Below are positions 1 to 64,000 of a stretch of 64,000 bases of DNA, piece by piece. The stretch spans positions 36,386,870-36,450,869 of the forward strand of contig NC_135168.1 of assembly GCF_041146795.1 (NCBI RefSeq). Direction: 5' to 3'. The DNA is from Maylandia zebra (taxonomy: Eukaryota; Chordata; Actinopteri; Cichliformes; Cichlidae). The notes under the pieces were generated by a model. The model was not told the DNA's origin. It worked only from the letters and a program-made list of their open reading frames with translations, and searched no databases. The translations under genes and the position numbers were made by a program. Positions within the stretch are counted from its first letter, which is position 1; each line of letters begins with the position of its first letter.

Positions 1-20
1 ATTGATATATTGTCATATGC

Positions 21-676
21 TGTGGGAGTGTCTGGTTGGGCATGGTCCAGGTTCCTGTCATCCGTCCTTTGGGGTGGAGTTGGCCAGCTCATCACCTGTT
101 TTCAATCTCCGGGGCTCCACCTAGAGGGTTTTTAAGCCAGCACTGCCTGCCACTCCTCGCCAGTTCGTCCTGCTACCATCTGTGATTCATCACCCGTCGC
201 ACTCACCAGTAGTGCTGGTTCCGTCTCCATCCTGTTTTTCCGTCTGCTCGGAACCCAAGGACCACATACACAACTTCTTCTCAGCCTGCCCTTCAGTCCA
301 TACTCTCCACCTCCTTGGAATCTGGACCGGACTCTCCCCACTCTCGATCCTCTCTGGAATGCTCCCATGGCAGCCTTTTCCCCCGCTTAATAACCAGGGT
401 CTCCAAGTAAGCCCAAGACTATCCACTGGCACTCCATACCTCTGTCCCTTACTCGTTTGTCACTCAGTAACACCTTTCTCCTGTGTTTACAGAAAGTTCC
501 CGTTCGAGTTCTCCCTGTGCTCTACGCCTGTTTCCCCGCCCACGGATTTCCCTTAGTTTCTGCGAATGGTTTCTGTTAAACCCAGTTCTGTTCACGTTTT
601 TGTTCCTTCTAATAAATTATACATAGTTCGAGCAATTGAGTCTGCTTTTGAGTCCACCGCATCCTTGTTTGTGACA
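21..676 (+). mobile_element. Probable solo LTR of a Ty3/gypsy-like retrotransposon
   Basis: The stretch starts TGTGGGAG and ends TTTGTGACA, has a TATA-like TTTTTAAG near 130, a pyrimidine-rich middle and an AATAAATTA poly(A)-type signal near 610. This is the layout of fish gypsy-type LTRs. No internal gag/pol-like coding sequence lies next to it within the window, so it looks like a solo LTR fossil, or the 3' LTR of an element cut by the window edge. I could not find a clean target duplication. The family call rests on general resemblance only. Confidence 0.5.
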
Positions 677-2472
677 TATATAGTTTGAAGCCTACGCTTT
701 CAACACGCTTGTCTTAAATCAGTGATGTGATTTGGATGCACTGGTGTGTTCGTTGAATCCAGAGGGTTAAAGCACCATTTAAATATTATTTCTAAATCAT
801 ACTATAATGACTATAATATGTATATATATAGCTGCACATATGAAATGCACAGCTTTAAACAGTTCTCAAAATCTAATTTAGCAGTAATTTAGCGATGTAG
901 GCTTATGATTTACAGCTAAATCAAGTTATAAATAACAGAAAGGATGTCTACAATGGTCAAGGTAAATCGCTGTACAACGGCTGATGGACTGTTACTGTTA
1001 CATTTTACACTTTACACTTTACAAGTTAAAAATCCTACATTTTGAATGGTTCCAAATTATTAGCAATTACATGTTTTCTTTAGAATTCTCAACTGTAACG
1101 AATCTGATGCAAATCTGGCAAAAACTGCATGCAGGTCGAGCTTCCGCTAATAATAAAAATAATGGTATGACTTTATAATAATGTAACACTATTAAGAATT
1201 AGTGAGGTAGCGAGTGCTTAAATAATCCTTTATATATCATTAATCCTCCTTAGTAAGTCATTTATAAATACATATGGATTTATTCATCTATATACACCAT
1301 GTACAGCTATCAATTCTGTATGTCACTGCTGGTAATAATCATATCATATCAATCACTTACACAGTCTCTTTGATATTTGATTTACTACTTTAATATGTCT
1401 AACCATCTTAGATCATTTTAAAATAGAGCGTCTTTGTAAAATAATAATTGTGCTTAAACTAAGTGGACTGATTGAAAAGACTGTGTCATAACTCATGTTA
1501 CTCAGCAGAAACGTCCGTAATAGAATCCAGAATCTGGGATGAATGGCTGAAGTGATCCCCCCACTGTGCCTGTCACTTTGTGATTTAATATGAAGGGCAA
1601 AAGCTTGAAGACATTTTTCTTTCTGTTATGTTCAAGGACAGCATGGTCTACCCACCCCGCTTTATGCTACACGATCCATCATAACTCATGACTCTATTTT
1701 GTCAATTTCACATACGTATGTGATTCTGTCCCGCATGAGTCACGTGGGCTTTCTGAGCAGCGCTCAGTCTCAGCTCGATATCAGCGGTCTGGTAAGCTTA
1801 GAGCTAAGTTACAGCGTAAAATATTGAGATAACATGTAAATAACTTGTTTTTTTTGGGTTTTTTGCCGGTTTTCTTGCCTTGTTTTTAGCGGATCTCTCA
1901 GAGCTCTGTGCAACTGCACCAAGTGGAGCAAGGCATAAACTCAAATTCATCTGCTGACATGAAACAGCTGTTCATTTACTTACCTATTTTCTTCCCTCTT
2001 CAGTTTAACGTGCACATGAGAAGTGTTAAAGAAACAAATCGTTTGTGGGCGATTATTTCTACGGCAGCAGAACTCTGTCGCAAACACGGCTGACACAAAA
2101 TGGATGAGCAATGAGGCATTATATGGCACAGCTCTTGCGTGACAGGATGGTTTTTTGGCCCGCTGGATGAAGCCGCACGTAACGTCGCTCTCTGCACAGA
2201 GGAATTTCTACAGGGCTTGCGCATCATTGCCTTTTACAGCGGGGGAGTCTCACTGTGGGCCTGCTGCTACAATGGCAATTCTCCTAATGCATTTGTCCAT
2301 CGGGTTTAGCGCTGCCTGCCTTATCATGCATATGATGTGTTCCTACATATCCCGATGGGCTGTGGGTCACAGTAGTATCAGGAGGTTTTAGGTGTCGTAC
2401 ATCCAAAGAGGCCAACGAGAGCAAGAAATGGGGAAGATGACAATGATTTGATGTGACTTTATTTGTATCATA
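677..2472. other. Intergenic, no gene recognised
   Basis: AT-rich intergenic sequence. I see no coding exon and no repeat that I can name. Short open frames at 1908-2093 and 2155-2391 have no recognisable domain and no splice context. Confidence 0.5.
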
Positions 2473-3159
2473 CACTGTAAAAAAGGGCAGTGAAATTGAC
2501 ATAAAAACCATGTAAAACCCCTACAGAAATGTATAGTAAACCCCAAAACACAACTTTCCTGTTTCGATCACAGTGAATTATTGTAAACCTTTAAACAGAA
2601 TGTTCCTGTTATATTTACAACATGAATGTGTGATTATAATCAAATTTATTGGTTAAAACTACAAATACTGTGAATAAAAACAGTGAAACACCGTAATACT
2701 CATAACCAAACAATCATGTTAATTTGACATGCAAATACTGTAAAAATCACAGTTTTAGTCAGTTTTTCTTAAAAACACATGACGTATATGTAAGTCACTT
2801 TACAACTGCATGGATGTACTGGGCCTACTTTTAACATGATTCATGAAATGATGCAAAGTCATGGATTGGACTAATAAAAATGTTTTCACAGAAGATGTCA
2901 TTGTGAACCTGAGAGGTTGCCTCTCCATTTATAGGCTATATAAAAATATACAATTAAAATTGTTTACATCATGTTTTTTTCTTAAATCATTTGCAGCCTA
3001 TTGTAGGGTAACCAATAAGAAATTATTATTTAACGACTAAGTAATGCTTCTGTCATAATGCTTGTATTCTTTATGTTTCTTTTAATTGCAATGTGATACT
3101 TAGACTAGAATACTTTTTTGGGTTAGGTCAGCAATGTCTCATTATTAAAGGCTAAACAA

Positions 3160-3476
3160 ACTTACAGTGCCTCCCATAGGATCTCTATGGTGCCTCATCT
3201 CCACAGAGCTGTAAGCTACTTCAGGCCACTCACAGTTGCACTGAGCGCGCCTAATTTTGAATGTGCATCTGAAGCTCGTCTCTGATTGGATAATGACGTG
3301 AGGGCGGGAGGAGAAGAGCGCCTAGTTCACGACTATAGCTAACGAGCCAGCACGAGAGAGAAGACGGGAGAAGAAAACATCGAACTTTCAGCAACTACGT
3401 TGTTAGGACAAATTACAAACATACGATTTCAAGTGTTTTTTGAGGATCTGTGTTTGTTCGTCAGAAAGTCTGCACG
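3160..3476 (+). promoter_or_regulatory. Promoter-like region and non-coding first exon of the zinc-finger gene
   Basis: This is a locally GC-richer block in AT-rich surroundings. It contains an inverted CCAAT box (GATTGG near 3284) followed by a CRE-like TGACGTGAG near 3294, then G-rich sequence. It ends in a good splice donor (CACG, then GTAAGT, at 3476/3477). A matching acceptor, ACTTTAG, lies at 3595 just before the ATG at 3607. I infer a promoter plus a 5' untranslated exon belonging to the gene inside the element. Confidence 0.5.
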
Positions 3477-3606
3477 GTAAGTTCAATATCTTGGCGACGT
3501 TTTTTCGAGATAAAAGCACCAGTTGATATTTAGACCAAGGCTCATAACCTAGCGCTAGCATGCTAGTTCAGCTGAAAAGCACAGGCAAACTTTAGAAATA
3601 CTAAAA

Positions 3607-5348
3607 ATGATCATCTGCGTCTTTTGTAAAAAGGTATTGGTCACATTAAGAGGCTATGTACTACATTGCAGAGTGCATAAGAATGAGCCTTGTTGTATTT
3701 TTAAATGTGTTGGCGCCAATTGCAGCCAAACATTCACCACGTACTCTGCTTTCAAGGGGCATTTTTATCGTGTGCACAATGCACCTGCACTTCAAGCTAC
3801 TCCTAAAGCTCTTGTTGCAGATTTAAAATGTGCAGTTTCATTATGTGCCCGCCATTTTCAAACAGTGAAAGAGCTAGTGTCTCACTTAAATGATCATATT
3901 GCAGGGGGCAGGTCTGTGTCATGTCCAGTAAGTGGTTGTAAGCATATGTTTACAAAAAAGTCATCATTTACTTCTCACATGTGTAGGAAGCATAAAGCTT
4001 GTTCCCCAGATGGTATTGATGACATGTACAAGGAATCTCGTCCTCAGCCCCCAAATGACAGTACAGAATATTCAGAAAACACACATGAAACTATGGCATC
4101 TGCTAGTTCAGCCAGTGATATGCCAGAGAAGGATAGTCATTCTTATCTCAGAAACATGTGTCTCTTTTACCTTAAACAGCTACTCAGCTACTTTGAAGAG
4201 AAGGAGGAGTCCATGCTTCTCTGTGCTGAAGATCAGTGCGCCCCAGGGTGGCTGTGGCTACAATGTAGCTTACCATCACCAGTGTGTGAATGTGTGCGTG
4301 AATGGGTGGATGACTGGATATGTAAAGCGCTTTGGGGTCCTTAGGGACTAGAAAAGCGCTATATAAATACAGGCCATTTACCATTTACATGTCTGGCAGA
4401 TGAGGTACAACTGGAGCAAGTGCCTCTGACACCCACTATTATCATGTGTGGTAAGTCTGTTTCATAGCTCTCTCTCTCTCTTTTTTTTTTTAAGTGCATT
4501 TTTTATAGAATGTCATGTGACTGCCGTGTTTATTGATATAACCTGTTAAATAATTTCTTCACAGGACAGTCCTGCTATTCCTCAAGAAGATACATGCTGA
4601 GTGTTGATCGGCACCTCGTCAGCACAAACATATCCTCCTTCATTTCTGCACTGTGCCTCATGTTCGGGAGCTACTACAATTTCAACATCCATTATCCATC
4701 TGAGCTGGCTTCCACTTTAGAGTTTCTTCAGAGGTGAACAAATATGGCTTTGTTATTTCTCATAACTGAGACTCTGGGATCTGGAGTCTGGCTTTGATGT
4801 GGTTCGAGTCCAGGTCTGGCTCTGAGTCTCGGTCGGCTTTGGAGCCGGTTTCAGTTGTTTTTTCTGTTTTTTGTTGTTGTTTTTTTTGTTTGTTTGTTTG
4901 GTTTTTTTAAATACATTAACAGTCTGAATCTGGGTCCAAGCCTGGCCGAGACTCAGGGCTAGACCAAGCGTCAACTGACGTCTGACTACCTATAACCTTT
5001 GCTTTGGATTTTAACAATGCTAAAGTGTGACATATCACTGCAGAAGACACTCGTGAAGGGTGCCAATACTTTTGACCATGCATTGTTCACTTCCCCACAG
5101 CATTTTGGTTATACTTTGTCTTGAACGTGGTCATGGCCATGACTGTATATATATGTATATACTTAATTTTTACTTACTTTGTATGTGTATTTTAACTGAT
5201 CAATTATAAAAATGCTTAATAAACTTTTATATGATTGTTATTCTACAGGTGTTTCTTCTCCATAAACCCAGAAAAAGGAACCAAAGTAGAGAACAAAAAC
5301 TCAAAGCGTCGTCTCAGTGTGAACCCTCGAGTCCTCACCCTGATTTAG
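3607..5348 (+). pseudogene. Multicopy fish C2H2 zinc-finger gene, interrupted copy
   Basis: The first coding exon starts at 3607 and encodes about 180 residues with C2H2-like fingers: CVFCKKVL...HCRVH, then CVGANCSQTF...HFYRVH, CAVSLCARHF...HLNDH and CPVSGCKHMF...HMCRKH. An L2-type LINE tail is inserted in this exon near 4235 and supplies the stop. Further exons are 4565-4733 and 5249 onward, with good GT/AG sites. They encode a C-terminal module (SSFISALCLMFGSYYNFNIH, then INPEKGTK, then NPRVLTLI) that I recognise from multicopy uncharacterised fish proteins, where it is predicted downstream of zinc fingers. The frame stops at 5346-5348, about 11 codons before the family's usual DLADHEWR end. 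A poly(A)-type AATAAA lies near 5907. Function is unknown; this copy is probably not functional. Confidence 0.55.
4235..4376 (+). mobile_element. L2-type LINE/SINE 3' tail
   Basis: Contains the conserved fish tail AAAGCGCTTTGGGGTCC followed by GAAAAGCGCTATATAAATAC, preceded by TGTGGCTACAATGTAGC and CATCACCAGTGTGTGAATG. This matches the 3' end architecture of L2-clade LINEs and SINEs that borrow their tail. A related copy in inverse orientation lies at 19310-19530. It interrupts the zinc-finger coding exon. Confidence 0.6.
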
Positions 5349-6395
5349 GATCTCGCTGACCACGAGTGGCGCTAAGCCTAAATCTTGACTCTCTGTGGAC
5401 TGTTAGTTTTACTTTGTTAATTTTGTTCCACAATGTGTACTGGAACCTTTTACTGGTCGAATGCATGAAGCCAATTCATGAAGATGTTCTTTCTTTGTAG
5501 GAATGTTCTTTATTTACATAAGAAAAGAAAAAAAACAACATGCTGCTACTGCAGTGTTTCTAGACCACATGTGTAGGTTTGTTTCACCACGTGGTTTTGC
5601 TGATGTTTTCTGACCAGGGCCATGGTTGTGGTGACAGCAGGGTGCGTGTTGCGTTGCACGGTGATTATGATCATTTTTGGCACAATATGTGTTTTTTGTT
5701 TTAAAGTCTTAACAGGTTATTTAACTTTTTCTGGTGGAGGGTCTAACAAATGCTTGTTTCATGAACATGGTTCTTGCTTTGCAGGAATGTTCCACAGCTT
5801 TTATAGCCTATATTTTGATTGAATTGTGTAGTTGCTGTGTGCCTTGCATATTGTGTTAGTTGGAAAAATGGATCCATTTGCTGTCATTTTGCTAATGTGG
5901 CTGCAAAATAAATTTCCCAAAAGTGATATTTTCCTCTCTTGTGTTTTCTCATGTGTATTTTTGCATGTTTGGGTGTAGGCGTAGCAGTAAGAAATTTGCT
6001 GGGTTATGGTTAAAATTTTACATTAAAACATATAATATTCAGCATAGATTTTATGTATAATTTACAGAGCAGCTCCATTTAATATGCACAGTTTCACCGT
6101 AGTTCTACCATTTTAAATTAGTTCTTTGTACGATATTTCCCTGTTAATTTTGCAGTTTATGGATCCACAAAAAGCATTTATTACTTGTAAAAGATACAGG
6201 AAATAGTGTATTTATATATCACATCTATGTGTGAAATTAACTTCTTTTTCCTGTAGATTTAACAGTTTTAATCTGAGATTCATTCACTGTAAATCAATTT
6301 ACAAGTTGCATCTGTAAAGCGTTTTTACAGGAAGTCCCTGGTAACCCCAGCTGCCAGGGTTTTCCTGTAAAAACAGCACGTTTTTTTTTACAGTG

Positions 6396-7008
6396 TAGTC
6401 TACACTGGGGATTGGACTTAACTTAATTTAATTCAGTTATTTCTGGTTGAGAAAATGTTCCCATGCTCACTATTGACAGCAGGTCTATTGGACCATTGTG
6501 CCGAAAATATATGTAGCTCGTCATACTTAATATTTAATTAAATTACCAAAATTTAATACATTTTTAAAGTAGAAGATTACAACTTGATTGACATTTATGT
6601 CAATCATAAATGTCGTGTTTGGGAAGTACCCTACATGGTAAAAACTACTGAGCCACACCTTTTAATGACTGAATTCAATGACAGTAGTATATTGCTTTTT
6701 TGGGATTGACCTTAGTTCCGGTGAAAGGAAATCTTAATCCTTTGAGCTCTGTGGGAACAGTTTGGGAAAGGCCCTTTTCTTTCCAATCATGTGGTGACCA
6801 GATCCTAATAAAGTAAATGTGGTACAAACACAGCTTTTGACCAGGACAAAATCTTGGAACTTTTCCAACCGTAATACAAAAAGGATAAAAGGAATGTTCT
6901 TATGGGCTTATGCAGTCTTTATATACTCCTTTATTTTCTGTTATTTAAGAGCTATTTTCTAGTTCAGTATTGATGCATCTATAGACTGGAATACCTTTTT
7001 CAACTACA
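6396..7008. other. Intergenic, no gene recognised
   Basis: AT-rich sequence between two transposons. No exon or RNA gene is visible. Confidence 0.5.
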
Positions 7009-7016
7009 TCTGACAG

Positions 7017-7974
7017 CAGTGTTGGTCAAGTTACTTGAAAAAAGTAATCAGTAACTAATTACTGATTACTTCCCCAAAAAAGTAATCCCGTTACTTTACT
7101 GATTACTTATTTTCAAAAGTAATTAATTACTTAGTTACTTAGTTACTTTTTAAAAACACAATTTACAACCTGAATAGGTGATAAACCGATAGATCTTTCA
7201 GCCCAATTCTACTTTTTCTGTATAATCCATCATACAAAATGTAATCAAATGGAAAAGTCTCTCTTTTTAAAACTTGTTTTATTAGTTTTAATCTTTTAAC
7301 TTTATGCATCAAGCAAAAATATAATTATATGCAACATTCTCTGACTTGAAGAAATTTGCTTAACATTTAAACTTATTTTCTGCACATTCCAGCACATACA
7401 ATTTATTTTTGTGTGTTTCACTCAGTCTTTCAAATAAATGCAAGTAAAACACAGAAAATAAATAACATCAAAGACTAGCGGTCCTGTTGCTCTATTTTCA
7501 CCTGTAAAGCAGGAGTAGCGTAGGCGGAGGTTTGCCCTGGTGCAGGTGTGCCGCGGCGGTCAGTTGAAGAATCCGCGAGTTTCTCAGCGCACTCGGTGCT
7601 TGCTTGGAAGTTTAGGGTTTTTTTTCGCTGTAAAAAGAAGTTTTCTTCCCACGCACAACGGACACTAATGTTTTTGTCACTTTTTATGGAATTAAACTCA
7701 AAATAAGGTCAGTACTTCCACGCTTTAAACACTCTCTCCTGCATTCATATATGATCCACTGTTGATCTGCACACAGCTTTTGTCACGAACGTCGCACTTG
7801 CTTACGTCACTGTCATGAGACATTCTGGCAAAAAAATCACGGTTTTAGTAACGCAGTAACGCAGCGTTCCTACGGGAAAGTAACGGTAATCTAATTCCCG
7901 TTTTTGCAATAGTAATCCCTTACTTGACTCGTTACCTGAAAAAAGTAATCAGATTACAGTAACGCCCATCTCTG
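7017..7974 (+). mobile_element. Non-autonomous hAT element with exact 8-bp target duplication
   Basis: The element begins CAGTGTTGG and ends CCATCTCTG, imperfect inverted ends of hAT type. It is flanked by the exact 8-bp duplication TCTGACAG at 7009-7016 and 7975-7982. Both termini are built from many AGTAATC/GATTACTT and GTTACTTAG motifs, a common fish MITE-like repeat. Its 958 bp hold no transposase frame. Confidence 0.85.
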
Positions 7975-8184
7975 TCTGACAGTTTTACCAACTTTTAGCC
8001 AGTTATAACACTGACATACTGTTGACTCCCATGCAAAATTAAAACAAAAAAAGAGAATAGAGAAATAAAAACTGATTTCTCAGGGTTTTTTTGGCCACTT
8101 CACTTTTTTTTGGTAATTTTCATCATAATCAAAGCTTGTGACTTTTTGGTACCTTGTAGCTTTTGCTGATGGGAATTACGGTGT

Positions 8185-8490
8185 GTTCACACCGAACGCG
8201 ATGGACGCGAATAGAGCGTCAGGTTTACATGTAAAGTCAATGGAAAGGCGCGATGACGCGCGATTGCGGGTCCCGCGAAAATTCGGAAGCAGATTTGCGT
8301 CGCGAAAACGCCAAAACGCGTGAAACGCGCGTCAGTGTAGCGCGTCTGGCGCGTTTGACTCGCGAATAAAACCACGCGCGTGAGTTTTTGTGTTGCATTT
8401 TGTGCATACGCGCGTTTCGCGTCTACCGCTCGAGTTGGAAAAATCTGAACTCCAGCGTCAAATCGCGCCGCGACAACCAATCAGGAGCCT
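8185..8490 (+). promoter_or_regulatory. CpG-rich subterminal region of Harbinger (left)
   Basis: About 300 bp with very high CpG density in otherwise AT-rich DNA, with many GCGCG, GCGTC, CGCGA and CGCGTG motifs in both orientations. In studied Harbinger elements the Myb-like accessory protein binds subterminal repeats, so these are candidate binding sites. The mirror copy is at about 17572-17877. Confidence 0.6.
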
Positions 8491-8554
8491 GGTGACGTGG
8501 CTGTTACCTAGGTCAAAGGGGCAGATCCAGCCAAAGCCTTTCATACTTCAATGG

Positions 8555-9664
8555 AGGGGAAGGCTAATCAATGCGGTAGCAAACAACTCGGAGCTGTACA
8601 ACACCAGCTGCTTTCAGTACCGAGACAGGAATAAAAAGGACCGAGCTTGGAGGAAGATATGTGAAGAGATCGGGCAACCTGGTAAGTTCATTCATTTCTC
8701 TTTTGAAAGTTTTCACTGACCCGGGGAAGCCGCACAAAAGCTAGCAAGCCACCGCTATTTTCCCACTGACGTACAAATACCGTTCTGCTTTTATGCATGT
8801 TGTCATTTAGGAATATATTTTATTGTTTATTAATAAACAGCACACAGTGGTCCCGCTGTTCATCCGTCACTGCTTTGCTTTTTCGCTGATTTTTTATTGC
8901 ACAGTACAGCATTGCATTCTGCAGCCTGATTGACAAATCTCCTGCGCTTGCCAAATTTATCACGTTTGGTTTTGATAACCATCGCGTCCAATAGAAAAAA
9001 CAGCACAAAAACACCCATAACTATGAGCCTCATTCGGAAATAGACACCTGCACCGTGAGGGAAAAAGGCGCACGAAAGTGGCGGGCAGATGAAGACAAAC
9101 CGCGGCATAATAATACTTTTACGTTTTGCAATCTACAAAGGTTTGCACTTTGAGAATCAATTGTGAGAACTGTGACCAGGGGATAGTTATTCTGAGAACC
9201 CCTGCAATAAATGAGGGACCACTGTCTACTCTACGATTATTATATCCAACCTGTTAACATTTAATACTGTATTGATAGAACCAACTGATTCTGCAGCAGA
9301 GCATCCCCAGTCCCTGAGCTCCTGCTGCTGCACCCACAGATATGTACAGCAAGCACTGATACCTTTTTAGTCGGTGGGATTCCCTTGTGATCACCTTTAC
9401 TAAATATCTACAACCAATCTGATTATATCCTGTTATTGTTTTTTGTTTTTTTTTCAATATTGAAATTAAAATCTAGTAGCAGCCTTCTCATTTCTTTGTG
9501 TTTTGTGCTGTTTTACAGGCCCACAGAGGAGGACGGCTCCGAGGCAGATGAGGGACGGGTCCCAGGACGGTCCATCGGCGGTGGAGCTGGCCATCCTGGA
9601 GTCCCTGAAGAGGCCACACCAGTCTCCAATGGAGCATTTCCTCCTCAGCCTTGTTCCTGCTCTG
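8555..9664 (+). pseudogene. Harbinger MADF/BESS-like DNA-binding protein, left copy
   Basis: Exon 1 (about 8555-8681) encodes a MADF/Myb-SANT-like stretch: RLINAVANNSELYN, then YRDRNKKDRAWRKICEEIG, ending at donor CCTG/GTAAGT. The acceptor TTTTACAG before 9519 continues in phase to a second exon whose end, EHFLLSLVPALE, resembles a BESS motif. In PIF/Harbinger elements this accessory protein helps the nuclease bind the ends. No ATG lies in frame just before the MADF motif (the frame reads LQWRGRLINAV), so the copy is probably not translated normally. Confidence 0.65.
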
Positions 9665-9879
9665 GAGAGCAGCTGGTCCTTTTTATTCCTGTCTCTCTGT
9701 AAATTCTTATATTTTATATATTTATGTTTAATGTTTTTCTGTTTGAGACTTTTAATATTATTTCAAATAAATGTTTATAATGACTAATGTCTCAGTTCTA
9801 CTACACAGCAAATGTTGGCACACAACTTGACACATGTAGAATTTATTTCATATTATACTAATGACAAAATATACTGATA

Positions 9880-10156
9880 CAGTGGGATGCAGAAGTTTGG
9901 GCAACCTTGTTAATAGACATTATTTTCCTGTATAAATCGTTGGTTGTTACAATAAAAAATGTCAGTTAAATATCATACAGGAGACACACACACAGTGATA
10001 TTTGAGAAGTGAAAAGAAGTTTACTGGATTTACAGAAAGTGTGCAATAATTGTTTAAACAAAATCAAGCAGGTGCATAAATTTGGGCACCACAAAAAAGA
10101 AATGAAATAAATATTTAGTGTATATCAATGTGTGTGTCTCCTATATGATATATGGG
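9880..10156 (+). mobile_element. Internally deleted Tc1-like element, left copy
   Basis: Starts CAGTGGGATGCAGAAGTTTG after TA and contains the long terminal-repeat sequence of a common fish Tc1 family (GGGCAACCTTGTTAATAGAC, then GTGCATAAATTTGGGCACC). It ends in the opposite-end motif GTGTCTCCTATATGATATA. All coding sequence is gone. It abuts the HARBI1 exon and replaces that gene's C-terminal part. Confidence 0.65.
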
Positions 10157-12791
10157 GTGCCTTTGTCTGGACGTGCTTCCCATCCAGAGCTGCACAGCAC
10201 AGAGGGAAGTTCCAGCGCTCCTGGAAATCCCTCTGTGATGGACCGCCAGTCTCCAGGTGAAGGCACAGCCATGAAGTCGTCCACTAGACAGTCCCAGATG
10301 GACGTCGCTGCCTGGGGGGTTATCTGGCTCACCGTGGACACACCGACTCTGAAACTGAACGCGATGGTCCTGAAGGAGTCCCCGGTGACAAGGAACCTGG
10401 ACAAAATTGTTCAAAATCAGTATTATGTGTACTGCAGTTACAAAATACATTATTCAAATTCCAAAATACTTTTGTGATGTCAGATATAAATCACAAAACT
10501 TAAATCTTACATAAAACATTTTGTAATTATAAGGATAATTACAAAATGTATATTAGATAATATCTAAAACAGTTGTGTTTTGTTTTAACTTTAACATATC
10601 ATAATTTGATTGGTAGCAACTTTCACAACTACAGTGAGCCAATCACTCATAATTCCTAAACATGTCAATCAGGTAGGAATGAAGTGAGACATTAATAGAA
10701 ATAAAGAGTTGTGTGTTGACATGTAGCCCTTTCCTTGCTTAAATTAGAGATGGCACGATACCACTTTTTTATGTCCGATACCGATACCGATATCATAAAT
10801 TTGGATATCTGCCGATACCGATATGAATCCGATATAGTGTTTTTTAATCAACAAAACTGTTTTTTTTAAATATCTTGCTGCATTTTGTATAAGTTCATAC
10901 TCAAGTTTAAAACAACAACTACACTAAAGCTATTCTGTTATACCTGTATGCAAAAAAAAATATTTCATAGTTCAGCAATACTGATCAATCTAATAAACTT
11001 AAACCTACACCATCCTCCCTATTCTGGTATTTTAAAGAGTACTTAGCATAAATATTAAGCAGCCTAACTAATAGGGTTCCAACTCCCAGCAACAACAAAA
11101 ATAAATAAATAAAAAATAGGGAACCACCCCTCACGCTCCACCTCATGATGCTTAATCGACGTAACCAACCTTAATTTGATGCAGTGTGAAAAAAAATGCA
11201 CAGAAATCAATTATTTTTCAAGAAATATTAAATAGATTCAACATCTTTCTTCAACAAAATTGCAGACTGCACAGATGGTACCTTCCCAAAGGAAAAAGTA
11301 CTATAGCTTACTAGGGTATATATATTAGACTTAATAGTTACTATATACAGTAATGGACTTCTATTTATTTTGCATCAAATTAAAACTTTGGGTGTCAGAT
11401 AATTATTTATTAAAAGCTAGACATTTTAAATGAGAATAAGAAAGAAAAGTATGTCTTTGTGCCCCCTTTTCCCTGTTAATGCTCTATCGGCCCCCCTGGC
11501 TAAACTTTGCTAGATCCGCCCCTGCACAGTTACCAGCGTCAGCTACAAAAGATCCTCGAGTAGAAAGTAATATTAAATACATTCTAACAACAGCTGATCA
11601 AGCTTAAACGTGCTGCTGTTGTTCAGCCGCTGGTTTCCTCTTTCTGGTGCAAAGTGGGCCAAAAGCAAACTAGAGACAGGGACTCGGACAGAAAAGCCGA
11701 TCAGCTGATCGTTAAGCAGTTTCATGATTGAAGCAGCAGCAGGAGAGGCAGTCGCTCCATATATCGTTTGTTAAGCTTAATGCAGGAATGCTTTACAAAC
11801 ATTCAGAGATGGACTTACACACTTGCTTTACTTCTCTCGGGATAACTTTGTCGGAGATGAAATGCCGGGTTGCTAGCGAAGCTCCAAATGCTATCCAGAC
11901 CACCGACAGGTCCCGCATGCCACAGCCGCTCTATCACGTGATGCATACTGCTCCGACGTGCTAACGTTCTGAGGTGAGTTACGGCGTGTTGCAAGTTTTG
12001 TGAGGTGCTTTTGTGATATTTAATGGATCGGATTACATTTTTTATTTTTCTCCGATATCCGATCCAGTAATTTAGGTCAGTATCGGACCGATACCGATAC
12101 GTAATATCGGATCGGTCCATCTCTAGCTTAAATCATTAATATTTTTGAAAAATTAATCTGTGATAAGACAGCTTATCAAGATAGAACCATGTAACTAGAG
12201 ATGAACCAAACTGTTCACAGTTTTATCTAACTCTGTTTTAATAAAGGCTGTGACCCCTGCTATAGAGTCTGACAGCTGCAGGGATTATATACAAATATTC
12301 AACTATCCCAGAATTAAACCAGGTCTAAATAAAAAGGAGTGAGTATCACTACAAAGGTTAACTCAGTGGTCCTAATGCTACAGTTTGATATCAGCAAACA
12401 CCGAGCGCATACATTGATGTGACACCACAGCCATGCTATCATGCAAACACTGATAACAGCATAAATCGAATTAAATCAGGACTTGATGAAACCTTCTGAG
12501 TATCACTAGAAATATTATAAAGAGTCGTCTCTGTACCACAGTTTGCTTTCAGTAAACACCGACAGCATTCACTGTTAGCATGGCACATCCATGTTAGCAG
12601 TGTATAACTGGATGGATTAGCATATTAGCACAGATATCAATAAAGGACTACCGTATTAAATAGTTTTACTAACCTCAGGCAGACGGACAGGCGCTCTGCA
12701 GGTGGGATTGAGCGTCTGTAGTTGGTGTCTAGGCGGGCGATGCTGGGACCGACGAGGGAAAGCAGGTCCTCAAACTGGCCGACGGTGATAG
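10157..12791 (-). pseudogene. HARBI1-like Harbinger nuclease, truncated, left copy
   Basis: Read on -, the exon at 12791-12674 encodes DLLSLVGPSIARLDTNYRRS and IPPAERLSVCLR, the N-terminal signature of fish HARBI1-like nucleases, and ends at donor CTGAG/GTTAGT. A hAT insertion lies in the intron. The next exon (10396-10157) encodes FLVTGDSFRTIAFSFRVGVS and continues in the family's pattern towards the WNFP/ALDG motif, frame-disturbed in this copy by a 1-bp difference from the right arm. Coding stops where Tc1 sequence begins, so the rest of the DDE domain is missing. Confidence 0.7.
10745..12125 (+). mobile_element. Non-autonomous hAT element nested in Harbinger, left copy
   Basis: Terminal repeats TAGAGATGG...CCATCTCTA are flanked by the exact 8-bp duplication GCTTAAAT (10737-10744 and 12126-12133). 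Both ends are dense in CGATACCGATA/TATCGG motifs, a hallmark of a widespread fish hAT repeat. Length is 1381 bp, with no transposase frame. It lies within the intron of the HARBI1-like gene. The mirror copy at 13939-15326 carries the same duplication. Confidence 0.9.
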
Positions 12792-12906
12792 CGCTGGAAT
12801 CGGCCGTCATCCAGGCGCAGCTCCTGGAGCAAGTGGTGAAACTCACCAAACTGCTCATGCCTCTGGAGGACCTGATGGACCCAGGTACGGCGAGGACGTC
12901 TTTTAC

Positions 12907-13126
12907 GCTGCTGCTCTGCTCTCCACAGTACATAGAGAAGGGAGTCTCCCGCTGCTGCTCTGCTCTCCACAGTACATAGAGAAGGGAGTCTCCCGCTGCT
13001 GCTCTGCTCTCCACAGTACATAGAGAAGGGAGACTCCCGCTGCTGCTTTGCTCTCCACAGTACATAGAGAAGGGAGACTCCCGCTGCTGCTCTGCTCTCC
13101 ACAGTACATAGAGAAGGGAGTCTCCC
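12907..13126 (+). repeat. Five-copy 44-bp tandem array at the palindrome centre
   Basis: Units start with GCTGCTGCTCTGCTCTCC at 12907, 12951, 12995, 13039 and 13083, exactly 44 bp apart, and end GAAGGGAG(T/A)CTCCC. The fifth unit is joined head to head to its own inverse at GGGAGTCTCCC (centre 13121). This makes a perfect local hairpin of at least 38 bp per arm. The right arm has only one inverted unit, so the array is asymmetric. Sequence outside the array is the 5' region of the HARBI1-like gene. Confidence 0.95.
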
Positions 13127-13269
13127 TTCTCTATGTACTGTGGAGAGCAGAGCAGCAGCGTAAAAGACGTCCTCGCCGTACCTGGGTCCATCAGGTCCTC
13201 CAGAGGCATGAGCAGTTTGGTGAGTTTCACCACTTGCTCCAGGAGCTGCGCCTGGATGACGGCCGATTC

Positions 13270-15911
13270 CAGCGCTATCACCGTCGGCCAGTTTGAGGAC
13301 CTGCTTTCCCTCGTCGGTCCCAGCATCGCCCGCCTAGACACCAACTACAGACGCTCAATCCCACCTGCAGAGCGCCTGTCCGTCTGCCTGAGGTTAGTAA
13401 AACTATTTAATACGGTAGTCCTTTATTGATATCTGTGCTAATATGCTAATCCATCCAGTTATACACTGCTAACATGGATGTGCCATGCTAACAGTGAATG
13501 CTGTCGGTGTTTACTGAAAGCAAACTGTGGTACAGAGACGACTCTTTATAATATTTCTAGTGATACTCAGAAGGTTTCATCAAGTCCCGATTTAATTCGA
13601 TTTATGCTGTTATCAGTGTTTGCATGATAGCATGGCTGTGGTGTCACATCAATGTATGCGCTCGGTGTTTGCTGATATCAAACTGTAGCATTAGGACCAC
13701 TGAGTTAACCTTTGTAGTGATACTCACTCCTTTTTATTTAGACCTGGTTTAATTCTGGGATAGTTGAATATTTGTATATAATCCCTGCAGCTGTCAGACT
13801 CTATAGCAGGGGTCACAGCCTTTATTAAAACAGTTAGATAAAACTGTGAACAGTTTGGTTCATCTCTAGTTACATGGTTCTATCTTGATAAGCTGTCTTA
13901 TCACAGATTAATTTTTCAAAAATATTAATGATTTAAGCTAGAGATGGACCGATCCGATATTACGTATCGGTATCGGTCCGATACTGACCTAAATTACTGG
14001 ATCGGATATCGGAGAAAAATAAAAAATGTAATCCGATCCATTAAATATCACAAAAGCACCTCACAAAACTTGCAACAGCCGTAACTCACCTCAGAACGTT
14101 AGCACATCGGAGCAGTATGCATCACGTGATAGAGCGGCTGTGGCATGCGGGACCTGTCGGTGGTCTGGATAGCATTTGGAGCTTCGCTAGCAACCCGGCA
14201 TTTCATCTCCGACAAAGTTATCCCGAGAGAAGTAAAGCAAGTGTGTAAGTCCATCTCTGAATGTTTGTAAAGCATTCCTGCATTAAGCTTAACAAACGAT
14301 ATATGGAGCGACTGCCTCTCCTGCTGCTGCTTCAATCATGAAACTGCTTAACGATCAGCTGATCGGCTTTTCTGTCCGAGTCCCTGTCTCTAGTTTGCTT
14401 TTGGCCCACTTTGCACCAGAAAGAGGAAACCAGCGGCTGAACAACAGCAGCACGTTTAAGCTTGATCAGCTGTTGTTAGAATGTATTTAATATTACTTTC
14501 TACTCGAGGATCTTTTGTAGCTGACGCTGGTAACTGTGCAGGGGCGGATCTAGCAAAGTTTAGCCAGGGGGGCCGATAGAGCATTAACAGGGAAAAGGGG
14601 GCACAAAGACATACTTTTCTTTCTTCTTTCTTATTCTCATTTAAAATGTCTAGCTTTTAATAAATAATTATCTGACACCCAAAGTTTTAATTTGATGCAA
14701 AATAAATAGAAGTCCATTACTGTATATAGTAACTATTAAGTCTAATATATATACCCTAGTAAGCTATAGTACTTTTTCCTTTGGGAAGGTACCATCTGTG
14801 CAGTCTGCAATTTTGTTGAAGAAAGATGTTGAATCTATTTAATATTTCTTGAAAAATAATTGATTTCTGTGCATTTTTTTTTCACACTGCATCAAATTAA
14901 GGTTGATTACGTCGATTAAGCATCATGAGGTGGAGCGTGAGGGGTGGTTCCCTATTTTTTATTTATTTATTTTTGTTGTTGCTGGGAGTTGGAACCCTAT
15001 TAGTTAGGCTGCTTAATATTTATGCTAAGTACTCTTTAAAATACCAGAATAGGGAGGATGGTGTAGGTTTAAGTTTATTAGATTGATCAGTATTGCTGAA
15101 CTATGAAATATTTTTTTTTGCATACAGGTATAACAGAATAGCTTTAGTGTAGTTGTTGTTTTAAACTTGAGTATGAACTTATACAAAATGCAGCAAGATA
15201 TTTAAAAAAAACAGTTTTGTTGATTAAAAAACACTATATCGGATTCATATCGGTATCGGCAGATATCCAAATTTATGATATCGGTATCGGTATCGGACAT
15301 AAAAAAGTGGTATCGTGCCATCTCTAATTTAAGCAAGGAAAGGGCTACATGTCAACACACAACTCTTTATTTCTATTAATGTCTCACTTCATTCCTACCT
15401 GATTGACATGTTTAGGAATTATGAGTGATTGGCTCACTGTAGTTGTGAAAGTTGCTACCAATCAAATTATGATATGTTAAAGTTAAAACAAAACACAACT
15501 GTTTTAGATATTATCTAATATACATTTTGTAATTATCCTTATAATTACAAAATGTTTTATGTAAGATTTAAGTTTTGTGATTTATATCTGACATCACAAA
15601 AGTATTTTGGAATTTGAATAATGTATTTTGTAACTGCAGTACACATAATACTGATTTTGAACAATTTTGTCCAGGTTCCTTGTCACCGGGGACTCCTTCA
15701 GGACCATCGCGTTCAGTTTCAGAGTCGGTGTGTCCACGGTGAGCCAGATAACCCCCCAGGCAGCGACGTCCATCTGGGACTGTCTAGTGGACGACTTCAT
15801 GGCTGTGCCTTCACCTGGAGACTGGCGGTCCATCACAGAGGGATTCCAGGAGCGCTGGAACTTTCCTCTGTGCTGTGCAGCTCTGGATGGGAAGGACATC
15901 CAGACAAAGGC
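13270..15911 (+). pseudogene. HARBI1-like Harbinger nuclease, truncated, right copy
   Basis: Exon near 13270-13392 encodes the same LLSLVGPSIARLDTNYRRS start. The exon at 15675-15911 runs from FLVTGDSFRTIAFSFRVGVS through WRSITEGFQERWNFPLCCAA to LDGKDIQTKAP. This includes the WNFP and (I/L)DGKH-like motif that carries the first catalytic aspartate in HARBI1 nucleases. Tc1 sequence then replaces the remainder. Better preserved than the left copy but lacking the rest of the catalytic domain, so it cannot encode a working nuclease. Confidence 0.75.
13939..15326 (-). mobile_element. Non-autonomous hAT element nested in Harbinger, right copy
   Basis: Mirror of 10745-12125, flanked by ATTTAAGC (13931-13938 and 15327-15334), the reverse complement of the left copy's GCTTAAAT duplication. 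It is 7 bp longer, mainly from an extra purine-run unit near 14629. The shared duplication shows one insertion event that was later copied with the arm. Confidence 0.9.
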
Positions 15912-16190
15912 ACCCCATATATCATATAGGAGACACACACATTGATATACACTAAATATTCATTTCATTTCTTTTTTGTGGTGCCCAAATTGATGCACCT
16001 GCTTGATTTTGTTTAAACAATTATTGCACACTTTCTGTAAATCCAGTAAACTTCTTTTCACTTCTCAAATATCACTGTGTGTGTGTCTCCTGTATGATAT
16101 TTAACTGACATTTTTTATTGTAACAACCAACGATTTATACAGGAAAATAATGTCTATTAACAAGGTTGCCCAAACTTCTGCATCCCACTG
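15912..16190 (-). mobile_element. Internally deleted Tc1-like element, right copy
   Basis: Mirror of 9880-10156, ending CATCCCACTG followed by TA at 16190. It carries the same internal deletion and the same junction with the HARBI1 exon, so the insertion and deletion predate arm duplication. Confidence 0.65.
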
Positions 16191-16404
16191 TATCAGTATA
16201 TTTTGTCATTAGTATAATATGAAATAAATTCTACATGTGTCAAGTTGTGTGCCAACATTTGCTGTGTAGTAGAACTGAGACATTAGTCATTATAAACATT
16301 TATTTGAAATAATATTAAAAGTCTCAAACAGAAAAACATTAAACATAAATATATAAAATATAAGAATTTACAGAGAGACAGGAATAAAAAGGACCAGCTG
16401 CTCT

Positions 16405-17507
16405 CCAGAGCAGGAACAAGGCTGAGGAGGAAATGCTCCATTGGAGACTGGTGTGGCCTCTTCAGGGACTCCAGGATGGCCAGCTCCACCGCCGATGGAC
16501 CGTCCTGGGACCCGTCCCTCATCTGCCTCGGAGCCGTCCTCCTCTGTGGGCCTGTAAAACAGCACAAAACACAAAGAAATGAGAAGGCTGCTACTAGATT
16601 TTAATTTCAACATTGAAAAAAAACAATAACAGGATATAATCAGATTGGTTGTAGATATTTAGTAAAGGTGATCACAAGGGAATCCCACCGACTAAAAAGG
16701 TATCAGTGCTTGCTGTACATATCTGTGGGTGCAGCAGCAGGAGCTCAGGGACTGGGGATGCTCTGCTGCAGAATCAGTTGGTTCTATCAATACAGTATTA
16801 AATGTTAACAGGTTGGATATAATAATCGTAGAGTAGACAGTGGTCCCTCATTTATTGCAGGGGTTCTCAGAATAACTAGCCCCTGGTCACAGTTCTCACA
16901 ATTGATTCTCAAAGTGCAAACCTTTGTAGATTGCAAAACGTAAAAGTATTATTATGCCGCGGTTTGTCTTCATCTGCCCGCCACTTTCGTGCGCCTTTTT
17001 CCCTCACGGTGCAGGTGTGTATTTCCGAATGAGGCTCATAGTTATGGGTGTTTTTGTGCTGTTTTTTCTATTGGACGCGATGGTTATCAAAACCAAACGT
17101 GATAAATTTGGCAAGCGCAGGAGATTTGTCAATCAGGCTGCAGAATGCAATGCTGTACTGTGCAATAAAAAATCAGCGAAAAAGCAAAGCAGTGACGGAT
17201 GAACAGCGGGACCACTGTGTGCTGTTTATTAATAAACAATAAAATATATTCCTAAATGACAACATGCATAAAAGCAGAACGGTATTTGTACGTCAGTGGG
17301 AAAATAGCGGTGGCTTGCTAGCTTTTGTGCTGCTTCCCCGGGTCAGTGAAAACTTTCAAAAGAGAAATGAATGAACTTACCAGGTTGCCCGATCTCTTCA
17401 CATATCTTCCTCCAAGCTCGGTCCTTTTTATTCCTGTCTCGGTACTGAAAGCAGCTGGTGTTGTACAGCTCTGAGTTGTTTGCTACCGCATTGATTAGCC
17501 TTCCCCT
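16405..17507 (-). pseudogene. Harbinger MADF/BESS-like DNA-binding protein, right copy
   Basis: Mirror of the left copy: exon 1 at 17507-17381 with donor GTAAGT, exon 2 from 16551 with EHFLLSLVPALE. The protein sequence in the compared exons is the same as in the left arm. Confidence 0.65.
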
Positions 17508-17877
17508 CCATTGAAGTATGAAAGGCTTTGGCTGGATCTGCCCCTTTGACCTAGGTAACAGCCACGTCACCAGGCTCCTGATTGGTTGTCGCGGCGCGAT
17601 TTGACGCTGGAGTTCAGATTTTTCCAACTCGAGCGGTAGACGCGAAACGCGCGTATGCACAAAATGCAACACAAAAACTCACGCGCGTGGTTTTATTCGC
17701 GAGTCAAACGCGCCAGACGCGCTACACTGACGCGCGTTTCACGCGTTTTGGCGTTTTCGCGACGCAAATCTGCTTCCGAATTTTCGCGGGACCCGCAATC
17801 GCGCGTCATCGCGCCTTTCCATTGACTTTACATGTAAACCTGACGCTCTATTCGCGTCCATCGCGTTCGGTGTGAAC

Positions 17878-19309
17878 CTTCATCTGAGCCATCCCTTCAG
17901 ATGCACTGGGTAAAAACTGAGACTTTAGACATCATTTAGACATCATCTGCAGACTCCATGTTTATGCATATGGTTGAGGGATTGGACACCATAAAAGGTC
18001 CTGCAGGTGTAATGTGTAGGTGACCCAATACTTTTGTCCATATAGAGCAGATCTATATAGAGCTGAGTCTGGGTGAAACTGTTCTAAAAGTCTTTGTTTA
18101 CATTTTCCTTTGTTTTAAAAGAGCCTGATCATTTCCTTTAAAGGTTATCTGTTTGTTTTTTAAGTGGTTCCAAGCCAGAAAAAAGAAGCTACTATATTTA
18201 ATAAAACACACTGTCATTTATTTTTTATGTAAAATATTCAGTTATAAAGTAACCAGGATTCCACTGTTTGGCACATCATGTGAAATAATAAGTGAAATAA
18301 ATTCCTAGTGCTTGCTGACATGACTGTGTTCCAACAACAATCCTAAACCACATCAGGAGCTGCACAAACAGGAAAGCTGTTTCATTCTTACTTGTTGTTA
18401 AGGAGACTGAGTAGCTTGGTCTAAACAACAGGTGTGGAATTTACGGGACCTCATGTTTGGCATTGACTGTCGGTGAGATGTGAACTCCAAATAGCCTGGG
18501 GAGTCCAGACACAGGGGTCCATGAGAAATACTTCCAGAAGGTCGGAGGTCAAAATTCATTTGAAGGGCAACCTTCAAATGAACTTCCAATTAAAGACGCC
18601 TACAGACCAAATCTACAGGCTCGCATTCCACTGAGAACACGAGTTTTGTCAGACTTCTATTTTAGAGCTGGTTGTTTTATTAAAATTCGTAATCCCACCA
18701 TGACGGGGTGAACATGTGCGTCTAGTGACTGTACTGACTCCGTCTTGTGTGGTTTATGGTCTATTCCCAAAGCTCACTGCAATAAACCATCTAATTAATT
18801 TCCAGTTTTTCATGTGCTTCCAGGGAAAATATAAGTCCAACATGTTTAGATGAAGGAATTTTGATGTGGATTATTGTTTATCAGAAGAGGTCACTGTTTA
18901 TTTTATAGTTGGTCCTAACTGTAATGATTAGCATGTGATGTCCTGCCATTCCATCAATACGGGATGTATCATCTCAGCTTCTCAGAATGTGTCATAATAA
19001 AAAGCACGAAAGTATAAAATTACAATGGAAAGAATAGAGAAAAAAAACTAAGGGCTTTTATTCTATTCTTTTTTAATCAGTTGCCTCATAACCCTTCAGA
19101 TTTATCTTCTACCCCTTTGGAGTGGGCTCAGACTGTGGGTAAAAAATCCATCCATCCATCCACCACTCAGGGTCATCACAGCTGGACTTTATCCCAGCCA
19201 TGATAGAGCAGACATGTCGCCAGTTTTTCACATTTAAAATAATTAATGAAAAACTGTAAATTAAAAAATAATAGAATAAATATTTGAATGACATGTGATT
19301 AAAATAATA
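17878..19309. other. Intergenic, possible transposon end, no gene
   Basis: Just after the palindrome, 17878-18060 contains ACCCAATACTTTTGTCCATA, resembling the end of a Tc1-type fish repeat, but I cannot define its borders. A short TCCA run at 19148-19163 followed by GCTGGACTTTATCCCAGCC resembles another LINE tail. No coding exon is seen. Confidence 0.4.
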
Positions 19310-19530
19310 ATGGATTGCATTTATATAACGCTTTTCGAGGCCCTCAAAGTGCTTTACAATTCCACTATTCATTCACTCTCACACACTGGTGGAGGCAGCT
19401 ACAGTTGTAGCCACAGCTGCCCTGGGGCAGACTGACAGAAGCGAGGCTGCCATATCGCACCATCTGCCCCTCTGGCCATCACCAGTAGGCGGTAGGTGAA
19501 GTGTCTTGCCCAAGGACACAATGACCGAGA
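19310..19530 (-). mobile_element. L2-type LINE/SINE 3' region
   Basis: Read on -, it contains CCTTGGGCAAGACACTTCAC (the CORE/L2-like motif), GGGCAGCTGTGGCTACAACT, then GTAAAGCACTTTGAGG and GAAAAGCGTTATATAAATG. This is the same family architecture as 4235-4376, more complete at its 5' side. Confidence 0.65.
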
Positions 19531-21359
19531 CTGATACTGAATTTTTAATGCAATCATTCAATTTTTTATACAGTGCAAATTTGCAACAGCAACTGCTTTA
19601 AACAGGCACTTTTCTATCATAAGATAAATATCATAAAATATTACAGAGCAAACAGACACTTAGCAACAGTGGGAAGGAAGAACTCCCTTTTAACAGGAAT
19701 CTCTGGGAAAACCAAGCTCAGGGACGGGCAGCCTTCTACCTCAAATGGTTGAAGGGAAGTAGAAGAGGAACCAAGAAAATACAGAGAGACAAGGACGAAA
19801 CACACATTATGGAAGTGAAAAGTGAAGAAATTTAAACGTAAAAAAAGCACTCTTAAAAGATTGCAGAAAATGTGAAGTCTCTTGAAAATAAGCAACAGAC
19901 TGAATCCATTTTGCTGAAAAAGGAAGAAAGGAAGAAAAGAAAAGCAGAATCTTTAGCAAGAGTTTATTATTTGTGAGGTGAAATTACATTTCAGGCTGAA
20001 TGACATGAAAAACTGAATGAAAAAATATTAAGTGGCTGATTTGTAGTAGTTTTTTAGGTGAAGATAAAAACCGGATGTATGGTTAGACACACAATAAAGG
20101 CACAGGAGGTGAATGAACTACACTGACAGGTTTATTGCACGGTTCAACATTGGGGATGATGGCTGTTGATTGACAGCTTTTAAAATGAGAACGAAACCGA
20201 GCCACCTGATCCATGTGAGTCATCGCTACAATCACCAGAATCATAATTAAGCTCATCATATAAGATACTGAAGGAATAAGCAAGCGATGTATAAACTACA
20301 CAGGACATTAACAGAGAGACAGCAGGAGATCATCATCCCACACAGGTGAGCAGTAATATTCATGCCACACAGGGAAAAGGGCCACACCTCAGTGCCATCT
20401 CATCAAACTGCTAATTCCTCCGCCCTCCTTCCTCCACATTTAAAGGTCAAGGCTTACCCGTTCACCTCACGAGAAATACACTTGGTTTCACAAGTTTACA
20501 CACAAGAACGCACGATCGATTCAGAAACCGCTCTCCTGTGCTTCCTCTCTGTCTCCCAAAGGGCAAAATCTAACAAAACAAAAGAGGCAGAAAACAGTTT
20601 TTAAAATTGCTCATGTTGGTTCATCTGCAAGAAGATTTGAAATTAATATGAATCACCATGACAATCGGCTGCATCTTCACACTCACTGACGTCTTTAGCG
20701 AGTTTTTTTTTTCTTTTCTTTTTCCTCCCCTCGGATAACTACTTGAGAGTGAAATTGCCACTGAAAGCGAAACGATTATTTAGAACATGGGTCCCTAGAT
20801 TCTTCTTAGAGCTTCTCTTTCGTCTCTTTTGAGTCTTTTCAAACTGAATGTGTTTTTCGGGAGCCTGCTGAGCGTGAAACTGGTAACAACAAAAGCCAAC
20901 TGGAGCAGAAAGTGCCACTCCCTGAGACTCAGAGAGGAACGCTTTGACCAGAAACGTAGGTAATGCACCAATACTAAATCCACACAAATTGCTCATAATG
21001 GACTAAATGGCTTTCTGTTACATCAGCAATTAAACAGGAGATAACAGTGTAGCAGTGTTATTCAGGAGTGTGTGTACAAACACATGCCGACCATGTGAAC
21101 TGTGCATGCACAGCCACTGAGGACACTGAGGCTATGTTATGTCATGTTATTTTTTTCCATTTAAGAATGAAGTAATGATAGTTGACGTATTAAAATCCAC
21201 CCACTTTTATTTTCAGAGAATATCTTTGGGAATGGAAGGGCAGTGAAGTGCTGTTTATATGACTGTATTTATCTAGCTCCCTGCTAGGAAAACATTTATT
21301 TTTTAAAACTAATCCAATTGCAATAACCATTTTAATTAGCAATTTTAAGATTTCACATA
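19531..21359. other. Intergenic, no gene recognised
   Basis: AT-rich sequence. Open frames here lack domain signatures and I see no repeat I can name. Confidence 0.4.
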
Positions 21360-22030
21360 ACAGCTTGCAGAACCACTTTTATTGGCAATAACTTGAATGA
21401 ATCATTTTCTGTACGACTATATAAGTCTCTCACATTATTGTGGAGGAATTTTGGCCCACTCTTCTATACATATGCACAGCTCTCTAAAGATGCTTCCACA
21501 GCATTATAGTTGGGTCTGGACTTTGAGTGGGCAACACCTTGATTCTTTTCAAGCCATGCAGCAATAGATTCGATGCTGTGTTTTGGCTCATTGTTCTGCT
21601 GTATATTACAATTTTGACCAAGTTTTAGAAAGTGTACTTTATTGGTCCCCGTGGGGAAAATCCCTCTCTGCATTTAACCCATTCACTCAGTGAAGCAGTG
21701 GGCAGCCATTGGGCGCCCGGGGAGCAGTGTGTAGGGACGGTACCTTGCTCAGGGGTACCTCAGGGTAGCTGTTCAGAGGAATCGAACCCCCGACCTTCCG
21801 ATCATGGGGCCACCACTCTACCTACTGAGCTATCCCTGCCCTCACATAGCTGTCCTCACATTAAACTGTAGAATACTTTGGTATACAGAGGAGTTCATGA
21901 CTGGTGCCCAGGTCCTGTGGATGCAAAACAAGCTCAAATCATCACCTTCCACCACCACCAATAGTTCTGGGAAAAACAAGTCATACTTGTACTGTCATGA
22001 ACTTGAATCTTTTAAGGATTTCCCAAACAG
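21360..22030 (-). mobile_element. Tc1-like transposon relic, split by a SINE
   Basis: On -, the segment 21460-21630 encodes a fragment resembling the Tc1 transposase region around the second catalytic aspartate (QQNNEPKHS...AAWLEKNQG). The + strand carries GTGGAGGAATTTTGGCCCAC and TAGAATACTTTGGTATACAG, typical of a degenerate fish Tc1 family. The transposase-derived sequence resumes after the SINE at 21844. Borders are approximate. Confidence 0.6.
21632..21843 (-). mobile_element. tRNA-derived SINE
   Basis: Read on -, it starts GGGCAGGGATAGCTCAGTAG (tRNA-like head with A box TAGCTCAGTAGG) and has a B box GGGTTCGATTCC, then a tRNA-unrelated body (CCTGAGCAAGGTACCGTCCC, GGGCGCCCAATGGCTGCCC). 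It ends GGACCAATAAAGTACACTTT. It is about 210 bp and inserted within the Tc1 relic. This is a common teleost SINE architecture; I do not name the family. Confidence 0.8.
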
Positions 22031-22339
22031 AAAGTGGTGAATAGTCTACTTTTACCAACATCTGGGCTGCAAATTACCCTCATGATTCTACAGCAGTCAA
22101 CAGTCCGATGCTTTATGTTGCTGAAAGATAAAGCCAGCCTTTATATCCTCAGATTACTCGGGCAAATACATTCTGTCATCGCGAGACTATCTGGCGTCTA
22201 ATCTCATCATGTGACCAGTCTCGTGACCATCCCGGAAGAAGCGATTTTAGCGCTGTCAACACAACGCTTTACAGAGAATAAACGCGAGAATATTCGCGCA
22301 CAAGTTTCGTCGTTGTGTCGCTTCATTTACAGTACAGCA

Positions 22340-23468
22340 ATGGACGGATCTATGAAAGCATCTCTGGACGCTTCCGCCCCACCGCCGCAGTATTTCAGAG
22401 GGTGAGAAAATAGTATAACGAACTAGCTAAGCTAACGGCTAGCTTGTATACCTAGTGACCTGAAAACCCGAGCTCTGCGGTGCCGTTCATTGCCATAGAG
22501 ACATATCTTTTATGTGGCACAATCCGGGAACATAGATGTAATTTTCACCAGGGTACACATCCACATCCGTAGTCAGCGTGTCAGAGCCCCCGTCGCTGTG
22601 TGGTTTGATCCCGGCTGACTCATGAACTTGTGCTCCTTTGCAGAAATGAAAGCTCCCTGGTTTCAGCCCTCAAGACTCTGCTGTTCTTCACCATCCTCAT
22701 GGTCACGGTGCCCATTGGACTCTATTTCGCATCAAAGGCGTACATCTTTGAAGGTGAAGTGTGTCCGGATGATTGTGGACTTACCTCCACTCTGTTCCTG
22801 CTTTCACATTTTCTTGGGGTTTTTACTTTATTTTGTAAACGTAGCACATCATCCAGATTTTAAAATCTATTGATCAGTGGTCATCTGCTGACAGGTTAAT
22901 AGAGCAGTCAGTTTATCTTTAAGCTCTAATAGTAAGAGTCTTTTAGCATAGTATTTGTCATTCCATACCAACATTTCCATTTTAGATGATATAATAAAGC
23001 TAATCCAGATGAGAATGTGCATTTATTCTGGATCTAGGGATTTATCGGAACTCTTTCCCCCATAATTATCACATTTGACGACCTCCTCAGTACCCACAAT
23101 GACAAATATACTGGTTTATATCACCCACAATAATCGAATACAACCAGAGATGCTGTAGGTTTATATGGAAAGACATAACAAGCCACTGCAGCTTTTATTT
23201 TTCTGGGTTTCATTCTGTGCCAGAGAAAGTTGTGTTTAGCACCTCAATATAAACCTGACTTGTGACACTTTAAACTCCGTGATGCAGCTGCTGGTCGTCG
23301 CCATTAACGCTCTGCTTCTGTTTCGTAGGTTCGATGAAGATGTCAAGCTCTGACAGTTATTTCTACGCAGCCATTGTTGCGGTGCTCGCTGTGCATGTGG
23401 TTCTGGCTTTGTTTGTTTATGTGGCCTGGAACGAAGGCGCGCCTAAAGGCAAGGGCAAACATGATTAA
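22340..23468 (+). CDS. vma21: Vacuolar ATPase assembly integral membrane protein VMA21
   Basis: Three exons, 22340-22401, 22644-22753 and 23329-23468, give 103 residues in one frame with GT/AG junctions. VMA21 is the small ER membrane chaperone that assembles the V0 sector of the proton-pumping V-ATPase. The sequence has two hydrophobic helices: TLLFFTILMVTVPIGLYFAS (about residues 32-51) and AAIVAVLAVHVVLALFVYVA (about 71-90). The family block NESS...LKTLLFF...VPIGLYF...YIFEG and YVAWNEG match human VMA21 (101 residues). The reading frame stays open upstream to an ATG at 22211; I chose 22340 because it gives the family's usual length and an N-terminus (MDGSMKASLDA) like the mammalian one. 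The 3' UTR probably ends after AATAAA near 24269. Confidence 0.95.
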
Positions 23469-24290
23469 GGCATATCCTTATCAGCTTAGAAGACCAGAGG
23501 AGACAGACCGACCGACGTGGGGAGGGATCCAAGCCCACCCCCCTCCCCTCACACCCCCTCCCAGGTCATGGGCATTGTAAGACCATCTACAATGAGCTGC
23601 ATTAGAGCTCCGAGGTTAAAGCCTGAAACTACTCTGTGTTCCCCGGCAATGGCGGGGGGGAGTGGAGCTTGCTGAGTGTGCTTGCTCACCAGCCTCAGCG
23701 GGCCCGCCTTCTTGACTTTCTTTTTTTCTCTGAAAATATTACTTTTGTCAACAGAGGACAGCCGTGGTTTTTAAGAGGCTTTGTCATAAGCTGCCATTTG
23801 GCTAAGTGCTCTAAGTCCCTTCTCAGCAAAGAGTTTGTCTTGTAGGAAAGCATCTTGGGTTTTGACTGATGTGTGCAGGTGTGCACGCACACACACTTTG
23901 CCTCATGTTTAATGCATATGAAAGATTTGCTTCCAAAATGCTTCAATTAGCTCGAAGTCATGTTATTTTAATCACATTTCAGTTGTTGTACATTTGAGGA
24001 TGTCTCTCAGCATCATTATAAACCCATAATGTGCTTAAATCTCACGCAAACCATATCATTCGAGTCATCTGTTAACCCTTTTAAATCGTGTTTAAATTTG
24101 GTTTTCTTTCAGTTGATGTGCGTTTGTGTGCCGTAGCGTGGCGACATTATGAAACTTTGGTGTTGCAGTGAGTTCCTAATTCACACTGTATTTAAATTTG
24201 TGTGTTTTGTGTCGATGATGTAGCCAGTGACGTTGGTCGTCATGCAGATGTGAGTGCCGACTTGTTCAAATAAACTGGAAAGTGTACATT
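23469..24290 (+). other. Probable vma21 3' UTR
   Basis: No coding sequence. An AATAAA signal lies near 24269 within TTCAAATAAACTGG. The long 3' UTR assignment is inference from the position of that signal. Confidence 0.45.
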
Positions 24291-25629
24291 TTTGTTGTTT
24301 CTAGTGGTATTTTCTAAAAATACAAAGATGAAAGGAAACGATTTGTGCTTGGTTAAAGAATTAAACTGATTCTCTACAAAATCATCTTTTATTTTTAATA
24401 AAGTGCAGAGTTTTGTTTTCAGGTTTCTAGTGTGCGTCCTGTTTTTTTACATGGTCTAATACCAGAACAACAAACTGACTACTATAAATGTGATATTAAA
24501 AAACACATTTAAAGTATTATCTTTTGCAATCCTCTGATTAAATCTTGGATGAACTGTTTGTTTTTTGTTGTATTTTTATGAATAAGGCCTGCATGTGATG
24601 AGTGAGCCTTATCACACAAGAGGTCATGACTTCCCCTACTATTTGTTGCCATAACTAACCAAAAAATGTGCGCACAGAGATCAAACATCCTCGTAAACAA
24701 ACTTATTTTTAATAGTCCACCCCAGAAGCACATTTACACATTGTCACAACAGTTCCAATCCTAACATTCAGTGTGGAAAACTGTCAAAACTGATTATTTA
24801 ATTCATAAAAATATCTTAATGAAATAAAGAAAACATTTGCAAACCTCATTAACATGACCCAGATTTTTCCCAGGCCTGATAAAGACTGTAGTGAAAACCA
24901 TTAGAATTTGGTTGCCAAAATAAAACAAGCTTTGTCTCACATGTCTGGGAAGATACCTTATTGACCTCTGCAGGGAGTCTGAATTGTCACATGGTGGCAG
25001 TAAATGGTCAGCCAGTTCCCACAGACAGCGCGGTAAAAGAAGCAGGGATAAGACCCGGCAGCTGCCTGGCCGTAACAACGTTTTCTGCCTCGGAAACCAT
25101 GTCAGCAGCTGATTTCTCTTCGTTTTTTCCCTTCACACTATGAGAGCCTCTTCTCACCAGCACCGCTTTATGTGTGTGTAGCTCCCACACTGTACTCCAG
25201 AGTCGGAGCTGTGCAGCCTGCCTGCAGTGAGTTTAACAGGCTGGTGTTGGTGATGAGGTGACAGGCCTGCGAGCAATCAGACTGATTCAGTCAGCAAACA
25301 TCAGATGTCTCCCCCCCTTCCTTTGGCTGATATTTCATACGCTTACCCTTGCAACAACAGAAAGATGGGGCAAGGGCAGGCTTTGCTTTTGGCTCTTTGT
25401 CATTTAGCACACATTAGCAGGTTGAATGCATAGTGTCAGTGACATGAAAAGCAGGCCAGAGAGAGCTGAGCGTCTACCTAAATGAAGGGTTACAAGCGAT
25501 ACACGTCAGCACTCCTTGATGATTTTCTTTTGTATACTCTGTCCTGTAACAGAGTTCAGATAACTCATGTATAGCACAAATGTTCTTGGTGCACTTTACA
25601 TCAGCTCATACTGCATGTAGTAGAACATA
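24291..25629. other. Intergenic, no gene recognised
   Basis: Sequence between vma21 and the Tc1-like element. I see no exon with family resemblance. Confidence 0.4.
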
Positions 25630-26110
25630 CACTCACCAGCCTTCATTAAGCACGCCTGTTCAGCTGCTCATTAACACAAATGTTAGCCAAGCATAGGTTC
25701 AAACCGAGCATCAGGATGGGGAAAGAAAGCGATTTAGCTCATTTGACCCTTGCACAGTTGTGGGCATCAGATGGGCTGATCTGAATATTTTCCACACAAC
25801 CATCTCTAGGGTTTACGGACAACAGTCTGAAAAAGAGAAAATGCCCAGTGAGCGGCAGCTCTGTTGTGGCCGGAGGTCAGAGGAGAATGGCCCCACTGTA
25901 GAGCGCCTTTGTGATGTGGTGGAGCGGGAGATTCACATCATGGACGCAGCTTGTCTGATGCTGTTGTGTCAATATGGACCACAATCTCTGAGGGCTGTTT
26001 CCAGCACCTTGTTGAATCTCTGTCACAAAGAATTAAGGCAGCTCTGAAGGCAAAAAGGGGAGTTCAGCCCAATACCAGGAACATGTACCTAATGAAGTGG
26101 CTGCTGAGTG
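25630..26110 (+). mobile_element. Internally deleted Tc1-like transposon
   Basis: Terminal repeats CACTCACCAGCCTTCATTAA at 25630 and TAATGAAGTGGCTGCTGAGTG ending at 26110 (shown here as ends only) are flanked by TA on both sides (25628-25629, 26111-26112). Internal pieces are the 5' untranslated and early transposase region (CATCAGGATGGGGAAAGAAA, CATCTCTAGGGTTTACGGAC) joined directly to a late region (TGTGATGTGGTGGAGCGGGA, CAATATGGACCACAATCTCT). The central transposase is deleted. This is a well-known, abundant fish Tc1 family, given without a name. Confidence 0.75.
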
Positions 26111-26112
26111 TA

Positions 26113-29100
26113 TCAGATGCCTCCCTCACTTAGATTTCCCTGCCCAGCAGATGGCGTGCCCAACAGATGCAAAGCTCAAACAAGCAGCTGTGTTGGTGTT
26201 TAAGTGAAAGTAAAGAAAGAGGGCAGTAGAGTACCACGCTACAGCTGGTGGAAAATAAAGTCCACCACACTGAAACCTCGGGGAGCAAACAGAGTAAGAC
26301 AGGAGAATAACTCATCTGGACACTTGAGATCATATCCACCATTAAACACAACGAAGGAGGCACTTTATTGTGTTAGTCTGCGTTGTTATTTCCCATGAAA
26401 TTCAGCTCAGGCGCTTTTGAGAAGACAGCAGGATATGTTTCAACACTTTAGAAGGTTTTATTTCACAGTTTCATCTGTGTAGGTGTTTAAAACTTAGAAT
26501 TCAAGACAATTTAATTCTCAGTACATAGAGCTACATGTTAGGTTTACCAGAAACAACTGATATGTCACATAGATTTCTACATCTATCATACTTTCAAATC
26601 ACTGACTAAAGTTTCATCATCAGGCGCTTTTAGATTAGGTGCTAATGACCAGACGCTCATCAAGGAGTGAAAAACCTATCCTGTTTATGCTCTGGTGTCC
26701 TCTCTGATGTGACACGTGTTGTGACATCAGGGTAAGATCCAAAGACCTGCCTAAAGTCCTTCAGAACGAGTTTCTATTATTTATCATTATCATTATTATT
26801 TTAGATACCTTTAAGGTCAGAAAGAAACCACAAAGATCTTCAAATAAAATATTGCATAGTAAGGAAAATAACAACAATTGATTTTTCCACTAAATACACC
26901 CCAAGAAGACTCCATGAAGCCATAAAATTCATGTAGGTAACTCTTGCAAGCTGTAGTGTCATAGTGCATGTAGCTACAATCAGAAATAGATGACCAGAAT
27001 ATGAAGTCTTTCAGGAAAACTCAAACAGAGCCACTTTTACAGCTAACATAGAGGTATAATAACTATTATGCTCTCTAACTGTAACAGTATCCTTGACAAA
27101 GGCCAAAGTTGTCTTTGCAGTAGCGGAACTGCAAACCAGCTGTGAAAAATGGCGGTGAAAATGTGATTCAGGGTGGCTTTGCTAACTCAGGGACAGGACA
27201 TAGAGCATTTACTGATTCACCTGTGTACATTCTGCATCACATTAAAGAGTGCTTGAATATAATGCAAAGCCATTTGTCCATGAGCCAAATCTTAACAGGA
27301 AGTGCACCTTTAAAAAGGATGATAATGCTAAGTGCACAAGGAAATCTATCAATGGATGTCTCTGAAACCTGGAACTGAGTCAAAAACAAGATCCTGCTGT
27401 AGTGTTTGGGGGATTTGAAAATGGCTAAACCTTCAAGTGAAATAAGTCAGTCAGTCAGTTGTCCATCCATCCATCCATCCATCCATCTCTAATTCAGGGA
27501 AAGGAGTTGAGCTGGAGCCTATCCCAGCTGTCATATATAGCAATTCTTTCAATTTACAATCACAGAACACCTCTGTATACTTTTAGTCATTAATTTTTTT
27601 TTGTTATATTAAACAGAGATCATGTGAAGCAAAGAAAGTATTAATAACACACATATAATGACAGACATGAGGCATCAGTAGCATAATATTTTTGGTCCAT
27701 CACCCCAATTAAAATAACAATATTTTTTGTCGTCCTTGGTGGTCATGCTACATTTATCAAAACCTCCCGGGACATTAGAAAAAACGCAGTTTTGTCCAAG
27801 AAATGTGTTTCATGGATGCTTTTATTTTTGTGAAGCAGGAAACAGATAAAAGCGCCACTCTTAGGTTATTTATGCTTTATGTAACAGACGGAACTTTTTA
27901 TGGCTGTAGATAATTTATCAGAATGTGCTGAATATGTCCAAAAATGTGCTACGCTGGACATCTTCTATCACAGTCCAACAATCTGATGGTGAAAGTGAAG
28001 CCCTGCAGAAGGATTTCATTTCAAAGCGCACTCATTTCTCTTCATCTGTCATCTTTTTTCTTCTCTCTCAAATATGGTCACATTTTTATTTCAATATCGC
28101 CTCCATTTTTTATCTTCATTTCCAAAGATGGGTGGAATGTTTTTTAAAGACTGACTTATTGATTGATGAAGCTGACTCTTTAGTCTGTTGCGCTATTATG
28201 TGTTTTCACAAGTAACACACGAGGGATGTAAAGCATATTGTGCTTGGCACCACAACAGACGCAAGAATAGTCTAGTACGTCCAGTTTTTGCTCATTGCAG
28301 ATAGAAACTGAGAAACTGTAGCCCTCTGATTGATATATATATATATATATATGATATAATGGCAGGTTATGTAGAGGAGAATAATATGTCATGACTCCAT
28401 CATGAATCATCATTAATTTGCAAATTCGGAACATATTTTAATGATTTAATTTCCACAAAAGTTATTTGACACAACAAATCACACCTTTCAACTTTTATTT
28501 TATTTTGAAAAGATTTTTAATTTTTTTCTATGGACACCTAAAATGTAAATGTGCCCTTTGGGTTGACTTTTGTTTAAACGTGGTGTAGGCTATAAATGAA
28601 ACAGACGTGACAGTCAAGACAAAAAAGGTTCAGATATTTTTTATAGCGCATGTTTGAGGTATAAAAAAAGATAATTATTCAACACACTTTAGTGGGCTAC
28701 ATACTGAACTTTGAGGATAGAAACACAGTAAAGATCCTATCATGCTCGTATTGATCTCATACCGATATCAGTATTGGTATCAGTACTATCGATATTTAGA
28801 TGAATCTAGAAAACACTACAATGACACCCGGATGGATAAGCTAAGAAAATGGATGGATGAACCCCTTGAGGCATCAAGCATAGAGTCACAAGGGTGCTTC
28901 CTCATGATGTACATGCTATGAGTTTCAAGGTTTCCATGCCAGCGATGTGTGCCTTCTTGGCACAGATGAGTATAAGATATGCATGCGAGGGACACGCAGA
29001 CAGCAAAGACTTTCCACGTGTTTATTCTCGCTTCAACATGTCTGTTTTAAACACGTTAAAATGATGAGTCAAACATCACGTGGCATGTCCTCATTTCAGA

Positions 29101-30136
29101 GACCCCGTGTTCGTTAACAGTGTGATCGTTTTCAAAAGAGAAGCCTTCAGAGCTGCGCTGCATTTCAGCTTCTGTGTGGGCCAATATTACAGCTGGTTTT
29201 CATGTATTATCACCAGGGTTATGACATATGAATAGTTGCAGTGTGATAAAGACTCAAAATCACAAATTGAAGTGCAAATTTAAGACAATTTATTTCAAGC
29301 AGATTTGCAAACAAGGTTGTCATCAAGTGCTTCAAAGCAAACAAACGCCACAAATCCAGACATGAACAAGAATAAACCAATCGACATGCTTTTCATTACC
29401 TACTTTCTGGCTGCCTCAATAAAAAAAAAAAGAAGGAAAGAGACAGTAAAAATGTGGGAACTCCTGAGACCCGTGCAATATCTGTTTTTGAGGCGCACTG
29501 TGGAATTAGTAACAGCAGTTCAAGCCTCCAATAAATTGTCAGGTATTGCACAACTCTTTACTTCAAGTCTAAGCAAGTGAACTATGCTAGATGATGACCT
29601 CAAAACATTTAAAGGGAGTTAAATTTAACTTTTCTCCCTATCTGATTTCCACGAATGAGGTCAGGTCAGTGCTGTGCAAGTTCCAGCCCTGAATTCTAGA
29701 TGTTTCACACATTGAGAAAAATAAAGACGAGCTCACTGTAAACCTGAGCAGACCCTCTCTGAATGGTGGAAAGATTCATACCAGTCAACACAACTTAGAA
29801 AACACAGATACAAATACTAGTCTGTTGCCGCAGCGACAGACTAGTATCTAACATTTAATGCTACAGTCTGAAGTGAGATCCAACTTTGTTTCTCCACATA
29901 TAAAGAAGCAGAATTTCTTTTATTGTGAAAGTTTATCAGAAATGTTGTTGCTGTTTTTTTGTGGTTCCATTTCAGGCTTCTCTCTGTGCCCTGTAAATAC
30001 TACTCCCCTCTAAGCTGGAATGAGTCAAAGCAGTGCCATCTTGAAGAGGGGAGTCAGTTTGGCATGTATGAACACTTCCAAGCAACATATGATCCCCTTG
30101 CACATTTTAAGACCCCTCAGAGAAACATAAACCTCC
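26113..30136. other. Intergenic with LINE-tail fragment and microsatellite
   Basis: Mostly unique AT-rich sequence. A TCCA-run followed by GGAGCCTATCCCAGCTG (about 27463-27530) is a typical fish LINE tail. A (TA)n run lies at 28332-28352. At 28740-28800 there are ACCGATATCAG motifs that resemble the hAT family nested in the palindrome. No gene is recognised. Confidence 0.45.
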
Positions 30137-31222
30137 TCATATCTTCAGATCGTCTATTCTAGTCTTGCTGTTGCTGTGTTTGGCACTGTGGCCAGGCCTG
30201 GCCTGCGTAGGTGACCCAGGGGCAGATCCTGCTCCCTTCTTTCCTTTCAGGTCACATTCCTCTGGCTTGCTGGTGCTGCTCCTCTCCACCGCCAAGTTGT
30301 CCTTGTTCTGTTTGTAGGCTGCCTTGCTGTGGTAGGGGTGGAAGGACGAGTCTGTGGCCGCGGTGTAGCACGGCACTGGTGGGTAAGCTGGCTGGACTTG
30401 GCGGTGCTCGTGGAAGTAGTCATCGTAACTTGGGGCAAATGGCACTGCAGTCTCGCCAGGCTCCTTGGAGATACTCCCATTGGACTGGTTGCGCCTCCTG
30501 AAGGTGATGCCCTGGCTGCACTTGGTGAAACCCAGATGGTAGATCTCTATGAGGTTGAGGAACAGAGACACAGAGGCCACTCCAAGCATAAAGATGATGA
30601 AGATGGTTTTCTCTGTGGGGCGGGATATGTAGCAGTTAACCACATTGGGGCAGGGGGGTCTGTCACATGTGTACATGGGTTTGAGCTCAAAGCCGTACAA
30701 AAAGTACTGGGCCACGATGAAGCCCACCTCAAACAGCGTCTTGAAGATCACATTGAAGACATATGTCCGCAAAAGCTCCCCCTGCAGGCGGACTCGTCCC
30801 TTATTGTCTCTTATCAGAGCCTTCTTGTGCTTCACATCCACAATGACAGTCTGTTTGTCTGATTGATGACTGTGCTCCTTTTCTCTCTCCTTTTCTTTCT
30901 CCTTCTGCTTTTCCTCCATCCGGACTAGATGGAGAATGTGCCCCAGGTATATCAGAGTCGGTGTGGATACAAAGATTATCTGCAGCACCCAGAACCGGAC
31001 GTGAGATATGGGGAAAGTGATGTCATAGCATACGTTCTCGCAACCGGGCTGCTTGGTGTCGCAGGTGAAGCCCGACTGCTCGTCGCCCCACACCTTCTCT
31101 GTCGCAGCACTCAGGATCAGGATGCGGAAGATGAACAGGACAGTGAGCCACACCTTCCCCACGACGGTGGAGTGCTCCTGGGCTTTTTCCAGGAGCTTTC
31201 CCAGCAGGTTCCAATCCCCCAT
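30137..31222 (-). CDS. Gap junction alpha-type connexin (gja3-like)
   Basis: Single coding exon of 361 residues with four membrane segments (about 23-43, 77-97, 155-180 and 210-230). Connexins assemble as hexamers into plasma-membrane hemichannels that dock into gap junctions. Extracellular loop 1 has the three invariant cysteines (C54, C61, C65; [12 protein letters not shown]), and loop 2 has [12 protein letters not shown] with SRPTEKTIF. The start [19 protein letters not shown] and the [10 protein letters not shown] cytoplasmic-loop entry place it in the alpha group, nearest Cx46 (GJA3) in my reading. Its C-terminus ends [10 protein letters not shown], like the DDL(E/A/S)I-type ends of alpha connexins. 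A charged [10 protein letters not shown] stretch fills the loop. A 5' UTR intron is likely: acceptor TGTAG/TCCTAG at 31246, donor GTAAGAG at 31381. The exact fish paralogue name is uncertain. Confidence 0.9.
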
Positions 31223-31382
31223 GGCTGTGAGAGGTCAGATCTAGGACTACAGAGGATTTGAAAATAGAAAAAGTTATTTCATCTATAGACTGTTGTACAC
31301 AGCAACAGAGATTAAATGACTACAGTAAAACTAATCCTGAGCGTACGCCTCATCCTTCCTGACGACTAAAAATTCTCTTACC

Positions 31383-34300
31383 AAGTTCAGCAGAGATCAG
31401 AACAACCAAGTCTTTTGGGAGCCAAGCTGCTAACTGAGCGTCCAACTGGGCGGCCGCCACTGAGCAGGTAGTGGTCTTATCCGCGTGGGTGCAAACAGGA
31501 TTATATTTACTTTGGGAGGGTATATATTTGGCAAGTGTGGACAGGAGGAAAGCAGGTTTCAGACATGATTCTGCGGCTCCTGGCCTTCATGACCCACGCC
31601 ATGGCAACACGAGCCACACGAAGTGAAATCAAACACTGGGCAGATGTGGTGGGAGTGTGAATTAGAAACAGTTGAGTAATGTTAGAGCTGTCAGCTCCTG
31701 TGACACATTAGGTTTTAAATAGATTCTGCTTCTGATGAATGGTCTATACAGTAGTAAGAGTGGAAGTAGAAGGTATGCTGCTCTGGAGGATGAATTCAAG
31801 TGTTGAAATGTGGCAGGTGGGCTGACGCTGAGGGAGCCAGCACCAGCTATCGCAGATTGGACAGCAATTTAAATATGGGACCCGCACTCCACGGTGTGAG
31901 ATCCCACATTACAATGAAGAATAATGCCATCATTCGAGGAAAAAGAAGTGAAACAACTTCAACTTCTGTTCTCACATAAGACAGCTGTTAACCTGCACTT
32001 ACAGCATTTGGCCACAGCATGAACCATTAATAAGTTAACTTTAGGTTTAGGACTATAATTTAAACTCCTGAAGAAACAAATATTTCAGTCTATAAAGCAT
32101 AAAGTTAAAAAAAAAAATCACAGAAAACTTACATTTACTGGAGAAAGTCACCGTGTCAGCTCATACATCCTCTGTGGCAAAGCTTCCCACGTCTGGCAGG
32201 GTCCATGAGGCCTCACTGCTTTACCGACTGGCCTCAGTGCAACACTAATCTTAGGACCCCCAACAATGCCCTTGAATGGACAGGAAAAGCAGACTCTTGC
32301 GAGCCACAAACTTAGTTCCACGCCGACAAGCTCAGTGACTCAGTCTTCTGTCTTCAAATACAACTCTCGCAGAAATCAGAATCCAGGCCCAGGGGTCTTT
32401 AGCCGGCCACAGCACACATATGCACACACACTCAACCAAAGAACCAACCAACAAACCTGCTCTCCCTTGACCCTCCCTCCCCCCTCGGTTAAATTTGGCA
32501 CGGTGTGCACTGTCCAGTGTAAACTATTAAACAAACCCCTGCTCGCATGCTACGGCGAGTGACAGGGCAGCTGGCCAATGATCTTGTCTGCTAAGTCTGT
32601 CTGGCCACAAGTGTTCCCGAGATCTAAATATATCACAAGGGTCTCTTTTCCTATCATGGGGGTGGAGATGGGATGGTGGTGGTGCAGGAATGATTTGGAG
32701 ATGAACAACTACTGGCATCCTGAAGTTCCAAATCACAGTGACAGGAAAGGGGTAAATGTATTTATTTATTAAAAAAGCTGAGTTTCAATGAGTTAAAATC
32801 CTAGCTACTAAACACAACAACTCACTTCAGACATATTTCATTATTTCATCAGGTACTCAAAGAAACAACACACTGCATGTTTGCTAAATAATCTCATATT
32901 ATCTGCCAGTTTATTTCTTCATAATCCACAATGTACACTGTTTCAACCCATTGTATAGTTTATCTGGATTGATTACCTGGATGTAAAATGCTACAGGTGC
33001 ATTTAGAAAGGGTTTTTTGTATGTTACACGCACACATGGCAAACGATTTGTATAAACAGCTACTTTACATTTTATTTACATTTACAGGACAAGTGAGATG
33101 TTCACTAATATATCGTCATGGTTAATACTAGGGTCTGTTAAACAGTACGTCAGCTGCAAACATTTATTTAAGCCCACTGGAAGAAAATTTTACAAAGATG
33201 AAAAGTAAGGAAAGGTATTCTAACTCAAGGATATATCTGCAGTAATGAGACTGGACAAGTTCTAAGCTGAGGTACCTCTGCAGACAAGCGGAAAAGACTA
33301 ACACCGACATTTTTAACTTTTTGGGGATTATGAGCTGAAAATTGATGAAGGTTTACCGACAAGTCAAAGTGAACACACACATGTAGAAGCCACAATATTA
33401 AAACCGCTGATGGTTGAACATCCTTACAAAACAGTGTTCTCTGTGGAAACTTCTTTCCATGCGTGAGAGTGCTACCATCTGAACACAACAGATCAAGGTA
33501 GTAACCTGGCCTCCAAACTCTCCAGACACACAACTTCAAAAAGTCAAAGTTTCATGCTTCAGTGCATTTGAGCTCTTTTGATGGCATGATATTAGGCAGC
33601 TGGTTTCAACACTGTGGCTTACAGGCACCGGTGATGACATGGCAATCATGTTTGGACAGTATTACATTGTTTTGTTTTGAATTGAAAATTAATTTTCTAG
33701 CACCAACTGTAGCAACAAGCGGTCTACATTAAGTTCAGAAAAAATCAGTGACCATCAAATAAAATCTAACCACCATACTGTTAACAGCTGTTCAAGTCAT
33801 TTTACCCATTTATATGTGCTTTCCTATACATCCACTAGCTTCTAATGGTTTCATTTTTTGAATTTCTCATCCAGCATTTCAACTCCTTCAATAACCTCTG
33901 ATTTTTAAAGGACCAAAGTGATGTTTCAGAGCATTTCGGTTGACTTTTACCATTACGTGTTTTCGTTTGTTTAGTTTGGAATCGTGGCGTCCACAATTTT
34001 CTTAAATTTCAGTATCGAATGATCTGCTATGGTGTGGACTTATGTACAGATTACAAACCCTTTTCCAAACAGCAATCTTTACAGACTTTTTGCACCAATT
34101 ATAACTGGTATGTTTTAAATTGCTCATATTCAACAACAATTCTGTACACCTGTTTTATTCTTCTAAGAATACTGAGCTGCAACAACAATACGGCTGTTAC
34201 AAAAACAAGGCATCACACTAATAGTCAGCCTAAGCTTGTCAACAACTTGACAAACTGCTATTTATACTAAAAAAATAATATAATGGAAGCCTTCAGAAGC

Positions 34301-34653
34301 ATTGTGGAATCCAGAAAAAAGAAAAACAAAGAAAAAAAACCCTAAAGATCTAATCAAGGTAAGCTTGGTTTTACTGTAACAACAGCCACCTTGGATTTGA
34401 GTTAAAATGTTCTTAAGCACCAGTTTGGTCTTTAAACCTTCACTACAGACTCTAGTTTAGGCGAGAACGGCAGCCAATATTTGTGAGTAAAAATGAACAG
34501 ATAAAAACAAGTATCTAAGATCCACTGACTGAATTATGTATAAATAAATAGCCAAAAAGCTGAAATTGACCTAATACACAGTATATATGTGACTTTAATG
34601 CATGAGATACTACGTGGTCAGGTGAGGTTACTGCTTATTAGTTCAAGAGAGTC
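31383..34653. other. Intergenic between the two connexins
   Basis: Contains the probable untranslated first exon and promoter of the alpha connexin (TATA-like AATATATACCC on - near 31520) and 3' flank or UTR of gjb1. No further coding exon is recognised. Confidence 0.4.
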
Positions 34654-35481
34654 TCAGAAAGCAGAACACCTCTCACCCCTCTCGGCTGGGCTCTTTTTGG
34701 TCACAGTGAACTTAGACTTGAGAGAATGATCTGCTATCAGCTGATTGATTTCATTTTGCTTGTAAGTGGACAATCTTTGGCTTATCCATGGTAACTTTGA
34801 CTCGTCTTCAGAGCTGCGGAAGGACCGTTTGCAGGCCCTGCCTATGAGGTACACCACCTCTGCCAGGTTGAGCAGCACACACACCGCAGACACTGCCAGC
34901 ATGAACACAGTGAATATGGTCTTTTCTGTCGGTCTGGAGACAAAGCAGTCCACCGTATTGGGGCAAGGGAATGAGTCACATTTCACCAAACGCACCATCT
35001 TAAAGTCAGGATAGATCAAGTAAAAGATGTAGAGAAAAGCCACTTCGAAAATTATTCTAAAGATGATACTGATCATGTATGTCCACCACAGAGCGCCCGT
35101 GATCTGAAACTTCTGGTTCTTGATGTGTTCCAGCTCTTTGGGACTACTGCGGCCTGCCCTCTTCAGGATCTTCTTGTCGATGTGCCTTCGGTGGGCTACG
35201 TGCATGGCCACTAAGAGTGCAGGGGTGGAGACCAGGATGAGCTGGAGTGCCCACAGACGGATGTGTGAAATTGGGAAGAACTGGTCGTAGCAGACGCTAT
35301 TGCAGCCGGGCTGCTGGGTGTTGCAGGTGAAGCCGGACTTTTCATCGCCCCAGACGCTCTCCGCAGCAACCACCAGGACCAGGATGCGGAAGATGAAGAT
35401 GACAGACAGCCAGACGCGTCCGATGCCAGTAGAGTGCCTGTTTACACCGCTGATCACGGCATAAAAGGACCCCCAGTTCAT
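34654..35481 (-). CDS. gjb1: Gap junction beta-1 protein (connexin 32)
   Basis: Single coding exon of 275 residues, close throughout to mammalian Cx32 (283 residues). Cx32 forms gap junctions in liver and myelinating glia. The start [20 protein letters not shown], loop 1 cysteines C53/C60/C64 ([12 protein letters not shown]), [37 protein letters not shown] and [12 protein letters not shown] match the beta-1 type. The C-terminal YKQNEINQL motif and CSAF end are conserved; human ends CSAC, a prenylation (CaaX) site. An acceptor TTTTCCCCAG at 35496 gives a 15-bp leader before the ATG, so a 5' untranslated exon lies upstream. It is neighbour to another connexin but from a different subgroup. Confidence 0.95.
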
Positions 35482-35495
35482 TTTCGACTCCAGGT

Positions 35496-37741
35496 CTGGG
35501 GAAAAGGGGATTAATATAAGTTTTTACAGGTGTAGGCAGTTACATGTGTGGGATGCTTTGCATCTAAAAATCACCCAAAATTCTAATTACTAAGAAAATT
35601 TACTCCCTTTTTTATTACTGGCATGAAGTCACAATGGCTTGCCAGTTAAATAAGGTCTTTAGACTATAACTGCACACAAAACTTAGCATTTCAGAAAAAA
35701 TCGAACCGGTGTAACATGAGTAGTTAGAGGTTTACCAGGCTCAGCCGGCGGTGCAAGCGGCGTAAGCAGCACCGGGTCCAAAGATGACCATCTTGAAGTA
35801 TGACCTGAGCATCAAGCCGGATTTGGCAGTCAGGAACAACAGACAAGAATTGCCAAGTAGCCTGCCGGCTGTATAAAAACAGGGGCGATGGCCTGCCATC
35901 ATGCACCGTCAGAAGACGCAACAGGTTGAAACCAATTGCAAAACATTTGCAGAACCACGTGATATGCTCATCCTGTATTAATACTCTACTCCCAGGCTGG
36001 CTTACAGCCCAACTGCAGACAGACTGACAGACTGCCAGCAAATTTCTCCAAGGGAGCAGCAAGACATGCATCTCATTGAGGCTTTCCTTTTTTTTTTTTC
36101 CCCTTGAGAGATCTCTATTGTTTGAGAATAGCTATGTTCTTTAAGGTTTTCCTTTAACAGATCTTAAAATTATGTGACTTTTAAAGCATATTCAGTAAAA
36201 CATTGCTACCATAAAGGGAATGATGATGAGACCGTAAGCATGCCAAGTATTTGCCAAGTCAAGTCACTGGGGCATGTCAGTCATCACTCACCCCAAATCC
36301 AACCTCTCACTGAATGTTAGTATAAAACAATTAGAAAGGAGATAACATGAATTTTTACCTTCAGCTGCTGGTGGTACACAAAAATGTGTACAAAATGGGA
36401 AGAAATAAATTCAAATTTGTGTTTTTTAGCGAGCCAAAAGGCTGGATTGAGAACACCATGCGTTTGGAAAATGCTAATCATTCCTCCGCCACTAGCCACT
36501 GCCCTGCACCGTAGCGGTCATATGCTCTTATATAAACTATTTACATACAATGGCACCCTTTATGGGGCTGCAACAAGACTCTTTCAGAATTCAGATCAAA
36601 CGCCTCGATTTCCGCCTACCCCGGGGCAAAAGAAAGAATCTGTGTGGACACAAAAGGCCTCAGCCTGCCACATTATTTATTGTGCTTGGCAGGGCAGGGA
36701 AGTGAAGGACGCTGTTGACCCGAGTCACTGCTGCTGCGACATTAACAGGTTTACGAATTCACACAGATTATATATGAACTAGGGAACTACTGCATAGTCT
36801 AATGGAGTGGCTAATTTGAATGCTACAGCACTTTAAAAGATTGATTTGATTAAATTGTCATTTGCACTTTAAAAATAAAATACAGCTTTAATTTTTGATG
36901 TTACCTAGACTTTTTAATTCCAACAATACTAGCACAAGAATATATTAACCCAGTCACACAGGTTAGTCCAGTTAGGTCCAATATAACATGTTACCAAATG
37001 GTTCATATTAAAAGTTATTATTTACATAGCACCGTCAACAGGTTAGTTGTGGTCACACCCCCTTCCACGTAACAGTAGAAACCATGATTTACGGCAACAC
37101 AACGTGGTCGTTTGTCATGTACAATCAGATGACACACAGTGGCTCACTGTGCCATGGGTTTTCCTGCATCACTCGCAGGCCGTAGTGGGAGGGTTTGGGT
37201 GGCCTGCTAATAATCTGAATGAACTGCACCTCATTTACATTCTCTCTACACAAGGAAGAGACACAAATGTGCAATTGTAGCAAACACATCTTTATTTCAA
37301 AGGCAAATCTGCACAAATAATGATAGGTTTGCCATTGCATAAGAACAATATTATTAAGTCAGCAAAGCTTTTCTGTGATCAAAGAAAAATTATACATTTA
37401 AAAAACAAAACCAAAAAAGACCTGTTGTACCATGCAGATAAGGTAATAATATAGATATGAATACAACTTAATAGAAAGCGGGTAATCAGACTGAGCAGGC
37501 ACTGTCTAGTGGCTAAAAATAATCAGGACTTGAAATACAGTTCTGTTCTTAAACACAGCAAAATGGAACAGGTTAACCAATATCTTTAAATTATACAGTC
37601 AAAATAAAACAAGCAAAACTAGTTTTGTATGCTTTCCCTGTACATAAAGAATAAAAGCTCGAGATACAAAAGAAAAACATGACTTAATGTGTACTAGTCC
37701 AGTTAATCCTTTATAAATCTACTTTTAATTTCTTTCTTTCT

Positions 37742-37743
<2 letters not shown>
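35496..37743. other. Intergenic, gjb1 upstream and tudor gene 3' flank
   Basis: Holds the unlocated 5' untranslated exon of gjb1 and the 3' UTR or flank of the tudor-domain gene. No coding exon is recognised. Confidence 0.4.

Positions 37744-37831
<88 letters not shown>
37744..37831 (+). repeat. (CA)n microsatellite
   Basis: An uninterrupted run of about 44 CA units. It begins 5 bp beyond the stop codon of the tudor-domain gene, so on the - strand it is a (GT)n run at the very start of that gene's 3' UTR. Confidence 0.95.
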
Positions 37832-37832
<1 letters not shown>

Positions 37833-37835
37833 GAA

Positions 37836-40800
37836 CTACTTCCTTTGAGTGTAGCATGATATGAGATACTTCTCCCAGTCAGAGTCCTGTTTCTGGGCTT
37901 TAAGCTGAACACTGTCTACAAAACAAAACGGAAAATTGTGAATATCAACATAGAGCGGTGACAATGAGGAATAAACACATCGCATTGAAGTATATTAGTG
38001 TAGTGTGGACTCTTAGAGAAAATGCATTTTTAAAATATAATGTAACTTACTTCTTTTGATGAGACTGGTCTTCTTAAGTTTGCTGTGGATGGCGTGTCCA
38101 TTCTGGGCCAGTCTCAAAGACAATGAAGCACCCCTCCTGAAATGATGTGTTAAGTGTGTTCATTACTTATTGGTCCTTTTTGAATGTAGAGTAGATGATT
38201 GTATTTTGCCTATTTGTGGCACAAACAGAAACAGTGCTGTGCAAAAGTCTTTCTGAAAGCCTGGACTACAAAGTGTTTCTTTGAACCTTGCTGCTTTTTT
38301 GCTCATTTTAAGAGGAACATTTGTTAAGCCACCCAACACTGTGGCCTTTAAATGATTTGAGCATTAAGAAAAGAAAAAAGAAAAAGTAAACTACAGCCTG
38401 TTGCCTGTTTATGTTTTCCCATTTCTTTTGCTGAATCTATGAAAAATGCCAAAGATAACAGTTTAACAGGCATAATAATATTTTTGCATCAACAAGGTGA
38501 TTCCTAAAGAGCTATGAACTTAACACTTAGCATATTTCAGCATGGAGTGCAGTGTGTCCTCAAAAGACTTTGGGCAAACTGGACAAGAAGAGTACAAAAG
38601 AAGTAGCAGGCAAAATCTGTGGCGACAAGGTCTTATGAGGATGAAACTTCTGGTGCCGTCATGGTTTGAGGTTCCATTTCTAGCCAAGCCAACTTATATT
38701 AAAAATAAATAAATAAATAAATAAATAAACAAAGCTTAACAGAGGAAACGGAAAAATGAGTTTCAGCCAGAGGTACTGGGGATCTTGTCATGACTGATGA
38801 GTACTGTTAAGATTTTGATCCACCACCATGCAATGCCATCTGCAAGGCATCCAACTGAAGATGGCCAATCAGCATGACAATAATCCCAATGTCACTGCTA
38901 ATACAGTAAAAGGATACCTGGATAGAAAACCGCAGTCAGTAATGAACTGGCTGCCTCAAAGCAGATTACTGAAGCAGTGTGGGATCATCTCAACAGAACA
39001 AAAGGACAGCAAACTTCCCAAGAAGAGTGCTGAATGACCTTCAAGAAGCCCGGAGAACTATTCCTGAAGACCATTTAAAGAAGTGACAAGGAAGCTGCCT
39101 AAGAGTTCACGCTGCATTCAAAATGATAAGTGGTCATTCCAAATATTGATTTTGAAATTTGTAAGAATTGTGCAAACTCTGTTTTTGCCTTATTTCCTGC
39201 ATTTCCAGGTATGTTTGCATATGTTTCAACAAACTGCTGCACTTGTTTTCCTAGCAAAATACATGAAAGGAAAGGAAAAAGAAATGGGTTGTGGCTCAAG
39301 ACTTTTTCACATTACTATACAGTCACCATGCTACTTCTTAATTTAACAATTTACATTGTTTAATGGTGATGTAATAATTTTTTTACTGTTAAAATTCTGT
39401 CCACTGAAACTTTTTACGCCACAATTAATTGACTGTGTTTTATGTTTCGATACCTCATGGCTCCGAGCTTTCCCTTCTCCATGAACAGCTCGACTGTAAC
39501 TTTGCCTTCCTGTGGGTACAGCCTAGCATAGAGGGTCCTGTTGTGTACAGTCGCTTTGAACCAGCCGACTGCCTCCTCAGACCAATCTCTCCCATTCAGA
39601 GGCATCACCTAAGGGGTAGGAAATACACACAAAATACCATGAACTGAGATAATTCATTTCCTTTTCTCACCAAGTAACAGATAACGCTGTGACTAATAGT
39701 GGACAAATGCAAATAATTAAGCCCACACTCTCACAGCACAGCTTTTTAACATTTCCATGTATGCAAACTCTGGCAGGGACAGTCCGTATGACTCTCTCTG
39801 AATATTTTTACATGTCCATGCAGGTGTACTGTAAATCCACTTACATTAGTCAGTGAAACCTGCACAGCCTGAAGTGGTATAGTAGCCATTTCAGGGGTCA
39901 GCTCCTTTATATTTGACAGTGACAGACAGGCAGTGTCACCATAGTCCAACCTTTTCACTTCCACCTTGATGGATGTCTCTGTCCCAGCACCATCTTACAT
40001 CCAAAAGACAGAGAGCATACAAAGCAAGACTAAAAATCCAGTGTGATATTCCCAAGTGGCTACCAGGAAAACAAAGTGACACTGCTACCATCTAGAGGCA
40101 TACATCTGCAAAAACATTTCAACACAAGGACAGAACCCACCTCTGCTCACACCACATATCTTTATCACCTGGCTCCTGCACCATTGTTCTCGCTCGGCGA
40201 CCCAACCCATTACTACGGTTCCAATATCTGGAATGCAGTTCTGCTCAGCATTTGAACTACTGGCTTTCCAGCTGTGCCAAATGAAAATAATAATGATGAT
40301 GACCAGAAACATGTGGGTTATTAAAAAAGAAAAAAAAAATCTACAAAGAAAACGGTTATGAATAAAAGGCATAAATGGCTCTTTAAGTTCTGAAAATGTC
40401 ATCAGTGAATCAGCGGGAAAATCTGAGAAAAAGCAGACTTAAGTTTAGCCTCAGCAATGAATGACTTACTCTGTGGCAAAGGCCTGTAGCTTCTCATGGG
40501 AGTCTGCCTGCTGGATGTAGAAGTTGCTCGGACTCACAATGTGAGACACCACAACCTCAGTCTCTTCAAATCTTCGGATTTGGAAATCGGGAATCTTTAA
40601 ACTGTTGGTTGTTGCCATTTTCGCACCATCAGAACTGTTATCACATTCAGGCTCTGCGCACTTGGGACTTTTGGGTTTCCAGTGGATATTCACACCCACG
40701 ATCTCTGGCTGAGTAGTTATATTTTGGCAGTCTTCACTTCCCAAGGGACCAGGATCAGAGACCCTCTCCACTACCTCTGCGAAGATGTCTCCAATATCCC

Positions 40801-42192
40801 AGAGTTCAGTTTGTGTTGCAATCACGCAACTATAGATGAGAGAGCCACTTGACTCGGCTTTTTTCACTCTGAAGACTGGGGCTCGGGTTTCAAACTTTGC
40901 ATTCAAAGTTTTTGGAGCAAGAACTTCTACCAGATCAGTGACAACGTGACTGAACTGGTCTTTTTGTGGTGTAATGGTAGGTGACACAGGGTGCTGTAAA
41001 TCTGAACTGTATGCACGTTTAGCCCACTCCATGGCCGTGACCTCCAGTGAACCCATGTTTTTAACTTTTGCTCTGAGGAAGTGCAGCAGCTGGGAGGATG
41101 TTTGTTTTTGGTGTTGCACCTTGACATCATCTTCACATCCCCAGTGTAATAGTGGTGTGGTGTTCATGGGTTTTGGGTTACTGAGCTCGGGGAAAACAGC
41201 TTTTAAGGGAGGTAAAAGTATTTGAGGCCTCTCTGCACTTCTGTCACGGCTCTCATCAGTGACAGGTGGAAAAATCCCAGCATCCACTTGGCTCTTCTCC
41301 TCAAAATCAACCTGCTTTTCTTCAACCTTAAAATCACAACTTGAAGTCAAAACAGTGCTGGTGAGGCTTGAAGAAGGCCTGCATATCATGTTGTCCTGAT
41401 AGCCTGCCGCAGGCTTCGAGGTGAGGAAGCGTTGTAGCTGCTGAAGAGACACCGTGGCTCCCAGTACCTGGATTGCTTTTGCTATTGAGCTCGCCATCAG
41501 CGAGTTCTTTAACATGGGCCCAAACTTAAAAACATCTGTAATCTGAATCTCTTTGATGCCAAGCTGCTGTATCTGATTTCCGCTGACTCCATTTTTAACC
41601 TTAGGAAGAAGACAAACCTGCGGGTCTGACAGGGAAAGCAGGCAGCAGAGGTTTATTAATACAGTTACTTATCCATCTGTAGCTATACGATTAATTTATA
41701 ACTTACCAGCTGTGAGGTCCTTTAATGAAGCTGAAAGCTTTGCGACTGTTTGACATTTCACATCTAAAGCTTTTGAGAGATCGCTGAACAAGTTCCTGGG
41801 ACAAGATGAATTCAGGTAACCTTGGACATCTTTATAGGCCTGGTTGTAAAAAAGGGGGAAATTTGTGTGGTTTATTTAAAAATACACATACATTGTGTTT
41901 ATTAGTTCAGAGGAAACCAATTTTGGCAGTCAGCTGATATTTCACGTTTTTGTAATGACGAACACACTGTACCTTTTTCCATTGGTCTTAGCAATATCAG
42001 CTAATGTAAGTAAATGCATTAATTAGTCGCTCGCTTGCCAGCTAGCTTTACCTTGATGGTGAAGTTGCGAAGGTCTTGTTCAAGTTTATTCCGGGCATTT
42101 TCCAGCAAGAACAGCTGGTAAGTTAACTGCACTTTCTGGGAAATCATGGAGGGCGCCGACTGGAGGGTGACAGCCAGCTGGTGAGGAGCCAT
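37836..42192 (-). CDS. Tudor-domain protein, eight exons, 672 residues
   Basis: Exons on - are 42192-42052, 41839-41707, 41625-40470, 40271-40153, 39993-39845, 39608-39454, 38136-38051 and 37915-37836. All have GT/AG junctions; they total 2019 bp and stay in one frame. The N-terminus (MAPHQLAVTLQSAPSMISQK, LLENARNKLEQDLRNF) looks helical or coiled coil. The large third exon is low in known motifs. Residues from about 460 form one extended tudor module: FEETEVVVSHIVSPSNFYIQ, VAEREQWCRSQVIK, VKRLDYGDTACLSLSNIKEL, then an SN-like part (VELFMEKGKLGAM, LSLRLAQNGHA). Such modules in TDRD and RNF17-type proteins bind dimethylarginine on Piwi proteins in germ granules; that role here is inference. 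I cannot name the orthologue. The stop lies 5 bp before a (CA)n run. Confidence 0.85.
38231..39321 (+). mobile_element. Decayed Tc1-like transposon in intron 6 of the tudor gene
   Basis: Starts ACAGTGCTGTGCAAAAGTCT and ends in a degraded inverse of it (CTCAAGACTTTTTCACATTA). Between 38860 and 39120 the + strand encodes the end of a Tc1 transposase, broken by frameshifts: NDNNPNVTANTVKGYLDRK, SVMNWLPQS, then RTIPEDHLKK and VHAAFK. An (AAAT)n run at 38703-38729 lies inside. Orientation is opposite to the host gene. Confidence 0.7.
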
Positions 42193-42888
42193 GGCGTGCG
42201 TGACCCCTGCCAGTATGACTGGTGGCTAGTTAGCGGCTAGTTAGCTAGCCAATTAGCGTTATTATTCCTGACTTTGACGGTCCTTTTCTTTTCATAGATT
42301 TTCTTGGGGGTTCCGCAAATTACCATAGTGGAACGATTCCTTTTAGTCTACTTTTTGACCTCGGTTTCTTCTTTAAAAACCCGGTTGTCATAAAAATGTA
42401 TCCCACTCCTTTTTCCACCAATGCCAGGCCGCCATCTTGAGAAGAGGCCCCAGCCAGTAGAGGTGGGCGGAATGGATCGAAAAATAAACCTCACTAACCT
42501 GCACTATGAAGAAAGTCCAAACCTTTTTGTGTGGTTTAGAGACAGAAAAACTTGCATTCCAGGTCTCCAAAGACTCCGTTTCAAAAGACCTGAAAAGCTG
42601 AAAGTGGTGTTTTGTTGCGTTAACTGATTATTGTGGAAAGTAATCATTGATATAGTAGTGATTAAAACGATAATTCATGGCATACTACTCTCCCCCAATT
42701 AGCTACCCGAATAACAAATAGTAACCAATCCTGGCCCTGCATTTACTTGGTATTGGATCGATACCAAGATTTGTAGTATGGAACAGCATTACTGTGAATG
42801 AGGGAAATGTGAATGTTGATTTTTTTTTTTTTTTTGCTAAATGTGCCTGTCTTTTTTTTTTTATCAGACAGCATTTGACAGTCTAGAG
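42193..42888. other. Upstream flank of the tudor gene
   Basis: Probable 5' UTR and promoter of the tudor gene; CCGCCATCTTGAGAAG near 42429 contains a YY1-type GCCATCTT site. T-runs lie at 42821-42861. No coding exon. Confidence 0.4.
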
Positions 42889-43384
42889 CAAGGATGTCAA
42901 GCTCATTTGACATAGTGGGCTGCATAGAGCCCACTTTGATCCATAAGAAGTTTAACCATCCATTGAATTTCTCAGATATCTTCATATAACAAAAAAGAAG
43001 TACATTTTAAGCAGAATGTCTCAGTTTTTCTACACGATAAAGAAATGCTGCTGTATTAAATGGAAGAAATCTGTCCATATTGTAAGTACTGGATGTAACA
43101 GACTATGACTTTCTAACTGTGGACCCTCTTTAAAAAGATAGAAGTTTCAGTTGTAGATATTGCATTTAACTGTTTATCTATTATTTAGTTACTTTGGTGT
43201 GTTATGAATGGTTACGAAGGAGGTCCTTATCAGTAGAAAAAGCTGTCAACCTTATAGAAAATACAGTTAAAAGTCCCAAATTTATGCCCTTTTTCTCAAT
43301 TTTTTTCCAAGTCTGTCTAGTTGGACAGAATGGAGTCTTTGGCGGTCTGATTCTGGCCCAGGGGCCATGTGTTTGGCACCCCTG
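42889..43384 (+). mobile_element. Non-autonomous hAT element (CAGGGGTGTCAAAC type)
   Basis: Ends are CAAGGATGTCAAGCTCA and its imperfect inverse ...GTTTGGCACCCCTG. The flanks GTCTAGAG (42881-42888) and GTGTAGAG (43385-43392) are an 8-bp target duplication with one difference. It is 496 bp with no coding sequence. This terminal motif is typical of an abundant vertebrate hAT MITE group. Confidence 0.75.
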
Positions 43385-43392
43385 GTGTAGAG

Positions 43393-44688
43393 GTAGAAAC
43401 AGAAAGTCGTGCAACTTTGCATGCAAGCTGTTGCTAATGTCTAAATGCCAGTAACTATCAACACCAAGAAGAAGAATGAATACAATTTACTTGTTGCATT
43501 CCTATGGTTTGACACCTAATGCTATCCACACAGTGTTCTTTTCTTCAAGTGCTCTTTGCTTGAACTTGTCAAGCTGCTACTTGATCTAGAAGCTGAAACG
43601 TGTGGGTGGGGCAATACAGACATTTTACTAAAGTTAATATTGCTCAAGAGTTAGATTGATAGGCAGTTTTGCTGTACCCGTGATAATGCTGACATCACAT
43701 ATACTGGTTCCAGTTGCAAAACGGCACTTTGCATCAGTTTCAAGAAGAGGGATTTGCCAATAGGAAGACAGCAAGAAAGATTGCTCAATGGCATATCTTT
43801 TTTTTCTTTTGGTGTACATCCAGAGGTACTTGCTTACAAATTCAAATATCTTTTCATGCCATTGCCAGTGGATCAGAATTGTAGGATGCAAGTCAAAGTT
43901 TAATGTTGTGTTGCTTAGTTTCACAATCTTAATGGATGACCTTCTCTGATCATGACCTTACAGTTAGGATTCTATGACTTGGTGGCATTTCAACTATAAT
44001 TGTTCACCTTCCCACCTCATTGATTTATTTTGTAGATACTGAAATGCGGGGAATGGTATTCTTAAATAAAGAACTGCACGATATCGTGGTTATTCAGTGC
44101 GACATGTTTATTATGTAAACCATACACCGTTGCAACATCTGACCACAGTCTCCAGGGTCAGAGCCACACATTATATATTACAGAACAGGCTGGTATAATG
44201 ACATTTCTTGTATAAAGACAAAATAAGCCATTCTTATTTAAAAATATATACAAATCAATATGTTTAAACAAAAGCTCTCTTACAAGGGTCTATATGGCAA
44301 TTGTGTTGAATTATTCAGGAGTCCAGTCGTGACTCTTGGAATGTTCTGCAAGGCTTCATAGACGTCATAAAAATGTAATCCATTGGCTAAAGCTTTTAGT
44401 TTCAAAACAAACATTCACGATGAAGAATGGATACGAACTCTTGTGATTCTTGATTTGACGTGCACTGTAACCAAACCACTTGGGAATCAGTAATGCCAAT
44501 TTCCAGTTTAAGATTTTAGCTTCAGAGGTCACGAAAAGTTTGCAGGTATGTCCTGTAAGACTGTAATGTGCAATAACCACAATCTTCACTTTTCCACCAA
44601 GTTTATGGTATGCTTACTTTACATAGCCCATGTGCATGTCTAAAATTATCTAAAAAAAAAAAAAACTGTAAAAGACTGATTTGAGACT
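43393..44688. other. Intergenic, LRRC32-like 3' flank
   Basis: Sequence between the hAT element and the LRR gene. Part is probably 3' UTR of the LRR gene. No exon recognised. Confidence 0.4.
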
Positions 44689-46802
44689 TCACACCATAAC
44701 AGATCTCTGTGTGCAGCACAGCTTCCTGCTGAACATGATGAAAACTGCTAACAAAACAATTGCAAATAAGACAATTATCATCATTTGTCCAAAATGAACT
44801 TCCTGTGCCTTTGTGCGCAATGAACAGTACAATGAAGGGTTCATCAGATATTCTGTCACCGTAAGGTTTCTAACTCTCGTAAAGCATTCTGCCTCACTGA
44901 TATCGGGCACTGTAATCTCCGTCTCATTTAAGACCATCAACCATCTGTTGTCACAGCAGTTGAAAGGATTCCCGCTTATATGCATGACGGTAAGGTTTGT
45001 GGATAAAGCACGAATCAACGAAGGGTTTAAAGTTATAAAAACATTATGTCTTATGTCAATTTCTCTCAGGGGAGAACAACTTAAACTTCTGGGAATTGTA
45101 TCCAGCAGGTTGTTCGATACGTTCAGGTGGGTTAATGCCGGCATGCACGGTAGAGACAACAGACGAGAGCTGGTTAAGTTGATCTCACTGATAATTAAGG
45201 ACTGAAGAGTTGTTTGCACACCTTCTAGCGCCCCCTCTTGCATGACCAGTGATGGATTTTTTGCAAGGCTGAGGGAAACCAAAGAAGTCCCCTGAAATGT
45301 GTTAGGCTGAAGCATTTTTATGCCATTTCCTTTAAGATTGAGGTGTTTTAGAGTCCCTAAGTAGGCGAATTCAACACAAAGGTCATCAAGATTTGTTTGC
45401 TGTGTTGAGTTAATGCTTCCTAAGTGATCAGCAGAAGTGCAAGGTTGGACTGAGTTGTCTTGCAGATTTAGTCTTTCTATTTGTGCGAGTGCACTGAGAA
45501 AAGGTGGGGAAATATATACCAGCCTGTTGCTTTGCAGGTCAAGGTGCTTTAGGGAGCGGAAGAAAAGCTGGCGAAGGGGTCCTGAGTCAGAGTCATTTCT
45601 CACATCCCAGATGATGCTTTGTAGACAGTTATAGCTGAGATTCAGAGTTTCTAAAGACAGCAATAGGCTTAAAGTCTCGATTGGGAAAGACCTGAAATGG
45701 TTGTAGCTCAGGTCAATATAAATCAGTGGCATGGGCCTCCAGTTTGAGTGTAGGTTGTTTTTTATTGCAATTTTTTCACCTACAATCTCACTATAAAGAG
45801 AATTTGTCTCTGACACCAAAGCAGCCTCTGAATAGGAACCGATCATGTTATTCTGTAAATAAAGATACCGCAAACGGTTCGTTTTCGGAACGATTGGAAA
45901 ATAAAGAAGTTTGTTGTGGCTGAGATCAAGAACTTCAAGCCTGTACAGCCTGCTGTCCTCATGTGTGACAAAAAACTCTACAGAGTTTCTGCTCAGATTT
46001 AGAAATTTCACTTGACGCAATTTAAAATCACAAATGTGCGCAAGATTGTTTTTAGCCAAGTTTAACACCTCTAATTGGATCAGTGATTCGAACGTCCCTT
46101 CTTCGATCTCAGATATCAGATTGTCGTCAATAGCAATGGCCCTCAGGCTTTTACTCTCTGTGAATAATTTGTGTGAAAGTCTTGTTAAAGCATTACCGGT
46201 CATCTTGAGCTGATCGAGGGCGGATTTGTTTCTAAGGTAGTGCTCGGCTGCAAAGTCACTCAGGCCGTTCATTGATATGTCCAAATCCTTCAGCCCGCTG
46301 AGGGATTGGAGGGCTTTGCTGTTATTGCCAAGGTTGTTGTTTAGTTCGTTTCTGGACAAATTCAGCTGCTCAAGTCGAACCAGGTTTTCAAACAGCCCCT
46401 CGGAGATGAGATCCAGCTGGTTGTTGCTCAAGTCCAGCTGCTCCAAGCAAGGCAGCTCAAGCTTGTGCAGCTGTCTGATGAAGTTATTGGACAGGTCCAG
46501 TCTTCTGATCCTTATATCCAAATCCACAGGGATAGAAGAGAGATTCCGATTGTTCCAGGACTGCTCCTTGAAATTAAAGGAACACAGTGTGAGCCTCAGA
46601 GATGGGGCACTTTTAAAAAATATCAAAACCAGCAATTCTGTAGGCTTAAGAAATAAATAAATAGTGCAAATTTAAAAACATTTAGCATTTATATTGATCA
46701 TGTTGAACCTACCCTCGAAGCATAATACGTCAGTCCTGTTACGCAAAGGTCATGGCTGAGTGACCAGAGTAGTAGGAAGTTGGAGAACATATGTCTGACC
46801 AT
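44689..46802 (-). CDS. lrrc32: LRRC32 (GARP)/NRROS-family leucine-rich repeat receptor
   Basis: Two exons, 46802-46709 and 46637-44689, join in frame to 680 residues. Exon 1 gives the start and a signal peptide (MVRHMFSNFLLLWSLS...). The second exon has no usable ATG at its 5' end, so the first exon is needed. About 20 leucine-rich repeats follow (LDLSNNFI, LNLSRNEL, LDLSHNKL and so on), then a C-terminal cap (NPFNCCDNRWL), one transmembrane helix (MMIIVLFAIVLLAVFIMF) and a short tail. GARP and NRROS bind latent TGF-beta at the cell surface. The FKLRQVKFLNLSRNSVE region, the LPCMPALTHLNVSNN repeat and the NCCDNRWL cap favour LRRC32 over NRROS in my reading. The intron of 71 bp is short and its junction (GTAG/GTTCAA to CTACAG/AA) was picked by phase. 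Confidence 0.8.
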
Positions 46803-47654
46803 TCTCCCTCTGCTGCTGCTGCTAAACTGTACCACTGCTGTTGTCAGAGCTCGTATGCACTCACACACACACACACACCAACACCCTCTTATAGCCATGC
46901 TTCATCAAAAAAAAGGGAGAGAGAAAACAGCTGTGGCCACCAGATAGGGAAGGTGGATACTATATTTAGACAATAAAGACATGACCACGTAGACCGCCTC
47001 TTTCTGTCAAGCTTAGGTCACATGTAAGCAAAAACCTTATAATTTGTAAAAAAACAAAACAAAAAAAAAGGTTTGTAGACAAACATATTGTGTTTTTAGT
47101 GCTAAGTGAAGCCACTTTTAGAGATAAATGCATTTAGAATTTGCTAGCACTTTAAATACAAGTTGAGAAATAATTTGCACCGACACATTATCCCATTTAT
47201 AACAACTTTAATTAGATGATGATACATTATTTATTGTGGTATTCAAGAAACTTCCTGGGAGATAAATTTATACATTTGTTTGTTCCTGACAAAGTCTCTG
47301 GAAACGGAAAGCGTTTTAAAATAGACAAGAGGAACAAATAAGCAGACAGCGCGTAGGTGGAACAGGAGGGAAGCCCCCAGCAAGGTATAAAGGAACACGC
47401 CTAAAATAGACTGATGAAAGGAGGTGCTGGCACATGAGTACAAACTTTTGGGAGTCAGCCCAGGACATGCACCCAAATTCTACATTTTAAAGCTAATATA
47501 TATTTGAAAAAAATGTATTTGCCTGGCAGGAAAAATAGTTTTCCTGCTGCTGCCACTCTGCTTTATATCTGCACAGCCCTCACGCTGCTCAGTGTCAGTT
47601 TCCCACTTCCAGCAACAGTCAGCTGCATCCTTATCATCCTCCTACTGTCTTGTC
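46803..47654. other. LRRC32-like promoter region and TNF-ligand 3' flank
   Basis: A short CA run at 46860-46880 lies just upstream of the LRR gene. The rest is probably the 3' UTR of the TNF ligand. No exon recognised. Confidence 0.4.
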
Positions 47655-49890
47655 TCAGTTCAGCTGTATGACACCAAAGAAGGTTGAGTCTTCATCTGTA
47701 GATATCAGGGCTGTGGGCCTGTCTGGGATCACCAGTTCTAGCTCGTCATCCTGAAGCAACTGCACTGTGCCTGCAACAGAGGACAAACGCTGTCAGAAAG
47801 TGTAAATGTATTTAAACGTACAGTACATGTTTGCTATACACAAAAGCCTTTTTACTATTGGTGCTACTTTTGGATTGTTTTTTCTGCTAATGGACTTGTA
47901 TGTTGTCGGATATCCTGGATATTATGGCCATCTCGTGGTTTTTATGAGGGGTGGCCCCCCCACTAGGAAGTTGGCTTGATGGGTTTGTTTCAGATGAGGG
48001 GCACTGCCCAGGGCAGAAAAATGGAGCCAGTGCAGAAATACCAAAAACTGCAGTTTGTCTAATGGATGCTTGAGGCTGGCACCAAAACCAGGTCAAATAC
48101 TCTATAGTACAGTATAGTACTACAGTTAAAAGGCCTGTGCAGCATTAACAAGCATGTTTATAGCCTGGCACAAAAGAAAGATTTGGGAATTTATCGATAA
48201 GCTAGTGCATGGTAGCTGAATTTTCTTTTTTAAATGGAGGCTGGTGATATTTAAAACTCAGGGTGTGCCCAGCTTGACAGGTGTCCCAACACAGGAAGTT
48301 ACAGTTGACTGCACTTGCGGTGTTAGGGCCTTTTGGAGCGTTTATAAACTGAATTATATGAAAAAGTATAATTTGCTGACTTGTTTGAATTACTACAGTT
48401 CCTGAGATTCATTAGCCTCTTATTTACCACCAGTAAGTAGATACCCTTTGCAGAAAGCTAAGCAAGCTCCAGTTATGGTTATGTCTGGTTCCAAAAGTGC
48501 AAAATAGCAGCTCTCAAAATGCTTCAAACTATTGGCCGACACAGGCTTAAAACCTGGAATAAACTGTGTAGCTGCACAAAGGCCCCGATATAAGATGAAC
48601 AGGGATTATTTTGAACTGTAAATTATTGCAAAGCTACTTTAGTATAGTGTCTAAGAATAAAAATGTGGAACTAGAAATCAGCACGAGAGATCCACTTTCA
48701 AGGAACAGTGTAACATTTTCAAAAATATGCCTATTTGACCTCGATAAGTAGAGGAAGGAACAGCGCTGTGTATTACAGAGAGCGCCTGTATCCAAAAGCA
48801 AAAAAACCTCCACAGCAGCAGTCTCTCACTGACCTGCAGTGTAGCATGTGTTGGCAGGATATCTATCGGGCATCGCTTGCAGGCAGCGCAACAGCTCGGC
48901 TTCAGCTGAGGCCCTACTTCGAACGACATGACCCATAACTATGCTTGGGCTTTCAAACAAAACCTGCAAATTAAGCAGAACATTACCTAACTGGTTGGAA
49001 CAAATCATATGCATGATCAATTTAGTTCTGCTCGAGTTAGAGTGACACAATACTTGTCCAAACACCAAGTAATAACCGTCTTCTTGGACAACAATTCTGT
49101 TTTCCTTTTGTGAAATTGCAGTTCCTCGCTGTGCAGAAACAATCCAAGAGATCACAGTTATATTTCCTGTGAGAAAAAGGCAAGATACGCTTCATCAAAA
49201 TAATGGCAGACGGTACAGCCAACGACTTGGATTTAGTTTTACCTCTTATGTCTGGCCGTTTGTTAGTGTCAGCCCTTAACTGCAGAAATGCTGTTGAAGC
49301 TGGCAAGAGAAGGAAATAAACACTTGACTTTCATTTTTTTATTAACTTAGCATATACTGTTTGTGCTGTCATTACCAGATTAGACTGGAACTAACAAGAT
49401 ATTTTCAGTTCTCAGCTCTGACCCACCTCTAGAACTGCCTGGGTCCCTTTTGACTCTCCTAGAAGATATCTTCAGAGAACTGTGAGCTTCCTGGAAGACT
49501 CTTGACTTAATGTCCTATGAGAAAAACAAAGCCTTGCGATAAAATTTATTATTGCAGCGCTATCTGAACAACTCACTAATGGTATAAATCTCAGTAGTAC
49601 AATGTCCAAGATGACTCCATCCTGTATAATCAGTGACATACCTCGCTTGTTTTAAGCATCTTGGCCAATTTCCCATCGACTCCCTCAGAACATGGTTGAT
49701 TTAATTGTAGAATTATGTCTCCTTGGAGTTTGCGAAAATCATTTTCTAAAACCCTGGCTCTGTGCACCAGGAAAAGACTGAGACAAAACATGAACGCTGT
49801 GAGTGATAATAACGCATTATAGAGCATTTTGAGACTAACAAGCTGTCCCCCCCCAGTCCCCAAGTTACTCAAACGAGTGAAGTCACACAT
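47655..49890 (-). CDS. TNF superfamily ligand of the BAFF/APRIL/BALM group
   Basis: Six exons on -: 49890-49642, 49514-49427, 49299-49243, 49166-49054, 48963-48834, 47770-47655. They total 753 bp in one frame, 250 residues. It is a type II membrane protein: short cytoplasmic part, helix ALLSLTAFMFCLSLFLVH (about 26-43), stalk, furin-type site RRVKR followed by DPGSS (about residue 106), then the TNF homology domain. Domain landmarks are ISWIVSAQRGTAISQKENRI, GYYLVFGQVLFESPSIVMGH, LLRCLQAMPDRYPANTCYTA and STFFGVIQLN. The E-F cysteine pair (RC...NTCYTAG) puts it with BAFF, APRIL, TWEAK and EDA. The D-E loop is short, lacking the BAFF flap. It could be APRIL (TNFSF13) or the teleost-specific BALM. 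BAFF and APRIL bind B-cell receptors; the same role here is inference. Confidence 0.88.
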
Positions 49891-51033
49891 CAGTACACTC
49901 CGGAAACCTAAACGTTCAGTTTCAAAATTAGTTTTTAAAATGAGGAACTATCTTTGCCCTGCCTCTCAAGATGGAACTCATTTGGACTGCATGAAAATTA
50001 CAGCCAAACTGAGATGTATTGTGAAACTCGCAGTTGAAGTAAAAAGCCACATTTTAATAAAGACAAAGGCCTCGCTCGCAGAGCATCATTTGTTCTTGTC
50101 AGTACTCGTGCCAGCTCAGTCCGATATGAAAGAGAAGTTGTAACCTTTTAAATTAATACCACTGGCTGCACAAACACAAGAGACGAATGGTTTAGACAGA
50201 AAATGAAACATTTTAATCCATCAATCAACTCCATTTACAAAAGTATATCCCATTTTATATACAGTATGTACAGACATGTATTAACAACTATCATTTCTCT
50301 ACATGGATTCATTCATAAGGTAACTAAACAATAGCACTGTAACAAAACATATCACTGATATTCTGCAGGGATGTTGTAGTGCAAATGCGCGCAAAATATA
50401 TAGTGCTGTTGCTCTGTGAACACCTTATAACTCCAGTTTTAGTGGATTTTCTTTACTTTGCATAGATACTTTTATACTTGTGTTGAACATTTGCATCATC
50501 TTTCATTTTCTTAAAAATGTTAATATATTCAAATGAATTAAAAAAGGCCAACAAAGCCCCAGAACAAAACATTTCAAATAGCTATTTTAGCTATTTTTAG
50601 CGTTTTTTGTTTTTTTGGAGATACAAGATTATCATTCAACAGCACTTAGTATACATCAACACAGTGTCCTTCCTCACTTTAAAGAGAGATCCCGTCTTTG
50701 CCGGTACAAAATGGCGACTACAAATAGAAACTTCTCTCTGATGAGAACATTTGGTTCATCGATCTCTGCGCAGAATTAAAGTAAAGGGCAGCAGAAGTTG
50801 TCTTATTTGGTTCATTTGAATACAGACATCTGTGAAAGTGAACAAAAGTCACTAAAGGGGCGTCCTAAATTTTTACCAGCCCTCTAAACAGAGGCAAAAC
50901 ATAGGCTTTTAAATTACTGTGTCAATCCCACGTCAGGCAGGATGAACAGGCAGTGTGATTCTGGGCTAACGTGACTGCTGCTTTTTGGTTACGCATCGGG
51001 GGGGGTTGGGGGTGGGTGCTGGTGACTGTGCAG
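49891..51033. other. Intergenic, eda 3' UTR
   Basis: No coding sequence. The part near 51033 is expected to be the eda 3' UTR; AT-rich stretches and a T-run near 50600 are the only features. Confidence 0.45.
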
Positions 51034-54014
51034 TTATCCGTTCTGTCCAGCAGATGGAGCCTCTCCAAGTCTGACACTTCCCAGGAAAGTGGTGTGGTTG
51101 GTCATATTGATGAGTGTGTACTCATGAGCTATGCGTATATAGATCTTTTGGCCAGCGCGGAGTGGGCTCACACCAGCCGTGTAGCAGGTGTTGAATTTGC
51201 GCTGGCCCGTCTCAATGCTGCAAGTACAGCGGAGGAATGGGCTGGAGTCCACCATCACATCATAGCTGGCAATGTCAGTGAAGTTGAGGTAGTACACCTG
51301 GTAAATGGGGCGGGGAGGGGGCGGAGGAGGGGGGCGTACAAATCACAAGACTTTAAAGTGTGTACGACTCCACATGATAATTTCAGGGGTTAGTTAAAGC
51401 TGAAACAGCTGCAATATTAAAGAAGCCAGCATGAATATGAGTTATGAAGCTTCACATTTAGCCACAGGGAAAGGGCAAAAGAAATACATCTTACATTAAA
51501 AAGGTAACATGTATATGCTTAAACAAAGCAGACAGGTCAACTCTGTCATTCTTGAGCTTAGCTTTAGAACGACTGCCAGCTCTTTTGACTATCAACTGTA
51601 AATTTAAAGAGTTACGTCAAGGACCGTACTCACTTCTACCTGACTATATATGAAGTAGACACCGTCCAACAGCACCTCTAGCTGCCCAGTGCGAGAGTGC
51701 ATTTTAAACACGCGGTGATGGATGGACACCATCTTCCAATTCTTAAGGATGCCTTGAGACAGATCTAAACATGTCACAACAAACACACAAAGAGGGTCAA
51801 CATAAACAGCTTTCAGCAGAGCTTAACTGCAACCAGAGCTCAGCATTGACACACAGTATAAACCTGCTAATGATGCTTACCTGTGATGTGATGAAGGATA
51901 ATCAGAATCAGTTAGCATGCAACATGAGTATGAGTTACCATTCCAGATTGTAAAACGGCTATAGGATAACTTTAGGATGTCTATAATCCTACACAGTGCT
52001 ATGGGTAAAAACTGGCAGTAACATTTACCCTGGATAGAAAATCCTTGGTGAGCACAGAAATACTTAAAAATGACCAAATCTGGCATGCTGGATCTCAAGT
52101 ATAAACATTCACTGCATGTCAACAATCTACTGTGTTTATATTTTTTCTCTTGTAATTCTGAGGTTTAGCAGGCACGTCTATTAGCACACATCCAGAACTC
52201 TGTGTTTAACCAATGGCAGGGATTATGCATGCTTTTTTGTTCTTTGTGACTAAATGAGCGTAGACTGAGCACCCACCTTCTCTGACTTGGATCGTAGTTT
52301 CCTGCCCCTGCAAGTGAACCACTGCTGGCTGGAAGACAAAAGATCTCTGGTGACTAATCCAAATTCACGTAAAACAGGAGAACAGCTGTTTCACCAGAAG
52401 CTGCGACTGGGAGAAAATTGTATGCAAAATTTTAAAACGGTGACATACTCTTACCTGGAATTCCTTTGTTTTGCCCTTGTCAGGAACCCCTGCAAGAGCA
52501 AGAGGGAGACGTGTTCAAATTCTGGCCTCTGCACTGCCGAGGTGAGAGGATGATTAAAAGAAAACAAACTCTGGCATAGTTTAAAGATAGATCATTTCTG
52601 CTCCACACAATGTTTGACATCCTGCACCAGAAACTCTCACAGTGCGAGCAATGAGTGAATCAATTTTGACAACTTGAGCCCCATTCTGCTGTGGGAAAGT
52701 GTCTGGATACAGGAAATAACTGTAATCTAAGAAAAGGATCTCTCTGCTCGTTTTCAAGCTCTCTGGCTCGAGTATTGCTTATTGAGGAGGATTCGATGCA
52801 AGTTATATACCTGCTGGACCTTGAGCGCCTGGTGGTCCTTGTGGCCCAGGAGGTCCTGGAGGCCCTGCAGGTCCCACAACATTGCTTCCTGGAATACCTG
52901 GGATTCCAGGGATACCCGGTGGCCCCTGTGGACCTGGGGGACCAGGAGGGCCAGGTGGTCCTGGCACAGGCCTTTTTTTCACTGTGGAGAAAGATGGAAT
53001 AAACGGTTAGCACTCAAGTTAGTGATTTGTGGTGATTTATAATTAAAACTAATTTGCCGGCAAGTATTACATTTACATAGATACTGAAAGCTTGTCGCCC
53101 ACTTTGAGTTAAGGCGGTTTTTGGATGACTTCAAGTGCATTTGTAGAAACGTGCAGCAGATAACAGTCAAATGAATGACCATAATAACAGAAACGTATGC
53201 CGGATTTTGTCATACCTCTTTTTTTCTCTTTCCTTTTTTCCTTTCCAGTTGATTCTGAAAGAAACCGAAGCAGCGTGATTAAGCTTCAAATGCCCTCTTC
53301 AACAATTATCATCTCAAATGACACATCGAGCATCCAGATCATTCCATGTAGGTATCCTAAATAGGCTGAAATAACAGATTGAGATGGTGTGCACTGAACA
53401 CTAGAGTGGAGGTATGTCAGTCTGTGGTATCTTGTAGTGTAGTAATTTGTAAGTGTGGTTTCACCTCCTCTGTATGAACAAGTGCCTTAAGCATTCACAG
53501 GCAGTGGAACTGGAGAAGATCATTAGAGAGATACTTTATCCTGCCAAAATCCTTTTCTTTGAATTAAGCCCAGATGGAGAATGCAGATGAAAGTGTGTGT
53601 GTTTGCATGTGTGTTTGTGTGTGTGCGTGTCTCCTCCTTTACAACCATGTGTATGGATGTGCATGCACGGATGTTGGTGAGGCATCTATGTCAGTGCTTG
53701 AAAGCACTCTGTGTTTGCATCTGCAAGAGGGTGTGTGCGCGCGCACGTATATGTGCCGCGCACAGCTGAAGAATCCTTTTCAAAAAGCTGTCTCGGTTGC
53801 TCTTGTGTTTACCATGTCATTATAACTACAAAGGCCATTTAACCTTAAACCCTCACAGTTTGAGTCCCCCCTCAAACATATGGCCAGTGTTTCTCCTCTG
53901 GCTAAATGACTGGATGCATCCGCATAGATTTCTCTTAACGAGCAGCCCTATCTGGAATCTGGTGCCCGTTAGGAGTGCCGAGGACGCACACACGTGCGCA
54001 CATGTGCAAACACA

Positions 54015-54097
<83 letters not shown>

Positions 54098-54917
54098 AGG
54101 CTGAGATTACAAAAGCCTTTGTCTGTGCGCTAAGAGCAGAGGAGAGACCTGGGAATGATTAGTGTTTAGAGGCTCGGGACTTTACTGATTTATGTATAAA
54201 GTCTCGAAGGTGAGTTTTTTTCTTCTAATTTAAACACAATCACTAAACTTGCCCCCAAGTATTCAGTGTCACGAGACAGACATTGGAATGCCTTGTGATC
54301 GTGCTGCACTTGTTGCACTCAGACGTGAAACTTCAAAGGCTTCCCTCCCTTTTCTTTCTCCTTTTTTTTTTTATTTGCATAGTGCAGATTCTAAACAAAA
54401 AGAAAAAAAAACAAACTACAAAAGCAAATTCAGACATACCGGCCACATGGTTTACCACGGAGCTATTGATTAGCATAAATCAATTCAGCAGAATTAATGA
54501 AAGCTATGCTCACGCATGGTTGCCGGGTTCTCGAAAATGACTCACAAAGTCAGTATACTTTTTGTCATCTGCTGCGATATTAATGTCACTGATAACACAG
54601 CTGGACTCCAAAGTACATAACTGCTTTGCTGACAGCTTCAAACAATAAGAAAAATAAAAAATAATTACTTTAAATTAAAAAAAAAAAAAATTGGTGGACG
54701 TAATGTTATTTTTAGTGGAGGGGCAGGGGATTGGGGGGGACCCGGGCTTCGTTGTCTGTTTCAAATTGGTGCAGCCCTCCCAAACTCCTTGTTGTCCTTG
54801 TTTGCCATCCAAGTAATAATCAATCCCATTCCATTGAATCTCTCGCTCTATAAACACGGCAACATTATGCGGTGGCGCTGCTTTGTTAAGTAAGCACAAA
54901 TCAATAAAACATCAATT

Positions 54918-54954
<37 letters not shown>

Positions 54955-57900
54955 GAAAGAAAGTGAGAAACCATCAGCAAACAGTTTGCAAAATTTAAGA
55001 CCTCTAAGCCTACCATAAGCCAGTTAATTACACTTAATTGAGTCCTGTTCAAGCAAATGCGTGTTACAGAAAACATTGCTCAACAGTTGACTCGCTAGTT
55101 GCCAAGTACATATCCAGAAAACAAACTGATGTAGGTGCAACCAGAGAGCTAAAGTTAGTTTCTTTTTTTAATGATTAATGGAAAATAGATGATGTGCTTG
55201 AAAAACCCCCCAACAAAAACAAAAAACAAAACAGAAGACCAACTTAGGAGGCAAAAAACAGTCTTGTGTATCAAGGCGTAAAGATCAAAGAGACAATAGT
55301 ATTAAAGGATGTCAAATGCTCATAACACACGCAAAAAAAGGGCTGCACCTGTTTCTGGCTCCTTGCCGGGGCTTCTTTTCGCTCGCTGAGTTATGCCCCT
55401 GTTATCCTCTGTGCCGTGGAAGTCAGCTTTTCTGTACAGTAACTTCTCCTGGTGGGACACAAAGGAAAATATCATTAAAGACGGAAAATTACGCATGGAA
55501 AAAGGTGCCACATCTTTTGAGCACGCTGCGCCTATTGTTACCAGCTGCTGCCACCTTAGATGAATTCGGTGAACCCAACACAAAAGGGCTGAATGCTACA
55601 AAGTTTTTGAGAGCGAAACTCTTGCTACAAGTGGCCTTTTCTATTCTTGGGGGGTATAATGTTTGCACAGACACAACTTGGGGCAGTTGAAAAGATGCGA
55701 GACTGTCAGCCAGCACATTCACATGCGGCCAAGTCATTGTCTGTCCCATTTGGGCTGTAACGCATCCTGTAACCCAAGTCACTTTTGTCTGAGTTTCTGA
55801 CGTTTGAGACAGTCACCTGGACACGACTGCTTCTAAAATTCACCTTTTTATACAAAAGGAGGACATGAACTGCGGTTAATCTGAGAGCAATACCCATTCA
55901 TATGGCACCTGGTCCCAGCCCCATTCAGTGTTGGCATGAATAAGCTACAAAATAAATTGTCAAAGGAAAAGGATCTGATGTAGCTGGTCTGGTCTGAGCT
56001 CATCCCTAAAAACAGGGGAAGTTGCACTACAGCGGCGGATTGTTCCCATGGGCAAGTGAGCGGCGGGACAAACCGCACGTTTGTTCATCTGGGACTGGTT
56101 CTGGTCGACCTACATTCACATGAACTCGGTAGGACGCACTGACCCGACTGTAAGACATTCGAGACGTGTCTGGTGCTGACAAGGCAATGTTTCGTGCTAA
56201 GGATTTAGAGTTTAAAATATGGATTGCTCCAAGTCGCTTTCTGTTTGAACAGCCAGTTTGTGATCACATCTTTGGAGGATTCCCAGAAAACAAAAAACAA
56301 CAACAAAAACCCCCCCAAAAAAAAAAAAACTCAAAAACTGGCACTGAAAACACAAACGAGACCACCCAAAGCCAACTCTTTTCATCAGGCCTCGCAGTAA
56401 ACGAGACAGCTTTTTGGTCACACTTTGGGGTGTCAGCATAAATAAAAGGTAATAGCCCGAGACATTAAGGCCCTCCATTGCTGACAACCAGACAGCTTGT
56501 AGAGAGCTGGACATCTGCTCGGTGTTTGGATAACTGACATCTACCAAAGCAGTGACGCATGCGGCACCTTAGCACGGATCAAAAGATAATAAATAACCAC
56601 GTATCGGCTCGCCTTACTGCTTAGAAACAAAGCAGACAAGCTTACCGACAGACACTTTGGCCTTCCTTGGGGGGCCTACCCCAGTAGTGCCCAGGATGAT
56701 ATATTCCCTGTTTCCATCTGTGACACTCGAGTAAACATCGTTATTAAGTCGCGATGACAAGTAAGCTCCTTCTCCTGAAAGCAGCGTGAACTCCCAGGGT
56801 CTTTTTGTGGGCCTTTACAAGGCGGAGCCGCTGCAAAACACGAAAAGAAGTTATGGTTCGAATTTCTTCTATACCTCGTCTCAGATGTGGGAACCCTCCT
56901 TTTTTCCCCTCCTCTGGATGGGGGATGAGATGTATCATGTCAAACACCCGACACCGACTGTGTTAGGCAAGTTCGACGCAGTTAGCGTCTACATCCCTGA
57001 CCAGCTGCCAGCTGTGTCTGACCTTACGAGCACGGGAATTCCAGCTTGATGGAGGACTGTGTGTTGGAACAGATTATCGGCGCGCAGACCTCCAGATGTT
57101 CCTGCGAGCGGCAACGTTTGCTGTTCATTTGGTGCGCAGGTGCCTCCACATCTCCTCTCCAGCTGTTGGCATACCGGGGGGGGCTAGCTTTTACCTCTCA
57201 AAGGATTTGTGGTGTATATTCAGCCATATGGCGTTACACTTTCTTCTGTTCTGACAGCCAAACACGATTCAACAGCCAATTTCTGGCCCGAGATTAAGCC
57301 CCTGCAGAACGACAGAAGACAAACAAGCAGTCTACGGGGCTACTACCAAACTGGTGCGCATCGTACTTTAGATGAAGGCAACAAAGTGATTTTTTTTTCT
57401 TCTTCTCCTTCCATTATATGACTATGAGAAATGGTTTTTCGCCCTTTTTTGCTTCATTTCACTTCATTACAACATTTACAGCCTTCGTACCCTTCAAAGG
57501 CACGCAGAGTTACAGTAAATCAGGATGACAATGTGTTGGTATGTATGCCAAGTGCCAACTATTGAGTAAACCATTCTTTTTCAGCGCATGGGGAGAAAAA
57601 AATGCTATTAATTAGAGGGCTTTCAAATCTTCAAAGAGTGGGGGTTGCTGTTGCGCGCAGATTCCCTGTTGCTTCGTGAGGATATGACTAAAATTCAATC
57701 ACCCCAGGGATGTGTAATTTTGGGATAACAAGACTCCTTTTTTTGGCTTATTAACACTTACTATTACAAACTGCATATATTCTTACCAGTTAGCCTCAAA
57801 AGGTCCTTGACATTTGCAGCATTTCAAGTGTAATGCAAGAAATAAAATGCTGCAGGTCTCCAGTAGCATTTTTTACTCACAGTTTTCCACAAATACAGAC

Positions 57901-60900
57901 TTTCTGGCTGCAGCGTTGTCTGTAAATCTTGCAAAGTCAATAACAGTTAGTGGCCGCTAAGTTGTAGTTGAAAATTTGATGTTGCAAAGCTTGAGACGGT
58001 GAAACTGAGGGCTGTTTGGGTGTGGTTGCGATTTACATGCCCATCACTGGCTGAATGGGCATTACCAAGTTCAGTGGCATGCATACTCCTGAGAGCTGAT
58101 TACACCTAATATTCCTGTGATGTGCACTCCTGGGTCCGACAGCGACTTTGCGTTTTCTTCTTAAATATCACTTAAAGAAAAGGATCCTCCCCATAGCCCG
58201 TATCAGAGCCCGCTCTTTGAAAGGCCATGTGTTTTTAACCATAACTTGGGTAATTTAATAACGCTATGCATAGATTGTCATCTGAAAATCTGTGGAGCTC
58301 AACCTAAGGGAAATGTAGCCTGTCAGCAGCCAATCACTTTTCAAATTGTTGCAACACTCGCTGGCAAACCTACTCCTTGTTGAGTGCTGAGAAGGCCTTG
58401 AGAATTTATTATTATGGTGGATGTTTGCAACTCTGGACTCAATCTTTACTGGGCGTCTACGCCATCTGTCTGTCAAGACGATTCAAGCTTATACGGAGCA
58501 AACGCTCGCAGCCTCGCCATTTCTGATGTTTCTGCTCTCACGACTTGTGCTTTTATGTCTGCGCTGATTGATCCCTGATATGTCGACCTGCTCTCAGCGC
58601 ATGTACGATACTGCTGTTTTAACCAATTATGCAGCGGTCACAATTAAAGTAGATGTGGGTGACAGCCCACCCGGGCGCCCCAGAGCTTGTACGCTGCTGA
58701 GGACTTTGCGTCCCATCAAACTGACTTTTTTAATAGCCGTTAACTAGACTCCAGATGTTTTAGCATCTGTTCTTTGGGGGGACTTTAAAGGCATACATCA
58801 GAGAGGAAAATTATTTCATATAATAGCTATAAGAAAAGTGTTAGGCTCAAGAGTAAAACGCTCTCTGAGCTTACATTTTGAAATGTTTCTGTGGACGTTT
58901 ATTACATTTCACTCGCTGCTGTAAGGTGAACGAGGGTCAGGCTGACTGAGGGAGACACTTGCTCTCGCTCGCCTTACATCACATTTGTGGCACAGATTTT
59001 AGCGCCCCCCCCACACACACACCTGGGAAGGGGATTTTTTACTGTTGGGAACTATGCGGGGTCTGCTGGACAGCTGGGATTTACTGCCTTGCTCACGGGC
59101 ATACCCACTGCGACTGGTGAGGTGACGACTGTTTGTTCACTTTGTGGGCCCAGATCATAAATGAACAGATCATCGACTCATTAAGAAGCAGCTAGAAAGA
59201 TCTGAAAAAAGTGAGAGCTTTTAAATTAGTGCTCAAAATTTAACTGTTTCCAAAGAAACTAAATGAATTTCTGTTACCAAACATTTCATATTTCCACTTG
59301 TGGTTTGACTGCATAGTTTAGATCTCTTAAGACCTATAAACAGTGCCAGCTTTGTCTGCAAAACAATATTGTTTCCAATACTGTGCTTACATCTGAGAAA
59401 ATGAAGATTATAAAATGTTTTTTTTTGTAAAACATCCAAGGAGACACAAATGGTCCCACACAGAGTCTGAACTCAGTTTGATAGCTTTTGGTTATTTTCT
59501 TTTTTCGCCTCGCATCACCTCACGGGCCTTTCCTCCCCTGTTCAGGGAGAGATTCTGGAAACCGATTACACACTTGTAGTATCACGGCTTGTACAGCCAA
59601 GATTCTTATCTGGAAGTTTTAGCCACGATCCTGACCTTCAGATCAGGTGTGCATCTGCAAAAAGAAACTGCAAAGAGAAGGCCAAGCCTCAGTAATAACT
59701 CTACTTGTGTTTTCTTTCAGTGGAAAAAATGACAAGTGTTGGCAAGATTAAACATTCAAGAAAAAAAAAACTAACTTAAGAGTAGAAGGAAAAAGAAAAG
59801 AATAAATATATTTCTATCATTTAAAACTAGTTTAGTGCTAAGACAGCTGATTTTCACTTCAAACAACTTTATTCTTCCTTGATATCATGACTTCAACTAA
59901 CCAAAAAAAATTTAAAAAATAAAATCATCTTTTCATTAATTCATTGTGGCAAAATTTGCTCCTGACACAACAACTGCAGTGGAACCTATCAGAAAGACTC
60001 TCTGTCGCTATCCCACAGGTGTGTAGCTGACATCAACATTAAGGCTGACTTCAAAGACAGGTGTGGTTATGCTCATATGTATGAAGTATTACGTACTAAC
60101 GCCGCAACCACTCTGTACCTGGGCGTCACGGTTGGTGTGATGCCAATGCGTTGGCGCTCTCTAGTTTTGTTTGACACTGACCAGCCCTGCTGAATGGCCG
60201 GATGTTAAGGTTGCTTTTACATGCCGACAGACCACACCGCTTGGGTTTTTCAAGACACAATTCGACCACAAAACAGGTCCATCTGAACGGAGGCTGCAGC
60301 ACTGCACTTACGTGACAACAGAGCCTCGCTGTATCATATATGCTGTTGGAAAGCTGGCCTGTGTTGGTATGGACCTGACGTTACTGTACTTTGCTTTAGC
60401 TTTCTCAAGGCATCTCATGTTTTTGGTTATACTTGTCTGTATATACCTGGCCATCACGTGAAATTTCCCCAATGCTCCTGAAGTGCCTTTGATGAAGAGC
60501 TGTGTGAAAAATCCAATAAACAATTTTAACCCCCCCCCCCAAAAAAAAGAAGAAGAAGAAAGATCCTTCAAAGGAAATGCCAGAAAAGCTAACAAGTGTG
60601 GCTGCTGCGTCTAAATGCCACATGCTCCTGTTTCTCCAACTATGTAAACTGTGGGATGTGTAATCAGAGTTGTTTAATGCAGACATCTGGCAAGGACAGC
60701 ATCACAGCACTGTTAAATATTTACAGCTGGGCCACAGTCTTTCACCTCATGAAGCGTCACCATCTGGGCCAAATACCAGGCCCATCTCACTCGGCTTTAA
60801 CTGGAGGAAACCACTACTATCTAAAATAAGCTTAGCAAAGAGGACACACAGAGGACTAAATTAATAGGCTGAGCTCATGAAAGGAAAATGTTAACGGAGC

Positions 60901-62384
60901 AAATCCAAATATGAGCAATGGATCTCATTAATCTTTCCTACTGAGGAATAAATGCGCCCATCCTGGATAACTTGAATTCCTCTGGGTGGTTATCCAGCTG
61001 ACAGCTCTGCACAACTAAATGTCCAGCCAATGCCCCCCCCACACACAGAATATAATTTTCTCTGTTAAAAGGTTACACAACTGCTGACATATGAGCTAAT
61101 TGAGCAAGCAATGCAAAGTTGAGAGGTGCACTCGGGCCTTTTGTGCTGATGAAATTAGGGAGGTAGTGTGTGTGTGTGTGTGTGGTGGTGTTGTGGTGGT
61201 CTTAGTGGTTAGTGGGTTGTTGCCAAAAGCCACAGACAACACAAATGACCGTTCAGTCAGCCCTGCTGCCAAGGAAGAAAACACACAAGAAGTGGGGCTG
61301 GCTTTGCTCCAAGTACCAAGTACCCTCATCTAAAGTCCTGATGAATTTACATCAGCCCTTGGGCTTTGCACCTGCTGGTGATCCAGTTAATTTTCTGTCC
61401 ACCTGCTCCAGCACATAGCCTGACCTGCCTCTGCGATTCCAGCTGGGCAGGTTGCCTAAGTTCTGAGTACTGGACTTCTGTCTGCTCTGGGACCGAGTCA
61501 AATTGGGTTAAAATGTGGTTTTACTTAATAAATAATTCGCCCATTATATTAATCAATGAGTTTACTGAAAGTTATTTTCCCCCCACAAAAAATAAATAAA
61601 TGAAAGAACGGATTTTCTTTACTCAACAAAGGCAAAAATCGGAACCACAACTGCCCTAATTCTTGTTCAACTTATGCCCACCCTGGATGTGTTTACCTGA
61701 ACCAGAGACACTGGCTAGGTGACAAGATTTAAAGCCTACACCTTTTAGCGCGTCTCAGTCCAGAAAGGCGGAATGACGCACACGGGGGCGCAAATCCATC
61801 CTTTCAAAAACAAAAACCCCAAAAAACATACTTGTCTGGAAACTGAGCTGATAAAACGCCGTGACAGGCTACTGTAAAAGAAGTTGCCCAGAAACATGCC
61901 GTAACAGCGCAGACACAAAACCTGACACCGTGATACCGGGAACAGGAGGACCGAGCGGAGGTGAATGAACACGAACAGCCTCCGCGTGAGGAATGACAAC
62001 AATGTCGCCTTAAAGAAGCTCCGGTGTCTCTTCATTAAGTCTTTGTTTTTTTTTTACCTCACGACTCTCTCCTCCGCGGCTGCTGCCTGAGTCCAGTCGG
62101 ACTGGGTGGCTGAGCGAGAGCACCTCCGCCGGGTCAGCCAGGTCACTCCCCGCCAGTGTCATCACTGAGTCCCGCTTCTGGTGAATAATTTCCCTTTTGA
62201 CCTGGGACCGAAGGTCCAAATAGCAGACGAGGGTGACAGCGTGAAGGGTCAGCGACAGCAGGAATAATCCCAGGAACACAACGCTGCTGCTCCGACTCCT
62301 GCACTTCTTGCTGCACGTGCACGGAGCCGCTATGGGCATCACTTTGTCCGGGAAATCCTCCGCGGATGAACCATCGCGTGCCAT
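51034..62384 (-). CDS. eda: Ectodysplasin A
   Basis: Eight exons on -: 62384-62058, 55448-55349, 53254-53216, 52981-52811, 52489-52455, 52328-52277, 51764-51634, 51297-51034. They total 1119 bp in one frame, 372 residues. EDA is a trimeric type II ligand for EDAR/XEDAR that controls skin appendages, teeth and, in fish, scales and bony plates. Order: cytoplasmic part with CTCSKKC, membrane helix [20 protein letters not shown], stalk, furin-type QRAKRS in exon 2, basic [13 protein letters not shown], a collagen domain with [19 protein letters not shown] and one short break at SNV, then [10 protein letters not shown] and the TNF domain ([56 protein letters not shown]). Exon 5 is 35 bp, as I recall for mammals. 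Intron 1 is 6.6 kb. Confidence 0.96.
51628..51640 (-). promoter_or_regulatory. eda: Tandem splice donor for EDA-A1 / EDA-A2 isoforms
   Basis: At the end of exon 7 the - strand reads AGTCAG/GTAGAA/GTGAGT. Using the distal donor (GTGAGT) keeps the codons for Val-Glu (A1: YSQVEVYYLNF). Using the proximal donor (GTAGAA, six bases earlier) drops them (A2: YSQVYYLNF). In mammals this two-residue switch changes receptor choice between EDAR (A1) and XEDAR (A2). Both donors are intact here. Confidence 0.85.
52490..52810. other. eda intron 4
   Basis: Intron between the collagen exon and the 35-bp exon. No repeat recognised. Confidence 0.5.
54017..54095 (+). repeat. (CA)n microsatellite in eda intron 2
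   Basis: About 39 uninterrupted CA units following ACACAGGAC. A second, shorter run lies at 54920-54952. Confidence 0.95.
54920..54952 (+). repeat. (CA)n microsatellite in eda intron 2
   Basis: About 16 CA units followed by an AAAG run. Confidence 0.9.
55449..62057. other. eda intron 1
   Basis: 6.6 kb with no recognisable transposon of size, unlike the rest of the window, which may reflect regulatory constraint. It contains short homopolymers (56310-56332, 60531-60548) and a (GT)n run at 61166-61184. I found no additional coding exon. Confidence 0.5.
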
Positions 62385-64000
62385 TATCGGACGGAGGGGC
62401 GAGTCATATGCTCCTTATCTCGGCATAATCGGCTCGTCTGTCTCGCGCGGGCCGCGGCTATTCATTTACATGGAGACTCATAGGTGCAGCTGCAGCAGGT
62501 CGGTGCAAACTTCTCGGAGTATCTGTAGTAACAATGGAAACCCGCCCACCTCTCCTGTGATTGGTCCGGCGCAATTAGCAGCCCAGAGGTTGGGGGGGGT
62601 GGATGCAGTAGGTGCAGTGGTTGAGCGACACCCGATGGAGAGAAGGAGCTACTGCAACGCCTCTGAGACAAAGATGTGAGAATTTCTTCCCCCGCTCTTT
62701 TCTTATGTTTGTTGTTCAGTGTTGTGTGATTATTTCATGGACTTCTTTCAGTGATTTATTATATCTTACCCGAGTGTGAATAGGAAAAGGGGGGTTGTCA
62801 CCGGTGTAATGTATAATGTTTATATGTGTGCTTTTTTAAAAATGTGTTTTAGGGGTTTGGACATGCAATTTTTCACTGGCCTGCTTTGTTTGGCACTTGG
62901 TTTTGTTATGTGGGTGGCACATGAAGTGGTGGTCCTGTGTGAAGAACTGATTCAGAAAATACTGCCCGGTATTGTTATTGAAAGAGAACAAGCGGTTGAT
63001 GGTTACACTGCAATCATCAAAGAGTGGAAAAGTAGTACAAATTATGTTCTTAAACATTCTACAAATTATCTGATTATAGGTTAGTGCATCTGAACTCTGT
63101 CAGGCTCAACATTATGATAGTGGGCCTGGAAGGGAGTCGGTGTCACGGTGAGGTCAGCGTCACTTTGTGTACAACACCATCAAATAATCTAAACATGTGT
63201 CATTCGGCTGGATCCAGGGAACGGTTTGACATTTGTGTTACAAAAATGCCCGCTGAGAACAATGCTTTAACTAGGCTGAATGTGGGCTTTGTGGTTTGCA
63301 CATTTTCAAAATCCAAACTCGACACTTTGATCTCCAAGAACCAGAGGTAGCCTGTGAATCTGGCCGTCTTCGGGCCCCAGGATGATGAAACCTAAGCAGG
63401 GCAGAGACTCGGAGGGCTGATAGATCACCTCGTTAGATTAGTTTTCCGGGCAACTGCTGCCAAACATCTGTCTTTATTTCACTGGGGCAAACCCTGACAT
63501 TTGTGTGCACTTGACCTATATGGAGGTAAACATTTTCAGGCTGGGAGACTCATACTAGGTCTCACTCGATATTACAGGCTAAATAATGATGAAAAGTGGC
63601 TTTTGGAATTTCAATGAATGGTATTTCATCACTGTGTACTCTCTCTATATATATTACTGTGAAGTTTACCACTGTACAAATATAAGAATCTGTTATTGTA
63701 TTTCTTTTGGTTCAGCCAATTCCCACTGCCACTATATCATCACGTTTTCCCCCCCATGCACAATTAGTTTCCTTTCACCAGCTCATCTAGAGGAGAAAAA
63801 AAAGTGATTCTAGTCAGCTGCCACTGAAGGGCAGCATTGCCAAGCCATAAATCAATAACGCTGCATTCCAGTGCCCTCATAAAGTTGAACTAAAAAAAAC
63901 AAAACAAGAAACAAACAAACAAAAAAAAACCCAGCGCCATGCAAGTTGCATATTAACATGTAAATACATCTTGCATAGCCTCATATAGCATCTCTGAGAT
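62385..64000. other. eda 5' flank
   Basis: The first 300 bp are CpG-richer (CTCGCGCGGGCCGCGG near 62443) with an inverted CCAAT (GATTGG at 62560) and fit a TATA-poor promoter. The remainder to the window end is AT-rich; small open frames show no family signature. Confidence 0.5.

Follow-up and report, generated by a model that had tools for sequence, protein, structure and literature searches.

How might a near-perfect palindrome of 9.7 kb have arisen at this locus in the genome of the cichlid Maylandia zebra? Positions 8185-17877 of the window, by which we mean the whole stretch of 64,000 nucleotides of contig NC_135168.1 that was analysed, are their own reverse complement: self-BLAST returned one inverted self-match with 98.55% identity over 9723 columns (E = 0). 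This confirms that the palindrome is present in the assembly at these coordinates, and agrees with a preliminary description of near-identical inverted arms of about 4.7 kb. The left arm (8185..13120, forward strand, 4936 bp) consists of the left-end portion of a Harbinger-like element, and the right arm (13122..17877, reverse strand, 4756 bp) of the same portion inverted; the left arm is longer by 180 bp, mainly four additional 44-bp units. Much of the missing 1.5% of identity is due to the asymmetric centre. Outside the centre (8185-12945 versus its partner), the arms, about 4.76 kb in size, differ by 13 single-base changes and six indels, with 0.27% substitutions. On both sides, the palindrome ends at or near a transposon terminus, and self-BLAST found no match between the left and right outer flanks. 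An open-frame scan, which is less than a full annotation, revealed no host gene here, and nothing examined gave any indication of a host function.

The family from which the arms come is Harbinger-like, young and non-autonomous, with a length of approximately 3.6 kb, and the genome contains 147 of its left ends. First, PIF/Harbinger elements are characterized by a 3-bp TWA target site duplication, and the same TWA triplet was found on both sides in 19 of 24 single copies; the misses were L013, L014 and L015 (one duplicated locus), L023 and C17b, and the right end of L026 was unmatched. Second, the terminal inverted repeats expected of such elements are present: in L009, a single copy, one end matches the other perfectly over 36 bp, one base of which is the flanking A. 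Third, PIF/Harbinger elements are described as encoding a Myb-like second protein (PMC9179366), and the left arm contains a MADF/Myb-like DNA-binding domain exon at 8564..8686 on the forward strand (Pfam PF10545, E 3.7e-8, 34 bits against a cut-off of 22; residues 61-101 of ORF 8384-8719). The corresponding open frame of the right arm (17343..17678, reverse strand) has an identical 111-aa translation. A truncated transposase exon is also present in each arm: in the left arm (10141..10410, reverse strand), its frame is altered by the extra A of a conversion patch considered below, and in the right arm (15661..15945, forward strand), the frame is open and recognisable until ...ALDGKDIQTKAP. Among the 35 listed proteins related to this fragment, eight carry PF13359 (DDE_Tnp_4) and two carry PF13613. 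The fragment itself scored 16.3 bits against HTH_Tnp_4, below the cut-off of 27, with Sigma70_r4 scoring equally and also below its cut-off, and a search of solved structures gave just four matches, with E 0.84 or worse. No complete copy of the transposase came to light; when a full Harbinger transposase was sought in copy L034, we found instead a 348-aa frame that, judged by eye rather than by profile, we take to be a nested Tc1-type transposase.

Did both arms come from one copy of this family? The main evidence that they did is a nested hAT-like insert, which occupies approximately 1.4 kb of each arm and was missed in the preliminary description. An 8-bp target duplication and short terminal inverted repeats are the hallmarks of hAT elements. 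The insert lies at 10745..12125 (forward strand) in the left arm, between copies of GCTTAAAT at 10737-10744 and 12126-12133, and at the homologous site, 13939..15326 (reverse strand), in the right arm, where it is flanked by ATTTAAGC; GCTTAAAT borders it on both sides in both arms, and its ends are TAGAGATGG and CCATCTCTA. At this site, all 20 fetched loci (L009-L028) are empty, and among the 40 of 1239 candidates that were scored, only these two arms matched the insert junction at full length. Three private events, namely a 2-bp insertion and two substitutions, are also common to the arms and occur in none of the 17 single copies with which they were compared; a further shared column, an artefact of the excision of the insert by script, was not counted. 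Because each arm retains the left end and lacks the right ~230 bp of the element, and because the nested insert and the private changes are common to both, we conclude that both arms derive from one copy. The arms pair with a support of 0.92 in trees that omit L014 and L015, which duplicate the L013 locus, one tree also omitting both C17 copies as too divergent. The right arm (WR) differs from L010 by 0.30%, from L009 by 0.33% and from the left arm (WL) by 0.36%, a slight closeness to the single copies that we attribute to the conversion patch and to short branches. The terminal branches of the arms are 0.27% and 0.12%, compared with a mean single-copy distance of 0.84%, which places the dimerisation within the recent activity of the family.

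The centre of the palindrome, CATAGAGAAGGGAGTCTCCCTTCTCTATG (13107..13135, with the symmetry point at 13121), occurs at a single genomic place when up to two mismatches are allowed. The possibility that the dimer is itself a repeated mobile family is ruled out by this unique centre. The turn point is a GAG-A-CTC microhomology. The fetched single copies read GGGAGACTCTCTCTTC in this region, so that the right arm and the single copies agree through GGGAGACTC. On the left side of the centre are five tandem 44-bp units (12906..13125, forward strand). At the fetched loci L009-L028 (20 of 20), each element copy has a single unit; in the palindrome, the unit has grown to five copies on one side of the centre. 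Repeat expansion at palindromes is reportedly the subject of a 2001 paper, to judge from its title.

It had been suggested that arms of this size and similarity are usually young or kept alike by gene conversion. Conversion between the arms is unsupported, since private changes have arisen independently in each arm and the 19 differences are spread in a way compatible with uniformity (KS P 0.36); the longest identical run between the arms is 940 bp (P 0.29). The one conversion patch that we found is ectopic and makes the arms differ. It lies in the left arm (forward strand; minimal extent 10078..10225, maximal extent 10053-10242) and was recognized from clustered differences and a site-by-site comparison with L037; the clustering gave P 0.004 with a width of 148 bp that was picked after the cluster had been seen. 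All 201 bases of a patch probe were matched at two other places (359 of 363 bits) among the 40 of 341 candidates scored, and these donor-like copies lie in an older subfamily. No copy in the alignment of arms and single copies carried the whole cluster of differences.

The left outer end is intact: TTA (8176..8178), a candidate target site duplication of the kind found as identical TWA triplets around the single copies, is followed by CGGTGTGTTCACACCG..., and the complete left terminal inverted repeat, CGGTGTGTTCACACCGAACGCGATGGACGCGAATA (8179..8213, forward strand), is recognized from the 36-bp match between the ends of L009. The right outer repeat (17849..17877, reverse strand) is without its last 6 bp and without the TTA. 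The preliminary description had the palindrome bounded on each side by one and the same Harbinger terminal repeat; this holds in that both outer ends are the same element end, but the right copy is 6 bp short and has no target duplication. The reading of the locus as a young inverted dimer of a Harbinger-like element is supported. With TTA on the left and CTT on the right, the outer ends lack the matching duplication expected of a dimer that had transposed as a unit. The first ~85 bp of the right flank, searched for other copies (empty-site paralogues), had no match among the 40 scored of 85 candidates; an earlier query that took in the terminal repeat had been flooded by family copies.

On balance, we think it probable, if far from certain, that one non-autonomous Harbinger-like copy already carrying the hAT-like insert became an inverted dimer through a cut, a fold-back or template switch, and copying. 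In this single copy of a recently active transposon, the transposase would most likely have cut at the left end at a time when the right part of the element was broken. At GAG-A-CTC, approximately 230 bp short of the right end, the broken strand could have folded back or switched template. It would then have copied itself outward as far as the cut left end, and replication would have turned the product into a perfect dimer bearing a left end on each side. The dimer may sit at the TTA site or may have been re-inserted into it, and its right outer end lost 6 bp of the repeat, along with any target duplication, either during joining or afterwards. Later came the one-sided growth of the 44-bp unit, which disturbed the centre, and the acquisition by the left arm of the patch from an older copy. 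We infer the transposase cutting, the fold-back copying and the order of joining; in favour of such an origin, each outer end is a left end, and the palindrome halts at the transposon terminus or within 6 bp of it, not in the flank. Against direct snap-back, GAG-A-CTC is weak, with a 3-bp stem and a 1-base loop. A template switch or the trimming of a hairpin tip would give an identical centre.

There is a different route, for which we see a smaller but appreciable chance, in which local transposition came first: a daughter copy was placed beside its parent with the right ends facing, and hairpin-tip cleavage followed by re-closure later trimmed these ends away symmetrically. The family does contain arrangements of this type, namely the C12 pair, with right ends facing approximately 13 kb apart, a target duplication of its own for each copy and 3 mismatches over 3375 sites, and the sister copies of C13 (L016), with right ends facing and approximately 25 bp between the aligned copies. 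Moreover, seven left-end pairs lie within 25 kb of each other, five of them convergent, against 0.32 expected under random placement over 962 Mb, for a distance limit picked after viewing the list; the test covered 112 positions (100 listed and 12 added) among the 147 left ends. However, this route needs a separate and nearly base-exact symmetric deletion, the junction in L016 is different and irregular, and the other close pairs are mixed, C5 resembling a duplicated segment, C14 consisting of non-sisters and C17 being far more diverged. Abortive gap repair after excision, with the right broken end templated on the left terminal repeat of the sister and the half-copies joined mid-way, seems to us improbable. 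The 36 identical end bases in L009 would permit the necessary misalignment, the non-sister copies of C14 lie in opposite orientation in nearly identical flanking sequence, and in Galileo of Drosophila willistoni, terminal repeats are reported to have extended, secondary insertions in one repeat becoming part of both (PMC4168063); but the right flank would be expected to retain the target duplication and the full tip, neither of which is there, and the half-copies need not join at the same base. An artefact, whether a hairpin read or mis-joined copies, is very unlikely given the distinct flanks, ends that coincide with the terminal repeat, the one-sided 44-bp expansion, the one-arm patch and the 19 non-central differences between the arms, whose scatter had already been held to argue against a simple read-hairpin, a judgement with which we concur. 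Although convergent pairs occur elsewhere, two unrelated insertions facing by chance are scarcely credible in view of the common private changes, the spacerless centre and the common nested insert, unless conversion carried the insert between the arms.

The palindrome records an accident of a kind that is rare but already known, and records it in a well-preserved state. Natural palindromes of such length are reported to be rare and unstable (PMC10766186). Among the matches listed from open-licence papers, on Harbinger palindromes or inverted duplications (15 of 276 and 8 of 8) and on cichlids or teleosts (10 of 28), no title described this case. The closest known cases are Mu killer of maize and an 8.2-kb piggyBac-derived inverted repeat at goldentouch in Midas cichlids; the latter, as a published near-equal (PMC8758764), tempers the earlier statement that the size is far beyond that of ordinary fold-back elements. 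The goldentouch repeat is likewise transposon-derived and near-perfect, with a 4.1-kb stem, but its arms differ by two single-base indels, and it is intronic and tied to a colour morph (PMC8758764); the M. zebra dimer is Harbinger-like, with more diverged arms, a nested insert, a centre expansion and ectopic conversion. In Galileo, also a class II element, inverted ends can extend and absorb internal sequence and secondary insertions, giving many structural variants of one family (PMC4168063), whereas ours is one dimer with both outer ends from one element end. A 15.4-kb palindromic mouse transgene is also a large perfect inverted dimer whose centre was later rearranged and its symmetry broken, mostly by small deletions (PMC8701086) and not, as here, by a one-sided tandem expansion.

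Mu killer, a derivative of MuDR, is likewise a class II inverted duplication in which both terminal repeats come from one element end, fragments of the transposase gene lie in both halves and the remainder of the element is absent (PMC3440606); in the cichlid dimer, too, the outer ends come from one element end and parts of the transposase gene are inverted. The two differ in superfamily and kingdom and in extent, the halves of Mu killer reaching 1.298 kb into the gene compared with arms of ~4.76 kb here, and the centre of Mu killer resisted amplification and sequencing, whereas that of the dimer is readable in the assembly. Mu killer has a known silencing activity (PMC3440606). It is a distant prospect, by analogy, that the dimer is a vertebrate counterpart in which a candidate hairpin RNA seeds small RNAs, and these in turn silence the young Harbinger-like family. 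If so, transcription from either left end would cross the centre and produce a long hairpin RNA of MADF and transposase exons, and the accident would be a self-made brake on its parent transposon.

Copies of the parent family are numerous and almost identical to one another, so that four features of the palindrome can be read here at the level of single bases: where it turns, which end is missing, the one-sided expansion and the ectopic patch. Together with goldentouch and the facing pair C13, the palindrome suggests that class II bursts in cichlids can leave large inverted dimers, with possible effects on genes or as seeds of hairpin RNA. The facing pair C13 is of the same family and is built differently from the palindrome; the outer triplets of this L016 dimer are TAA and GGG.

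When the window (C2:36386870-36450869; the genome searched comprised 962 Mb in 63 contigs) was aligned to itself, one inverted self-match with 98.55% identity over 9,723 columns extended from 8185 to 17877, and this bears out the near-perfect 9.7-kb palindrome claimed in the preliminary description. The symmetry point is 13121, between a left arm at 8185..13120 (plus strand) and a right arm at 13122..17877 (minus strand). Comparison of the palindrome with its own reverse complement revealed 13 single-base differences and 6 indel events (8, 1, 1, 7, 1 and 2 bp) over the ~4.76 kb outside the centre. The left and right outer flanks have no mutual match in the window self-alignment.

Both arms derive from a Harbinger-like family, for which an arm query found at least 75 genome matches (the best 40 of 3,547 candidates were scored). 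At 20 fetched loci (L009-L028), the copies are 96-99.5% identical, per aligned piece, to the arm without its nested insert, and are usually ~3.6 kb long, terminating in a TIR; in one of them, L009, 36 bp are identical between the two ends. The flanking TWA triplets are identical on both sides in 19 of the 24 single copies checked, and the left-end pattern occurs 147 times at three or fewer mismatches (reversed control, 0). The mean pairwise distance among 17 single copies is 0.84%, which marks the family as young. Its coding content comprises a MADF domain (PF10545, E 3.7e-8) and a transposase fragment recognisable as far as ALDGKDIQTKAP; the fragment itself scores under the Pfam cut-off, and DDE_Tnp_4 is present in 8 of its 35 listed relatives. 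The remainder of the transposase is absent from the family copies inspected, which are presumably mobilised in trans by another element. The transposase frame breaks off in a stretch (...GCAGAAGTTTGGGCAACCTTG...) at 9880-10140, with a partner in the right arm, which we take to resemble a common fish repeat and which may mark the event that turned the family non-autonomous.

Each arm consists of the leftmost ~3.4 kb of a family element and a nested hAT-like insert of 1,381 or 1,388 bp, flanked in both arms by an 8-bp GCTTAAAT duplication. The insertion site is empty in all 20 fetched loci. A 171-bp junction probe found a full-length match in the two arms only (best 40 of 1,239 candidates scored); the remaining 38 listed matches start at probe position 71 or later and cover the insert with at most 15 preceding bases. 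In addition, a 2-bp insertion and two substitutions are common to both arms and absent from the 17 single copies. The dimer therefore descends from one hAT-bearing copy and formed after the insertion into that copy, unless the insert passed from arm to arm later.

At the turn point, the 20 fetched loci read GAGAAGGGAGACTCTCTCTTC (L025 with one changed base) and the palindrome reads GAGAAGGGAGTCTCCCTTCTC; thus, the right arm follows the single copies through GGGAGACTC. L009 runs ~230 bp past this point to its right end, a part that both arms lack. The sequence GAG-A-CTC at the turn is a minimal inverted repeat, and the 29-bp centre has one genome occurrence at two or fewer mismatches. Units of 44 bp are arranged in tandem, five to the left of 13121 and one to the right. 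Each comprises the last 39 arm bases and five bases beyond the centre, and because it spans those five bases the unit arose after the turn. Its middle base is T in units 1, 2 and 5 and A in units 3 and 4, a pattern that would fit a flipped hairpin tip.

The same terminal repeat had been described on both sides. This holds, with the right copy incomplete: the left terminus is complete and directly preceded by TTA, and the right terminus stops at ...GGTGTGAAC, six bases short, and continues into CTTCATCTG with no TTA. An imprecise join made at a cut end would explain this state, as would, alternatively, loss of ~nine bases after insertion. Among the best 40 of 85 candidates, which were scored, nothing else matched the ~85 bp of right flank next to the palindrome, so right-flank paralogues give no reading of the empty site.

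How might the dimer have formed? The evidence fixes the order of states: a hAT-bearing copy, then a dimer without right ends, then expansion of the centre and ectopic conversion. Because the arms are symmetric to the exact base and the palindrome halts at a transposon terminus, we favour a dimer-forming step in which transposase would have cut the left end of the single hAT-bearing copy, and fold-back or template-switch copying at GAG-A-CTC would then have generated the inverted dimer. The main rival is local transposition followed by trimming of the hairpin tips, which is given weight by pairs of copies on contigs C12 and C13. The C12 copies are near-identical (3 mismatches in 3,375), each with its own target duplication; the C13 pair (C13:34843481-34850565; 1001-8085 of locus L016) is another case of sister copies facing each other (10 mismatches in 3,364), with right-end remnants mid-pair and without a matching target duplication at its outer ends. 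One right tip in L016 reads as inverted tip sequence. Origin-dependent inverted-repeat amplification alone, a published palindrome route with switching at short inverted repeats (PMC10766186), would be expected to extend into flanking DNA, and such extension is absent here.

Seven pairs no more than 25 kb apart occur among 112 left-end positions, where random placement predicts 0.32, and five of the seven, the window palindrome included, are convergent. These close pairs are mixed in nature. Two C14 copies (L031 and L032; C14:115380-132460) occupy a TAA site in opposite orientations, with almost identical flanking sequence and with their left ends ~17 kb apart; they are non-sisters, 0.65% apart with no private columns in common, and either the same-site insertion was repeated or the orientation was switched by repair from another copy. 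A further C14 pair, 7.3 kb, is divergent in orientation, and the C17 copies show far greater sequence divergence. The flanks of the C5 pair are common to a C4 copy: in L013, L014 and L015 (C5:8762402, C5:8751227 and C4:4864059 onwards), the ~25-30 bp of flank compared are identical on each side, and these copies seem to sit in a duplicated surrounding segment.

Six of the 19 arm differences are packed into 148 bp (P 0.004, simulation at that width). In a genome search, two other places, C2:40513991 and C1:28847371, matched all 201 bases of a probe from 10060-10260 (359 bits versus 363 for a perfect match). The locus taken from the former, L037, is 92.6% identical to the left arm over 1,780 columns and 94.7% over 749 columns. 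It carries the left-arm state at 10078, 10109, 10172 and 10206, and like the left arm it has an additional A at 10225; at all five sites the right arm and L009 carry the other state. It differs from the left arm at 10052 and 10243. From these sequence states, the left arm is read as holding an ectopic conversion patch of 148-190 bp. The sixth difference within the patch, at 10175, is a private change of the right arm, and some of the patch states turn up one at a time in further copies (L013, L016, L018, L020, L024 and L025). Once the patch is removed, 9 substitutions (~0.2%) are left between the arms. At a cichlid rate of 3.5e-9 per base per generation, this corresponds to roughly 280,000 generations, as an order of magnitude only.

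The dimer joins known elements of this kind as a further example. In maize, Mu killer is built to the same plan, its two TIRs deriving from a single element end and its two partial transposase genes lying in inverted orientation (PMC3440606); the gold allele of Midas cichlids contains an inverted repeat of 8.2 kb that derives from piggyBac (PMC8758764); and in Galileo secondary insertions became part of both TIRs (PMC4168063). Nothing in the analysis indicates a host function for the dimer.

Elsewhere in the window, two adjacent connexin frames (PF00029) lie on the minus strand at 30137-31234 and 34654-35523 and are 75% alike across a 196-column stretch. A single LRRC32/LRRC33-like frame at 44689-46671 has 95% identity to an Oreochromis aureus protein. 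Simple repeat tracts of dinucleotide type are common to distant places in the window (37744-37832, 54007-54096 and 54919-54952).
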